A DNA stretch of 64,000 nucleotides from Panorpa germanica (taxonomy: Eukaryota; Arthropoda; Insecta; Mecoptera; Panorpidae). The number at the start of each line of letters is the position of its first letter. Position 1 is the first letter of the stretch. The stretch lies in NCBI GenBank assembly GCA_963678705.1, contig OY783205.1, positions 6,386,001-6,450,000 of the forward strand, in the 5' to 3' direction. The notes below the pieces were generated by a model. That model saw only the letters and a program-made list of their open reading frames with translations. It was not told the DNA's origin and did not search any database. Positions 1 through 64,000 of this stretch are shown one piece after another. Both the position numbers and the translations under genes were made by a program.

Positions 1-1839
1 TTCGTAATTTACGACTCACGAATTCACCAAACACGTCAAAATCATCACGCGTTGATTGTTCTTTTCTTTCCTACTATTGTAAACAGATTTCATCATTTCA
101 AATGCTTCTTACCGTATGTTGGTAGCAGTTGGTTTTTATTTTTTGGTGATCGGTTTGGGAACAGTAAATGAATGCTCCACTTTCTCTGCGGCGGCTTCTT
201 CTGGAGTCCCGCTACTTTCATGGTCAAGGGTCCTCACCATAAGTTGTACTCTGCGTGTCATTCAATTCATTCAAACTATTGTCTGATAGGCTGTCGCTGT
301 CCTGAGAAGGAGAAAAAGAAAATAAATAAATCATCATACTACATTATAGTCTATGGCATACTACTTCGGTATTCAGAGTTCTACGTAAGCCTATACTCTT
401 AGAACCAGCAAAGGCAGAAAAAATTTGCTTGCATAATACTCCAAATGTGAAAATAAGAATTAAGTACTTGATATTAAGAATTGTAGTTATGTCACCTATA
501 TACCGTGCTTATATTCATATCTTATATTCTGCTATATATTCATTTCATGTTTCCCCTCTTTCGTATCGACTGCGGGCCGAAGTGCAAATGTATACAGAAA
601 CTAAAACTGCGTATTCAAACCAAATAGACTAAGGCCCTCCGTACACGAGTCTGATTGAAAACTCGAAGTTTTCAATGTCGAGCAGTGTTTCGTGACTCTA
701 TAGAATTTTTAACAATAGCATTACAGGTGATTTTTCTGTGTCGTATTGTGAGGTATTTGTATGTATATCTGTATTTAAATACTTTTGAAAAGTGTGTGTG
801 CACATCTCTGCTCATGCTGTTCACCATCAAGATTCAGGGCTCGCGTTTGCGATCATGTGCGGAGAACCTAAAAACAACGCAACCGTGTTTCCTATGATCT
901 TTACCGACTCTAGATGAGAATGTGTTTTGTTGCAAACAACTGCAATAAATGACAAAAATGTTTTAGTTGGTGTAAACATTGATACAACTTTAAAAAAAAA
1001 ACAATTTTTTGTTGCAGTTTTATGCAACTGTCTATCTGGTGTAAAACCGGCATTACATGACAAAAAATATACACTGGAATCGTTAGTTATCAAAAAAATT
1101 AAAGACATAGATATTGTTACAATTTTACTGGGCGCTCTTCAGCTTCTAACACCAAATAATACAAACTTGTAAGGGCGTGAAAGGAGGATGAAGGAAGTCT
1201 GACTCTGGAATCTTCTATGACGCCAAAGGTACAAAATTTGTATGTGCGAGTAAGGATTAAGGGAAGAGAGATTAGGATTATCGAACCTTCTAAATATACG
1301 CTGTATTACGCCTGCGACTTTGGATTCTGTTTATTTACCGAGCGGAGTAATTATTTTCTATTATTTAGTCGCGTTGTAAAATCCTTAGGGCACTCATAAA
1401 ATATATCCTCACTGGACAGGCTCAAGAGAAATCTAAAACAGAAAATAAATTATTTCTCCACACGGACATGCAGACCTTTAGCCGTATAATACTCTAAAAA
1501 AAAAAACAAACGAAGCCAAGCCAATCCAAAACAAAAATGGATGCCGACGCTGACACAGCACATGAAATCAATCAAACTTAATCGACCGCGATCACAGATC
1601 AGTATCAGACATGTCCTGTACTCAAAACTCACTCGAGCACATAGAGAAACTCATGCATCACCACTTAGAATCACTAATAACTTTTTATCTTTTAAATAAT
1701 CATTAATTTACCGAAAACTGTAATCCACCATTTAATAAAATCACTCGTCACTACAACAGGAGACAACCATCTCGTTCAGCTGTACGACCATCATCTCAAT
1801 CCCTCTCTCGTATTGCCAGCAATTAGTGTTAACAGTATC
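1..1839. other. Intergenic sequence without recognisable genes
   Basis: AT-rich sequence with only short open frames, none of which I recognise. A frame at 927-1172 (+) encodes 81 residues of mixed composition, but it has no family motif. I see no RNA gene or element boundary here. The stretch ends at the TA dinucleotide that begins the mariner-like element. Confidence 0.5.
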
Positions 1840-1841
1840 TA

Positions 1842-3050
1842 AAGGATGTTCGGCGAACATTTTTCGATTTCGAAATTAAATAAAAAATAAACTAATAAGT
1901 TTTAAATACTTATTATATTTTAGAAACATAACAAGGGTCTGGGGATTTCACTTTTTAAAAACATTGTCTTCTAAGTGACATCCATTTCTCGTAATACACT
2001 CTTGTAAACGAACCCTCACATTGGCAAGTACGCGCGAACAAAGCGCCGGGATGATAGCAGCGATTTCACGCCAGATATTTTCTTGTAGAGCAGTTATGGT
2101 ACGGGGACCCCACAAGAAGAAATCACATGATGACAAATTCGGCGATTGGGGTGGCCAGGGTATGTCTCCGTACTTGCTTATTAATTTTCCAGGGAAAATT
2201 TTGCTTAATCTTTACATTGAGACCCTGGCAGTATGTGGAGTTGCCCCATGTTGCCGAAAATGAGTTCTCTATTGTTGCTTCCGTGAAACACTTACAATTG
2301 CGGTCCCAAAAAGTAGTCAATCTTACGGCAGTATACCGAGGAAGTGACAGTTTCTCTCTCATTGAAAAAATATGGACCGATTATTCCATGAGCAGAAATG
2401 GCACACCATACTGTTGTTTTAGAGCAGTGCAAACTCTTTTGAAGCCGTTCCCTTGGATTGTCGGGATAACGCATGTTTATTTACATAGCCTCTGATGTGG
2501 AAATGAGCTTTATCGCTAAACAATATGTTTCCACGCGTTCTGGGGGTCCGAGAACGTTCCAACATCAATCGGGCGTACGTTTCTCTAAAAACATAATCGT
2601 TTTCATTTAGTTTTTGGACGATTTGCATTTTATAGGGATGAAGTTTAAATTTCTTTTTTCAAATTAAATGCACAGTTGACTTCTTTCTCTCTGATTTTGC
2701 ACCACACGTTCTGGCGTTGCGGCTGACGAGGACGGTCCAGGGTGTGATCTATTAACCTCTATCCCTTTTTGTCGGAATCTTTGTACCCGCGACCATATAA
2801 GCTGCGTGCTCGAACCATCGTTTAAGTGCCGAATATCAAAGTGGGAACAGAATGCACGACGCGCTCGAACCAACGATTCACCACACTTTAAATATTGCTG
2901 CACTGTAAACGCGACCCGTGACCGTGACTAACAAATTATGGTGACCGTGACTAACAAATTCGCACAGACGCTACCTCTTAAGCGTCCCTAGCCCCACTAA
3001 TAAATGAGTAACAATAATTTAAACTTGAAAAATTCCCGCTGGACACCCTT
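1842..3050 (-). mobile_element. Decayed mariner/Tc1-like DNA transposon, about 1.2 kb
   Basis: Imperfect terminal inverted repeats are visible: AAGGATGTTCGGCG at the left end, and at the right end a sequence whose reverse complement is AAGGGTGTCCAGCG. Both ends are flanked by TA, as expected for the IS630/Tc1/mariner target duplication. The interior carries a frameshifted transposase on the minus strand. Size and ends fit a single autonomous copy that has since decayed. Confidence 0.75.
1948..2903 (-). pseudogene. Mariner-like transposase with DUF4817-type N-terminus, broken
   Basis: Minus-strand frames in order give an N-terminal helix-turn-helix region (2903-2664, with QQYLKCGESLVRARRAF), then a DDE region with LFSDKAHFHIRGYVNKH, then VWCAISAHGIIGPYFF, and a C-terminal part with SCDFFLWGPRTI and NVRVRLQECITRNGCHLED. 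These are typical of insect mariner-like transposases. The pieces lie in at least four frames (2903-2664, 2628-2419, 2474-2292, 2362-1948), so the gene carries several frameshifts and cannot encode an active enzyme. It lies inside the TIR-bounded element. Confidence 0.8.
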
Positions 3051-3052
3051 TA

Positions 3053-4284
3053 CAAACAATAATTTACTGTACCACAAATGTGGCACTGCATTCAAATCAA
3101 CGTCACAATATTAAGAGAGGGAGAGAGAGATAATTATTTTAAGATACTAGATTTTCTTCGAATATTATACAAATATCTCAATCAAAGTATTACAAAAATT
3201 TAAAGAAACTTATACTATTTTGACGTTGAATCTGGCGGTATTTCGCTAGATTCAACGGCACAATCAAACAACAAACATTTTTCATAATTTTTATTGTATT
3301 TTAGTACCGTGTCTCACTGCAGTTACCCTCTCTCTGAATATGTCTCGGTAATAATCGGGGTTACCGAGAGTTACCGAGTGCTTGTTACATTGAGCACGGG
3401 CTGCAGTGAGAACAAAGAGTAGTTGAAAGGCAGTGAAACAACGAACGCAAGCAAGTGGATTAACAACTGGAAATTATGATTAGATTCATACATATTTGGT
3501 GATATAGTTTTTTAATATTTTATAATATTTATCAGTTTTTATGGTTTTTTTTATGCAAACTCCTTTGATGGGTTTTGATTACTTAAATGTAATTACAACG
3601 CCGGGCACGGGTATGTTAAGGCCGATGGATTTTTAATTTTATATTGAATAATGATGTTAAAAAATTATTTTCATCGATGATATTGCTGCTAGTGGATAAG
3701 TAGTGTTTTTTTTTTGGTATGGATTTTACCTATTTTTGCACTGCAGTATTCATAATTTTCATGGTTTTTGTCAACGATGCAAAGGGATCTATTTTTTGGA
3801 TTATTCAAGTAGTTTGAATTGTAAATATAAAAAATATTAAAAGAGTTGCCCTAGTATATTATTTATTTTATAATTTAAACCAATCCATGTGATATCTGAT
3901 GCTTTCTACATTTATTTTTACTATTTTGATTAAATATTTTATCTTTAAATAGATTTATTGTGTGTATTTTTTCTATATTATTTATTATTATTATTCAAAT
4001 GTAATGAAGGATTGCATTACTAAGATTTCTGCGTTACACTATCTAATCTAACATCTTATATTCTAATCCTACTTATAAGTACACTTCACTATCCTTTAAT
4101 ATAATTTTAGTTTTAACAATTTTACACAGTACCATATAATGTTTTTTCTCTCGTTTTTCTCGCTAACATAGCTGAATCTTGTGTTGCCGACGTGACACCA
4201 CATCGTACAGCATGTTTGCAACTATTGGTTTAGAGCTAACACTTCTTATTGATGAATCTCACTTAGTTTATTCATATAGATCAA
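3053..4284. other. Intergenic sequence, no gene seen
   Basis: AT-rich DNA with short homopolymers and no open frame of note. A GA-rich microsatellite-like stretch lies near 3115-3130. No element ends are recognised. Confidence 0.5.
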
Positions 4285-4850
4285 TCCTAAAAAAAATAAA
4301 ATTAAGTTTAATTCTCAAAAATTAATACAATTTTATTTTTTAAAATTAGCTCTCACAAATAAAATGTTATTCATTTTATATATAAATTTCCAATTCCCAA
4401 TCAATGTTCCCAATTTTTTTTGTTCCCAATTTTTTTGGTAAATAAATAATTTTGTTTATTTGACTATTTCGATTTCATTGTTGTTCGTTGATTGATGTTG
4501 GATGTTGAATATTTCTTATATTATTTAAGTGTTTGGTTTGAGATTGAGAATTAATACAAACAAAAAGTTATTAGAAATGACTAAAGAAAAATACTGAAGT
4601 TGTGATATGAGTTTCAGAAGTCTGATATTAGACACTTACCATCGTGTTTTGATTGTATCAGCCAGCGTTGTCCGTATGTTTAATTTAGTTTATTGAGTGT
4701 GTAATGTGAGTGTCGTAACAATTACCGGTATCTACTATGATTCTAACTTCAATAAAATATAAATATGCTGCCAATGTCTAAGCAAAATATTCATATAATA
4801 AATATTACACAGTAATTGTTAAGTTTTATAAAAAACTTGTGGTTTTCTAT
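4285..4850. repeat. Dispersed repeat A, copy 1
   Basis: This stretch aligns by eye, in the same orientation, with 26345-26880. Shared blocks include TTAGCTCTCACA, TTCATTTTATATATAA, CGTATGTTTAATTTAGTT and AATGTCTAAGCAAAATA. The copies are diverged with small indels, so they are old. No coding potential is obvious. The second copy lies just beyond a jockey-like LINE relic, so repeat A could be part of a composite element. Confidence 0.65.
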
Positions 4851-4921
4851 GAAGGACGTTGCGTAAGAAATTATACGAGCGCGAATTTATTAATTGATTA
4901 AATTAATTTATTAATTATTTT

Positions 4922-5218
4922 AATTATATATTTTTTATTTTTTTTTTTTTTTTTATTTAATTTATTTAACGTCGGCCTATTTCCGATGCTTAGTCCTATC
5001 ACCGACGACCTCCTTCAATGTTGGCAGTATTTATGGTGTCGTGGCCTCATATATGTGGGCTACACCACTGCCTAATAACTGTATGATTATGTATGACCAT
5101 AATCAATATAAGTTCATAATAACCAAACCCAGAAATTATATATCTGGTCCGGGGATCGAACCCGAAGACACAGCAGTCGGCGTCAAGCATCAATGCTCTC
5201 GCCCACTGTGTCGTCTAT
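4922..5218 (-). mobile_element. tRNA-derived SINE
   Basis: Read on the minus strand, the head near 5218 contains GTGGGCGAGAGC (A-box-like), and about 35 nt further a perfect B box GGGTTCGATCCCC near 5150-5162. A non-tRNA body follows that contains GGAGGTCGTCGGTGATAGG and an A/T-rich tail at 4922-4955. This is the standard layout of a Pol III-transcribed SINE. A 3' fragment sharing AGGAGGTCGTCGGTGATA occurs at 21478-21515, so the family is repeated in the window. A poly-T run at 5218-5236 borders the head. Confidence 0.7.
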
Positions 5219-5236
5219 TTTTTTTTTTTTTTTTTT

Positions 5237-6397
5237 ATTTTATAAATCTCTATCTGGGAGTAGTGATTTATTTATGAAGAAAATAAGGAATGTAAGCTTA
5301 ATACAATATATTTTGTTCGGCCCCTGTTGAAGAGAGCCCTGAAAAGTTAATTACAGTAAAATAAATACTTTTCAATAAAGAATTAACATATAACCTATTA
5401 AATAAAGTTATGAAGGCAATAAGGTCGCACTATTTGTGACTGTTCGAGGACTCGCCACTGTCTCTAAAGTACGGGTCGGTAATCTGGGTAATTGCGCCAT
5501 TATAAAATAAAAACTTGGTACTATTACAATATCAATAAAATGGTTGCCATCTCTTAGACTGTACCACTTGTTTACTATTTATATTAAAATAGTCCTTATA
5601 AAATCTATAATTTATTCTAGATGCGAGATAACGGTAGGCTATGTATTTCAAAGATTTTTGTATTTTTTCTTTCCTCTCTAAAGAAGATATTTTACAGTAG
5701 CTGGGCTTCTGTTTTTGGCGCCCGATGATACCGTACCTGTTGCATGAGCCCCTATTCATAACATTACTTTTTGGATATTATGATAGTTGGACTCATGATG
5801 ATAAAACATCACAACAAGAAACATCGTCTGTACTTCAGTTCATGATATCAAGCTATCATGCTTAATATTTTAATATGCAAGATGTCCACAGAATCAAATA
5901 ATGTATGTGCTCCTGTTACTTAAAACGAAAATTCACATGCTACATTCTTCGTCAATAATTTCATTTGCTTTACCAGGGCAACATACTGATTAATTAAAGT
6001 TGAAATGTTCAAAACATATCTACATTGTGAGTTATGCGGCTCTGTTACTTAAAGTAAAGATTTAACATTCAGTCTTGTATATCCGGTTGCTGTGTAAATC
6101 CGGTAGTTATCTATCGGAACCTCCTTATCCATAATATGGTCAGATATAGATCAGATAGCATAGTCAGATCAGCATAGTAAAACAAGAAACGAAATTTAAC
6201 GAAATTTTAACCTACTTTTTTGTTATGTGTTAATGTAGTGTGTATTATATACTTATTTTAGTTTCTATTTTTGTTTGCTTATATCAACATTTTTGTGTTT
6301 TCTTTTATTATAGTCTAGAGTGGTTCGACCATATAATATTCCGATATTTTTAACTATCCACTGTGCGAATTGAAGAGCTGATTTAGTTTGGAACGTG
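5237..6397. other. Intergenic sequence, no gene seen
   Basis: AT-rich DNA with only short open frames lacking recognisable motifs. It ends at the TG that begins the gypsy LTR. Confidence 0.5.
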
Positions 6398-6669
6398 TGT
6401 TAGAACCCCTATACACTACACCATTGCACCGCATTACCGAGACCTAACATCAGCGAACAGTCTAAGTGGGGGTTGTATGTTTCATTCCCCTCTCTCACAG
6501 TTGAACATGACGTGTGGGCCCTGACCGGACACGTCGCATTATGAATTACAACAGAGCAGTCGACATATGTATATTTGTATCTGTCTTCATATTTATGAAT
6601 AAACATCTTTGTATCAAACCTTAAGTTCGGCTTATAATTATTAATTAGTACACCCTGTTGTTTCTAACA
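6398..6669 (+). repeat. 5' LTR of a gypsy-like retrotransposon
   Basis: The segment begins TGTTAGAAC and ends GTTTCTAACA, giving the TG...CA ends and short inverted terminal repeat of an LTR (about 272 bp). It is followed directly by TATCAGAAGTGGGAT, a leader type common just after Ty3/gypsy LTRs. A gag open frame starts about 165 bp downstream. No matching 3' LTR was found in the window, so the element is incomplete. Confidence 0.65.
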
Positions 6670-6835
6670 TATCAGAAGTGGGATACACCGTACAAAATTG
6701 TGATATTTGTTCATTTTTGTTGTTGTGTTAAATTTATTGTTGTGCAGTAAATTTTAAGTTATTAACATTAGTGAAGTGAACTTGCTACGTGAATAATTGC
6801 CAATTATTGAGAAATTCATTATTTGTTGGTTAATA

Positions 6836-7475
6836 ATGAGTTCACCACGTGGTTCACCATTTTCACGACGTGAACGTTCTGAGTATTCCACGACAATGGA
6901 AGACATGCAGGCGAAGATAATGCGGTTAGAGACAGCTCTCATGATGAAGAATGATAGGAATTTTGTGTCAACAAATGAATAATCTATCCCTACGTTCGAT
7001 CCACAAGGGGAACATTGAATATTGTTAATTGAAGAGTACCTGTCCAAAATTGACAAATTAAAGAACCTTAATGAGTGGTCTGAAGGGACTACTCAGGTGG
7101 CAATAAGTCGGCTGAAGGGTTCGGCGTGCTCATGGTACGACTCCAGCGACTTCTCGTATACGCTTTGGCAAGACGTAAGGGCCGTACTCACCAGACAATC
7201 CCGGACAAAATTTGGGTGACTATTATTTTCAGAAGACTTCTATGTCGATATGCCCGATGAATGCGTCAACGACCTTGTCATAGGCGGCATCACGGATTCA
7301 GCAATAGCGTTGTCGGCGCGTTCAGCACAATGCAAGACCGGGGCCGGACAGCTGTACACATATCTGTGTACAGTAGGTAGTTTGCCTGACGCTTCCAACA
7401 GAGAAAATAAGCCCTCTACCCGCGCGTCGAAGCGCAATGTTGAATCAAGTGGCACAGGATCGCGAGGGTCTAGCG
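6836..7475 (+). pseudogene. Gypsy-like gag, N-terminal part
   Basis: Starting at ATG 6836, the frame has a polar, coiled-coil-like N-terminus (SPFSRRERSEYSTTMEDMQ). After a stop at 6980 it continues with a retrotransposon gag core (EEYLSKIDKLKNLNEWSEG, AISRLKGSACSWYD). After another stop and a frame change near 7217 it has DMPDECVNDLVIGGITDSAI. The basic C-terminal part is cut at 7475 by the hAT element, and the zinc-knuckle part resumes at 18388. Stops and frame changes show it is dead. Confidence 0.75.
7468..7475. repeat. hAT target-site duplication, left (partner 18380-18387)
   Basis: GTCTAGCG occurs directly before the left hAT end and directly after the right end at 18380-18387. Both copies are identical. 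Confidence 0.85.
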
Positions 7476-7751
7476 CAATGATACTCAACCTTTTTTGTCT
7501 TCGGGCCACATACATATATTTGTAAAGCTACGCGGGCTGCAGCACTAAACTGGTATTGCGAAAAAAATCATGAAACCCCCCACCTTGCGTTTCTTAGGAA
7601 AACAAATTGAGATATTAAAAATTATAAAGTAAAACGGAATAATAATACATATATCACTTATCATTATCAGCTTACGGTTCCTTAAAAATTACAATAGTGA
7701 AAAAGCAAAACTCAAAAGTAACATGTATCCAAGCGTTTATTTCAAAATTAC

Positions 7752-9516
7752 CTAGTGTGATTTTTGACATTGAGATAAATTTTCAACAATTTTGGATAAT
7801 TCGGGTTTATAATTGCTGCATGCTACCCTCAATACGTCATCAAGGTGAGAATCAGTAAGTCGATTCCTGTATACGTTTTTTGCATATTTCATTTTGGAAT
7901 ATGATGATTCACAAAGATATGTTGATGCAAACAATGTGAGGAGCAGGAAAGCACAATTTTTTACAGTCTTGTATTTTTCAGGAACTAATTTCCAAAAATG
8001 GATGTACTCCTTTCCCTCTCTTTTTTCTTCAAAAATAGCTTTCAGATTAGTATCGTTCTTAAATTCAATAAATTCGTCAAAAAGCCCTGCATAATCATTT
8101 CCCAATGCAGCTAAATTTGTTATATTGGCTATTTCTAGGTGCCAGGGATTTTCTATAAGTAACAAACAATTCTTGACTCGACGTAAATCCTGAAATCTGC
8201 TCTTAAATTCCTTAGCTAAGGCAGATAAATAATTTAAAAATATCGTATAGTTTTCTTCAGAAACATGTATACCATCTTGCTTAGCTTTTACTACAGTTGG
8301 AAAGTTATGCAATACTTGGTTCTTTATTTCTTCGTGGTAGATGCTTAATTTCTCTTCAAAAGCAAATACTTTATTCGCCATCTGCGAAATGATTTTATTT
8401 TCACCCTGTAAGCCACGATTGAGTTCATTAAGTTTTTCTGTGATATCACACAAAAAAGCTAAAAGACACCACCATCCATCATTATTAAGTTCGCTGTAAA
8501 TTTTACTATTTTGCTGTAAAAACAAAATTATTTCATGCCTCAAAGAATAAAACCGTTCCAGAACTTTCCCTCGGCTTAGCCATCTCACCGAGGTATGTAA
8601 AAGAACGTCACTATAGTTACTGTTCAATTCTTCCAAAAGACTTTTAAATTTCCTGTGGTTCAGTTCTTGTGCTCTAATATAATTAACTATACTTATTGCA
8701 GTCTTCATCACGGCGTCTATTTCGGCAATGGATATACGTGCTGCTAAGTTCTCTTGGTGTATGATACAGTGGAAAGATAACAGATTTGTCAAATTATATT
8801 TCTTTTTCAATAAAGTAACAAATCCTTTTTCGGATCCCGTCATTGAAGGACATCCATCCGTGCATACACAAACCAATTTTTTTATATCAATATCATTATT
8901 TTCCTGAAATGTACTGATAGTATCGAGATAGTCCGTGCCTCTGGTTTGATTTTTCATAGGAAGAAATTTCATAAAATCTTCATGAACTGAATTTTGTCCG
9001 GTACAATATCTAACAAAAACGGAACATTGTGATGTTGCTGAAATATCGGTGCTAGAATCAAAAGTCAAACTAAAATATTGGCATTTTTTCATATCTTCTA
9101 TGATGCGATTAAATATGTGTTTTGCAATATCTTCAATGCGTCTAGCAAAGGTGGAATCAGAGAGCTGCATACTTTTGATCTGATATATTATTTGATTTTT
9201 ATTGCTAAATTTATCAAATAATACGTTGGAAGCACTGAGGAAACATTCTTTCACAACCTCTGCGTCAGTAAATGGTTTCATATATTTACCAAGTATGTAA
9301 CAAATTTCATACGACGCTCTTGTCACCGCTGCGTCATGTGATACCGCCATTGATATAATATTTTGTTGATGTTGTAAAGACTTCTTGAAGAATGTTAACT
9401 TTTCACGTCTTATTAAAGAGCCACGAGGAAAAGTATCATTAAATGTTTTGTGCTTCGTGGTATAATGACGAAGAATATTATATTTTTTAAATATAACACT
9501 CTCACGACAGATCAAG
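7752..9516 (-). pseudogene. hAT transposase (ZBED/GTF2IRD2-like), main part
   Basis: Most of a hAT-type transposase is in one open frame of nearly 590 codons. In order it shows the second half of a BED-type zinc finger (YNILRHYTTKH), the catalytic core with SLTFDSSTDISATSQCSVFV and CVCTDGCPSMTGSEKGFV, an insertion domain with FHCIIHQENLAARI, and the C-terminal hAT dimerisation region with LFASTYLCESSYSKMKYAKN. No internal stop occurs, so decay since the NOF insertion is limited. The open frame continues past 9516 into the NOF TIR, but those residues are not transposase. The first zinc-finger half is at 17794-17920. Confidence 0.85.
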
Positions 9517-9975
9517 GTCACCAAAGTTAGCCCCTCAAAAATATTTTTTTTTCTATTTTCGACTTTTTTTCTATTAATTCGTTTGTTCATCGTTTGTTCT
9601 TAATTGTTCGCTGTTAATAATTGTTTGTTCCCCATTTATTTATTTAAAAAAAATTAATTAAAAATATACCTTCAAGTTAGCCCCCCTATTGCAATCTTTA
9701 ATATTTTTCCGTCGATAATGACTTGTAAATATTTATTTTCGATTGTTCGTGCATAAAATACATTTGTTCTCTTTCGAAATTACTCATTTTTTGTTTAATT
9801 AACTATTTTAATTAGTTGAATGTATGTTTGCAAAATTTGTGTATTGCGCATGCGTCAACCATACGTTTAAACTTTCTACGCGGTTGTTTTAATCGTGAAA
9901 AAAAAAATACAATTTTAAATCCTGAAGGAGCAATTAATTGGTATACAGTTTAATTAAAAAAATAAAAAAATAAAC
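9517..9975 (+). repeat. MULE-NOF left terminal inverted repeat
   Basis: This is the reverse complement of 17332-17793, nearly identical by eye. Inside it the outer motif AGTTAGCCCC is repeated about 150 bp inward (near 9525 and near 9677). The heptamer-like TTTGTTC or TTGTTCG recurs several times between 9580 and 9770, resembling the internal short repeats of Foldback ends. A TGCGCATGCGTC motif lies near 9847. Confidence 0.85.
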
Positions 9976-12900
9976 AAAATAATGTGCATACGCGTAAACT
10001 AACTACATACACCAAATACATTTTTTCCATCCCTTCTTATCTGTCGTTATTATGGAGGGTAGAGGTACCTCTACCCTCCATAGTCGTTATGAAGGTATAA
10101 AAAAGATAGGGTTGACAAAATATTAAGGGTTGACAAAATATAAACAAATAAGTAAATATTTATGTTCATTATTTCTCTTTCAAGAGATAATTGTCTTTCA
10201 ATTATTCATATCAATTATATACGGTGAAGCGAAAATTATTTCTTTACTGAATTATTTAAGAATGATAGGCATATAACGTTTTAATACGCTATCTTTGTTT
10301 ATGATTTTTAATCTTTATTATTTAAAAATAGAAAATAAGTTATGTTAAATATTTTTAATTTTGTGATTTATGGGGTGGTCACAATCATTATCATAAAATT
10401 AGAATTTGTAAATTCAAAAATATTCATAGAAGAAATTAATAAATAATTATATGGTATTAGAGTTCGGGCTGTTAGTAATTTTCGGATGTTACATGACAAA
10501 AATAACAGATATAAAAAAATTCCTTTAGTTTTTTAAATTTTTTTGTCGAAGAATGTGTATAACTTATCATCTTGTTCATGAATAATTTGTGAAAACAGAT
10601 AAAAAAATTATTATGTAACTGTAAAATTTTACTACTAAATAAATTTTTTTTTTAATTTTCTAATGATTTTCGGATTATCTAGATATCTACGTCTCTATTA
10701 CAAGTTATTATATACATTTTTTAAGAAAAAACAATAAAGTTATTATGTTTGTTAGTTTAAATTACTAAGTAATAATGACTATAGTCATAATTTGTTTTTA
10801 TTAAAAAAATAATTTTATTTTCAGATTGATTTAAAATTATAATGGGGATGAAATTAATTTTTTCATCCACCATAATTATGACGGCATAACTCGAATGAAG
10901 ATAACGAGAGATCGTAAAAATGTGCATGAAAATCGAGTTGTATAATATTAATAACAAGTGGATGGGAAAATACACGATGTCATGTCAAATTATTATGATC
11001 ATTGACTGAATCAACTGGTTGATCCTCTAACTTTGCGGCATCCATAAATATCGTTGCATTTCAACAAGCTAAACAATTAAATGTCTGTCACTGCTAGTTA
11101 TACCTTGATAAAAAAAAAAAGTAACTATATTAAATTACTCTAAAAAATTCACAAACTCATGAAATCAATGTAAAAGGCTAACAAAAATATTTATTTTTTA
11201 TAAGTGCAATACTTTGTAAATTAATGTTATGTTAAGGAAAGAGATAATTTTTCAAGAGTAAATGAAAAAAATTTCCTTACATAGGTCTTTTTTTGTAAAT
11301 TATCAAATTCATTCATTATTGTATATCAATTAATATAATAAGAATCGCAGCTTTGAATAAAAAAAGACACTCAATAACTAGAGCAAGCCATTTGATATTT
11401 TTTGGACAAGATTAAAATTAAGTTTGTTATTGTTTTGTCAAGAAAAATATCTATATATGTATAATCATAAAATATTATTTTTTATAATCATGTTTTTTTA
11501 GAATTTATTGTCAATAACTGAATGTATTATACAATGTATTGATATAAATATACGTTTTCTTTTTATGATAAAAATATAATTTGTATATCGAATGATGAAA
11601 ATATGTACATTTGATAATATCTAGATGATGATAACTTTTTTATTTCAACTGCATTTATAAAAAGTGGATCACTTAATTAGAAATGTTTTCGAAATTTTAG
11701 AAGGTACGAATAACAAAAAAAAAATTGAAATATTAATAAAGACCTACTGAAAAGAACCTCTGCTGTATAAATAACATTTCAAAAATTTTATAGATTCTCT
11801 AAATCGTATAAGATCTGGATAATAACGAGTATGAATCTGCCAGAGCTAAATTAATGTCTATTGTCATTAACAAAAATATAAGGTTAAATATTAATAAAAT
11901 GAAATAATAAAAGTTCCGCATTAAGAAAATTGAAAAATCTATCCAAGTTTTTTTTTTAAATTTCCATTTCCTTTATTAAAGATTTATTTGTCTCATTAAA
12001 AATTTCATCAATGTTGATTAAATCACACTTATAGATAATAAATGTTTGTTATATAAAAATGAATTATTTTTTTATTTATGATTAAATGATACGCTGTATA
12101 AGTTATAGTTATCACTTGATATTTTTTTATAAATTTTTTTCCAGATTTAAAATGAACTAAAATTATATTGATACCGACCACTTTTAAGAAACTAATCATA
12201 GAGATTTTCAAGCATTAAGTCACAACTAAATTCATTAAGAGCCCGTTTTACAATCAAAGATTAAAACAAAATTAGTACTGGGAATATATCTGTATTTATA
12301 AAATACACAGATATGTTTTGACCGCAAAGTTTGCACGATAATTAGCCAAGATCAATTATAGTTGAATTAATTTATTCGAATGAAGAGAAAAATTTATTGA
12401 TTAATTTATTGACAAGTAGAAAAATAAAATTAAATATAAACAAAAATTCATTTTCTATTAAATATATTCATAATAACTTTATTACCCGTACTATACATTT
12501 TTTTTTACCTAAAATCTAATTAGTAAAAAGTAATTAGTAAAACGTAGTAATTAGTAAAAAAAAAGTGATAGCCTCATTGTATCTCGGATCTTGTTGTCTT
12601 GTTAGTTCTTTGATAAAAGCATCGTTGGCACAAGCTTACTCTGTAAAATATTAAATTTTATGAGGTTTAATAATCATATCACAAATATAATTTTATCACG
12701 CGAATAATGACTTAAAAGATTTATTGTTTTTTCCTTTTGCTTAGTTAGCTCTAATATAACTTCAATAATTTAACGATCTTATTGATGCCTTAAATAAATA
12801 AAATTTACGAATAAAAAAAAAATAATGATTTTATATTGAAATTATTAAACATAAAAATTAATTCACCTTTAATGTGTCCATCGGAGATATTTCAGTGTAT

Positions 12901-13044
12901 TAAAACTTATATACCTTCAAATAATTCAGCGAGAATGATAATCCTTATATCACCATTTTAGTAGTGATACTAATAGTAATTCAAGTATTGATAATAATTT
13001 TAATCAATATTCATTGGTAATTAGCTTCTTCTTCAAAGAATTAA
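9976..13044. other. Gene-free AT-rich arm of the MULE-NOF element
   Basis: About 3 kb of very AT-rich DNA with no frame above 72 codons and no recognisable motif. It separates the left TIR from the 3' end of the transposase gene. The only conspicuous structure is the 32-bp palindrome at 10051-10082. Confidence 0.6.
10043..10090. repeat. 32-bp perfect palindrome flanked by an 8-bp direct repeat
   Basis: Positions 10051-10082 form a perfect palindrome whose half is TATGGAGGGTAGAGGT. The 8-mer GTCGTTAT stands directly on both sides (10043-10050 and 10083-10090). The layout equals a target-site duplication around two abutting inverted termini. It could be a transposon deleted down to its ends, or a chance hairpin. 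Confidence 0.75.
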
Positions 13045-16000
13045 TCATTCTAATATATAGAACACTGCGTGTAGTTCAACTTTGGCATGATCAGATACAG
13101 ATTCAGGTTTTATTGACAAATCGTTGTATTCCTGCCAATTACCTCCTAGTCGTCTGCAATAAGCCAAGTAATGGCCCTCAATAAACGCCACAACGCCTGA
13201 TATTCTTAAAATAAATAAATTTTTGATGTTATTTACAACAATATGCATAAAATACGAATATTAACAAGTGTAATAAATATACCTATAACGTAAATTAGTT
13301 TTAGATTCCTCACTATTTTCGAGTTGCAAATTTAAATAAAGTGGAAGCTCACTTAATTTACATCTTTTTCCTCTCGGTCCGCGCTTTTCGTCCCGTACAT
13401 CTAATTCAATAAATAGATATTTTTGAGGAACAGTGACACGAGTTGCCATTGCTTTAAAGCAAAATGGACAACGAACGTTGAAAATTTTGTGATAAAATTG
13501 TAAAGCTTTTTCATGAGCTTTAAATCCATGTCTTGTTATTATTCTGTGGTTAGCACTTATAGCTGGAATAGTTTGCGTATAAATTTGACACAAACTATTT
13601 GAGCATGAAGTAGTTTCAATAACACTTGGTGCAGCTTCATGTAATTTTTCCCAAAGCTTGATGACGTTATCTTGGCAATTTATGTAGGGAGCCAAGTTGA
13701 TTTTTAAACTATTTTCCTCCAATTTTTTTGTGTCAAAAATAGGATGTAAAATAGCCATTCGTTGTTCGTATATTTCCTGCGTTGCTCCGGTCTTTATGAA
13801 ACTTTTAACAAATTTAAATATTGAAAGGTCAGAATTATTTATGAAGTGACGATAATGAGTATTATCGATTGCTGCTGTGAAGATAATTTGAACTATTGAG
13901 TCAAAGGGGCAAGTATTCAATGCTGTCCATTTAATTCCTTTAAATTTAACTGGACCGGTTTTATTACCGTTACGAAGTAAAAAATCTTTTCTTTTTTTGG
14001 TACCTTCAGATTTTTCATCATCTACTAAATTATTCAATAGAGCAACTTCTGGACATTTTTGGAAGTAATGACCGTTTTTTTTCTTCATCATTTTTTGTTT
14101 CATCATGTTTTCTATTGCTAAAGATAAAGGATCACTATCTTGTTTTACTGTCAAAAATTCATGAGTATTTTTTTTTTCATTATCGAGATATATTGTGGAT
14201 GATGATAAATTAGAAATACTATCATCTAGAGAATCAGTAGAAGTAACAGTAACAATTTGAAAGTCAGTATTTAATAATCCGACATCAATAGTTTCGTGAT
14301 TTTCTACACTAGTGATACTAATATCGAGGCAATAATTTTTGTCTTCATCAAAATTTCGGTTGTCACTAGAATCATTTTGATCCTCTAACGAAACCACAGA
14401 ATCATTTTGATTGGTTTTATGTTTAAATGATAGTTCTTTATCAGAGCTGTTGATTTTTTCATTAATAATACTAGTGTTTATATTTGAGTCTTCATGTTTT
14501 TCTTGAATACTTATAGAGCTATAGTTGTGATCATCACCAATGTTGAATGCAGTTACAGAGTCATTTTGATCAATATTTTTCTCTGCTAAATTCGTATCTT
14601 CCACCAAGTCAATAGGATTCTCCGACACGGTAGCTGAATCATTATGTTCAACCTGATCCGGCACATTTCCGTAATCTGTTGCCCAATCATAATCTGTCGC
14701 AGTTTCATTTTTACCGAATCCTTTCCAGTTTTCATACTCATTCTCTTCTTTTGATTTCTTCTGATACTCGTTGGAAGAATTATCGACTACAAATTTCGTT
14801 AGTTTTGATCGGAATATATTAACTCCACCTAAAATGTCAGCAATATGTAATTTTAAAAACTTGTTTACTGTCGTAGGTAATTTTACTTTTTTTCTCAAAT
14901 TCATTTTCAGGTCTTTGAAGTCTGTTTCAACGTAACAAGAAGTTGGCCGTGACATAGTCTTAGGTGTGCATACTTTTGTCCAAAGTGGAAAATCTTTCAT
15001 CTTATCAACGAGATCAGCATACAGGCCTGGGACATAATGAGTGTTAAGCTTTTGACCAATAAAAATTGTTGTATTAACTTTTTTACAAAGATTTTCAATC
15101 CATGTTACAAGAGCTACTGACCACCCGTTGTCATTAGTAGCTTTTGATGATAGTTCTTCTAAAATTACAGTTTTATCAGGATCAACTTCAACAGAATCGA
15201 TAACAGTAAGATCAGGATTCCGTTTTGCCACTAATTCTTCTAAATATTTTCTAGCTTCACCTGGAGTCATCACGCGGTCACCCATAGCAATGATTGTATC
15301 TTCAAACTCTGTGCTACACACTATTAATGTCATCATAAAAATTTCCTCCAAGTTAGATAGTTCTTCACAATCAATCATCAATGCGACACAGTATAGAAAA
15401 AATGATTTTACGATTTTATGCAGGGCAGTTTGAAAACATTTCCAACTGCTAACTGCATGAAGGAAGTGTGCTGCATCCAATCTAATGAAAGTACGTGGTT
15501 GTAAATTAGCACTGGTGGTTACACTTTCAAACAAAAAGTTAATATAATCTTTTAAAGATTTACCATTAAATGCAACAGACATTGCATTTAAAAGAGCTCG
15601 GGATCCATCAGAGACTGCTTGCTGTGGTAAATTAACTTTTTCTGCCCATTCAGAAAGCCAAAAGGCAATAAACTTTGCACTATGCTTTTCTGATAGCATT
15701 TGATAAACCGGAATCGAAGTATGATCAAAATTAATAACAATTTGATACAGGAATATATGACCAGTTTTTTTATCTCGAGAATCTGACAGTTTTTTAACTA
15801 ATCCACCAGTTGCATCAATCTCTATTGATGAGTGTTGTTTGTGAATTCGCCTATATTCTGCGTAAGTGTGAAATTGTGTTGGAGTTGCATAGAAGACAAA
15901 GAATGGTGAATCACCAATCCATAAAATAGAATTAACATACGATGGATCCTGATTCATCTTGCGTATAGCTAATATCATATCTCTTCGATCATCAGAATGA

Positions 16001-16911
16001 ATTCCAAGTTCTTCATCTGTCGCCTCTTTTTTAGCTTGGTGAAGTGTGCTTGAATTGTATAAAAAAGGCGATCCAGTATCTCCAGGTTTTAAAATGGTTT
16101 TAGCTTCTTCCTTCCTCCAACCTAGAACACCAGAACGTAGTAATTTTGGCTGAACTTCTTTACGTTTTTTACCATTAAGAGGACGTTTTACATCAGCATG
16201 CTTGGAATAACGTGTATCCCTACACTTCATGGTAATAACAACTGGCCCGTCATCTAAAGGAGGATCTTTAATAATTCCACGAACAGAGTTAAGACAAGAG
16301 CGATCTTTACATCGTCCATTCATGACTGCATAGTTATTACTTCCATTAATTTTACCACGTTTAAATACAAAAGCACATTTGAGACGGTATTGTTCCCAAA
16401 AAGCGAATGAAACAATATTTGTCCACACACCAGGTTCAAAACCATAGTACTTGCGACCATTATAAATAAATGGTTTGTCATGTTTCATTAGATTCCATTG
16501 CTCTCGTGTAATTGTAACGTGGAAATCTTCACACTCATCATCGTTGTCACTCACAGTAGATTCAAGTTCACCATTTTTTTCATTATTATTATCACTGTCA
16601 TTGTCATTTAAATCATTTGTAGTATTAGAATTATCAGAACTGGCAGTTGAAACATTCAAATTAGAGGAAATATTTTCATTATTCTGGATAAAAATCCCAC
16701 ATTTTTCTCGAGCAAGTGTTAAAATTTTCCTTCTATTTTGCCGTACATTAATCCTTACAGCTGGGACTTTCCACAATCCTTTTAATTCATCAGATATATC
16801 TTGCCATACTCTCGAGCTATGTTCTGGCAATTTATCAGTATTAAAGTATGTTATATACTTTATTAACGCATTAACTGCCAAATCAACAGGTACTACTGAT
16901 ATTGCTGGCAT
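13045..16911 (-). CDS. MULE-NOF transposase fused to a USP-like (peptidase C19) domain, two coding exons
   Basis: The upstream exon is 16911-13283 and the downstream exon 13204-13045, with a 78-bp GT-AG intron at 13205-13282 that keeps the frame. The N-terminus has a MADF/Myb-like region (SRVWQDISDELKGLWKVP). The transposase core has EIDATGGLVKKL, HIFLYQIVI and VSDGSRALLNAM, resembling NOF-type Mutator-like transposases. An acidic Asn/Ser-rich linker carries repeated QNDS motifs. The C-terminus looks like a ubiquitin-specific protease: Cys box NTCPFDSIVQIIF, zinc-ribbon cysteines (CSNSLC, RCPFC) and, after the intron, the His box GHYLAYCRR with WQEYNDL. ATG 16911 is chosen. A TTTTTTCCAG acceptor just upstream leaves room for a 5' exon. 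Confidence 0.8.
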
Positions 16912-16929
16912 TATATTAATATATTTCAC

Positions 16930-17331
16930 ACAATATTCTGGAAAAAATAAAGAAATTCATTAGCATTTAAATAATTAAGATTTTTAAAGTGGTTACAATT
17001 ACTTACTGAACAAACTACTAATCGTCGTTATACTCTGCCTAATGTGATTAATATAAATTAATTTTTATAGTAAAAATTACCTGTACTTTCAAAGTTTTGT
17101 TTGTAATAATTTACATATTTAGCTTCAATGTTTACATATATAAATTTAGAACTGAAAAATCATTTATTTCACGGTAAACAACCACGTAGCTACCATAACC
17201 TCTATGCGACTTTGTATTTAATTATTTATAATTAAATGATATGTGTAAAGTCCTTGGTCGTTAATTAAATTATGATGAATAATATATTTTTTTTTTTATT
17301 TTTATTTATTTATTAGTTTATTATTTTATTA
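16930..17331. other. 5' flank of the NOF transposase gene
   Basis: AT-rich DNA between the transposase start and the right TIR. It should hold the promoter and perhaps a 5' untranslated exon, given the acceptor-like TTTATTTTTTCCAG just upstream of the coding start. No coding sequence is seen. Confidence 0.4.
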
Positions 17332-17793
17332 GTTTATTTTTTTATTTTTTTAATTAAACTGTATACCAATTAATTGCTCCTTCAGGATTTAAAATTGTAT
17401 TTTCTTTTTCACGATTAAAACAACCGCGTAGAAAGTTTAAACGTATGGTTGACGCATGCGCAATACACAAATTTTGCAAACATACATTCAACTAATTAAA
17501 ATAGTTAATTAAACAAAAAATGAGTAATTTCGAAAGAGAACAAATGTATTTTATGCACGAACAATCGAAAATAAATATTTACAAGTCATTATCGACGGAA
17601 AAATATTAAAGATTGCAATAGGGGGGCTAACTTGAAGGTATATTTTTAATTAATTTTTTTTAAATAAATAAATGGGGAACAAACAATTATTAACAGCGAA
17701 CAATTAAGAACAAACGATGAACAAACGAATTAATAGAAAAAAAGTCGAAAATAGAAAAAAAAAATATTTTTGAGGGGCTAACTTTGGTGAACT
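17332..17793 (-). repeat. MULE-NOF right terminal inverted repeat
   Basis: Inverted copy of 9517-9975. It runs from the shared GTTTATTTTTTTATTTTTTT block to the terminal GGGGCTAACTTTGGTGA. The copies differ mainly in homopolymer lengths. Confidence 0.85.
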
Positions 17794-17920
17794 GACAGAT
17801 CAAGCATGTGGTCGAACCATGTTTATTTGCAACAACGAAATATTCTTCTTCCCATATGTCTTGAAATACTCTCTTCTCGTCGGACATTTTTCGATTGTAT
17901 TTCGAAGACACTCCCGCCAT
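17794..17920 (-). pseudogene. hAT transposase, N-terminal fragment
   Basis: From ATG 17920 the frame encodes about 40 residues including SDEKRVFQDIWEEEYFVV and STTCLIC, the first half of a BED-type zinc finger. It is cut at 17794 by the MULE-NOF element, and the rest is at 9516-7752. The 11-bp target duplication lies within the finger codons. Confidence 0.8.
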
Positions 17921-18387
17921 TATGGGCAATTAAATTATAACAAAACAATATTAAATAAGACAGCAAAAAATGCTATTTTATCCGTATTCCGCGTTATGTT
18001 TACTTGAAATAAAGCCACAACACTATAACTCATTGACGCATTCAAGTTCGGAGCTGTCAAATATTTACGTGTTGCCACAAGCAAAATTATTTGCGCGCAT
18101 ACTTGTCTGTCAAATAATGTTTGTTTTTTGGTAATAAATCTAACGTGTGCAATAGCAACACTCTTATACCAGATTTGATGTTGACAGTTGACACAACAAA
18201 GACAATCCTCTTCGGGTGTCACTATCTTGTACATCAAAGTCGAAATTAATCTCAAGATATAAGAAATATAGAATTCCAGATTTTTAATATCATGTTACTG
18301 ATAATAAATGTGTTTAGGGCCGCACAAAAAAGCCTTACGGGCCGCATGCGGCCCGCGGGCCGCAGGTTGAGTATGGTTGGTCTAGCG

Positions 18388-18900
18388 GAAGAACGACGAG
18401 ATGTTACAACTGCAACGACACCGGGCACATGATGCGTGATTGTTCGAAACCACTGACAAAATGCAACTTGCAACAGGCATGGCCATACTAACAGGCTTGT
18501 GTCGTAAGTACACAGGGTATTTTCAGGAACGTCTATGTCCATATCCGTTAAAAATCCGTATCAGTTGACGGTATATGAGAATGGCTTTAAAACAAAATGT
18601 TTGTTAGACACGGGCAGTAGTAACGCACTTATCAGACGATCAATGGCAGTGCTGTCGTAATTCAAGACGATCAGTTAACACAAGCAGTGCTAGTCGGTCG
18701 CGATTTCATAGATCAGCCAGAAGTGATGTTAATAAAATTATCTAATAACGTGACAATACGGTCACAGCAGCTGTTAGCGATAAGCATAATATAATTAATA
18801 AACTTCAATTAAATGGACTGAATTTAAAACAGCAACAGAAACGTCGCGAATTGTTGTATGATTTTCAAGATTGCATTTCTATCGCTTTAGCAGATCTAAA
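18388..18900 (+). pseudogene. Gypsy-like gag zinc knuckle and protease, broken
   Basis: Directly after the hAT insertion, gag resumes with a CCHC knuckle (CYNCNDTGHMMRDC). From about 18533 an aspartic-protease frame follows with LLDTGSSNALIRRS, and further on LVGRDFIDQPEVM. Frames change between these blocks. Reverse transcriptase and integrase are not recognisable beyond 18900, so the copy is truncated. Confidence 0.75.
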
Positions 18901-18939
18901 GTTCTTATCTAATATGTTTTTAAGATATTCTGATACTTT

Positions 18940-20590
18940 ATATCGGCGGTTTCTTTTCTTGTATTGTTTAATAAGTTATATATAATAAATAACAACGTTC
19001 ATGATCCCTTGGTCAAGTCCAACAAAGCAGTGACCACATGACAAGGCGCAACTATTATGACCAAATGTAACGACAGTCTTTGAAAACCACAAGTATTTGT
19101 CACTGAAGCAATAGTATGTTCTCTCGATAATAAACCGTTGCAAGGAGGCGCTGTGACGACACAGAAACTTGAACTATTAAAGAAGGTAAACAAACAATCA
19201 AAGTTTATTGAATATTTTGAAAGTTATGCACTGCACTTATTGATTAAAGAAAGTCAAATAATTGATAGATAAAATATAGATTTTTACGCAGTAAATGTTG
19301 ATCTTAATATAAAAGAAACAAGAGAATCGATGATAAAAGAGTACGAAATCTACAAGCAGTGATGAAAATGTAAAAATCGTAAACGATTACGATCGTAGAA
19401 TCGTAAAATATTTTAATTGGGTTAAATGCTCTAATGTGTAAACGCTGCATCCGAAGTATTCTATCAGGATGCTCTCTCACTTTTGTAAATAACTCCGATT
19501 CATTATAACGACATTGAAGAAGTTTGCACTAATTTATTTTCCAAACAAAGATCCACAGCAGGTAAACTATCAGTTAATAAATAATTTCTGAGAATTGAAA
19601 TTACTATTATTTTATATGTCGTTGTTTGCTAGTTATTTATTAACATGTGTCTTAAAGGACCGTGGTCCTAAGAAGCCCGTATTAATAAAAAATAATGTGT
19701 TTTATTAAATTTATAATTTTACGTTACACTTAATTAAAATACTAAAGCCTCATTCCCACTCACTGTTTTGATATTTAATTTACTGTTTTTATTTAATATT
19801 GTAATCTATATTTCAGGTTCTCGTTTAAGCATTCCTTTTCTCATATGTGTTTTAATTTAAGTTTAGTTAATTTAGTTGGTCGTTAGTACTATAAATTTTG
19901 ACAGTTCGACAAATTTGTATGTGAAATAATTAAAATTGCTATTTTTAATAACAATTAGTAATAGAAATTGTTTTCACTTCTATATTTTTCAAAAACTGGC
20001 ATTAAACTTCTTTTAAAAGTAACTCCTACTGCATTTTGACAGATTGTCAAATTTTGGAGGTTATAATAAATATAGTTTTACCTAATTTAATATTTTTAAT
20101 TTAAAACATTGGACATTGTAAGGTTCTAAAAATAAATTAAATTAAAATTTGTCGTGCTAAGTAAGTGATGGTATTGAAATTTTTTGAATATTTTTTGTTC
20201 TTGTAATATTTTACGCAGTTTGGCTGTCAAGAAGTAATGTCTTCAGCCACAACTCTCATGTGTTTCACAACTGAAATTCTAATTTAAGTAAAGCACGCAC
20301 GCACAACAGCACCAAGTGTATCAAAAGTATCAGGATGGCATGTCGTGTAAGAGACAACGATCAAAATAGAACTAGGGTGTAGTTCGGCTTGGCGCATAAC
20401 GTGAATATACTACTGAATGCAGACTCATGTTCTCCTGTTGAGAAAACGGATTTACAAACCGCTTCTTGGTGAAGTAAAAGTACACACTACACAAAAGTAA
20501 TTTTTGCTTGCAATGAGTTTTTTAATTTTGGAATTTAGTAGTTATAAACTATACTACCAACACCCATTTGTTTACTTTAAATATACTGAT
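18940..20590. repeat. Diverged long duplication B, copy 1
   Basis: This stretch aligns by eye with 23840-25470 in the same orientation. Shared blocks include GTTCATGATCCCTTGGTCAA, ATATTTGTCACTGA-like sequence and TTTTTGCTTGCAATGAGTTT. Spacing between blocks is nearly conserved (offset about 4.9 kb). Similarity is patchy. No gene is recognised in either copy. Confidence 0.6.
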
Positions 20591-23500
20591 CTACATATTT
20601 TCATTTTGATTGTCACTATATTTTATTTTAACTACACATTTAGGTTGACATTTTAGGTGAGTTTTAGATATAGCTGTACAGCAGTTTGTGGAGGTATACA
20701 GTATTAGGAAATATTACTCAAGACAGATATTCAATTGATTAGGTATGTTCCGAATGTAATCATTAGGCAAGCGCTAAAAATACTTAAATAATATGCACTT
20801 ATTTTTGTTAAATTTGAAAGTAAAACGATAAGATATATGCAAGTAAGTTTTCAGAAACGAAGTTTTAATTATTATTATTCAGTTATCTTTAAAGTCTTGT
20901 TATTCATGAAAATTAGTATTTGACATGGTATATATTTTAAAATATTCAAACATAAAACTCTTTCCATCAGCTCGCAATATTTTTTATATCTACTGAAAGA
21001 TCCTTTCACATCAACTTAATCTGCTGCTACTTTAGTAGAACTGTATACCATATCTTCCTTCCTTCCTTTCTTTCTAAAATGTGATTAAATGTTCATTTTT
21101 GTGCCAAATGATCCATATTTTATTATACTTTTATTATACATACTTTTTATTTTTTGTTCTACTTCTAGCAGACTTTCTGACAACTCCAAATTTTAAATTA
21201 AAATAAAATATAAAACAAAAATATAAACAAACGAAACAAAAATATAAACAAATAATTTAATACCTTGCCGGAACATCATTGAAACCAGCTCAAATAAATA
21301 TGTATTTTATATAAAATATGCAGAAATATGTAAACTCATGTAAAACTTATAATTATTATTATTTAATTATTAATTATATTATTAAACTTATAATCATTGG
21401 CGGCGTAATGATCACATATTAGGAGATAATGTATTACACATATAGAAGTCCTCGATATCAAAATACAACCAAGTATCGTAGGAGGTCGTCGGTGATACAG
21501 ATTAACATTAAATAGGCCATTGCAAGAAAATTAAAAATGAAAACGATATTTCCGTACTCATTATATCCTCCTACATCAGTGAAAATTTTAAACGACAGAT
21601 TTTTAATCAGTTAATTTAATATTTTCTTATTTTTATTCATGTATATTTTTTGTAAATTATTTATATTGATGGACTTGCTTCAATCAGAAAAACATCAGAA
21701 GAACAGACCGCATCAATTATGGATAATATATCTGATAAGCTGTCTTATTTCAATGATTCTATGATTTGTTTTTATCCCTCTTGACTAGCATTTCATTTAA
21801 TTCCCGAGTGAATAACCGTGTGATTCCTATTCAAAAACGAAGAACTAAATTTGAACAGGACTACATAAACTGAAAAACTCATAAGATTTCAAAGTATATT
21901 TACCGTAGCTCTAGGTAAAACATTATTTGTATGCCTATATATGTTGCCCTGGTTCTCCTGGTGGGATTACCTTGTGCAATCCTATTCATTTGAATTCAAT
22001 TTTGATCAGACGACCACGGTGTCAACTCACTCTACAACTGCACGTCTTCATAAGAAACATAGTAGACTAGTTAGCGAGGGATATCAACTTTGCTGTACTT
22101 CAAAGAAAAAAGATAACCGTTTGACTACATACAAATGACGTCGTGTGAAAGCTAAAAAAGGTAATTTTAAAGAGTTTGTAGCACTGCACGCCAGCAATTT
22201 AGTTCATCAGTATTTAAAATAAGTATTTAGTTAATAAGTATTAAAAAAATTAATCGGTTTTATATTGTGTCTAGAGAAACGTTTTGTCGAACAGTTTTGT
22301 CTTTTGTGTGCACACATTCGTGCACTTACTTGAAATTTCCTTTGAACCATAGTCGTTGAAAGAAATTGCCTGAAAAAAATTACAGACGGCTCTTTTGTAG
22401 CTCTTAGTGAGTGTAACTACGCGACTATAACTCTCTAAGATTGTCTTTGTAAAACATTTGACTGCTTAAACCGAAAAACACAATTCGCAGTATTGGACGT
22501 TGTCTTGTCTAAATTTCAATATTTATTTCACAATTCATCTGAAAATAAACAACTGAACCAATTTTTGTCGAAGTGACATTTGTGTATATAGTGGCAAGAA
22601 TCTCATAGAAACAAGCACTTTTTTTTCAATTTCAAGTTTTCAATTTTCCTTATCCTAAAAACCTTATTCAGACTATTATGAACAGTTAATTAAAAAATTA
22701 GCTCAATCGTTTCAGTCGTTCTCAAGTGATGTGCCTATCAACGAACAGCACGTAATTTATATTTATGAAGACTTTAGCAAATCTACGATGTTTTCGAACC
22801 GGACCAAGAACTGGACATTGGCGGCCCCGTCTACCGCCTACATTAGATTGGCCATTATTTCCAAAGATAAAATTCTTTTCGCACTACCCTCCCATTTGGT
22901 ACCATTGCATAAAAAAACAACCTGTGTCAAATTTCAGGTCAATCGGATAACTGAAAGCGTGCTCCAAAAGCCTTGAAAATCGAAAAATCCCACAATTTTT
23001 TTTTAAAGTTATGATGACATGACTTATTATGATGACATAAAGACATGATTATTTTAGATTAATTATTTTGCAATAAAAAGTCCCAACATTTTTTTTACGG
23101 ATTAACGGATTATGGATATGTATACGGACATTCATTAAAATTAATTGAACACATTGAATTGAAACGATGCACTTAAAGTGACAACTTGTTGCTATAAAAT
23201 TGGTGGTGTCAATCGCACTTGATACAAATAAATATTTTAAGCATAATGAAATCTCGAATGAAGTAAACGCGATGCAGTTTAAGCCTTGAATTTGTTGATG
23301 TAAAATGACTGTAAAAGCAAATACAAATCTTATTAATTGCAGTTTCATACGAATATACCCAATTCCGTTAAAAACCGTGATTTTTATAAGTTGTATATCA
23401 TTTGTACATTGTCAACAGTGCAGTCCTTGATTCTACTGCGTCGATCAGATAATCCTTCCGTAATCAATGGTCGTGCTCATGATATACTTTTCTTTCAAGC

Positions 23501-23839
23501 ATGCACCACAAGAAGAGAATTAACAAAGTACCAAAGGGATCGGTGCTAAGCCCATCGCTGTACAACTATTATATTAATGACTATTAAATTTAATTATATT
23601 GAGTAAAAATTTGTGTTCGCTGGTCAGCCCAAGATGTGATTTACGGCTCATTTAGTCTTTGAACGTGAATTACTAAAATATTATTTACAAATATTTATAT
23701 TTGATCACTTCAGTCTCACCGATATAAGAAGATATTTTTTATTTTATATTATTTTTTAGTATGATATATACATAGTACATTTATATAGGTTACTTTGAAT
23801 ATGGTTTCATGATACCCTGGTACTTTATATATATAATAT
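20591..23839. other. Non-coding AT-rich sequence between copies of duplication B
   Basis: No gene is recognised. A fragment of the SINE 3' body (AGGAGGTCGTCGGTGATA) is present at 21478-21515. A GC-richer patch near 22795-22970 is open in two frames, but without a known motif. Confidence 0.5.
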
Positions 23840-25470
23840 CGGCGGTTTGTTTGGTTGTTGTTAATTTTAGGTTCATTGCGAGAACACATGATACAGGGCA
23901 CAATGTTCATGATCCCTTGGTCAACTTCAACATAGCAATGAGCACATGACATACCGTAACCTTGATGTCCAATGTAACAGACGGCCTTGAAAACAATAAG
24001 TAATATTTGTCACTGACTACGATAAAGCAGCGGTATGTTCTCCTCATAATATACCGTTGCTTGGTGGCGCAGTGTACGAAACAGAAATTTGAATTACTAA
24101 ATAAAGTATTTTCAAAATATTTTCAAACTTCGTCACACGGTTATGATTTAAAATAAATTACGTAATTGATAGACGCATATATGTAGTTATTATCAAATGT
24201 TTTTATTACACATTCACATCAAAAAGTGCTCTATAAATTAATTACGTTATTTATTAAACCTGTATTAAATAAGAAGAGGGGCGGGCGCAGTTACTCTCTC
24301 AGTAATAAATTTATAAAATGTAATAAATAATACATACGTCATAACTGTGTAACTCCTAAACCGATGATTGAACAGGGTTTAGAACCATAACGAATTAATA
24401 ACATTAACTTAACTTATTAACTGAATTAGAACATAACGAACTGCACTGTATAAATTTCGACGTCAGAGTCTCAAATATACAATTATTCTTATTCTAATTC
24501 GCAATAGTATGGAAATTATTAACGATTGAAATAGTCATTTTTGACCATATTTACATTATGAAAAAAAAGTAAAGCAAAAAATTATAAATCTCTGACGTCA
24601 TTTTTTTTGTAACCTTCTTCCTCCTTATCATTACCACATATATTCAAAGATAAGAAGACAAGTTTACATACATTTCGAATGACAGTGATATAAACGATAA
24701 TTTTGTAGTATATAAAATAACACAATTTTTGAATTTTCAACAAAATAAAAACGACAATAGCATATTAATAGCATATTACTAGCATATATTTCAATAATTA
24801 ATATTGAAAAGCTCCCCTATAAAATTAATACACAATCCAGATATGCTTATCTCATTAACCATAAGATTCTTCTAAAAATATAGCCAAAATAGGTAAAAAT
24901 CACGAATGGAATGGGACCCAGCTATAGGAATAGGACTCAGCCATATAACGGCATGTGTAGTGAAATAATGCAAAACTGAATCAAATAAAAATATTAAGAA
25001 CAAGGTAATGTGTGTTGCCATTTGTATATATGTAAGTGTAAACATATTATTTATTTCAATATATGTTATATGGTGGAGTATAATTTAAATATAAAATATA
25101 AAAGAACATTTAATTTATTTTAGAATAATTGTCAAGACATAAGATTAAGAAATAATTAGCCACAACAAAGCATTCTGTATTTTAGAACATTGTTTACGTT
25201 ATTATTGTTTTCCTAGGCATAAATCACCAACAGAAAATGCTCCGTCAAACATTTGCGCAGCAGCACTATGTATATCACTAGTATCAGGGCGACATGTTCT
25301 GTAAGATACGTGAATCTATTTTCATGTTCTCTTGTACACGAAACGGATTTATAAACCGCTCCTTGATGAAGTAAAAATACACACCACGCAAAAGTTATTT
25401 TTGCTTGCAATGAGTTTTTTAGTTAAGGAAGTTAGTAGTGGACAACATTTGTTACCAATACCTATTTGAT
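23840..25470. repeat. Diverged long duplication B, copy 2
   Basis: Partner of 18940-20590, same orientation. It contains GTTCATGATCCCTTGGTCAA near 23906 and TTTTTGCTTGCAATGAGTTT near 25397. The block order is the same as in copy 1. Confidence 0.6.
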
Positions 25471-25884
25471 TATTTAGAATGAAACTGATCAGGATTTTTT
25501 GAAATCGGTTGAAACTATTTTTAATTTTGTGAATAACTTTCTATATCCACACACATTTTATTACTATCTACCTACTAAGATCAATAATTTGAAATACGTT
25601 GTCAATACTCATAACAGTTGTTGCCATCGAAGCATTTCCGTAGACAATGTCAATGATCTGATGCGTATTGTCCGACTCGGACCTAGGTACTATTACCCTA
25701 ATTAGCTGCTGTGAATGATTTATCCTCATTCTAACGAACCTACTACGTTTATATATTTTCTCTTAATATTTAGAGATATATGTCAAGACAGATTTAAGTA
25801 AATGGAGGCATACAGTACCAGATCGAATTTATCTTATCGCCAGCCCATATTTTCTGGGTTTGGTTTGCATTGATTTAGTTCTCT

Positions 25885-26315
25885 CTTAATAAAAAAAGCT
25901 TATTAGACTTATTCTATACAACGTCACCATAATCTTTTACCATTTCTCTAATGTGTAACGGGTACTGGTTGTGACTTGGTGATTTATACTTCGTTAGAGG
26001 AGTAGATTTCCATGCTGCCATTTGAATTATTTTAATGAGTTCTTCCAGAGTATCTTCTAAATTTTCAAGTGTCTTCAGTCGCATGTTGAGACAAATATTT
26101 TCAGATATAAGCTGAAGAAAATAGATAAAATCAGTAGCTAACGTAGCATTAAAATTATTATTGTACTGATTGTTAAATAATCGACAAATGATCAGAAGAA
26201 GACAAGAAATAGTTTTCTGAGACCCCTTTTGTTATAAAGAAATCTAACAAGTCTGGTATTTTCTTTGGATCTGTTGGCCAACAGATACGTCGGTTCGTGT
26301 TAAGTACACAGTCCT
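25885..26315 (-). pseudogene. Jockey-like LINE ORF2 fragment (endonuclease C-terminus)
   Basis: On the minus strand the frame from about 26315 reads DCVLNTNRRICWPTDPKKIP followed by DLLDFFITKGVS. This is the typical C-terminal end of an AP-type endonuclease in jockey-clade non-LTR retrotransposons. After stops and a frame change it continues with a linker containing NLEDTLEELIKIIQMAAWKS, typical of the region before the reverse transcriptase. No RT domain follows, so this is a truncated dead copy. Confidence 0.7.
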
Positions 26316-26344
26316 AAAAAATTAAAATTAAAATATAAATATTG

Positions 26345-26880
26345 AAAATAATAAAATTAAGTTTAACTCTCAAAATTCAATACAATTTTATGTTTCAAAA
26401 TTAGCTCTCACATATAAAATCTAATTCATTTTATATATAAGTTCCCTGTGTTCCAAATTTTTTTTGTAAATAAATAATTCTATTTATTTTACCATTTCGA
26501 TTTTGTTGTTGTTTGTTGACTGATGTAGGCTGTTGAATATTTATTATATTATTGAAGGGTTTGGTTTGTGTTTGAGAATTAAAACCCAAAGGAAAAATAC
26601 TGAAGTTTATGATGTGAATTTTAGAAGTTTTATAGTAGAGACTTCATCTTTTGATTATATCAGCCGGCGTTTGTTCTGCGTCCGTATGTTTAATTTAGTT
26701 AATAAGTGTGCACTGTGAGTCTGTCGGAACAATTACCGTTATCTACAAATTACTTATAAGGAGTCGTAATGAAACAATTTCATTAAGTTTTAATAAAAGT
26801 AACAAAGGCAATGTCTAAGCAAAATACTCATTTAAAAATATAATTATTATTAAGTAAATACAGAGTGATATTATTATTTA
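26345..26880. repeat. Dispersed repeat A, copy 2
   Basis: Same-orientation partner of 4285-4850, with shared blocks in the same order. No coding potential is recognised. Confidence 0.65.
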
Positions 26881-26914
26881 AACATTATAAAAATATAATT
26901 TGAGAAATAAACGA

Positions 26915-27165
26915 TGCATGAGATGTAAAAGAGGACGTGATAAAAATGATCATGACTGCCGTGAAAATTTTAGTAAGAGTTCGAAGGCCATGGAGCCAGA
27001 CATGGCTTTTACACAATAAAGACTATACAGCTGAACGTGTAAAAATTAGGGTGTTAATTGGAGATGATGATTCTAGTAGCATTACTAGATTACAGAGATC
27101 TGATCTGATCTGAGAGAGCTGATCATCAAATTATGAAATGGTCTACTTTGAATCAAGCTACATTT
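26915..27165 (+). pseudogene. Mutator-like transposase relic
   Basis: The plus-strand frame reads RCKRGRDKNDHDCRENF followed by SKSSKAMEPDMA. After stops and a frameshift comes VKIRVLIGDDDSSSITRLQR. The Cys/His pattern, the SSKAMEP motif and the GDDDSS block are typical of the Mutator-like transposase domain common in arthropod genomes. Only about 80 residues remain, in two frames. Confidence 0.7.
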
Positions 27166-27189
27166 GATTACATTTTGTTATCAGTCGCA

Positions 27190-30100
27190 GAGTGGATTAA
27201 GACATTGGGATTGAATTGTTGTTGTTCGTGAAAAATAAGCGCTGGCCGGTTTCGAGATGCACAGGTAAATAGATAACTGCTGGATCCCGTTCATGAATTG
27301 GGAAACCGAAGATACGCCAGGCAGCTTCATTGGAGCTGATATACCGGATAAATTTGGTATTTCGTTATTTAATCATTTTTTTTATTGGAGTAGCATTTAC
27401 ATTAGTATTTTCAATTCTACATACAGCCATATCACTTCCTTTATTCACATACTTGAAAATATATTTGATGTTCTTCACCGAACTGCAGAACTCAACATTA
27501 TGAGCATTGAATGTTTTACTCAACAGAGCTGAATATAGTACCACCCAACAATTGTCAATGTCAAACTTTGCGTTATTGATATTTTTAGTATTTCTTCGAC
27601 GATATATTGGATATCAGTCATAATGTGTGACCGTATCGTTGGTGAAATCTTTAAGGAAACGCTTTGTACATTTTCCGTCTACCATGCAAGGCGATGATCG
27701 ATTCAGAGCTCCGCATGGACCATGAATCATGTTTGTAGTGACAATATCAAACAGTAATTGATCAGTAGACGGATCTGGAATTTCTGCAGAAATTAAACTA
27801 TCGATGTCTTCAGGACGTATTTTGTCGATGAACCAAATCAAAATGTGAGCATGAGGTAATCCTCGCTTTTGCCACTCAACCGAATACATCCAACAACGTG
27901 TAGGGCCAAATAAATGTAATTTTGTAATGAAGCTGATTAAAGACTTCAATTTTTGTTTAAAAACACGTGCTGTAATGTCATGACGATGTATTGCATTTTG
28001 TCCTGGTAATAGCAATGATGTAATTTCTGGCCATTTTGCATTACATGTAAAAGTAATAAAAAAACACAGCCGTCCATATTCGCGCACGAAAGTCATAGCA
28101 TCCTGTATGTATTCTTGCATGTGACGTGGACTACCTATGTCCGATGATGGTAGAATGACAGAGTTACCAATTTCGGCAGTATCAGCGTTGTTCGCAATAG
28201 CATCTCGCAGGGGAATATATTCTTCCGCCCGCAGCTTCTGTTGGTTATGTCGCAAGTATCGTAGTCGTTCACTCTCTATCTTAACGTACATGTCCACCAT
28301 GAATTGCTGGCAAAGCTCACGACATCGTAAAATGATGTTGTCTTGACCGCGTCTAATCATCAAACGACACGCATAGTAATCTTTCGAGCTAACGTTCTTG
28401 TTTCTTTCGGCCCCTGTAATAATATATATGTGGGATTTGATTTAAGATTAGATATAATTAGTTTTTAAGAAATAATAATTATAAAGAACTCTGTCTTATA
28501 GGTTAAGAACTTGGCTAATATTAGGATATATTTAAATGTTTAAATGTAAATGCTTGAAAACAACTTGTAGACCCCTAAGCCGTTCGCTGACAGCGTCCAG
28601 AGAACGTCTAAGGGAACGGGTCACCACAGCGTTCGCTGACTATTGAATGCTTACGACACATGTTTTGGGCGAGGCAGATTGAGTTAGAAAATGGCTGATA
28701 CGTGGATATACACAGAGTTGTTATGGCGTCATTATTATATTCAGGAATATGTTAGTTTAACTAGATGTTAATATCATTGTGAATTTTAAATCAGTTTAAC
28801 TATATTGCTAGGTGAAATATTTGTTATTGTTATAGGCATAAATAGTGGAGTTTTTGCAAACAAGTATAGTGTTAATTACTAGGTTGTATTTATCATTGTA
28901 AATCGTTGTGAATGTAAGCTTTGTACTATTTATACTACGCATTACTTTGTGATATGCAATTATTGAAAGGTCTTCAAACCTAAACATTGTATATAAACAA
29001 GTGTTAATGTTATTGTGAACTATTTTGATATGTTAACTTTGTTGTGATGTAATTGTTTTTCTTTGTGAAATAATTAAATGAACTACTATTAATTAAAAGT
29101 TATGTGTTAACTTTATTTTAATGAACTATATTGTCATTGGGGGCTCAACTTAAGGATTGAAATGAGATCAAAACAGCTACGTCAACCAAGATAGCATTAT
29201 TGTCACCCCCCCTCTGGGGGCGTCAACCGGGATAGGTTTAATTGTCACCCACACTTGGGGCTAAACCGTGATAGTTTTATTTTTCACACCCACATATATT
29301 TTAATTAATTGACGTTTTATTCTTTAATAATAAATTAATTATGTTCTTAATAATGAATGAATTACCTGTTACGGGATTTCGTTGTTTAATGTTTATGCAA
29401 TATCCGTCTTGTCCCTTCCAGAAAATTAGCGGATATTGGAGAGCGTCATATGAACGGTGGGTATCAGCAATGAACTGAAGATTATTATCTCTTCTTCGAA
29501 TCACGATTTGTCGCGTAGCTGTACGGTCGCCAACCATGATTCCAGCAACGTCGTCAAGAACAGGGGCGTTGAATCTACGTATATGCTCTCCAGCTGCTGT
29601 TCTATCAGGATTGATTCCAATAGCGTGATTGTCACTTTGTAGCTTGGGCATGTGTGATTTGAAGAATTTCAACAATTCATTGTGCTCATTTAAGAGGGCG
29701 TTCAGCTCGCCGACGAAGCGCCTGGCAAAAGGTGAATTGAGGTTATTGTAATCGCAACGTGCATTCACGCGATTGGCGAGTGCGTTCAGAGTCCTCGCCA
29801 CCCATAAAGTAAATTTGTAAAAATTTATGAGATTCGTTTGGTATTGGCAGTGCCAATGAGCCCACTTTGTGATAAACTTGGCCTTTGATTTTAAACGTGG
29901 AATTAAATTGTTGACCGTTTGCAGCAATATTTTGAACAATTTCTGATGCTCTGAACGATGTCATTTGGAAACATGAATTGAATGTACGAATTGACTTTAG
30001 GAACAGGCTAGAATCTGGATCTCTGTACCGATAAGTAAGCCGATTAATAGTTCAGGTGGTGTTTTAATTTCCGTTCGTTGCACTTTTTCTGATGAGCAAC

Positions 30101-30266
30101 ACATCCCGACTGGCTCATTTTTAAATTTAAGTGCACGACAATGCGGGCATTCCTTGTCCGAAGTACCAATGACCACTTTGTAATGAGCATAATATTCAAC
30201 ATCAGGCTCACACTGGAATGCTAATCGAAGAAACGAATCTGATGTAAGTACTTGTTGACAGTACAT
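27190..30266 (-). pseudogene. Helitron replication-initiator (Rep) gene, broken, with a large intron
   Basis: Minus-strand pieces follow Helitron N-terminal order. 30266-29997 has the zinc-binding CPHCRALKF region. 29964-29366 has FKIKGQVYHKVGSL and VAGIMVGDRT. After the intron, 28413-27614 has MYVKIESERLRYLR, HMQEYIQDAMTFVREYG, FFITFTCNAKWPEI and the HUH-type motif KRGLPHAHILIW. From 27613 it continues with VKNIKYIFKYVNKGSD and SSNEAAWRIFGFPIHERDPA. Frameshifts occur near 29760 and 29960, and in-frame stops at about 27610 and 27365. The helicase part is absent. Confidence 0.8.
28414..29365 (-). other. Likely 952-bp intron in the Helitron Rep gene
   Basis: The boundary sequences on the minus strand are CAG|GTAATT and TTACAG|GGG. 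Joining there keeps the Rep frame through the conserved region before MIRRGQDNIILRC. The interior is non-coding. At 29180-29290 it holds three imperfect copies of a block containing GTCAACC.GGATAG, TTGTCACCC and GGGG. A later insertion with chance GT-AG ends is less likely, because the frame is preserved exactly. Confidence 0.65.
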
Positions 30267-30533
30267 AGAACATATAAATGAATTAATTTGAAATACTTAT
30301 TGTTGACAAAAAAGTAACTTAATATTGTTCGGGTAACTTAATTCGTTATGGGTGTGAATTTAGAAGACATTAATGAATTTTTAAGTTAAGTAAATAAATA
30401 ATAATAGCGAAGCATCACAATGTTTTGAGAATGCAGTAGCCACCTCTGATACGAAGAGCTTTTCTAGATTTAAGTAAAATATATTAATAAGAGCCTTTTC
30501 TTAAATTTATTAGGCTTAAATATTTTTACAAAC
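30267..30533. other. Spacer between Helitron and spliced gene fragment
   Basis: AT-rich DNA with nothing recognised. The next exon of the upstream spliced gene, beyond the donor at 30533, is not apparent here and may have been displaced by the Helitron. Confidence 0.4.
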
Positions 30534-31240
30534 CTGTATTATTATTCCTTTTTCTTCTCGATCTTGTTTCTGATACTATTCCTGGTACAACAAATACTTC
30601 TTCTGCTGAGGATTCTCTGATTGGAGACTGATAAAAACCGTCTACCCAAATTGCCCCATTACCTAATGATGAAACCTATATAGTTATGTGTTATTAGTTA
30701 ATATTATCATAATTTTTTGGGAATTTATTCACAAAAACTGCATATTACATCGTCCTGTCCAGTTGCAGAAACATTTTCAAGCGTAAATATATCTTCCATT
30801 TGGTTTAGTGCAGATTCCTAGAAATTAATAATGAATTAATTCATAATGTTTTTATTAAATTAATATTATAAAACTTACATCAAATCCTGCAATTACTGTT
30901 AGGTCCGGTGCCCCCTGTTTTACTGCTGTTGGTAACAGCTCTATAAACCTTTTATCTGCATCAGATAAAGGTTTGCGCCCAGCACCTTGACATCCATGTA
31001 TTTTTCTGAACTTTCTTCTCGTCTCGGTCTTCCTCGCGCGCAATACCTTTACACAATAACATTGTATATATATATTTATAAGTTATTTATAAAACACATT
31101 CATTGAATAATTGTGAATAATAAGTCATTAAACGAAATCTTTAATGATATACAATAAAACAACTTACTTTCTTCCACTCCGAGATTTCCCTTATTACATC
31201 CGATCCACCACAATTACGCAATTCTGCTATTATCATATGC
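30534..31240 (-). CDS. Four-exon gene fragment with basic DNA-binding-like region
   Basis: Four minus-strand blocks are bounded by good splice sites: about 31240-31168, 31046-30879, 30817-30749 and 30675-30534. Internal junctions keep an open frame. The encoded parts include IIAELRNCGGSDVIREISEW, then RARKTETRRKFRKIHGCQGA and GRKPLSDADKRFIELLP, then SALNQMEDIFTLENVSATGQ, then VDGFYQSPIRESSAEEVFVV. The basic region and Ser/Thr-rich tail suggest a Myb/SANT-like adaptor, as in PIF/Harbinger-type or host regulatory proteins. That is inference. The 5' start and 3' end are not resolved. Confidence 0.55.
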
Positions 31241-31244
31241 ACAT

Positions 31245-33470
31245 ATCCTTTAAATATGATGGATTAGAAGGAATAACTTTATTTTGTCCTGATGTTCAGA
31301 CAAAAAATCAACATATAAATTATATTGTATATTTGAAGTTTTTACATTTCTTCTGAGCTCCATATTTCTTGAAAATTTTTTGACAAGTGAACACAGTGTA
31401 TTCGTACTTGTCAAGTGTTTGAATTTTTAATTATTTGAATATTTTGAATGTCGTGATTGGTCAAATATTTTTAAAATTGATGACGTCTTAAAATATGTCA
31501 TCAATACCAGTTTATACTTTTTCACCGCTGATATAAGGGCGGTGGAAAATTTTGCATACAGAATACTACTTTAGATATTTTAAATACAGCGACCTTATTC
31601 TAGCGGTGAAAAATTTAATATTTTCACCGCTGAAAAAATAATGTCGATTTTTTGAAAAGTTACAGAATAAGGCCCTTAGTAAAAAATTAAACGACAATAT
31701 TAAAGCGGCATATTCAATTAACCGGTAAACCGGTTTTTCTTTAATTTTTCCATTGCATTTGGAAACTGGATATATCCTTTCAACATTCCTCTTTCATGTA
31801 CTACATTGATTACTTGATGCTACGGCTTACTGATGGTTGAATAATTATAATGATCTTATGTTCTGCCATATCTTGTTGATAACTTCCGGAGGCAAAGAAC
31901 CGTAGTACAGCTAATATCTTTGATAGAATAATTATGATTAATAAAGAAAAGAGTAGTTTGTATATTTGTTTGTAAAAATATGTTTTACCTTTTAATGAAG
32001 AAGATCTTGTCTTTGGTTTCATTTGCGGTATTAGTTTATTATTCAGGTCTTCTACAATACTTTTGCTTAGACGGAGAGTGACATTTTATTAATTAGCAAA
32101 TCACAAGGTAGGATAATGTCACTACTGACGTTTATAATACATATTTAAGTTGTTTAAAAAATACTCTGGTGAAAATAGTCCTACCAATCAGAATCACTGA
32201 AATTTATCATTCGAATGACAGTCGTTTGATAAATAGCACCTCAGCAAATATTCACTTTTTTGTATAATAACATAGTCCGATATTATTCGTAAAATTTTCA
32301 GGAATACTATCTTTCTAATTCTGTGTGTCTTCTGTGAATTGTATACTGCCACAAATGATCATTTCCTCTTTTTATTATCACTCTTCTTTTCTGCATGTCT
32401 TTGGTTCCTTACTGATTCCTCTCCTTTTCGAAATACTCCTTTTTATAGTCTGACTCCATCTGCCTATACTCTCCTGTAATTCACCTTTACGTCCTGTTTA
32501 ATCTTCTCCATTTATTTCTGTGCCCTTTTTTCCAGTTTTTATTAACTATAATGAATCTATTTTAGGTTTTATGCAGAAATTTGAGTTTAGTGAAAGTTTC
32601 CATTTGTTTTGATAAAGGGTAAATACTAAAGTTCGTAAATGAAACAATAGTGATTAATGAAACAGTATTAACTTAAGTTCGTTCTTTGAATACAATACGA
32701 ACTATATACAAAATCGACTTAAATAAATGTATAGTATATGTTAAATAATATATAGTAAAATATTGTTAATGTCTTTTGCATTATTCTTTGTAACTGAATT
32801 ATGTTAAATTTCGGTAAATAATAAACCGTAACGGTTGTAAAAAATATTGCGTTAAATAATAGACGAGTTTACATTTTGTGTTCGGAGGGAAACTGTGTAA
32901 AACAAAGTAGAAAGTAACAGGAAAAATAGAAATTAGTATACTAGGTTATTAGGCAAGTTTGCCTTTACTACTCTCAGTATAAAAATCTCTAGCCACTATT
33001 TGCACTTTGTCTAGATCGTCAAAATGCACGTCAGTTCCTTTGAAGATGTTATTGATGCTGCAACACCATTCAGTTGCCATTGTTCTTATTGCAGTTTTAA
33101 AAATGATTTGTTTCACCCAGTTGGTGTGAATACTGCACGCCAGCATACTTTAATAACCTGCAAACATTGCAGCATTGTTGGAATCGAACACTTGTAATAA
33201 CAAACAACCGGTATCAAGTTTCTTACAAGGATTCTGGCAGCGTCAAATTTTTAGTTATTTTCTTTTCAAAAGCTATACTCAAATATTCGTCTAAAAAAAA
33301 AATATTTCATGAAGCATTTTTAAAAATCAATAGAATTTTTTTAAAAATCAATACTAAATTATAGGAATTAAATTCTTGATTAAACCAGATTTGAAATCAA
33401 TATATTTTTCACATGATAGCTTCTATTCTTTCCAAATTTTTGTACTAAGTCGTTAATATAGTGAGTGCTC
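31245..33470. other. Non-coding AT-rich sequence
   Basis: No gene is recognised. Small inverted repeats are present, including GCGGTGAAAA...TTTTCACCGC at about 31600-31632. The GCGGTG motif also occurs inverted near 31525-31550, possibly part of a small MITE. A frame at 33146-32949 (-) of 65 codons has no recognisable motif. Confidence 0.45.
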
Positions 33471-33639
33471 TGCAGTGGCACAGTATTAGATTTAATAGAT
33501 TTTCTATAGTCTTCAGTCTATCGGAGTTTGGAAAGTAATACACAGCACTATCGTTCAGTAATGAATTAGCTTGTGTTAGGAAAGAACTACGTTTATCAAG
33601 ACATTTGGCATAATCGTATTCAGAATTTATCCCAAATGC

Positions 33640-34080
33640 CTAAGGCTCACTTAACTTAGTTATTAAAAATGTTTTGTAGGCCAAAGAAAATTGATAACTA
33701 GTCTGCACAATATTTCTACCATAAAGAGACCTTATCTGCCCAAAGAAGTTTTGCAGATCGAATTGGTTTACATTTTGTAATAACAGTTTGTCAAAAGCAA
33801 AAGTTCTTTGTAAGTTATTCCAAAGAACTTTGACATTATCGATGGTAAAAGCCAAACTATTAAGACAAGTAATTTTATTATTAAATTTGCCAGTCCTTAA
33901 AAGTGTTGCTTGAATATTTCTTATAGTGCTTAGATGCTTATTCCAAAACGCTATGTGTGAAGAATTTTCCTCTAGTGGCCTTACAATGGTTTTGTTACGT
34001 TATCCTCTTGTCTCTGTGTAAAACCACTTAAACTATCAAATAGTTGGTCGCAAAACAGAAGAAATTCTCCAGAATCGTTA
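33640..34080 (-). pseudogene. P-element/THAP9-like transposase relic
   Basis: The minus strand reads FCDQLFDSLSGFTQ near 34055-34015. After a frame change it continues with SSHIAFWNKHLSTIRN, then FTIDNVKVLWNNL, LLQNVNQFDLQNFFGQIRSL and SYQFSLAYKTFLI. This is the order of the C-terminal region of P-element-family transposases, where an NQDxLENxFxxIR motif is typical. Only this part is present and frames are broken. Confidence 0.75.
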
Positions 34081-34099
34081 GTACTTTATTTCAACGAAT

Positions 34100-35815
34100 T
34101 GTCTTGCAAACCTACAATTTAAATTAAAAGTGTGAATGAAATGGTAATTGATTTGTTGGCTTAATATTTGCACGGTATATTTAACTTTCATTCTTATTAA
34201 CGTTCTTCTTGACATGTCTTTTCGTTATGTGTCCCGGGAATGTTCTTCCGCGAGGAACCTGTCTTATGTCTTTTTTGTATGCTGCACAAATAGGTGTTCA
34301 TGTGGCAACACTTTTAAAAACCTCGCCCGCTAAAGTATAGGTATAACAGTTGTCCATTTCTGATGCACTTCATAACATGAGGAACATCATAAAGAGGAAC
34401 AATTGAATCACTGCTAACGCTAAGTACTGCACCTGATAAAATATCTTTGTGTTGTTGTAAATGTGTAGTTTAAAAAAATACCTTTTCTGAAATTGGTTGG
34501 GTTTGGTTTTAGTAAGTGAAATGGCACTGGTTACATTTTTACACACTTATATTACACAATTAAAATAACAGAATACAAATTAGGTTACAAAAGGTAATTA
34601 TTCTTAACTTATTTGAGGTTGCTCTTAATTTGTTGTTTTGGCTGTTGCTGGTTTGAGAGCCATATTAGTGATTTAACCAGCAACAGAACGTTCTAATCTT
34701 TTTAATATAAAACAAAAAGAGCAAATCGAAATAATATTTAATAACAATACATAAAGGAAATGAATGAATATAGACCAGGGTAGATAATTTTAGAAACATA
34801 AAAAAATTAAAGTAGAATGAAACCTATTGGAAATGGAAGGGAATACTACTAAAATGAAAGGAAAAATAAATTACGGGCGATCTGAGGTTGGGAAGGGGTA
34901 GGGGGTGAGGTTTTAAGGGTAAAAATCGGTAAATCTTGATTTCCGGCAAAACTACAAGTCCTATCGAAAAAAGTTAAATCGCAAAGTTGTAGATAATAAA
35001 AAGATCTACAACTTTTGTATCTACACTTTTTCTCCATAACCTCAAAATTCATGTAAAAAATCCAAAAAACCACATTTTTGATTTTTTATTTTTATCTTTT
35101 ACAAAAAAATTTTTTTTTTCATGATATTTGGTGAAAACTTACCTCTTTATGTCCCAAACACACTAGAATTTTGAAGATTTAAAATATTAATTTTTTCACC
35201 CTATTTTGACTCGATATCGAAAAAGCACCCTAATTTTCAATCGAAAATTCTCACGTCAAAATATCTGATTTTTCAAAAAAGTCGGTGGGCTTTTTGTTCG
35301 TTGAAATCTCTGTTTTCTGATGGTGTAAAAAAAATATACATTACTATGGAAAAATTTTTCAGAAAAAGCAAAAAAACGAAAAATACTAAAATTCGAATTT
35401 TTTTTTTAATCTATATGTACAATTTTGAGGTATTCATTAAAATTTTTACTTTAATTACTCGAAAAACGTTAGGTTCCATGTTAGATTAATAAACAAAAAA
35501 ATTACAAACCAATTAAACATAAATATCGCAAAAAACATAGTTGTTGTAAATATTAAAAATACGATTTAAAGGGGATTTTATTAAAAAAATGTGACTACTG
35601 CTATTTTTTTCAGTAATAAAAGTTGATTTATTAAATTTTCATTACATTTATGTATTAGAAAATCTCATTAGATAGAAATATACACGTAAATCGTACTATT
35701 GAGTAGAGATTTTTTTTAATGATTACACTATACATTATATTATTTCTAAAAGCATTAATCTTTGTATTTATCAAAACATAGTATTCAATTCGAATCACTT
35801 ATTCATCAGTTTCTG
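34100..35815. other. Non-coding sequence with perfect hairpins
   Basis: No gene is recognised. A 12-bp inverted repeat AAAGTTGTAGAT / ATCTACAACTTT at 34983-34994 and 35003-35014 has an 8-nt loop. Another, TGTTGCTGGTT / AACCAGCAACA, lies near 34643-34685. The purine-rich, T-rich sequence to 35520 may be 3' flank of the repeated PIN/CXC gene next to it. Confidence 0.45.
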
Positions 35816-35865
35816 TCTTTTTGATGGTATTTCTTGATCGTTAGATTCGACAGGCCTTTCTGATT

Positions 35866-37457
35866 CTAGTAGATCTTCGACATCTTCAAGACCATCACCT
35901 CGTCTTCGTCTCTAACATTATTTTCGGTCTGCATTGGTTCTTCATCCGCAATTTCATCTGAATCATTAACTTCCTCGTAGATTTTTTTCTCCACATTGGC
36001 GCATTGTTCAGAACCATCACAATTTGAGCATAAATTTGTGCATTTTAAACCATGTTTTCGGCAGCCACATTTTAAACTATTACATCCAGTTTCACAGCTG
36101 CAGCAAATAGTTTTCAGCAATTTTTCCGGAATTAATTCCATTTCTGTAAATTTGGGCATAATTCCATGTTGATGTTGCTTCCAGCCCCAATCTGTTGCTG
36201 TCAATTCATTACCCAGCCACGTTTGAAGCTGATAATATGCCCTGTAACAATGTTGTTCTGCTGCACCTTCTGTGGCTGGGAGATTTGCCAATATGAAAGA
36301 TGATTTAATTTTTGCTAATTGATATTTTTGAAATCTTAATTGATTCAGTGATATATTATCCTTTTTACATTTATAAATAGATTTAATTAATTTCAATCCA
36401 TTTTTTTTATATCTTCTTTGTTTACATCTTTTTTAAAAAAAATATTAGCCAAATTTGACAAATTTTGATTGTCTAATAATGAATTTACGATAGTTTTCTT
36501 TCCTTTTCCGGCAAATCCAGATGTTGTGTCGCAACCAGAAAAACAATGCAGAAATGCAACGATGTTTTTGACGGATTCACATTTGAAACTATTAGACGTG
36601 AAAAAAAGATCTTTTATATTTCCAGAACCGGGCTTGAGAAAATAAATTTTATGATTATTAGAATTTAACTGATTCAAAAGGACCAAAAGATAATATCTTG
36701 TCCTACAACAATGACAGTTTTATTAGTATCTTTGGCAATTTCTATCGAGGTCTTAATAATGTCAGCATCAGCATCTTCTTTAGCTTGTTTACAGGAAAAT
36801 CCTTTTGACTGTAATACTTGCATTAATGATTTTATTATTTTGTCTTTGTTTTTCTCATTAGATAAAAATTTTTCTTGCAAAAATGATATTTTTGTATGGT
36901 TTTGATAATTCAACTCTGGAATATTGTCTGACGTCTTTCTACGACTACGTTCTCCTTTTTTAGTTGAATGAACTGCTGGTACTGTTGACACAGTAATTGA
37001 TTTTTCAATTTCATGGCACCCATCAAAAACTGTACAGCTGTCTGCTGCGTAATGTTTTTCTACATAGCGTAAATATATATTCATGATCTCTTCCACCGTT
37101 TCATTTTTCTGCCAAATTACTTAGTGTAGTAAAAATCCACCGTCGACGACATGCACAATGCCATCAAAATGCGTTGGTCTATTCGTACTCACAAATAATT
37201 CGTAGAGCTGAGATTTAACGTTTTTTCTGAAGCCATTTTCGGTAAAAAGAGATAATGGAAACAATGCAAGCTCGTATTGTAAATAAGTTTCCATATCTTT
37301 TTTACTGTCGATCGTTAGAGATATTCTTTGAAATATCAATAACGGATCAATTGCTATAATATCTCCGTTTACTTTAACAGAAGATTGGACCGTTTTTAGA
37401 GACAAGACTTCACTCAGGTATATAGGTATAATTTTAAAATAGCAATAAATAGGCATC
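35866..37457 (-). pseudogene. PIN-like nuclease plus CXC-domain gene copy, broken and truncated
   Basis: Minus-strand frames in order: 37456-37121 (RPTHFDGIVHVVDGGFLLH); 37096-36674 with a FEN/XPG-like PIN region (CTVFDGCHEIEKSITVS, RRKTSDNIPE, KEDADADIIKTSIEIA); 36686-36393 with AFLHCFSGCDTTSGFAGKGK; and 36396-35866 with EGAAEQHCYRAYYQLQTWLG and a cysteine-rich CXC segment (CCSCETGCNSLKCGCRKHGL). This multi-copy family occurs in several arthropods and its function is unknown to me. Stops and frame changes separate the blocks. The 5' part is cut at 37457 by the BEL insertion. Confidence 0.7.
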
Positions 37458-38133
37458 TGGTTGAGTATGGACCTATGGATCTATATAAGCTTGGGGTTTG
37501 CTTATCTGCGATGTTGACGGTTTCCAATTCTCAGAATGCTTGATTGCATCTAACTCCTTTGATAGCTATAGATTGCGCCAAAACTTCTCGAAGGACCTTT
37601 TTGTTATTAAATAATTAATAACAATTTTTTATTTTCTTTAAATCAAATAGCAGCGAAACACTAGTATTTTACATAAAAACATTTATTATACAAATACACT
37701 TGACGAATTACAATAATTGAAAATTAAATGAATAATTATATGTATCAATGTTACTGTGATACAATTCACTATTAAATTTTATTATGATTATTAAACTGTT
37801 GAAAGTTGGAGTTGATAATTTAGATGTTTACTGTTCTAGATGATAGCTAATAATGAATATTTAAATAGTGTTTTATCAGTACATTGGTACAAAGAATGCA
37901 TTTGGAAGGCCAGCTGTGTGTCCTTGGTACGGGCTTGCAAACTAGAATACAATGCCATGGCATCAACGACAATAACTTGTTAATTTATTCAATAAGAAAG
38001 CAAGATAAAATGTTTGATTAAACAAATAATTATTACAAAACTAAAAAACTAAAAAATATTATATTCTAAATGAAATACATTAAATAATGCGAAATATCTA
38101 TATAGCAATATAGGCTGTGCATGCATTCTTTAA
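37458..38133 (-). repeat. BEL/Pao 3' LTR
   Basis: In element orientation the LTR ends CTCAACCA at 37458. Its start is inferred near 38133, where a purine stretch GCGCGGGAG (polypurine-tract-like) is followed by TATGTTAAAG. Positions 37458-37742 are repeated at 62828-63112. TTATATAG near 37484-37492 is a possible TATA box in minus orientation. The 38133 boundary is less certain, because the right copy is truncated before it. Confidence 0.7.
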
Positions 38134-38179
38134 CATACTCCCGCGCGTTGAAAATTGGAAGAGTCATCTTGGTTTTTAA

Positions 38180-40415
38180 CTAACATTCTATGGGTAGCGG
38201 AGCGAGATGTCGCACTAGACGCCTTATTTCTCCCTTAGCTGTCTTGACAGTATCATCTCCAATGCTTAATTTTACTATTCTACCCAGCATCCATTGTGAT
38301 GGAGGAAGATTTGGCTCCTTGACTAGGACCAAAGATCCTTGCTGTGGTACAACACCCTTTGACGCCTTCCACTTCACGAGCTGATTGCAGTGTCCTAGGT
38401 AGTCGCTTGACCATCTTTTCCAAAAACTTTGAATACAGTCTTGAAACTGTGAGAAGCGCTGCATTCGGCTTAATTTGATTGGAGCATCCTCTGAAGGAGC
38501 AATACTCGTGATCTGCCGTCCTATTAAGAGGTGTCCAGGCGTGATGGGAATAAGGTCATTGGGATCATTGGAAGCGGGATAAAGAGGACGAGAATTTAGT
38601 ATTGCCTCTATTTGAGTTAACAGGGTATAGGTGTCTTCAAATGTAAAGTGGTTGTTTTGCATGACACGTTTGAGATGTGATTTGGTTGACTTAATGTTAC
38701 TTTCCCATAAGCCACCCCAACTGGGTGAATATGGTGGGATAAACTTCCAAGTAATAGTTAAATCGGAAGCTACTGTTTGGATCGTTCTTTCACTATCATC
38801 ATCAGCTAAAAATTTGCCCAAGGCCCGGCTAGCTCCCACAAAGTTCGTTCCATTGTCAGAATAAATAGTGGTGGGTTTGCCTCTACGCGATATGAATCTG
38901 TTTAAAGCAGCCAAAAAACACTGAGTTGTAAGTTCAGTGACCAACTCCAAATGTATGGCTTTAGTTGCAAAACAGATAAATAAACAAATGTAGGATTTGA
39001 TTAACCTACTACCTCTACCATATTTATTTCGGACCATGATAGGGCCAGCATAATCAATTCCGGTGTCTTTAAATGGGAAATCTAGGGATACTCTTGCGAA
39101 AGGAAGAGAACCCATTTGTGGTGATGGAAAGCGTGGTCTTTGTTTAAAACATGTCACACATCGATGCACGATAGTTTTTGATAAGGATATGCCTTTAATG
39201 GGCCAATATTGGTCCCTTACACTAAATAATAACTTTTGAGGGCCTGGATGTAGTAATCTCAGGTGCTCCCTTTCCATTATCAAAGTTGTCAGTTTGTGTT
39301 TATTATGTAAGACAATGGGATGTTTCTTGTGAAATTCAAAATTCGAATGTTTTAATCTGCCACCCACTCTGATGATGCCATCATCGTCAAGAAATGGGTT
39401 AAGACAGAGTAATGAGCTTTTTGCATCTAAAGGCACGTTACGCTTTAGAGCTTTAATTTCAGATGCGAAACATTCCACTTGTGCTAGTTTGATGAGTGAT
39501 TGCATAGAAGCTTGCAATTCTGTGACTGATAAAATGCCATTAATTCTAGTTTGTTTATTTCTGGAATTGCGAATGAAACGTAAACAGTATGCGGTGACTC
39601 TATTAAGAGTTCTTAAATTTGAAAATTTGTCGAATATAAAATTTGATTTCATGGTGGAAAAATTCGCTAATATAATTGATTTAGTTTCTGGTAAAAAATT
39701 TACGGTGCAATTGCTTTCAGGCCATGCGATCTCTGATTGAGATAGCCAGTCTGGACCTTGCCACCAGAAATCATAATCAACTATATTACTTGCAGGAATA
39801 CCTCGTGAAATCAAATCTGCTGGGTTATGTTCTGTACGAATGTGACGCCATTGTGAAATAGAATTCATGTTTGTTTGGATTTCAGAAACGCGATTAGCTA
39901 CAAATGTTTTCAGTGTACTAGGTATGCATTTGAGCCATGCCAGCACAATGACTGAATCTGACCAAAGAATTATATTGTTTATCGGTAATGAAATTATAGC
40001 CAGTAATTTCTTTGTCATTCGTGACAATAATAATGCTGCGCATAATTCTAAACACGGAATGGTTAACGTTTTCAAAGGTGAGACCTTAGATTTTGAGTGT
40101 AATAAAGTAGTTTTGGATTGGTTATTGTGGTTGGTACTTTTAAAATAAATACAAGCACCATATGCACGTTCTGACGCGTCACAAAAACCATGAATTTCAA
40201 TTGTTTTGAAGTTCTTGATTAACAATTTTCGTGGTATGGATACGTTGTTTAAGCTTGGTAATTGTTTTATTAAAGAAACCCATGTTTTTACTAAATGATC
40301 TGGAATTTGATCGCCCCAGTGTAGATTTGCTAGCCATAATTGTTGTATCATTAGCTTAAACGGTATGACGCAGGGTGATAATAATCCAAGCGGATCAAAT
40401 ATTTTAGCAATGAAC
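38180..40415 (-). pseudogene. BEL/Pao pol C-terminal part: RT end, RNase H, integrase
   Basis: The frame is open from the Maverick junction (40415) to the stop at 38180. It begins with KIFDPLGLLSP, the RT thumb region. RNase H follows with IHGFCDASERAYGACIYF, ILWSDSVIVLAWL and RTEHNPADLISRG. Integrase has an H2C2 zinc finger (EHLRLLHPG ... CVTCFKQRP), catalytic Asp in GIDYAGP, Asp in TIYSDNGTNFVGA and Glu in YSPSWGGLWES. The C-terminal DUF5641-like region has ITPGHLLIGR and RIVKLSIGDD. No internal stop occurs. It is separated from its N-terminal half by the 18.6-kb insertion. Confidence 0.9.
40410..40415. repeat. Maverick target-site duplication, left (partner 58977-58982)
   Basis: ATGAAC directly precedes the left terminus and directly follows the right terminus. 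Confidence 0.95.
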
Positions 40416-40808
40416 AGTAGATAAGTTATAGGGATCCTGGGCCAACCGGAAGGATGACACCTTAGTTATCTTGTCATTATCTTGTCATGTAGATAACCGT
40501 AAGGATGACACCCTCTTATCAGTTGTGGTTATCTTGTCATTATCTTGTCATGTAGGTCAAGGTCACCCCGCAGGGGTGGGGTTAAGGGGGGTGTTGTTGA
40601 AGGGTGTTTGTTGTCAGGGGTGGTCAAGGGTGTTGGTGTTGTCAGGGTGGGTGGTCAAGGGGGGTTGTTCAGGTGTGTGTGTGGGGTAGGTCAGTTATCA
40701 GCAGCAGCAGGTGTGTGTGTGTCAGGTGTATGGGTGGGGTAGGTGTCTGTCTGTCTGTGTGTGTGGTAGGTGTGGGGTTGGTCAGAGGGTTGTGTCGTGG
40801 GGGGTCAG

Positions 40809-40842
<34 letters not shown>

Positions 40843-41308
40843 GTCTGTATTACGAATTGTTTACTAACATTTTGACAACTACTGGTTGTTTGGTTGAAAT
40901 GAAAGAATTTTATTAACATGTAAATATTGTGCCACCTAGGATGGCTTAGTTGGTTAAGTTGTGTTAAAAAAAAAAAAAAATATTCTATAACACCCTATTC
41001 GCGCTTCGAGTTCGATTCTCGTGAGAACAACATCAAAGGTAAAATTTCTCGCGAACAACATAGAACGGTATAAATCACACAGGTAAAAAAAATAAAAAAT
41101 AAAATCAATGCAGAATGGAACAACATAGAACGGAATAAAATCATAGGTAAAAAAAAAAAAAATAAAAACATATAATTTGAAATAAAACACTTTTTTGTTG
41201 TTAAAAAAAACTAGGATAATTTTTGTTTTATTGTAAATAGTAAAAAAAAAAAAATACATTATATATATATATATATATATGATTAGAAAAAAGGACTTTA
41301 AAAAATAT
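40416..41308 (+). repeat. Maverick left terminal inverted repeat
   Basis: Inverted partner of 58070-58976. The outer part holds two tandem copies of a block with GGATGACACC and TTATCTTGTCATTATCTTGT (40451-40556). Next comes a G/T-rich block (40556-40835) with several GGGG runs and a GT microsatellite, then a tRNA-like segment (40931-41030), then A-rich sequence with a TA microsatellite. The left copy lacks about 20 bp present on the right, where GGTCAAGGTCA is duplicated. Confidence 0.92.
40931..41030 (+). other. tRNA-like segment with A and B boxes in the left TIR (also 58349-58448, minus)
   Basis: TGGCTTAGTTGG at 40942-40953 fits the Pol III A box, and GAGTTCGATTC at 41008-41018 fits the B box inside a TCGAG-TTCGATT-CTCG T-arm-like hairpin. 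GTGTTA and TAACAC between them could pair. A 15-A run sits in the middle, and I see no matching acceptor stem, so this is not an ordinary tRNA gene. The same segment occurs inverted in the right TIR. Confidence 0.55.
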
Positions 41309-41314
41309 GGATTA

Positions 41315-41593
41315 TTACATATATTTCCTTTTTTTTGCCGCATTGGTGGTTGTGGTGGTGTCGGTAGTTGTGCTGGTAGTGGCGCTTGTAGTGGTGATAT
41401 CTCTTCCCAATGCTCTGTGTAATCTTGGGCTATATTGACCACCCACAATATACCCCATGTACTGTACCAGGCGATTATTAATATATAGAGGCGGTGGGGG
41501 TATATATCTGGGATACCCCCAGTGACTGCACTCGTCCGCCAGTGTTTCTATTATCTCGTCTAATTTATCCTCTGCTGGTCTTAGATTTGCCAT
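41315..41593 (-). CDS. Small Maverick protein with HWGxPRYIPPPPLYI domain
   Basis: A 92-codon frame directly inside the left TIR, read outward. The first 65 residues carry LADECSHWGYPRYIPPPPLY and YSPRLHRALGRD. They match the last 60 residues of the convergently placed Gln-rich protein at 42415-43311 (SYWGRRFFIPAPPLFL, YSPELHKRLGRD), so the two are paralogous. The C-terminus is Thr-rich and ends in a basic KKRKYM. No known family is recognised. The surrounding subterminal region is AT-rich with a TA microsatellite at 41682-41718. Confidence 0.7.
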   Translation of the reverse strand: MANLRPAEDKLDEIIETLADECSHWGYPRYIPPPPLYINNRLVQYMGYIVGGQYSPRLHRALGRDITTTSATTSTTTDTTTTTNAAKKRKYM

Positions 41594-41679
41594 TTTTTTT
41601 TACTTTTTGTACAATGCTTATAGAGAAACAATTGTGAAGTGTTATAGACCAAACCAGAACCTTATATATATAGTGTGAT

Positions 41680-41724
<45 letters not shown>

Positions 41725-42414
41725 GTTTATTATGTAAGATTAATGGAATTTTTTTCCCCCCCACTATCCCTTTTAATCATCTACTAATTTGAAAAATAAT
41801 TAATATAAAGTTCACACGACTGCAGCTGCATATTGTGGTTTTGCATGTAAAAAAAGGAAACCAATAAGTAAAAAAAATCAAAAAAATTCCATGACGACGG
41901 GGTTGTGGTTTTTTGTAAACGATACTATTAATAAACAACACAAATAATTCTCACGATGACATTATTGTTTTTGGTGATAAACTGATTAAACTGATTGCGG
42001 TTTGGAATGTTGAATTGTAAAGGAAACAATTAAGAAACGATTTTTATGAGAAAAAAATTAGACGACGTTTTGTGGTTTTTTTGTTTCTTTGGGAAATGTA
42101 TTAATTAATTTATAAAAAAATATAATTTTTCTCAAAGGAAGTAGCATTGTGGTTTTCCTATGAACTGATATATATTTGAAGCCCTTCCATAGTGTAAAAA
42201 AAATTATTTTTTAACATCTAATTAAAATTGAAATTATTGTATATTTGTGGTTTAGATAATATGACTTCCTAAAAAAATGTATCTTGCGTAGGAGTAGGTA
42301 AGTAATATATATTGAATTTGTACATATAATTAATTCATTTCATTTAAAAAACTGCTCGAAGTACTTTGAGTTTTTTTGTGTAATAAGTGTTTGAAGAAAA
42401 AAATAAATCTCAAA
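41594..42414. promoter_or_regulatory. Left subterminal region with TGTGGTTT array
   Basis: This 0.8-kb region between divergent genes holds a long TA microsatellite (41682-41718). It also has six copies of TGTGGTTT or TGCGGTTT, all in the same orientation, at 41834, 41904, 41996, 42071, 42148 and 42246. The inverted counterpart AAACCACA/AAACCGCA occurs six times in the right subterminal region (57070-57377). An origin or protein-binding array is a plausible role but is inferred. Confidence 0.6.
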
Positions 42415-43311
42415 ATGCAAAGGTTGGAGATTAACAACGGTGTGGAACAACCCCATATTGATGACTACAGCCAGATGACTATCAGACAGGAACCACATAG
42501 TGAGGAGGAACAACCCCTTGACTACAGCCAGATGGTTATCAAGCAGGAACCGCAGAGTGATGTTGATTATGATGATGATGAAATTAGGACAGTCATTTTA
42601 GATCGTGACAACAACTACAACGCCGACGGCAATGACATTGAGTCAAGAATGTCTCAACAACAACAGCGGCAAAGGCAAGAAGAACTAGATCGTGACAACT
42701 ACAACGTCGAGGACAATGACATTAGGTCAAGAATGTCTCAACAACAACGGTGGCAAGAAGAACAACAGCACCGACACCAACTAATGCAACTACTGCAACA
42801 ACAACAACAACGACAACGACAACAACAACAACAACAACGTCAACAACAACTACAAGAACGTCAACAACGACTACAACAACAACAACAACAACTACAATGG
42901 CAATATGAAGGTTCTAATGCACGACAACGACAAAGACAGCGGCAATATGCAACTGCTGTAGCTGCATATACTGCGTCTTCAAGAGCTAGAACTTTCGTTC
43001 CAAGAGCAAGGTTTCACATACCATCTCCAACGATGATTACAGTTGAGGCATCTAGAAACATAGTTAGCCACCCTTACATACCCAATATTACATTGACCGG
43101 TACAGACAATAAAATGTCACTTCAGCATGTGACAAAGCTAACGGACGCATTCATTGAAAGAATAGCCGATCACACTTCGTATTGGGGTCGTCGTTTCTTT
43201 ATCCCGGCACCACCATTGTTTCTAGGTGATATGTTTATCACCTATCACCGTTATTATAACGGTGAGGGCAAATATTCACCTGAACTACACAAGCGTCTAG
43301 GGCGAGATTAA
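42415..43311 (+). CDS. Gln-rich Maverick protein with C-terminal HWGxP-type domain
   Basis: ATG 42415 opens a 298-codon frame. Residues 1-80 contain a repeated acidic motif (DYSQMTIRQEP, then DYSQMVIKQEP) resembling short sumoylation-like VIKQEP sites. The middle third is almost pure Gln/Arg, encoded by CAA-rich repeats. The C-terminal 60 residues match the 92-codon protein at 41315-41593 (HTSYWGRRFFIPAPPLFL, YSPELHKRLGRD). The protein may bind DNA or act in transcription, but this is inference from composition. It is followed by an AT-rich gap before the fibre-like gene. Confidence 0.75.
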   Translation: MQRLEINNGVEQPHIDDYSQMTIRQEPHSEEEQPLDYSQMVIKQEPQSDVDYDDDEIRTVILDRDNNYNADGNDIESRMSQQQQRQRQEELDRDNYNVEDNDIRSRMSQQQRWQEEQQHRHQLMQLLQQQQQRQRQQQQQQRQQQLQERQQRLQQQQQQLQWQYEGSNARQRQRQRQYATAVAAYTASSRARTFVPRARFHIPSPTMITVEASRNIVSHPYIPNITLTGTDNKMSLQHVTKLTDAFIERIADHTSYWGRRFFIPAPPLFLGDMFITYHRYYNGEGKYSPELHKRLGRD

Positions 43312-43608
43312 TTAAAAAAAGGTATGCTATATTATAAAAAATTTTTTCCCTTACATATTTAACATATATATGAAACTTAAATCTTTTTCTTTTTGTTGCA
43401 GGAGGTGTTTTTTTTGTCTTATATATTTTATTTTATCTTTTTAATTATGTTTATGTTTAATAGTTTTATTTTATCTTTCAATTATGTATATTAGTTTTAT
43501 TTTATCTTTCAATTATGTTTATGTATAATAATAATAATAATAATAATAATTTTGTTGTTTTTTTTTATATATATACTCATAATTATTAAATTGAAAATCA
43601 AAGATACA

Positions 43609-44172
43609 ATGTCAGTCGATAAGTTTGGTCGATATTATTATGAATCTAATAAATATGGTGAAGGGAAAAAATGTCATGGTCTGCCTGGCATTGGATTTGT
43701 TTTAACGGATGATAATAATTATGATATGGAATCGAGGCGATTAGTGAATTTAAGTGAACCGAGTGATGAAAATGATGCAACTACAAAAAAATATGTTGAT
43801 GGAATAATAGAGAACAAAGTAATGGTTAAAGTAGAGGGTTTAATACAGAATTTTTCTAGTGCACATCTGACAAAAGTTGAGGGTTTTATAAATAGTAATT
43901 TAAATGAACAAAATACAAGAAATGCTAAATATAATAATGATATTGTCATATTAAATAGCAAATTAAATAATAGTACAGCGGCTTTAGATAATAAAATTAA
44001 ACAGATAGTTGATGTTATACCGGTAATTATAGATTCAAAAATATCTGGAGCTATAAATAACAAACTTAAAACGGACCTTGATAAAATAATAGAGAAAGCT
44101 GAAACAAAATATGTTTCAGACCAAGTTAGTGCAATTGATAATAAAATTATAAAGGACCGACAAATGAATTGA
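43609..44172 (+). CDS. Tail-fibre-like coiled-coil protein
   Basis: From ATG 43609, 187 codons. Near residues 40-60 it carries LVNLSEPSDENDATTKKYVD, closely matching the N-L-x-x-P-x(4)-D-A-x-x-K-x-Y-V-D motif known from phage tail fibres and some eukaryotic large DNA viruses. The rest is a long polar helix rich in Asn, Lys and Ile, likely a coiled coil (NNKLKTDLDKIIEKAETKYV), fitting a trimeric stalk. No C-terminal head domain is present, so it is short for a receptor-binding fibre. It sits between the Gln-rich gene and the convergent 127-codon gene. Confidence 0.7.
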   Translation: MSVDKFGRYYYESNKYGEGKKCHGLPGIGFVLTDDNNYDMESRRLVNLSEPSDENDATTKKYVDGIIENKVMVKVEGLIQNFSSAHLTKVEGFINSNLNEQNTRNAKYNNDIVILNSKLNNSTAALDNKIKQIVDVIPVIIDSKISGAINNKLKTDLDKIIEKAETKYVSDQVSAIDNKIIKDRQMN

Positions 44173-44398
44173 CATATTTGAGAAAGCTGTAACAAAATTA
44201 ATTTTTGGATAAAATTGAAAAATAAAAACACATAAGTTCGATAATGTTAATTTTTTTTTTATTAATTAATTATACATAAGTTAGATAATATTAATTAATT
44301 TTTTACTTGAATTAGATGTAAATGTGAATCTGAAAAAAATAAACATATCAGTACTTGATATTATTTATATATAATATTTTTTTTAATTCAACACATAC

Positions 44399-44782
44399 CT
44401 AAATATCTATGTCCGTTTCATATCCATCATCGTCATACATTAGGGGTGGTACAATTTCTGCTGCAACATTCGTATGTTCAAGATATACACTATTGGCATA
44501 ACAATGTCCATTTCGCACATGAAATTTGTAATACCCATAAGCATTACCATTCTCCTCATAATATATGCGCACAGTAAAATATGATAAAATAGGGTCAATA
44601 TTTAGTACATTTAGTAGGACGACACCACTAGCTAGATTATTTAACTTAATAAGACACCCCATACGTCCATTATGATATCTTAAACCATATATATATGGTT
44701 CATTAATTGTTGTTGCACTAATATTAATTAATGGTTTTAACTCAACACTTATAAAACGTATGCGTCCACTGCGTCCAGACAT
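44399..44782 (-). CDS. Unrecognised 127-residue Maverick protein
   Basis: Minus-strand frame from ATG 44782 to a stop at 44399. Composition is balanced and beta-rich (RIRFISVELKPLINISATTI, YFTVRIYYEENGNAYGYYKF), with an acidic tail DDDGYETDIDI. I recognise no family. It is convergent with the fibre-like gene (ending 44172) and divergent from the polymerase gene, whose start is 245 bp away. Lack of overlap with other genes and a long frame in AT-rich DNA support it being real. Confidence 0.65.
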   Translation of the reverse strand: MSGRSGRIRFISVELKPLINISATTINEPYIYGLRYHNGRMGCLIKLNNLASGVVLLNVLNIDPILSYFTVRIYYEENGNAYGYYKFHVRNGHCYANSVYLEHTNVAAEIVPPLMYDDDGYETDIDI

Positions 44783-45027
44783 TGTTCTTTTTTTAATGTG
44801 TGTTTCAACGAAATATGTACACAGTAAAATTATCAGTTCCTGTTGTACCCCACTAGTCCCTCACCATCACTCCCCCCTCCTCAACATAAGATGTTTAAGT
44901 TTTTTTGTTTTTTTACACCAGTTGTCTATATATACATATACATATATTCATATATATTGGGCAGAAAATCTAAAACATAAATTAGTAATAGTACTACTAT
45001 CACACAAATCGTTTGAAAAAATTAAAA

Positions 45028-48000
45028 ATGCCACCACAATGGGAAGATATTTGTACAGCATTCAAAATGCGTGTATTTTGTGGAAAATTAGTAAATGTGA
45101 ACCATATAGTTGATCCACTAATATTTATGGAACAGTGCAAAGTTCCACTAATGAATAAAATTGTTGGTTTCTTGTCATCTAATAATCATGTGTTTAAAAT
45201 TCAGTGTCAACTAGTGTGTGAATATTTTGTTCATAAGAATGGCGAAGAGATTATTAGTACAATAGCGCATAATACTAAGATGATTTCTTTAACACTAAGT
45301 GATAATCCAAATGTATGGTTTAGTGAAAATATTATTTCAAGTATAAAGGTGCGATTAGATGAATTTCAAGAGCGTGATAGCGGGAAGTCATTAAATAGTG
45401 TACTATACCTGCAGGTGAACATTAATAAACATAATCCGTTGCATGGAAGTTCCTATCTTCCATTACCACCATCTATAAGTTTTAAAAAAGCTGTGATAAA
45501 TGTTCAAAATATGGACGACAGGTGTTTTTTGTGGGCTATTATTTCGGCGTTGTATCCATCTAAGAATCATCCTGAAAGAGTTTCAAATTATAAAAAAATC
45601 AATCAAAATGAAGTATTCAACCTAAATAATGTAGTATTTCCAATGCAATTGAATAATATATCTAAATTCGAATTACAAAATAATATTTCAGTTAATGTCT
45701 ATGGTCTAGAATTAAATAATAAGCATGTTTGGAATGTAATTGGGCCATTGCATTACACAAAATATAAAAATGCATATAATAAACATGTTAATTTATTATA
45801 TATAAAGAGTGGTAAGAAGGGGCACTATTGTTGGATAACGGACTTAGGTAAACTTATAGGAAGTCAACTTTCTAAGGCAAATGTTAAGAAACATATTTGC
45901 GATCGCTGTTTACAATATTTCTATAATGCAAATAAGTTTCAGTGCCATATAGAGGATTGTAATAAAGTTGATAATGCGGTTAAAATTGAAATGCCTGTGG
46001 GAGATGAAAAGTGGTTAAAATTTAAAAACTATATGAGAAAGGAGAAACACCCTTTTGTTATTTATGCAGACTTTGAATGTTTAACCCTACCCATTGATAC
46101 TTGTGCACAAGATTCTAGTAGATCATACAGTAATAACTACCAAAAACACATTCCGTGTGCCGCTGGCATTCAATTGGTGTGCTCATATGATAATACAATA
46201 TCATTTTTCCAGTCATATTGCGGTAAAGATGTTATAAATTGGTTTTTACAACAACTCAAAATAATTATAAAAGATATTGAGGTACTTTATGCAAATATCA
46301 AACCTATACAAATGACGGATGCCGATTGGTTGGATTTTAATAATTCCATTACCTGTCACATATGTGAAAAACATTTTAACTTAGCAGATGACAATTTTAA
46401 AAAAGTGCGCGATCATTGTCACTTATCTGGTCAATACCGTGGCAGTGCACATTATACATGTAATTTAAATTATCAACAACCAAATTATATTCCTGTTTTT
46501 TTGCATTGCTTAAGCGGCTATGATAGTCATCTTTTTATACGTGATTTGGGAATAGATGATGGGCAAATTGATATTATACCATCAAATGAGCAAAAATATA
46601 TATCATTTAGTAAGACAATTGGTAAATTTAAATTGCGATTTTTAGACTCGTTTAAGTTCATGAACGGGAGCCTAGAAAAACTAGCTAGTTATATGGATGT
46701 ATCAAATTTTACATTATTGAGAAAATGTTTTCCCTCACCAAACGATGATGATAAATTTAATTTAATGATTAAAAAAGGTATTTTTCCTTATGACTACTTT
46801 AATTCATGGGATTCCTTTGACGAAATTAATTTACCATTAAAAGAAAATTTCTATTCCAAGTTAAAAGATGAACATATTTCCAGTGCTGATTATAACCATG
46901 CCAAAGATGTATGGCAAAAGTTTAAAATACAAAATCTTGGTGAATACATGATGCTTTATTTGAAATCGGATGTACTGTTGTTAAGCGACATTTTTGAGAA
47001 TTTCAGAAATGTTTGCTTAAAATCATATTCATTGGATCCCGTACATTATTTTACAGTGTCAGGATACACCTGGGATTGTATGCTAAAAATAACCAATATA
47101 AGGCTAGAGCTGTTAACTGATATTGATATGCTGTTATTTTTTGAGCGTGGCATTAGAGGTGGTATTACCCAGGCTATAAAACGTTATTCATGTGCGAATA
47201 ACCCATATCTGTCTAATTTTGATGTGAATAAGCCAGAAAAATATATAATGTACTATGATGCATGTAATTTGTATGGCTGGGCTATGACGCAATGTTTACC
47301 ATATGGTAATTTCCGGTGGTTAACAAGTTCTGAAATAGAACAGCTTGATATATTAGCTATTTTAGATAATGATTCCAATGGGTATGTGTTTGAAGTAGAT
47401 TTGGAATACCCTAGGGAGTTACATGATATGCACAAAGATTTTTCATTATGCACAGAGAAAATGAACCCACCCGGAACTAATAAAAGCAATATAAAACTTA
47501 TGACTACCTTAACTAATAAATATAAGTATATAATTCATTCTATGAACTTAAAACAATGTGTTACTTTGGGATTAAGAATTATTAAAATTCATAGGGCTAT
47601 AGTATTTTCACAATCATTTTGGCTAAAAAAATATATCGATTTAAATACGGATTTTAGGAAATTATCCAAAAATGATTTTGATAAAAAATTTTATAAGTTA
47701 ATGAATTGCGCCATTTTTGGCAAATCGATGGAAAATATTAGAAAATATAGAAATATCAAATTGTGCACTAGGTGGGAGGGTCGATGTGGAGCACAGAATT
47801 TGATTTGTAGACCCAATTTTAAGAAACTAAGTATTTTTGCGGAAAATCTTATATCTGTTGAATTGAATAAATCATCAATTAAATTTAATAAACCCATATA
47901 TATTGGAATGTGTATTTTAGACATTTCCAAACACTTAATGTATGACTTTTACTACAATTATATACAGAAGACATATAAAGAGGTTACACTGATGTATATG

Positions 48001-48492
48001 GATACGGATTCTATGATTTTGGAAATAATCAATCAAAATCCATATGAACAAATGAAACGGGATATTGCAAAATTTGATACATCTGATTATGCACTAGATA
48101 ACATATTCAATATACCGCAAGCAAATAAAAAGGTTGTTGGCCTAATGAAGGATGAGGCGAATGGTAAAATCATAAAGGAATTTATTGCTTTGCGTGCTAA
48201 AATGTATAGCATCAAAATTGAGGGTGTAAATAAACTTATTGCCAAGGCAAAGGGTGTATCAAATGTTGTTGTAGGTCGCCTTTCTTTTGATGATTACAAG
48301 GACTCACTATTCAATAATAATTTAAATTATAAATGCCAAAATGCAATTAGGTCTAAGGACCATAACTTATACACAATAGAGCAAAACAAACTAGTCTTAA
48401 GTGCTAATGATGACAAAAGGTTTATATTAGTTAATAAGATAAATACATTGCCATATGGCCATTATAGAATAAATGATCTGATAAATGAGTGA
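45028..48492 (+). CDS. polB: Protein-primed family B DNA polymerase
   Basis: ATG 45028 gives about 1,154 residues, the usual size for Polinton pPolB. An N-terminal domain of about 340 residues has a C2H2-like finger (HICDRCLQYFYNANKFQCHI). The exonuclease motif FVIYADFECL is near residue 345. An inserted CxxC/H segment with VRDHCHLSGQYRGSAHYTCN, shared by Polinton polymerases, is near 460. Polymerase motif A, MYYDACNLYGWAM, is near 741, motif B, KLMNCAIFGKSMENIR, near 890, and motif C, YMDTDSMI, near 992. All catalytic motifs look intact. It replicates the element from its termini using a protein primer. A TA microsatellite follows the stop. Confidence 0.96.
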   Translation: MPPQWEDICTAFKMRVFCGKLVNVNHIVDPLIFMEQCKVPLMNKIVGFLSSNNHVFKIQCQLVCEYFVHKNGEEIISTIAHNTKMISLTLSDNPNVWFSENIISSIKVRLDEFQERDSGKSLNSVLYLQVNINKHNPLHGSSYLPLPPSISFKKAVINVQNMDDRCFLWAIISALYPSKNHPERVSNYKKINQNEVFNLNNVVFPMQLNNISKFELQNNISVNVYGLELNNKHVWNVIGPLHYTKYKNAYNKHVNLLYIKSGKKGHYCWITDLGKLIGSQLSKANVKKHICDRCLQYFYNANKFQCHIEDCNKVDNAVKIEMPVGDEKWLKFKNYMRKEKHPFVIYADFECLTLPIDTCAQDSSRSYSNNYQKHIPCAAGIQLVCSYDNTISFFQSYCGKDVINWFLQQLKIIIKDIEVLYANIKPIQMTDADWLDFNNSITCHICEKHFNLADDNFKKVRDHCHLSGQYRGSAHYTCNLNYQQPNYIPVFLHCLSGYDSHLFIRDLGIDDGQIDIIPSNEQKYISFSKTIGKFKLRFLDSFKFMNGSLEKLASYMDVSNFTLLRKCFPSPNDDDKFNLMIKKGIFPYDYFNSWDSFDEINLPLKENFYSKLKDEHISSADYNHAKDVWQKFKIQNLGEYMMLYLKSDVLLLSDIFENFRNVCLKSYSLDPVHYFTVSGYTWDCMLKITNIRLELLTDIDMLLFFERGIRGGITQAIKRYSCANNPYLSNFDVNKPEKYIMYYDACNLYGWAMTQCLPYGNFRWLTSSEIEQLDILAILDNDSNGYVFEVDLEYPRELHDMHKDFSLCTEKMNPPGTNKSNIKLMTTLTNKYKYIIHSMNLKQCVTLGLRIIKIHRAIVFSQSFWLKKYIDLNTDFRKLSKNDFDKKFYKLMNCAIFGKSMENIRKYRNIKLCTRWEGRCGAQNLICRPNFKKLSIFAENLISVELNKSSIKFNKPIYIGMCILDISKHLMYDFYYNYIQKTYKEVTLMYMDTDSMILEIINQNPYEQMKRDIAKFDTSDYALDNIFNIPQANKKVVGLMKDEANGKIIKEFIALRAKMYSIKIEGVNKLIAKAKGVSNVVVGRLSFDDYKDSLFNNNLNYKCQNAIRSKDHNLYTIEQNKLVLSANDDKRFILVNKINTLPYGHYRINDLINE

Positions 48493-48536
48493 TATATATA
48501 TATATATATATATATGTGAAATAAAAAGAAATATAT

Positions 48537-49481
48537 TTAATTTAAATCTGTTTTATTTATCCATGAATTATGTTTATTTTCAAAACCCAACCATTTTACA
48601 AATACTTTATTTTTATTTGTTTTTAAAATCTTCTCCACCAAATATACATCAGTATATTTTGCTTTTTGCAATTCCTTTTCATAAAAGCCCCCCTCAATAT
48701 TTTGGCCGGTTGTGTCCTCCAATTTATAGGTTACCGGATTTGTTCTACACACCTTTTTAATAATAAATATTTCTGTTGACCAATTTGGTTCATAGCCTTT
48801 GCTAAAGAGACTCTTCACTTTGCTAATGCGTACAGAATCACCAATACGATATTTTGATATTCCTGCAATTTTAATGTGATTATAAATAGTGTTAAGTAAT
48901 TTTTTTTCGACTTTTTTCGATGTCACATCAATTGGTTTCATTTTTATTGTAGAATGTTTTGTATTATTATAAGTTTGTAATAAGTCCTCTAATATATTTA
49001 TCCATTTATGTGATCCTTGATAGCTAAATTTTTTCCACATATTAGTTTTCAGGGTCCTGTTAAATCTTTCGCATACACTGGCCTTCATTATTGAATATGT
49101 AGAATAATGTTTTATATTATATTTTTTCATAATTTTATTAAAAGTTGCATTATAAAATTCCTTTCCATTGTCTGTTTGCAAAAATTTCGGTATACGGCCT
49201 CCATCCAAGATATTAATAAAAGCATTTGTAACATCATTACCAGTTTTTGTTTTTATGGCTTTAGCCCATGCATATTTTGAGAAAACATCTATTACGGTAA
49301 GCATATATTTATAACCTTTATTTTCAGATGCATAAGGTATCATTTCAACCAAATCACATTGCCATAGGTCATCAATACCTTTTGTTATTACTCGTCTACG
49401 TGCATATTTTTTATACGCTGGTTTATGGATTTCTTCAACTATTTGTAATTTTATATCTTTTTTTTTATTATTATTGGTCAT
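48537..49481 (-). CDS. int: Retroviral-type integrase with chromodomain
   Basis: 314 residues from ATG 49481. The start resembles the usual Polinton integrase (EEIHKPAYKKYARRRVITKG). The catalytic triad is D43 (WQCDLVEM), D104 (LQTDNGKEF) and E139 (ASVCERFNRTLK), a D,D35E spacing. Residues about 212-262 form an SH3-like DNA-binding region, and about 278-314 a chromodomain (VYLVEKILKTNKNKVFVKWL). It would insert linear element DNA with 6-bp duplications. It is convergent with polB (45 bp between stops) and lies 13 bp beyond the stop of the upstream DUF8207-like gene on the same strand. Confidence 0.95.
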   Translation of the reverse strand: MTNNNKKKDIKLQIVEEIHKPAYKKYARRRVITKGIDDLWQCDLVEMIPYASENKGYKYMLTVIDVFSKYAWAKAIKTKTGNDVTNAFINILDGGRIPKFLQTDNGKEFYNATFNKIMKKYNIKHYSTYSIMKASVCERFNRTLKTNMWKKFSYQGSHKWINILEDLLQTYNNTKHSTIKMKPIDVTSKKVEKKLLNTIYNHIKIAGISKYRIGDSVRISKVKSLFSKGYEPNWSTEIFIIKKVCRTNPVTYKLEDTTGQNIEGGFYEKELQKAKYTDVYLVEKILKTNKNKVFVKWLGFENKHNSWINKTDLN

Positions 49482-49494
49482 TATTGATATTTAT

Positions 49495-50328
49495 TTATTC
49501 AATTATATGTGATTCTCTTAACTCTTCAATGATAGATATAATTTCATTATCATGACCTGTATGACCAGCCTGTTTTGAGCCTAATAATAATCTTAAACGT
49601 TCAACTAATTCATTAGCATCATTCCAATAAATATACTCATTATTTTTATTCGATACTATTTTATGTGATGGTGATATTAATCCTTCACCTTTTGTTTTTA
49701 AATTAAGGGCTGGTTTAATTATCTGTACGTATTTCCATCCCGCATTACCACTTATTTGACCATTAGGATCATAACTACGTCTATATGCGTTTGTATCTTT
49801 AATGATATTGATAAAATTTTCCTTATCTTCTTCCGTATAACCTAGTGGTTTTTTCAATTGTAATAGTTGATATAGGCCTTCTGTTCCAGCATACAATTTA
49901 CTATTAATGACTATATTATTATTTTCGATTGTTATTGGCGTTTTACCAATAAAGAATTTATTGTCACCACCTATAGTAATTCCATATATTTTATCTTCAA
50001 TAGGTTGATTTATTAAATATCTAAATGCGATATCACCAATGGACTTAACACTATTGGCATCAACTAAATGTGGTTCATTATTTTTATATGATGACAACTT
50101 CTTATCATCATATTCATCATCATCATCAATATTTTCTTTTTTTTTTTTTTTTTTTAATGCATTATGTTGTGATTTTATCTCTACAAGTGGTTCTGTTATA
50201 GGCTTAAATATTTTTTCCAAATCTTTTTGCTCTTCATAATCACTATATTTTAGAGCTTTATATTTTGAACGAATTATTTTACTCTTTGCAATAATATCTT
50301 TTAATATGTCATTATTATTATTAAACAT
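49495..50328 (-). CDS. DUF8207-like Maverick protein
   Basis: From ATG 50328, 277 residues. The N-terminal third is charged and coiled-coil-like with a Lys run encoded by an A-rich homopolymer. The rest has the pattern of the DUF8207 proteins found in arthropod Polintons: YAGTEGLYQLLQLKKPLGYT, NIIKDTNAYRRSYDPNGQIS, KYVQIIKPALNL, and the C-terminal NELVERLRLLLGSKQAGHTG plus IISIIEELRESHII. Function is unknown; a structural or DNA-associated role is only a guess. The gene lies between the ATPase and integrase genes on the same strand. A TA microsatellite separates it from the ATPase gene. Confidence 0.8.
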   Translation of the reverse strand: MFNNNNDILKDIIAKSKIIRSKYKALKYSDYEEQKDLEKIFKPITEPLVEIKSQHNALKKKKKKENIDDDDEYDDKKLSSYKNNEPHLVDANSVKSIGDIAFRYLINQPIEDKIYGITIGGDNKFFIGKTPITIENNNIVINSKLYAGTEGLYQLLQLKKPLGYTEEDKENFINIIKDTNAYRRSYDPNGQISGNAGWKYVQIIKPALNLKTKGEGLISPSHKIVSNKNNEYIYWNDANELVERLRLLLGSKQAGHTGHDNEIISIIEELRESHIIE

Positions 50329-50349
50329 ATTTTCGAGTTGTTTTCTTTT

Positions 50350-50383
<34 letters not shown>

Positions 50384-50453
50384 AGCAGATAGCTAGACAA
50401 AAGTTATCATTCAACTAAACGATTTACTACTAAATATTCTATTATATATATAA

Positions 50454-51149
50454 TTACAGTTTCAAGAAATTATCAAATCCATTTCTATATCGTCCGTTAG
50501 CGATATCGCTATCCTTATCAATGACCACATATCCATATTTATTTTTCCAACATTCTGAACAGAACTCTTTAAAGGTTAAAAATGACATATCTGTATTTAC
50601 ATGATCATTATAAATATGCTTAAGATTCATTTCGTCCATTTTAAATAATATTATAAAATTTGCATTATCTCTGATTAAATGTTTTGGTATATGGGCATAG
50701 GTTTGACAAAGATAAAAGGAATCAACTAGGGAATGACGTCCCATTGAGAAATAATTACGCATACAATCTTGTTTATCAGTAATTACATCATCAAAGATAA
50801 ATACAGAATTTGGTTTTGCATCATTGGACTTAATAATATCAATGTTACTGTCATAACAAAAATAGCCTATTTCTTTCACATGTGATAACACTTTTTTTAA
50901 AAAAATATATTTTGGTTGATATAATGATTTGGAATAGAGATATATATTTCTAAATTTTAAACCATTTTTTTCAAATAAAAGAGCCAACATGATATTAGTT
51001 TTTCCAGAATTCGATGGCCCACATATAATACATCTTATACTATTTGGTAGTAAATCGCCATGTTTTTTCACTTTCTTTTTTTTATCATTTTCATCTAAAT
51101 TATCTAGATTTGCAATATGCAAATGTTTTTTTTGCTTTATAAATTTCAT
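50454..51149 (-). CDS. FtsK/HerA-type genome-packaging ATPase
   Basis: 231 residues from ATG 51149. Walker A, GPSNSGKT, is at residues 44-51, and Walker B, VFIFDDV, at 116-122. The downstream sensor-like region is FYLCQTYAHIPKHLIRDNAN. Length and motifs match the A32-like packaging ATPases of Polintons and related large DNA viruses, which pump DNA into the capsid. It is divergent from the PLA2-domain gene with a spacer of only 59 bp containing a short TA repeat, which may serve as a shared late promoter. Confidence 0.94.
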   Translation of the reverse strand: MKFIKQKKHLHIANLDNLDENDKKKKVKKHGDLLPNSIRCIICGPSNSGKTNIMLALLFEKNGLKFRNIYLYSKSLYQPKYIFLKKVLSHVKEIGYFCYDSNIDIIKSNDAKPNSVFIFDDVITDKQDCMRNYFSMGRHSLVDSFYLCQTYAHIPKHLIRDNANFIILFKMDEMNLKHIYNDHVNTDMSFLTFKEFCSECWKNKYGYVVIDKDSDIANGRYRNGFDNFLKL

Positions 51150-51208
51150 TGTATATATATATATGCACGTGTTACTTATATATTACATCATTTAATGCTT
51201 AGACACCA

Positions 51209-52024
51209 ATGATCATATACCATGGTGAGGGCTTATTAAATAGGGCCATAAATTCATTGCCTATAGAATTACATATGCCCGGTTATAATTTTTGTGGTCC
51301 AGGAACAAAGTTAAAAAAACGTCTGTTACGCGGTGACAATGGAATTAATGATTTAGATAATGCATGTAAAGAGCATGATATTTCTTATTCTAAATCGAAA
51401 AGTGATTTAAAGTTAAGACATCACGCGGACAAGATATTGCAGGAAAAAGCTTGGTCAAGAGTTGTATCCAAAGACGCCTCTATTAAGGAAAAAGCGGCTG
51501 CTTGGACAGTTACTAATGCAATGAAAATCAAACAGAAATTAGGTATGGGCATCAAGAGAAAAAACAAGAAAAAAATTAACATGAAATTGGAAACAAATCA
51601 TAATACGTTTAGGAAGGCTATAAGAAGCGCTAGTGCGGCAATAAAAAAATCGAAAATAAAAAATACAAGTACTGCAATAAAAGTTGCATTGAAAGCTGCA
51701 AAAAAAATCATTAAAGGAAAAAAACCGAATATTAAGTCACGAATTATACCAATTCCTAAAACAGGTGGAATTCTTCCCTTTCTAATACCATTATTCGCGG
51801 GATTATCAGCCGCGGGGGCCCTAGCGGGTGGTGCTGCTGGCATAACAAAGGCTGTTACAAGCGCTAATGCGGCAAAGAAAAAATTACATGAATCAGAGAG
51901 ACATAATAAGATGATGGAGGCCATCGCATTGGGTAAAATGGATGGTAAAGGTCTTTACTTAAAACCTTATAGAAAAGGTTTGGGCCTTTACTTATCACCA
52001 CCACCGACAACAAAAAACTATTAA
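51209..52024 (+). CDS. PLA2-domain capsid-associated protein (0-frame product)
   Basis: 271 residues from ATG 51209. Residues 22-62 match a phospholipase A2 fold of the parvoviral VP1 type: calcium loop CGPGT (29-33) and catalytic CKEHDISY with His56-Asp57. A strongly basic middle region (GIKRKNKKKINMK; KAAKKIIKGKKPNIKS) suits nucleic-acid binding or nuclear targeting. A Gly/Ala-rich hydrophobic stretch (FLIPLFAGLSAAGALAGGAA) suits membrane interaction. The tail repeats GLYLKPYRKGLGLYLSPPP. It probably acts in entry or core packaging. The stop at 52022 comes one codon after the slippery heptamer A AAA AAC (52012-52018). Confidence 0.88.
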   Translation: MIIYHGEGLLNRAINSLPIELHMPGYNFCGPGTKLKKRLLRGDNGINDLDNACKEHDISYSKSKSDLKLRHHADKILQEKAWSRVVSKDASIKEKAAAWTVTNAMKIKQKLGMGIKRKNKKKINMKLETNHNTFRKAIRSASAAIKKSKIKNTSTAIKVALKAAKKIIKGKKPNIKSRIIPIPKTGGILPFLIPLFAGLSAAGALAGGAAGITKAVTSANAAKKKLHESERHNKMMEAIALGKMDGKGLYLKPYRKGLGLYLSPPPTTKNY

Positions 52025-52068
52025 AAATATCAGTTAAAGATTTACCTAAGAGGGCTTTAACTGATATT
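52012..52068 (+). promoter_or_regulatory. Putative programmed -1 ribosomal frameshift signal
   Basis: The heptamer A AAA AAC at 52012-52018 is in phase with the PLA2-protein frame (codons ACA AAA AAC). A 7-nt spacer follows (52019-52025). Then a perfect 14-bp stem pairs 52026-52039 (AATATCAGTTAAAG) with 52055-52068 (CTTTAACTGATATT), with a 15-nt loop that can itself form CCT/AGG. A -1 slip enters exactly the protease frame. The 0-frame stop lies one codon downstream. All three parts of a canonical signal are present. Confidence 0.8.
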
Positions 52069-52407
52069 GATTTAAATAAATATGCAAAAAAAATCCCCTA
52101 TTTTAGAGGTATTTTCATGCGTAATTCATTACCAAAGCATCCATATGAAAATGAATGTGCCATAATAAATTTAGATAATAAAACGGGCCCTGGAACGCAT
52201 TGGGTTGCATACAGAAAATTCAAATCGAATATTGAATATTTCGATAGTTTTGGTAACCTGGGGCCACCTAAGGAATTGCTCGAATATTTTCTACAAAGAA
52301 ATTTAAATAAAAACAAAATAATTTATAATTATAAAAAATTTCAAAATTATAATACATATAATTGTGGACATTTATGCCTAAAGTTTTTAATAAATACTAT
52401 GAAATAA
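52018..52407 (+). CDS. Adenain-like cysteine protease, expressed by -1 frameshift
   Basis: The protease frame is open from about 51973 to the stop at 52407, but it has no ATG before 52117. That ATG lies inside the conserved region (PYFRGIFMRNSLPK). The conserved N-terminus (KDLPKRALTDIDLNKYAKK) is encoded upstream of it, directly after the slippery site. Catalytic His is in GTHWVAYRK, the acidic position in EYFDSFG, and Cys in NCGHLCLKFL, as in adenovirus-type maturation proteases. A -1 slip at 52018 adds 129 residues to the PLA2-domain protein. It likely processes capsid proteins. Alternatives are a decayed start codon or internal initiation at 52117 giving a 96-residue, N-truncated enzyme. 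Confidence 0.85.
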   Translation, partial: LLKISVKDLPKRALTDIDLNKYAKKIPYFRGIFMRNSLPKHPYENECAIINLDNKTGPGTHWVAYRKFKSNIEYFDSFGNLGPPKELLEYFLQRNLNKNKIIYNYKKFQNYNTYNCGHLCLKFLINTMK

Positions 52408-52431
52408 GATTCTTTTTATTCATTATCAATT

Positions 52432-53136
52432 ATGTCCTCGACCTTTACACTTAGTGGTAATACATCCATATTAAGCACAAATTATTTTCCACCCATTGAA
52501 TTGGATAGGAAATTTGAATATGTACTCGGATTAGTTGATTTACAAACATATAATTCAATACTGAATGTCCATGAGAAAAATAATCGATTTTATTACAATG
52601 ATGAAGTTCTAATAATACCTGAAGGCTCCTATGAAATTGATGACATATATAAGTATATAAATAACACAATAAGTAAGAACAAGTCACTTAAATATTTTCT
52701 TACTATAAATGCCAATAATAATACGCTTAAATGTGAAATAATAAGTTCGTTGGTGATAAATTTTGAAAAGGAAAATAATATTGGTTCACTATTGGGTTTC
52801 AAAAAGAAAATATTGCAACCACATACAAATCATATATCCGATTTGCCCATAGATATTTTGGGTGTAAGTTCAATACAAATTGATTGTAATATTATAAGAA
52901 ATTCTTATAGAAATAACCAACTGATACATATAATACATCAATTCTTTCCTGTTGTGCCGCCTGGTTATAAAATAGTGGAAATACCCTCCAATGTAATATA
53001 TTTACCCGTAAATGTTCATACAATCAATAACATAACATTGAAACTTATTGATCAAAACGATAAGTTAATTAATTTTAGAGGTGAAAATATTACAATAAGA
53101 CTGGAATTAAAGAAAATATCAAAAAATGGGTATTGA
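52432..53136 (+). CDS. Minor capsid (penton-like) protein
   Basis: 234 residues from ATG 52432. The N-terminus FTLSGNTSILSTNYFPPIEL and the stretch VLIIPEGSYEIDDIYKYINN match the single jelly-roll penton/minor capsid proteins of Polintons and adintoviruses, followed by beta-rich sequence (IGSLLGFKKKIL, INNITLKLIDQNDKLINFRG). It would occupy capsid vertices. It lies 25 bp after the protease stop, and its end overlaps the start of a small ORF at 53126. Confidence 0.88.
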   Translation: MSSTFTLSGNTSILSTNYFPPIELDRKFEYVLGLVDLQTYNSILNVHEKNNRFYYNDEVLIIPEGSYEIDDIYKYINNTISKNKSLKYFLTINANNNTLKCEIISSLVINFEKENNIGSLLGFKKKILQPHTNHISDLPIDILGVSSIQIDCNIIRNSYRNNQLIHIIHQFFPVVPPGYKIVEIPSNVIYLPVNVHTINNITLKLIDQNDKLINFRGENITIRLELKKISKNGY

Positions 53137-53306
53137 TTTCAATATAAATACTGTAACAAACATAAACAGAATTAGTACGCTGCCTGTGGAGGATCAAGCC
53201 ACATGTAAAAAAAAAAAGAAGAATAATTAAAAAAAATAATAATAAACTATCGGTTATTAATAAGCAATTTTTAATTGCACAAGGATTTAAATTGAAGGAA
53301 AAATAG
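53126..53306 (+). pseudogene. Small capsid-cluster ORF, split at an 11-A homopolymer
   Basis: ATG 53126 overlaps the penton stop by 11 bp. It encodes MGIDFNINTVTNINRIST-type sequence for 34 codons and stops at 53230 after an 11-A run (53207-53217). In the +1 frame the sequence continues with a basic segment and KQFLIAQGFKLKEK to a stop at 53306, just before the MCP start. A small basic ORF ending in a similar FL..GFK motif is, as I recall, common next to capsid genes of Polintons. The break is a one-base frame change within the homopolymer: a real indel, an assembly error, or slippage. Confidence 0.5.
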
Positions 53307-53315
53307 AAAAAAATC

Positions 53316-54527
53316 ATGAGTAATATTTTAAATATTAATCAAAAAGCCACATTTGATAATACAATTAAACGTGTGGAATGGCATAATTATATCCCATATG
53401 CGGCCACAAGCTATGATAACAATGATGAGATAAGAATTCCAATTCATTTTCAAGATATTTATACGTCACCATGGGACAGCTATATAACCATTGAGGGTAA
53501 TTTGTTAACAAAAGACGGTGCTGCACTTCAATCGCATAACGCCAAATTATGCAACAATGGATTCGCATTTTTGTTTGATGAAATAAGATATGAATTGTTT
53601 GGAATTGAAGTTGATAAAGTTAAAAATGTAGGCATTACAACCACAATGAAGGGCTATGCTTCTTTAAATAGCACTGATAAGATTGGATATGCAATCGCTG
53701 GATGGGATAATAGTGCTTCAATTATAGATAAAAAAGGTTATTTCAGTGCATCTATACCATTGAAATTGCTCTTAGGCTTTGCAGAGGATTATAAATTTAT
53801 GATAGTAAATGCTAAACAAGAACTAGTATTGATAAGATCTAGAAGTGATGCTAATGTTTACATATCTGAAACAGAATACAAAATTAATATAGCTAAAATT
53901 CAATGGCGTATAAAACATATACTTCCAAGTGATGAGGAAAGATTAGTATTATTAAATAAATTAAATAAAATGGATCCGATTGAAATATCGTTTAGAAGCT
54001 GGGACCTTTATGAATATCCTATGCTGCCAAATACTGATAAGCAATTGTGGACAATTAAAACAACAACCCAATTGGAGAAACCACGTTATATTATTTTAGC
54101 ATTTCAAACAAAAAGACATAATTTGCATAATGCAAATACAAGTGCATTTGATCATTGTAATATAAGAAATGTAAAATTACATTTGAATTTAGAATATTAT
54201 CCATATGAAAGTTTAAATATAAATTTTAGCAAAAATCAATACAATATTTTATATGAAATGTATCTACAATTTTCAACTTCATATTATCATAATAATAAAT
54301 ATAATCCATTTTTAACGTGGTCAGACTTTAAAAATACGGCACCATTAATAGTAATTGATTGTTCTAAACAAGATGATGCATTAAAACATGGAACTGTTGA
54401 TATCAAATTAGAATTTGAATCTTCGGAAAACTTTCCACCGGATACTACTGCATTATGTCTTTGTCTTCACGATAAAGTATTAGAATATATTCCCTTGTCT
54501 GGAATAGTTAGACCCACTTATAAATAG
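53316..54527 (+). CDS. Major capsid protein, double jelly-roll
   Basis: 403 residues from ATG 53316. The N-terminal block VEWHNYIPYAATSYDNNDEI followed by RIPIHFQDIYTSPWDSYITI is diagnostic of Polinton major capsid proteins. Further blocks FLFDEIRYELFGIEVDKVKN, HILPSDEERLVLLNKL and NVKLHLNLEYYPYESLNI follow in the usual order. The tail LCLHDKVLEYIPLSGIVR is also conserved. Length is slightly below typical but covers both jelly rolls. It forms trimeric capsomers. It is the last core gene of the plus-strand capsid cluster and is followed by the metalloproteinase gene 44 bp later. Confidence 0.93.
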   Translation: MSNILNINQKATFDNTIKRVEWHNYIPYAATSYDNNDEIRIPIHFQDIYTSPWDSYITIEGNLLTKDGAALQSHNAKLCNNGFAFLFDEIRYELFGIEVDKVKNVGITTTMKGYASLNSTDKIGYAIAGWDNSASIIDKKGYFSASIPLKLLLGFAEDYKFMIVNAKQELVLIRSRSDANVYISETEYKINIAKIQWRIKHILPSDEERLVLLNKLNKMDPIEISFRSWDLYEYPMLPNTDKQLWTIKTTTQLEKPRYIILAFQTKRHNLHNANTSAFDHCNIRNVKLHLNLEYYPYESLNINFSKNQYNILYEMYLQFSTSYYHNNKYNPFLTWSDFKNTAPLIVIDCSKQDDALKHGTVDIKLEFESSENFPPDTTALCLCLHDKVLEYIPLSGIVRPTYK

Positions 54528-54571
54528 CATTGTTTTTTAATATAGATTAGTATAACTTTGCTATTGCAAGA

Positions 54572-56143
54572 ATGATGTTCTCCCGTTATATTATTATTAT
54601 TTTATTTTTAAATGTATTCTTATATAGTCAGGAGTTAGATATTAAGCAATATTTATATGAATATGGCTATTTAGAATTTAATAATGAGAGTGAATTGCAA
54701 TTAATTGGACCGGATAATATTAAATATTTGCAGGCATTAGCTTTATTTCAAGAAAATTTTAACATAAATAAAGATGATAATGCATTGAATGAAACTATAG
54801 CACTAATGAAGGCTCCAAGGTGTGGTGTATCAGATAGTGCAATGTTAAATCATGCTAATAAACTAAAATGGGATAATCATAATATCACATGGCATTTCCA
54901 TCGAGCACCACCGAAACTATTACAACTCGCTCAATTAGCCTTTGATGTATGGTCTGAACATGCAAATATTAAATTTATACATAATTTTACTAATGTCAAT
55001 ATTCTATTAAGTTTTGGCACTAGGCGACATAATAATTTTCAACATTACAAACAAAGAAGTAAATGTAGTGCAATTTTCGATGGTCCTGGAGGCATTATAG
55101 CGCATGCTGATTTCCCTGAAAAAAATAACCTGTACAAAGAAATACATATAGATAATGATGAGACATGGAATATAGAAATAAAGCCAAATGAAGAGAAATT
55201 AAATTTATTACATGTATTGATTCATGAAATTGGTCATTCTATTGGTTTTCATCATACTCAGAATACCAATTCAATTATGTATCCAATTTATTCATATAGA
55301 AATGTTAGTTCAGAATTAGTATTAGATGAGGAAGATATAAACTCAATTAGTTCACTATATGGTAAAAAAAAAATTAAACGGGTATCAAATAATAGACCGC
55401 AAGAAACGACCACAGAAGAAGTGAGTACAGAATCTATTGCGGTTACAACAATATCAACCACAACACACTCTAAAGATAAACCAAATATATATCCAGATTT
55501 ATGCAAAGTGAATAACTTAAATACATTTTTAATCATTAATGATATGCTCTATGTATTTTATAAAAGATATGTTTGGATCAAAGAACTTAATAATGAAAAA
55601 TATAGTTCCGAACCTTTTCTGATCACCGATTGGCTAAAATTTTTACCTGAAAACTTTACAGAGATAACAGCCATTTATAGACGGCCCAATGGAAATATTG
55701 TAATAATTATAGAAGCAGAAACATATAATATAAAATTTCCATCTTTACAATTAGATAACATTGTAAAACCATATTCAAATAATATAAAAAATATACAGGG
55801 TATTGTTCACACAAATACCGGAAACACTTATCTGTTTTATGATAACACATACTATTTAACAATATCTGAATGTGAATATAGAACAATTGAATACGGTAGA
55901 ATTGATAAAAAATTTATAGGTATACCATCTAATATTGATGGCGTATTCAAATATACAAATGGTAGAATATATTTTTTTAAAAATAATAATATCTATTATG
56001 AATATAATGAGTTTACAAATGCTATTGAAAAAGCCGGTGAATTTAGTCCTTCAATCTTTAATATAAATTGTCCAAACATATCAATTTTGCAACAATTACA
56101 AAATTTATTATCAAAATTAGCCGACTATAATTTTATTAATTAG
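54572..56143 (+). CDS. Secreted matrix metalloproteinase with hemopexin domain
   Basis: 523 residues from ATG 54572. The first 20 residues are a hydrophobic signal peptide. The prodomain ends with the cysteine switch PRCGVSD (82-88). The catalytic zinc site HEIGHSIGFHH is at 218-228 and the Met-turn MYP at 236-238. A Thr-rich hinge (about 278-300) leads to a four-bladed hemopexin-like domain (about 304-500) bounded by Cys311 and Cys500. All catalytic residues are present, so a secreted, latent protease is predicted. The gene lies directly after the capsid gene on the same strand. MMP genes are known from animals and some insect baculoviruses. Here it looks like captured cargo with codon use as AT-rich as its neighbours. 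Confidence 0.93.
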   Translation: MMFSRYIIIILFLNVFLYSQELDIKQYLYEYGYLEFNNESELQLIGPDNIKYLQALALFQENFNINKDDNALNETIALMKAPRCGVSDSAMLNHANKLKWDNHNITWHFHRAPPKLLQLAQLAFDVWSEHANIKFIHNFTNVNILLSFGTRRHNNFQHYKQRSKCSAIFDGPGGIIAHADFPEKNNLYKEIHIDNDETWNIEIKPNEEKLNLLHVLIHEIGHSIGFHHTQNTNSIMYPIYSYRNVSSELVLDEEDINSISSLYGKKKIKRVSNNRPQETTTEEVSTESIAVTTISTTTHSKDKPNIYPDLCKVNNLNTFLIINDMLYVFYKRYVWIKELNNEKYSSEPFLITDWLKFLPENFTEITAIYRRPNGNIVIIIEAETYNIKFPSLQLDNIVKPYSNNIKNIQGIVHTNTGNTYLFYDNTYYLTISECEYRTIEYGRIDKKFIGIPSNIDGVFKYTNGRIYFFKNNNIYYEYNEFTNAIEKAGEFSPSIFNINCPNISILQQLQNLLSKLADYNFIN

Positions 56144-56218
56144 GAGAAATAAAACAAAATTGTATTTTATTATACATATATATATATATATTAATAAAAA
56201 AAAAGATAATACATGAAA

Positions 56219-56548
56219 TTATTGTGTTTTATTTACATCATAAAATAATATAGCATATAAATCTTGTTGTACAAAATTTGAATAATAAAAAAGCATTTCC
56301 ATATAAGCTAAATTTATCAGTGTATTTGCTTTATCATTACTTTCATCATCTTCATTTATAGATTTATTTATAAAATCAAATGATTTTTCATTTGATAATA
56401 CTGCTAGTCTCATTATTTTTAAATAATATTCATTAAAATTTAAACTACTTAAATGATTTATATGTCTGTTTAACATAGTGTTTATTTTTAAAATACATAT
56501 AAAAATTTTCTTATTAAAACAAAATTCATTATTCATCCATGATATCAT
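56219..56548 (-). CDS. Unrecognised 109-residue Maverick ORF
   Basis: Minus-strand frame from ATG 56548 to a stop at 56219, predicted mostly helical (NRHINHLSSLNFNEYYLKI, INLAYMEMLFYYSNFVQQD) with an acidic segment INEDDESNDKAN. No family is recognised. It is convergent with the metalloproteinase gene and begins only 20 bp from the open frame of the IAP-like gene on the other strand. The all-helical character would be compatible with many functions; none is claimed. Confidence 0.5.
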   Translation of the reverse strand: MISWMNNEFCFNKKIFICILKINTMLNRHINHLSSLNFNEYYLKIMRLAVLSNEKSFDFINKSINEDDESNDKANTLINLAYMEMLFYYSNFVQQDLYAILFYDVNKTQ

Positions 56549-56568
56549 TAAATTCCTTTTATCTTTAA

Positions 56569-57030
56569 TTAGACACGAATGAAATTCATGCTGGAGAAAA
56601 AGACACTACAATTTGCTTTTATTGTAATGGGGGATTAAAACTTTGGAAAGAAACCGATGTTCCATGGGAAGAACATGCATTACATTTTTATAATTGTGCA
56701 TATGTTATATTGTTAAAAGGTAAATCATTTATAAAATACATAGCATCAGTGAAAAATAGAATACTTACACCTGAAGAAATTATTCGTATTAAGAAAAGTG
56801 TGCTTCCATCTCATCCTCGACCTGTATTTCAATCACATAACACCAATATAAATGAAAAATGTCATTTAAGAGATATTAAATTGTGTAATATTTGTTATTT
56901 TCAACAAAAAGAAATTGCCTTTATTGCATGTGGACACATTATTGCATGCATTAAATGTTCCGTATCCTTAAAAAAATGCCCAAAGTGTTATATGCCATAC
57001 AATGGCTTAATGAAAATTTCCATTGTTTAA
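56569..57030 (+). CDS. Inhibitor-of-apoptosis-like BIR-RING protein, 5'-truncated
   Basis: The open frame starts after a stop at 56566 and has no early ATG. It encodes the C-terminal half of a BIR domain (CFYCNGGLKLWKETDVPWEE, then HALHFYNC with the zinc-ligand C-x2-C, H and C pattern) and a C-terminal RING finger (CNICYFQQKEIAFIACGHII, then CIKCSVSLKKCPKC). This matches IAP proteins of insects and insect DNA viruses, which block caspases and ligate ubiquitin. The first BIR half is missing. CCTTTTATCTTTAATTAG just upstream looks like a 3' splice site, so a distant 5' exon is possible. Otherwise the gene is truncated and could be expressed only as a RING fragment. Confidence 0.8.
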   Translation, partial: LDTNEIHAGEKDTTICFYCNGGLKLWKETDVPWEEHALHFYNCAYVILLKGKSFIKYIASVKNRILTPEEIIRIKKSVLPSHPRPVFQSHNTNINEKCHLRDIKLCNICYFQQKEIAFIACGHIIACIKCSVSLKKCPKCYMPYNGLMKISIV

Positions 57031-57380
57031 CAAAAAAAAAAACCAAAAAAACCAAAAAAAAACAACTTTAAACCACACAAAGGAATGTGTTGATAAGATA
57101 CCGTTTTTATTTAATTTTTAATTGGCATAAACCGCAAAAAAATATATATGTTTCCGTGGAAATTTCCATTGTTTAACAAAAAAAAAACCAAAAAAAAACA
57201 ACTTTAAACCACACAAAGAAATGTGTTGATAAGATACCGTTTTTATTTAATTTTTAATTGGTATAAACCGCAAAAAAATATATGTTTCCAGTGGAAATTT
57301 CCATTGTTTAACAAAAAAAACAACTTTAAACCACACGCCCACACACAAAAAATAGTTTTTAATTGACGTAAACCACAAAA
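57009..57380 (+). repeat. Tandem repeat duplicating the IAP 3' end, with AAACCACA motifs
   Basis: Three copies of a unit beginning AATTTCCATTGTTTAACAAA start near 57013, 57162 and 57296. The first copy includes the last codons and stop of the IAP frame. The units share ACTTTAAACCACAC and TATTTAATTTTTAATTGG. The third is shorter. Each unit carries two AAACC(A/G)CA motifs (57070, 57129, 57206, 57265, 57328, 57370), in inverted orientation to the left array. Confidence 0.75.
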
Positions 57381-57590
57381 ATAATCTATGTTTCCGGTAT
57401 ATAATTGTCACAGGAAGGGGAGGGGGGTGGGGGGCTTGTACAATTTTTTTTTGTTACCAAGGAAAAAAATTATAAAGAAGTGGAGGGGGTTGAAAAATGT
57501 ATATATAAGTTCATGTTAACAATGATCTATTAATTAGTACATTGTTTACCGCTAAAAGTAATTGATCGTTGGGACTAGAAGAAAAAAAAT

Positions 57591-57911
57591 ATGGATCTTT
57601 TGGAAAAATATATGGATCTTTTGGAAAAATTAAATAATCTCGCTGTACAAAAGGAAGTAAGGGTTCTATCAAGCCTGGAAGCCGGATCCTATTACAAAAT
57701 TCTAAATTTCCAACCAAACGATGGCCGTTATGGAAAAAAAGGAGTAATGATGGAACTTGAAGATTTCTATATTTTCCTGAATCAACGCTTTAAGAAATTA
57801 ATGGGGGACAAAGACCTACCTAGATTAAACGAAGAAGCACGTGAAGGAAATCTAAAACTACACATCATCAGACAAACTGGAACTAATACCCATTTTTCAT
57901 TTGTACGTTAA
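57591..57911 (+). CDS. Small Maverick protein, possible OB-fold
   Basis: 106 residues from ATG 57591. The first 21 bp are tandemly duplicated (MDLLEKYMDLLEKL), giving a second in-frame ATG at 57612. The core has ALxxGxYYKI-like sequence (LSSLEAGSYYKILNFQPNDG, RYGKKGVMMELEDFYIFLNQ, RFKKLM), with the strand pattern of small arthropod-element proteins that may be OB-fold single-strand DNA binders. That assignment is inference. It lies between the tandem-repeat region and the right TIR and is transcribed outward, mirroring the 92-codon gene at the left end. A TATATAA box at 57500-57507 is suitably placed. Confidence 0.6.
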   Translation: MDLLEKYMDLLEKLNNLAVQKEVRVLSSLEAGSYYKILNFQPNDGRYGKKGVMMELEDFYIFLNQRFKKLMGDKDLPRLNEEAREGNLKLHIIRQTGTNTHFSFVR

Positions 57912-58069
57912 GTTAATATAATAATATTTTTTTCATTGATATAAAAATATGTACACAACAAAAAAAATGTAAATATAAATACTGTAATATACTTAATATA
58001 AACTTTAATCACACCACTAAAAATGAAGGGTTGGGGTGTGTGTGTGTGTATGTGTGCGGTGGTTTTCTT

Positions 58070-58976
58070 ATCAGATTTTTTATAGTCCTTTTTTCTAATC
58101 ATATATATATATATATATAATGTATTTTTTTTTTTTTAATATTTACAATAAAACAAAAATTATCCTAGTTTTTTTTAACAACAAAAAAGTGTTTTATTTC
58201 AAATTATATGTTTTTATTTTTTTTTTTTTTACCTATGATTTTATTCCGTTCTATGTTGTTCCATTCTGCATTGATTTTATTTTTTATTTTTTTTACCTGT
58301 GTGATTTATACCGTTCTATGTTGTTCGCGAGAAATTTTACCTTTGATGTTGTTCTCACGAGAATCGAACTCGAAGCGCGAATAGGGTGTTATAGAATATT
58401 TTTTTTTTTTTTTAACACAACTTAACCAACTAAGCCATCCTAGGTGGCACAATATTTACATGTTAATAAAATTCTTTCATTTCAACCAAACAACCAGTAG
58501 TTGTCAAAATGTTAGTAAACAATTCGTAATACAGACTTTTTTACACCCACACACACACACACACACACCTGACCCCCCACGACACAACCCTCTGACCAAC
58601 CCCACACCTACCACACACACAGACAGACAGACACCTACCCCACCCATACACCTGACATACACACACCTGCTGCTGCTGATAACTGACCTACCCCACACAC
58701 ACACCTGAACAACCCCCCTTGACCACCCACCCTGACAACACCACCACCCTTGACCACCCCTGACAACAAACACCCTTCAACAACACCCCCCTTAACCCCA
58801 CCCCTGCGGGGTGACCTTGACCCCTGTGACCTTGACCTACATGACAAGATAATGACAAGATAACCACAACTGATAAGAGGGTGTCATCCTTACGGTTATC
58901 TACATGACAAGATAATGACAAGATAACTAAGGTGTCATCCTTCCGGTTGGCCCAGGATCCCTATAACTTATCTACT
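58070..58976 (-). repeat. Maverick right terminal inverted repeat
   Basis: Inverted copy of the left TIR with only a few differences: one extra TCAAGGTCA-containing block near 58810-58832, microsatellite lengths, and scattered substitutions. Its inner boundary is near 58070, where GTCCTTTTTTCTAATC still matches the left side. Confidence 0.92.
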
Positions 58977-59269
58977 ATGAACGATAGAACATTTCTTTTG
59001 GTTAATTTTACAGGTGGATCAAAATGAGCGATGCTGTATTTGAAACAGTCTGTTTTTGAGCACCATTTGACACCTAAAGTTTTGAAATGCTCTAAGTCTG
59101 CATGATCTATATAAAAGTGTTTGTCTTTAGTATGGTTGTCTAATTCAAGTAAAACAGCGGGATCATTAGAAATCCATTTGCGTAAATGAAATCCTGCACT
59201 GTTTAGTATTTCAATGATTTTGTTGCAGCGTGATTTGAGTTCTGCTAGGTCATTTGACCCAGTCAGCAT
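58977..59269 (-). pseudogene. BEL/Pao reverse transcriptase, middle fragment
   Basis: This frame begins just upstream of the catalytic RT motif DFYVDDMLTG (about 59287-59256). It continues through KCNKIIEILNSAGFHLRKW-type sequence and LEHFKTLGVKW to the Maverick junction at 58977, where the frame matches that resuming at 40415. It is out of frame with the preceding gag-protease-RT frame, so the RT is broken at the catalytic loop. An 8-bp direct repeat ATGACTTC lies at the break (59282-59297). Confidence 0.85.
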
Positions 59270-59285
59270 GTCATCAACATAGAAG

Positions 59286-61802
59286 TCATGAAGTCATGGT
59301 ATTTGCGGCGTTTGGATGAGCAATAGTGTTGTCGTAACCTAGCTGAATTAAACTTCTAATTGCAAGATATGCTGCAGATAATGTACCATAAGTCACAGTG
59401 TTTAACTGATATGCTAGTAACTTGTCGTCTGGATTATCTCTCCAAAGAATCTGTTGAAGGTTTCTTTGGGAGGGATGCACCAGTACTTGTCGGTACATCA
59501 TCGCTATATCAGCTACGACCACATATTCGTAATGACGAAATCTAGTTAAAATGGTGAATAAATCGTTTTGAATTGTTGGCCCATTTGCTTGTAACGAATT
59601 AAGTGAAGTGTTTGTCGTACTTGACATGGAGCCATCGAAAACTACTCTCAATTTACTAGTAGTGCTGCTTGGTTTTAATATACCGTGATGCGGTAAAAAG
59701 TATTCAGGTTCAGCTGAATTCTGAATAGGGTTAATGGTCATGTGACCTAATCGTATATATTCATGAATGAATGCAGAATACATAGATTTATATTGTTTAT
59801 TTTTGTCAAATTTTCTTTCTAATGAAAGAAATCGTTTGGTAGCTGCGGTTTTGGAATCTCCTAAAGCTGATGCGGGCAATTTTAATGGTAATGTAACTAC
59901 GAATCTACCATCCGAGTCGCGAGTAGTAGTTTTGTTGTAATGATCCTGGCATGCTTGTTCTTCTAAAGTTAAAGTGCTACATTCCTTAACAGACTCGATT
60001 TCCCAAAACTTGGAAATTTGAGCTTGTAAGGATGTGTGATAGCAATGCGCATGATTATTATTAGCAAAAGAATTATATTTGGTTACTACCCAACCTAACG
60101 AAGTGTTTTGTAAATGTAATCGATTACTATATAATTTTGCTTTGCCTACGCGTAATAGGTTCCAAAATATATCAGCTCCTAACAATAAATCCACAGATTG
60201 TGGTTCGTTAAAACTAGGATCTGCTAGTTTTATGCTATGCGGTATTGATAAATTGACAATATCCAATGTGATGTGTGGAATTTTGTCGGTTATTTTGTCT
60301 ATGAGCAGACAATTTACAAACGTTTTGTAATTGTTAGTAGATGAATGCAAAGTGATTTTTGCTTGCTTGTTTATTTTAGTTTCGGAATTACCAATTCCTG
60401 TTATTATTACATCTGAATTAGTAATGGGAACGTTTAATTTTTGTAATAAAGTTTTAGTAATGAAGCTTGTTTGGCTACCATTATCCAAAAGAGCGCGAGC
60501 AACAATTAATTTGCCATTTTTGTCAAGAATGTTGACTAAAGCGGTTGATAGCATAGCTTGATTTTTTTGATTAGCGTGCGCCGTGAGTGTACTAGAAGTG
60601 CTAGCTTTAGGTATGGACTCATCCGATTCCTCAGTATCAATATGCAATAATGTATGATGCCTCTTTCTGCACGTAAGGCAACGACTATTTGAAAGACAAT
60701 TGCTACTATTGTGACCTTTGCGGAAACAATTTAAGCACTGCTGCCTTTTTTGGATCTCATTGATCCGAGCCTTAACGTTAAGCTTTAAAAAGTTTTGGCA
60801 ATGTCTTATATTGTGACCCTTATAACAAAATGAACATTTGTCGCGAGGTGATGCGAAAAAAGACTTGTGCGGTCTTGATTTATGAGTATTATTTGAATCA
60901 CAACTATGTTCGTCCAACTCGTGTGCCCGTTCAAGTATGAAAGAGAGCATGAGGTCAATTTCTTGATAATCTGCTTTAGAGATGTTGGAAGCTAACCAAT
61001 GCTTCTTAGTTTCTGAATCTAGTTTTTTCGATATTAAAATAGCAACAATGTGGTTCCACCTATTTTCCTCTGGAATAATGTTTTCTAACGCTTTCACGTG
61101 TTTTCTAATTGAAGCTGCAGTAGCTCTTAACTTATTGCTATTCTCAGAGGTGATAGCCGGAATTTTTAAAAACGCATTTAAATGATAAGAAATCATTTTT
61201 CTTTTATTGTCATATGCTGTGACTAATAAATTCCAACATAGTTGATAATTTGTGGGGTCTAATGGCACCGATGCGATGGTGTCAAAAGCTTCACCTTTTA
61301 ATGATCGACGTAAAAGATGCAATTTTTTGAAACTAGAATATTTTACTTGATTATGGACTAGACTTTCAAACGTGGCCTTAAACTCATCCCAATGTTCTAT
61401 ATTGCCGGAAAAAATTGGAATGTTGATGGATGATAAGTGCATATCTTCATCTGAAAATACAGATGATTTTGTTTCAGGGGTAGATACTGTTTGATTAGCA
61501 ATCGATTCAGAAGCTGAGATGATTTTATTAATGATTTTTCCTATATTGACATATTGTGTATAAAAATCATTATTTTCACTGTCAATGCGATCTAAATCAG
61601 CTTGATCATCAGTTAGTTCGCGCATTTGTGAATGAACTTTGTTGATTGATGCCATTAATGGTTGCCACTGTTTATAACAAATTTTTATCTCTTCCACATC
61701 GTACGTGGATGGATCTGTTAAATCAACATTTTCAATTGTTTTGTTACATTGCTTTAATGTTAATTTGATTTGCTGTATGGCTTTTATAAGTTTTGAAGAC
61801 AT
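59286..61802 (-). pseudogene. BEL/Pao gag, protease and RT N-terminal part
   Basis: 838 codons from ATG 61802. Gag has the DUF1759-type core (INIPIFSGNIEHWDEFKATF, LRRSLKGEAFDTI). Zinc knuckles follow (CSFCYKGHNIRHCQNFLKL, CLNCFRKGHNSSNCLSNSRC). The aspartic protease has ALLDNGSQTSFITKTLL with the active-site Asp and an ILLGAD-type motif (VDLLLGADIFWNLL). RT begins with YFLPHHGILKPSSTTSKLRV and VFDGS, and includes VVVADIAMMYRQVLV. The frame stops at 59286, immediately before the catalytic motif, because of a frame change. Otherwise the frame is open, so decay is slight. Confidence 0.88.
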
Positions 61803-62827
61803 TGTGAATATGACTTTAAATAATCAGTAATTGATGTTTTAAATATAATATTTAAAATGATTGAAAAAGATATATTATTGTGGATGCAATAATATAAACG
61901 GTGATCTATTACGTACAATACGTAAAAAGATTTCTGTGCAAAATACACAGATGAATATATTGATTTGAACAAATGTATTCAAACGCTTAAGATGGAATAA
62001 TAATATTCGCTAAATAATGCGATTGGCGTATGTGCTCTAAGTGTCGTATTCCTATGAGAGGACGTTAGATGACGTAATATAAGAGGCTATACTTATTGAA
62101 TCTAATATTCGCAACCAATGCAATTAATGTATGTGTGCATGTGTGCTGAATGACACTAATACGAGCCCTATAGATGGTCAATAGCTTAGTAAAACGTTAG
62201 ATGACTTGACTAAAGAGGCAAGGATTTATTAACTATAAACAGAAAACTAAATATCGTTGAATGATTGATTAAAAAATATAATTCAACAGTGATACGAACT
62301 TTGTGATGGAAATGAATCATTGATGGCCAACACCTTGGTACAATGAAATAACGATTGAAACAGTAGTAAATGTAAAATTTGTAAAATATGTAAGATGTAA
62401 GTGCAAAAACCCAAAATAGAGGTAATAAAAGGATAGGATGGGAATTATATAAATGTTTTAGGATTACCTTGACACCACTGTCGTGTAGTAGCTCTCGTTT
62501 CAAGACTGAATCCAGATGCTGCTGCGATTGACTCGTGTGTGCTGTTGTACTTGGCGCCAAAAGTGAGATTTTTCTAGATTGTTCACCTTGCTTGATGAAT
62601 CCTTTTCAAAGGTGATCAATGCGGTGTGAATCTTCTTTGAAGATGCTCAATTGCTGGATGCGTTGATGAGAATCTTGCTTGAAGATGATCAAATGGATGT
62701 GAATCTTCTTTGAAGGATCAAAATACTGAATATCCTAGCTCGTATCCGTTCTTCAAGATGTTCAATTCTTGTGAATCCAATCTTGAAGATGGTTTAATGG
62801 TGTATATCCGGCTCGAAGCTGACCAAA
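61803..62827 (-). other. BEL/Pao leader with degenerate repeats and primer-binding site
   Basis: No coding sequence. Next to the LTR the minus strand has TTTGGTCAGCTTCGAGCCGG, a plausible primer-binding site containing TGGTC. In plus orientation, 62590-62830 holds about six degenerate units of the form GAATCTTCTTTGAAGATGxTCAA. The last unit overlaps the primer-binding region (TCGAAGCTGACCAAATGG). The rest is AT-rich and probably untranslated. Confidence 0.6.
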
Positions 62828-63112
62828 TGGTTGAGTATGGACCTATGGATCTATATAAGCTTGGGGTTTGCTTATCTGCGATGTTGACGGTTTCCAATTC
62901 TCAGAATGCTTGATTGCATCTAACTCCTTTGATAGCTATAGATTGCGCCAAAACTTCTCGAAGGACCTTTTTGTTATTAAATAATTAATAACAATTTTTT
63001 ATTTTCTTTAAATCAAATAGCAGCGAAACACTAGTATTTTACATAAAAACATTTATTATACAAATACACTTGACGAATTACAATAATTGAAAATTAAATG
63101 AATAATTATATG
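62828..63112 (-). repeat. BEL/Pao 5' LTR, truncated by another insertion
   Basis: Identical by eye to 37458-37742. The match stops abruptly at 63112, where the left copy continues for about 390 bp more. A TGTTCAG sequence starting a new LTR-like segment follows, so the remainder probably lies beyond the window. Confidence 0.8.
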
Positions 63113-64000
63113 TGTTCAGTACAAAATTAGTACAGAACATAAGAGATGTCTCTGTTGACATTCCAACATTATAATGTATTGTTGTCTCTGATAGAAGTAA
63201 TGCGCATGGCAACAATACGACGATTGCTGTGTACGCTACGGCTATATGGCAAGCGAGTCAGTTGTGGTCTGGGCTTCTACACTGTCAAGATCATAATTCG
63301 CAACCATTTTGTATCATAAGTATTTTGGTTAAAGTTATTAAAAAGTGTAAATTAATTTTATCATTAAACGATTGAATAAATTATTCAATCTGCAATACTC
63401 GCATGGTTTTATTTCGTACATGCGAAGCTGGTCCTTCGAGCCTTACAAAGCCGATCCTTCGAGTTTATTATCCGCGTGTGTTTTTCATTGTGTTTTGAGG
63501 CGTTTTTTACATTTGCCCCTTGGCGATTGCCATTGATTGGGTAATGCTACGCTCTATTTTGGCGGATTCACGGAGGATTTGGATTTTACAATTACATTTC
63601 AAGAAGGTTTTAATTCCTACAAAAAAAACTGGTCTTACAAGCCATTGGTACCCGCGTGTGATCTCGTTGTGTTTTGAGGTTACGTCTGTATAGTAACCGG
63701 CACATGTGCAAGCTATTTTTTTACATTTACCCTATGGCGGCCTGGCAAGTCATCAATTGCCATTGATTGGGTAATGCAACGCTTGATTTAGACGGATTCA
63801 CAGACGGTTTGATTATAGTCCAAGATCCCAGAACGATCTGACATAACTTATTTTCAAAAGCATAGAACTTTCGGTTCTAAGTAGTCTCTACATGTACTTT
63901 TAATACCTGCGTATTTGTGGAGTTTGCTCGGTGACACCTGGGCAGGTACCAGGTGAGAAAGGTAACTAAAAATCAGAGTTACTTTACTTAAATTTGTATG
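63113..64000 (+). mobile_element. Second BEL-like element, 5' end (LTR and repeated leader)
   Basis: From 63113 (TGTTCAGTAC) to about 63420 an LTR-like segment ends near TTTCGTACA. It is followed by GCTGGTCCTTCGAGCC and GCCGATCCTTCGAG, resembling BEL leader and primer-binding sequence. The leader contains two imperfect copies (about 63428-63595 and 63631-63815) sharing TTGTGTTTTGAGG, TTTTTTACATTTGCCC-like sequence and TTGCCATTGATTGGGTAATG. No coding sequence is reached before the window ends. Both LTR boundaries are provisional. Confidence 0.5.

Follow-up and report, generated by a model that had tools for sequence, protein, structure and literature searches.

A probable programmed -1 ribosomal frameshift site at the junction of the PLA2-domain and adenain-like protease genes of a Maverick in Panorpa germanica

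The window analysed here, a stretch of 64,000 nucleotides from the genome of Panorpa germanica to which all positions refer, contains a complete Maverick/Polinton element (40416..58976). The long terminal inverted repeats (about 0.86 kb, 40416-41278 and 58101-58976) and the 6-bp target-site duplication (ATGAAC, 40410-40415 and 58977-58982) expected of a Maverick/Polinton were both found, as was the gene set that marks these elements: rve integrase, packaging ATPase, adenain-like protease and double jelly-roll capsid protein. The integrase (48537..49481, minus strand; PF00665, E 3e-13) has a weak C-terminal chromodomain match (PF00385, E 0.002, under the cutoff), and an A32-like packaging ATPase is encoded on the same strand at 50454..51149 (PF04665, E 9e-13). 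On the plus strand lie a PLA2-domain protein of 271 amino acids with the C-terminus TTKNY (51209..52024; PF08398, E 5e-13; 2031 homologs), an adenain-like cysteine protease (52012..52407) and the double jelly-roll major capsid protein (53316..54527; PF21738, E 8e-113). A further open reading frame of 1159 amino acids (45013..48492, plus strand) is probably PolB, judged by its size and a weak match to Endonuclease_7 (PF02945, E 0.004); a POLB with an Endonuclease_7 match is reported in a passage on insect Mavericks (PMC5803895). The Pfam search of the open reading frames of the element returned no PolB match for it.

Other sequences in and around the element were also recorded. Parts of a BEL/Pao retrotransposon flank the Maverick on both sides (38180-40351 and 59286-61802, both minus strand). 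One part has DUF1759 and DUF1758 together with a weak match to an aspartyl protease, the other Peptidase_A17, DUF5641 and an integrase, and the Maverick appears to have inserted into this retrotransposon with duplication of ATGAAC. Inside the Maverick, a 523-amino-acid reading frame (54572-56143, plus strand) encodes a matrixin-type metalloprotease (PF00413, E 7e-33, and a weaker resemblance to hemopexin) and seems to be a host-type gene taken up by the element.

The genes for the PLA2-domain protein and the protease overlap in different frames. The PLA2 frame, taken as the 0-frame, ends with ACA AAA AAC TAT TAA and thus carries the heptamer A AAA AAC in phase at 52012..52018, followed by a 7-nt spacer (52019..52025) that holds TAT and the stop TAA (52022-52024). 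Directly behind the spacer, a perfect 14-bp stem (52026-52039 pairing with 52055-52068) encloses a 15-nt loop (52040-52054), the stem-loop spanning 52026..52068. The protease is read in the -1 frame, which opens just 13 codons 5' of the heptamer and comprises 131 amino acids counted from it. No ATG precedes position 52117 in this frame, and the first one (52117..52119, residue 36) lies already inside the domain and the fold, 3' of a conserved LPxRALTxxDL motif. Both an in-phase X XXY YYZ heptamer and an overlapping -1 frame without a start of its own, as expected for -1 frameshifting, are thus present. Heptamer, spacer, stem, loop, stop codon and startless protease frame had been pointed out in a first-pass annotation of the sequence, and all of them were confirmed. 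In phase, A AAA AAC occurs only twice in nine open reading frames scanned (10,728 nt), both times in the PLA2 frame, at its end and at 51559-51565 (plus strand). Asparagine codons in seven reading frames of the element are AAT rather than AAC by 179 to 27, yet the heptamer uses AAC. PMC5009743 counts A_AAA_AAC with the heptamers most prone to shifting on the cytoplasmic ribosomes of mammals; the words 'polinton', 'maverick' and 'adenovirus' do not occur in the portion of that article considered here.

When the 18.5-kb element was scanned for perfect Watson-Crick stems of at least 11 bp with loops of 3-30 nt, the junction stem was the sole one outside (TA)n-type repeats. Folding of 52012-52090 gave -16.2 kcal/mol (z = -4.3), and none of 200 shuffled sequences was equally stable; on longer or shifted stretches the z-scores were -3.2 and -2.8, each with one in 200 shuffles as stable. 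Under a harder null, in which the protease frame was synonymously recoded so that the protein was kept, a 14-bp stem was reached in 30 of 20,000 trials.

The segment between heptamer and internal methionine appears to be a genuine part of the protease. The protease as a whole has a Pfam match just above the cutoff (PF02902, E 3e-4) and 2544 homologs, and its predicted structure (mean pLDDT 87) has the adenovirus proteinase fold, the best match among solved structures being adenovirus 2 proteinase with its cofactor peptide (1nln, E 1.5e-6). His, Asp and Cys residues, which we take to be the catalytic ones, are invariant in 21 protease sequences, so that fold and residues are those of an adenain (C5). 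Helix 18-25 and most of strand 31-36 of the model fall into the segment without ATG; a product starting at ATG 52117 would lack both and therefore would not be expected to be a whole enzyme. Among five pairs of copies from a second, diverged lineage in the same genome (described below; L057 was left out), dN/dS from heptamer to internal methionine ranged from 0.08 (L031 and L092) to 0.33 (L031 and L043), with 5 to 11 changes per pair. In comparisons of the window with L031 or L092, synonymous changes in this part have reached saturation and dN amounts to 0.09-0.13. Judged by these few changes, the stretch evolves as coding sequence in the -1 frame under purifying selection.

When the 464-Mb genome was searched with the protease, at least 150 places were scored. 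Among the 150 listed, 22 belong to the family of the window (family 1, window counted) and 128 to the second lineage with 68-71% protease identity; no further lineages appeared among the matches listed for the queries P0044 and P0036. Altogether 68 loci were considered, and 67 were read for the A-run (L026 and L028 were read separately and L103 was left out; L059-L088, which largely repeat places scored earlier, were not counted, and L001-L008 are unrelated places with the heptamer). The heptamer is exact in 19 of the 22 family-1 copies, the exceptions being L024 with A7, L027 with A8 and further changes, and L030 with a damaged run. Apart from L030, these copies are 98.6-100% identical to the window across 1.4 kb; several carry frame-breaking lesions elsewhere in the PLA2 or protease gene and are therefore partly decayed. 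In the second lineage, where 46 copies including a subgroup found with P0044 were read and 45 could be parsed, the run is A6C in 44 and A6T in one. Here the PLA2 frame ends with CCA or TCA AAA AAC and stops after two further codons, and the protease again runs on in the -1 frame without an ATG. Taking both lineages together, an in-frame ATG between heptamer and FRG motif is absent from 64 of 65 parsed copies, and the one exception (L025) is a point mutation. An open frame of 401 amino acids, which fuses the two genes directly, was found at two of the 150 places listed, L024 (C7:3810764) and L027 (C7:4445968). An assembly error in the A-run was considered as the cause of the split and ruled out, as the other 148 places are not fused.

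The comparison across related copies that the first-pass annotation had proposed thus came out differently for its two parts. Both diverged lineages have the heptamer in phase and the protease in the -1 frame without an ATG, whereas the 14-bp stem, which was to be compared as well, was found only in the family of the window. Within this family the stem shows one substitution (L025, in the outermost pair) and three loop positions vary. A candidate stimulatory structure 5-9 nt past the heptamer is present in this family, and no comparable hairpin at normal spacing was found in the three second-lineage copies folded (L031, L092 and L089). A simple scan of the same three copies gave no pseudoknot at normal spacing better than shuffles; the best candidates of L031, L092 and L089 were matched by 33, 19 and 21 of 40 codon shuffles, respectively, and were rejected. 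Folds of the whole stretch had z-scores from 0.15 (L089) to -1.96 (L092). L031 and L092 contain a hairpin of 10-12 bp about 60 nt 3' of the heptamer, over the codons for IPxFRGVF, which is disrupted in L089. It is because of this hairpin that L092 folds better than L089, and 7 of 200 shuffles were as good as the L092 fold on one stretch and 25 of 200 on another. With no strong structure seen at this spacing, the second lineage may frameshift at low efficiency; slipping there would need nothing beyond the heptamer and be inefficient, or a stimulator of another kind escaped detection.

Collections of viral and prokaryote contigs contained no relatives at the DNA level, so that comparison of DNA is confined to this one genome; beyond it, signs of a conserved heptamer come from proteins. 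Lys-Asn occurs within the last 12 residues in 116 of the best 120 of the 2031 PLA2 homologs, against about 8% expected from its rate elsewhere, and after thinning of the homologs at 65% identity it was present in the last 9 residues in 49 of 52 clusters. Among these 116 proteins the residue before the terminal Lys-Asn is Ser, Pro, Thr or Ala in 103, and what follows is a stop, Phe, Tyr, Cys or Trp in 100. For 235 internal Lys-Asn pairs of the same proteins, the corresponding values are 27% for Ser, Pro, Thr or Ala before and 3% for Phe, Tyr, Cys or Trp after. What Ser, Pro, Thr and Ala have in common is NCN codons, and what a stop, Phe, Tyr, Cys and Trp share is a first base T; therefore the conserved unit looks like the nucleotide sequence C A AAA AAC T, as read from proteins that are related and not independent of one another.

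Relatives of the protease with an ordinary start had been named beforehand as evidence against a frameshift, and here the picture is mixed. When 2023 relatives were ranked on the catalytic part, 83 of the best 120 start at the internal methionine and have no upstream start, 10 start between this position and LPxRALT, and 27 at or before LPxRALT, where gene callers may write M for TTG or GTG. In four of the best 120 of the 2544 protease homologs (P0058, P0070, P0088 and P0112), a PLA2 tail stands in frame with the protease; such fusions need no frameshift, yet they show that the fused protein exists in nature. Close relatives of both parts are P0122, a 97% PLA2 homolog of likewise 271 amino acids, and P0002, a 99% protease homolog without upstream start; the longest contig listed for each has 2847 bp, probably one and the same contig.

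Several other mechanisms could in principle account for two overlapping frames, and each of them is weaker than ribosomal frameshifting. RNA polymerase might lengthen the A-run by one A in some transcripts, from which the fusion would be made by standard translation. The homopolymer is present, and L024 and L027, with A7 and A8, fuse the frames, so that run length does change. However, A6 is kept in 64 of the 67 copies read (19 of 22 in family 1 and 45 of 45 parsed in the second lineage), Lys stands before the terminal Lys-Asn in only one of the 116 relatives, which indicates that longer runs are not favoured, and transcriptional slippage has no need for a conserved AAC in an AAT-rich element; it is very unlikely to be the explanation. 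A splice that takes out the stop and joins the frames is extremely unlikely. Family 1 does offer six frame-fusing GT-AG pairs, 56-95 nt apart, within 160 nt of the FRG codons, but a scan of donors near the junction found no pair common to the five sequences tested and none at all in L043, and every candidate in L031, L089 and L092 would remove the conserved LPKRALTD wholly or in part. Independent initiation of the protease is about as improbable as transcriptional slippage, whether ribosomes were to start at a codon other than AUG, to reinitiate once past the PLA2 stop or to use the internal ATG 52117. The 27 relatives that begin at or before LPxRALT speak for it, and a TTG near LPxRALT in some second-lineage copies might be a weak start; this TTG is TTA in other copies of the lineage, though, the segment ahead of ATG 52117 is conserved and part of the fold, and the overlapping frames and the conserved heptamer would be left unexplained.

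That the gene is simply broken, an ancestral in-frame fusion having been split by loss of one base in the A-run and then spread by transposition, would fit the in-frame fusions seen in the four relatives and in two copies of this genome. The same split is found, however, in two lineages whose proteases differ by about 30%, the sequence on either side of it is under purifying selection, and protein evidence points to it in many relatives, which makes decay barely credible. Another proposal is compatible with the other alternatives and concerns why the site is conserved: the terminal Lys-Asn-(Phe/Tyr/Cys) could be a peptide motif, for instance a cofactor tail for the protease, with the heptamer as a by-product. 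Phe, Tyr and Cys dominate after Lys-Asn, whereas Ser and Leu, whose codons can also start with T, are rare, and the solved structure of adenovirus proteinase includes a cofactor of 11 residues (title of 1nln). Against this, Ser, Pro, Thr and Ala before Lys-Asn are unlike as side chains and alike in their NCN codons, a stop is as common as Phe or Tyr after Lys-Asn, and the missing ATG is left unexplained. As a full account the peptide motif is unlikely, and the preference for Phe, Tyr and Cys may in part be a peptide constraint.

Programmed -1 ribosomal frameshifting at the junction, yielding a PLA2-protease fusion, is thus very probable. This was the core of the first-pass reading, and it is supported by two lineages at the DNA level in one genome and by protein-level signs beyond. 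Most ribosomes would terminate at TAA 52022 and release the PLA2 protein, whereas a minority would undergo tandem slippage on A AAA AAC, one base back into the protease frame, and make nearly the whole PLA2 protein fused to the adenain-like protease. A full-length protease would be obtainable only by frameshifting. In the family of the window the stem would be expected to raise the rate of slipping. The fusion could bring the protease into the particle, where self-cleavage might set it free. Actual slippage of ribosomes at this site, the product ratio resulting from it and the delivery of the protease to the particle are points that we infer.

Retroviruses such as MMTV, BLV and HTLV types use -1 frameshifting between gag and pro, and their structural gene carries A AAA AAC at its end. 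The Maverick junction resembles this arrangement in the heptamer, its position and the protease in the -1 frame, and in the family of the window also in the stem-loop after a 7-nt spacer. Unlike a retrovirus, the Maverick is a transposon of dsDNA; its protease is a cysteine protease of adenain type and not an aspartic one, the partner is a PLA2-domain protein, and in the second lineage no strong structure was found. The adenovirus proteinase (1nln, 1avp) has the same fold as predicted for the Maverick protease and is, unlike the predicted fusion, presumably made as a separate gene product.

The assumption that no such signal had been described in Polintons/Mavericks proved nearly right. No description of a PLA2-protease frameshift was found in titles or abstract starts of the literature searched, and frameshift passages in the part of the Polinton literature examined deal with mutations, with search settings or with elements of other kinds. 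The exception is a 2024 preprint (PMC11071296), which presents KnotInFrame-predicted -1 frameshifts in Penton reading frames of adintoviruses and mentions 'a similar relationship' for potential Hexon-Adenain ('Hexain') fusions; because of it, the novelty is partial. The preprint deals with the same broad virus group and with adenain as a candidate C-terminal extension, but the upstream genes are others, and the section concerned relies on KnotInFrame prediction with no test of conservation. The insect elements Sf Maverick 1 and 2 have the same protein set, and a table lists PRO (133 amino acids, 408 nt) next to CAP (PLA2); the passages concerned mention neither a frameshift nor a missing start (PMC5803895). 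Maverick particles have not been observed according to PMC8097293, and Mavericks may or may not still build them. A conserved recoding signal that couples the protease to a probable structural protein would imply selection for regulated particle assembly, and the junction is a short sequence open to assay.

A broader proposal seems reasonably likely, namely that a large clade of Mavericks and adintoviruses (of insects, to judge from the few that are named) uses a frameshift at a conserved C A AAA AAC T, where the PLA2 gene ends, to produce its maturation protease. This would be a Gag-Pro strategy in dsDNA virus-like transposons, whose lineages would switch between a frameshift, a fusion in frame and a start of the protease's own; if true, the logic of Gag-Pro would reach into the adenovirus/Polinton lineage. 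Many adenains in databases would then be annotated too short, with the real N-terminus ahead of any ATG, and annotation based on ATG would truncate these proteases. An example might be P0283, a TPA adenain from the adintovirus of a Megastigmus wasp, which begins at the internal methionine and comes without the conserved N-terminal segment.
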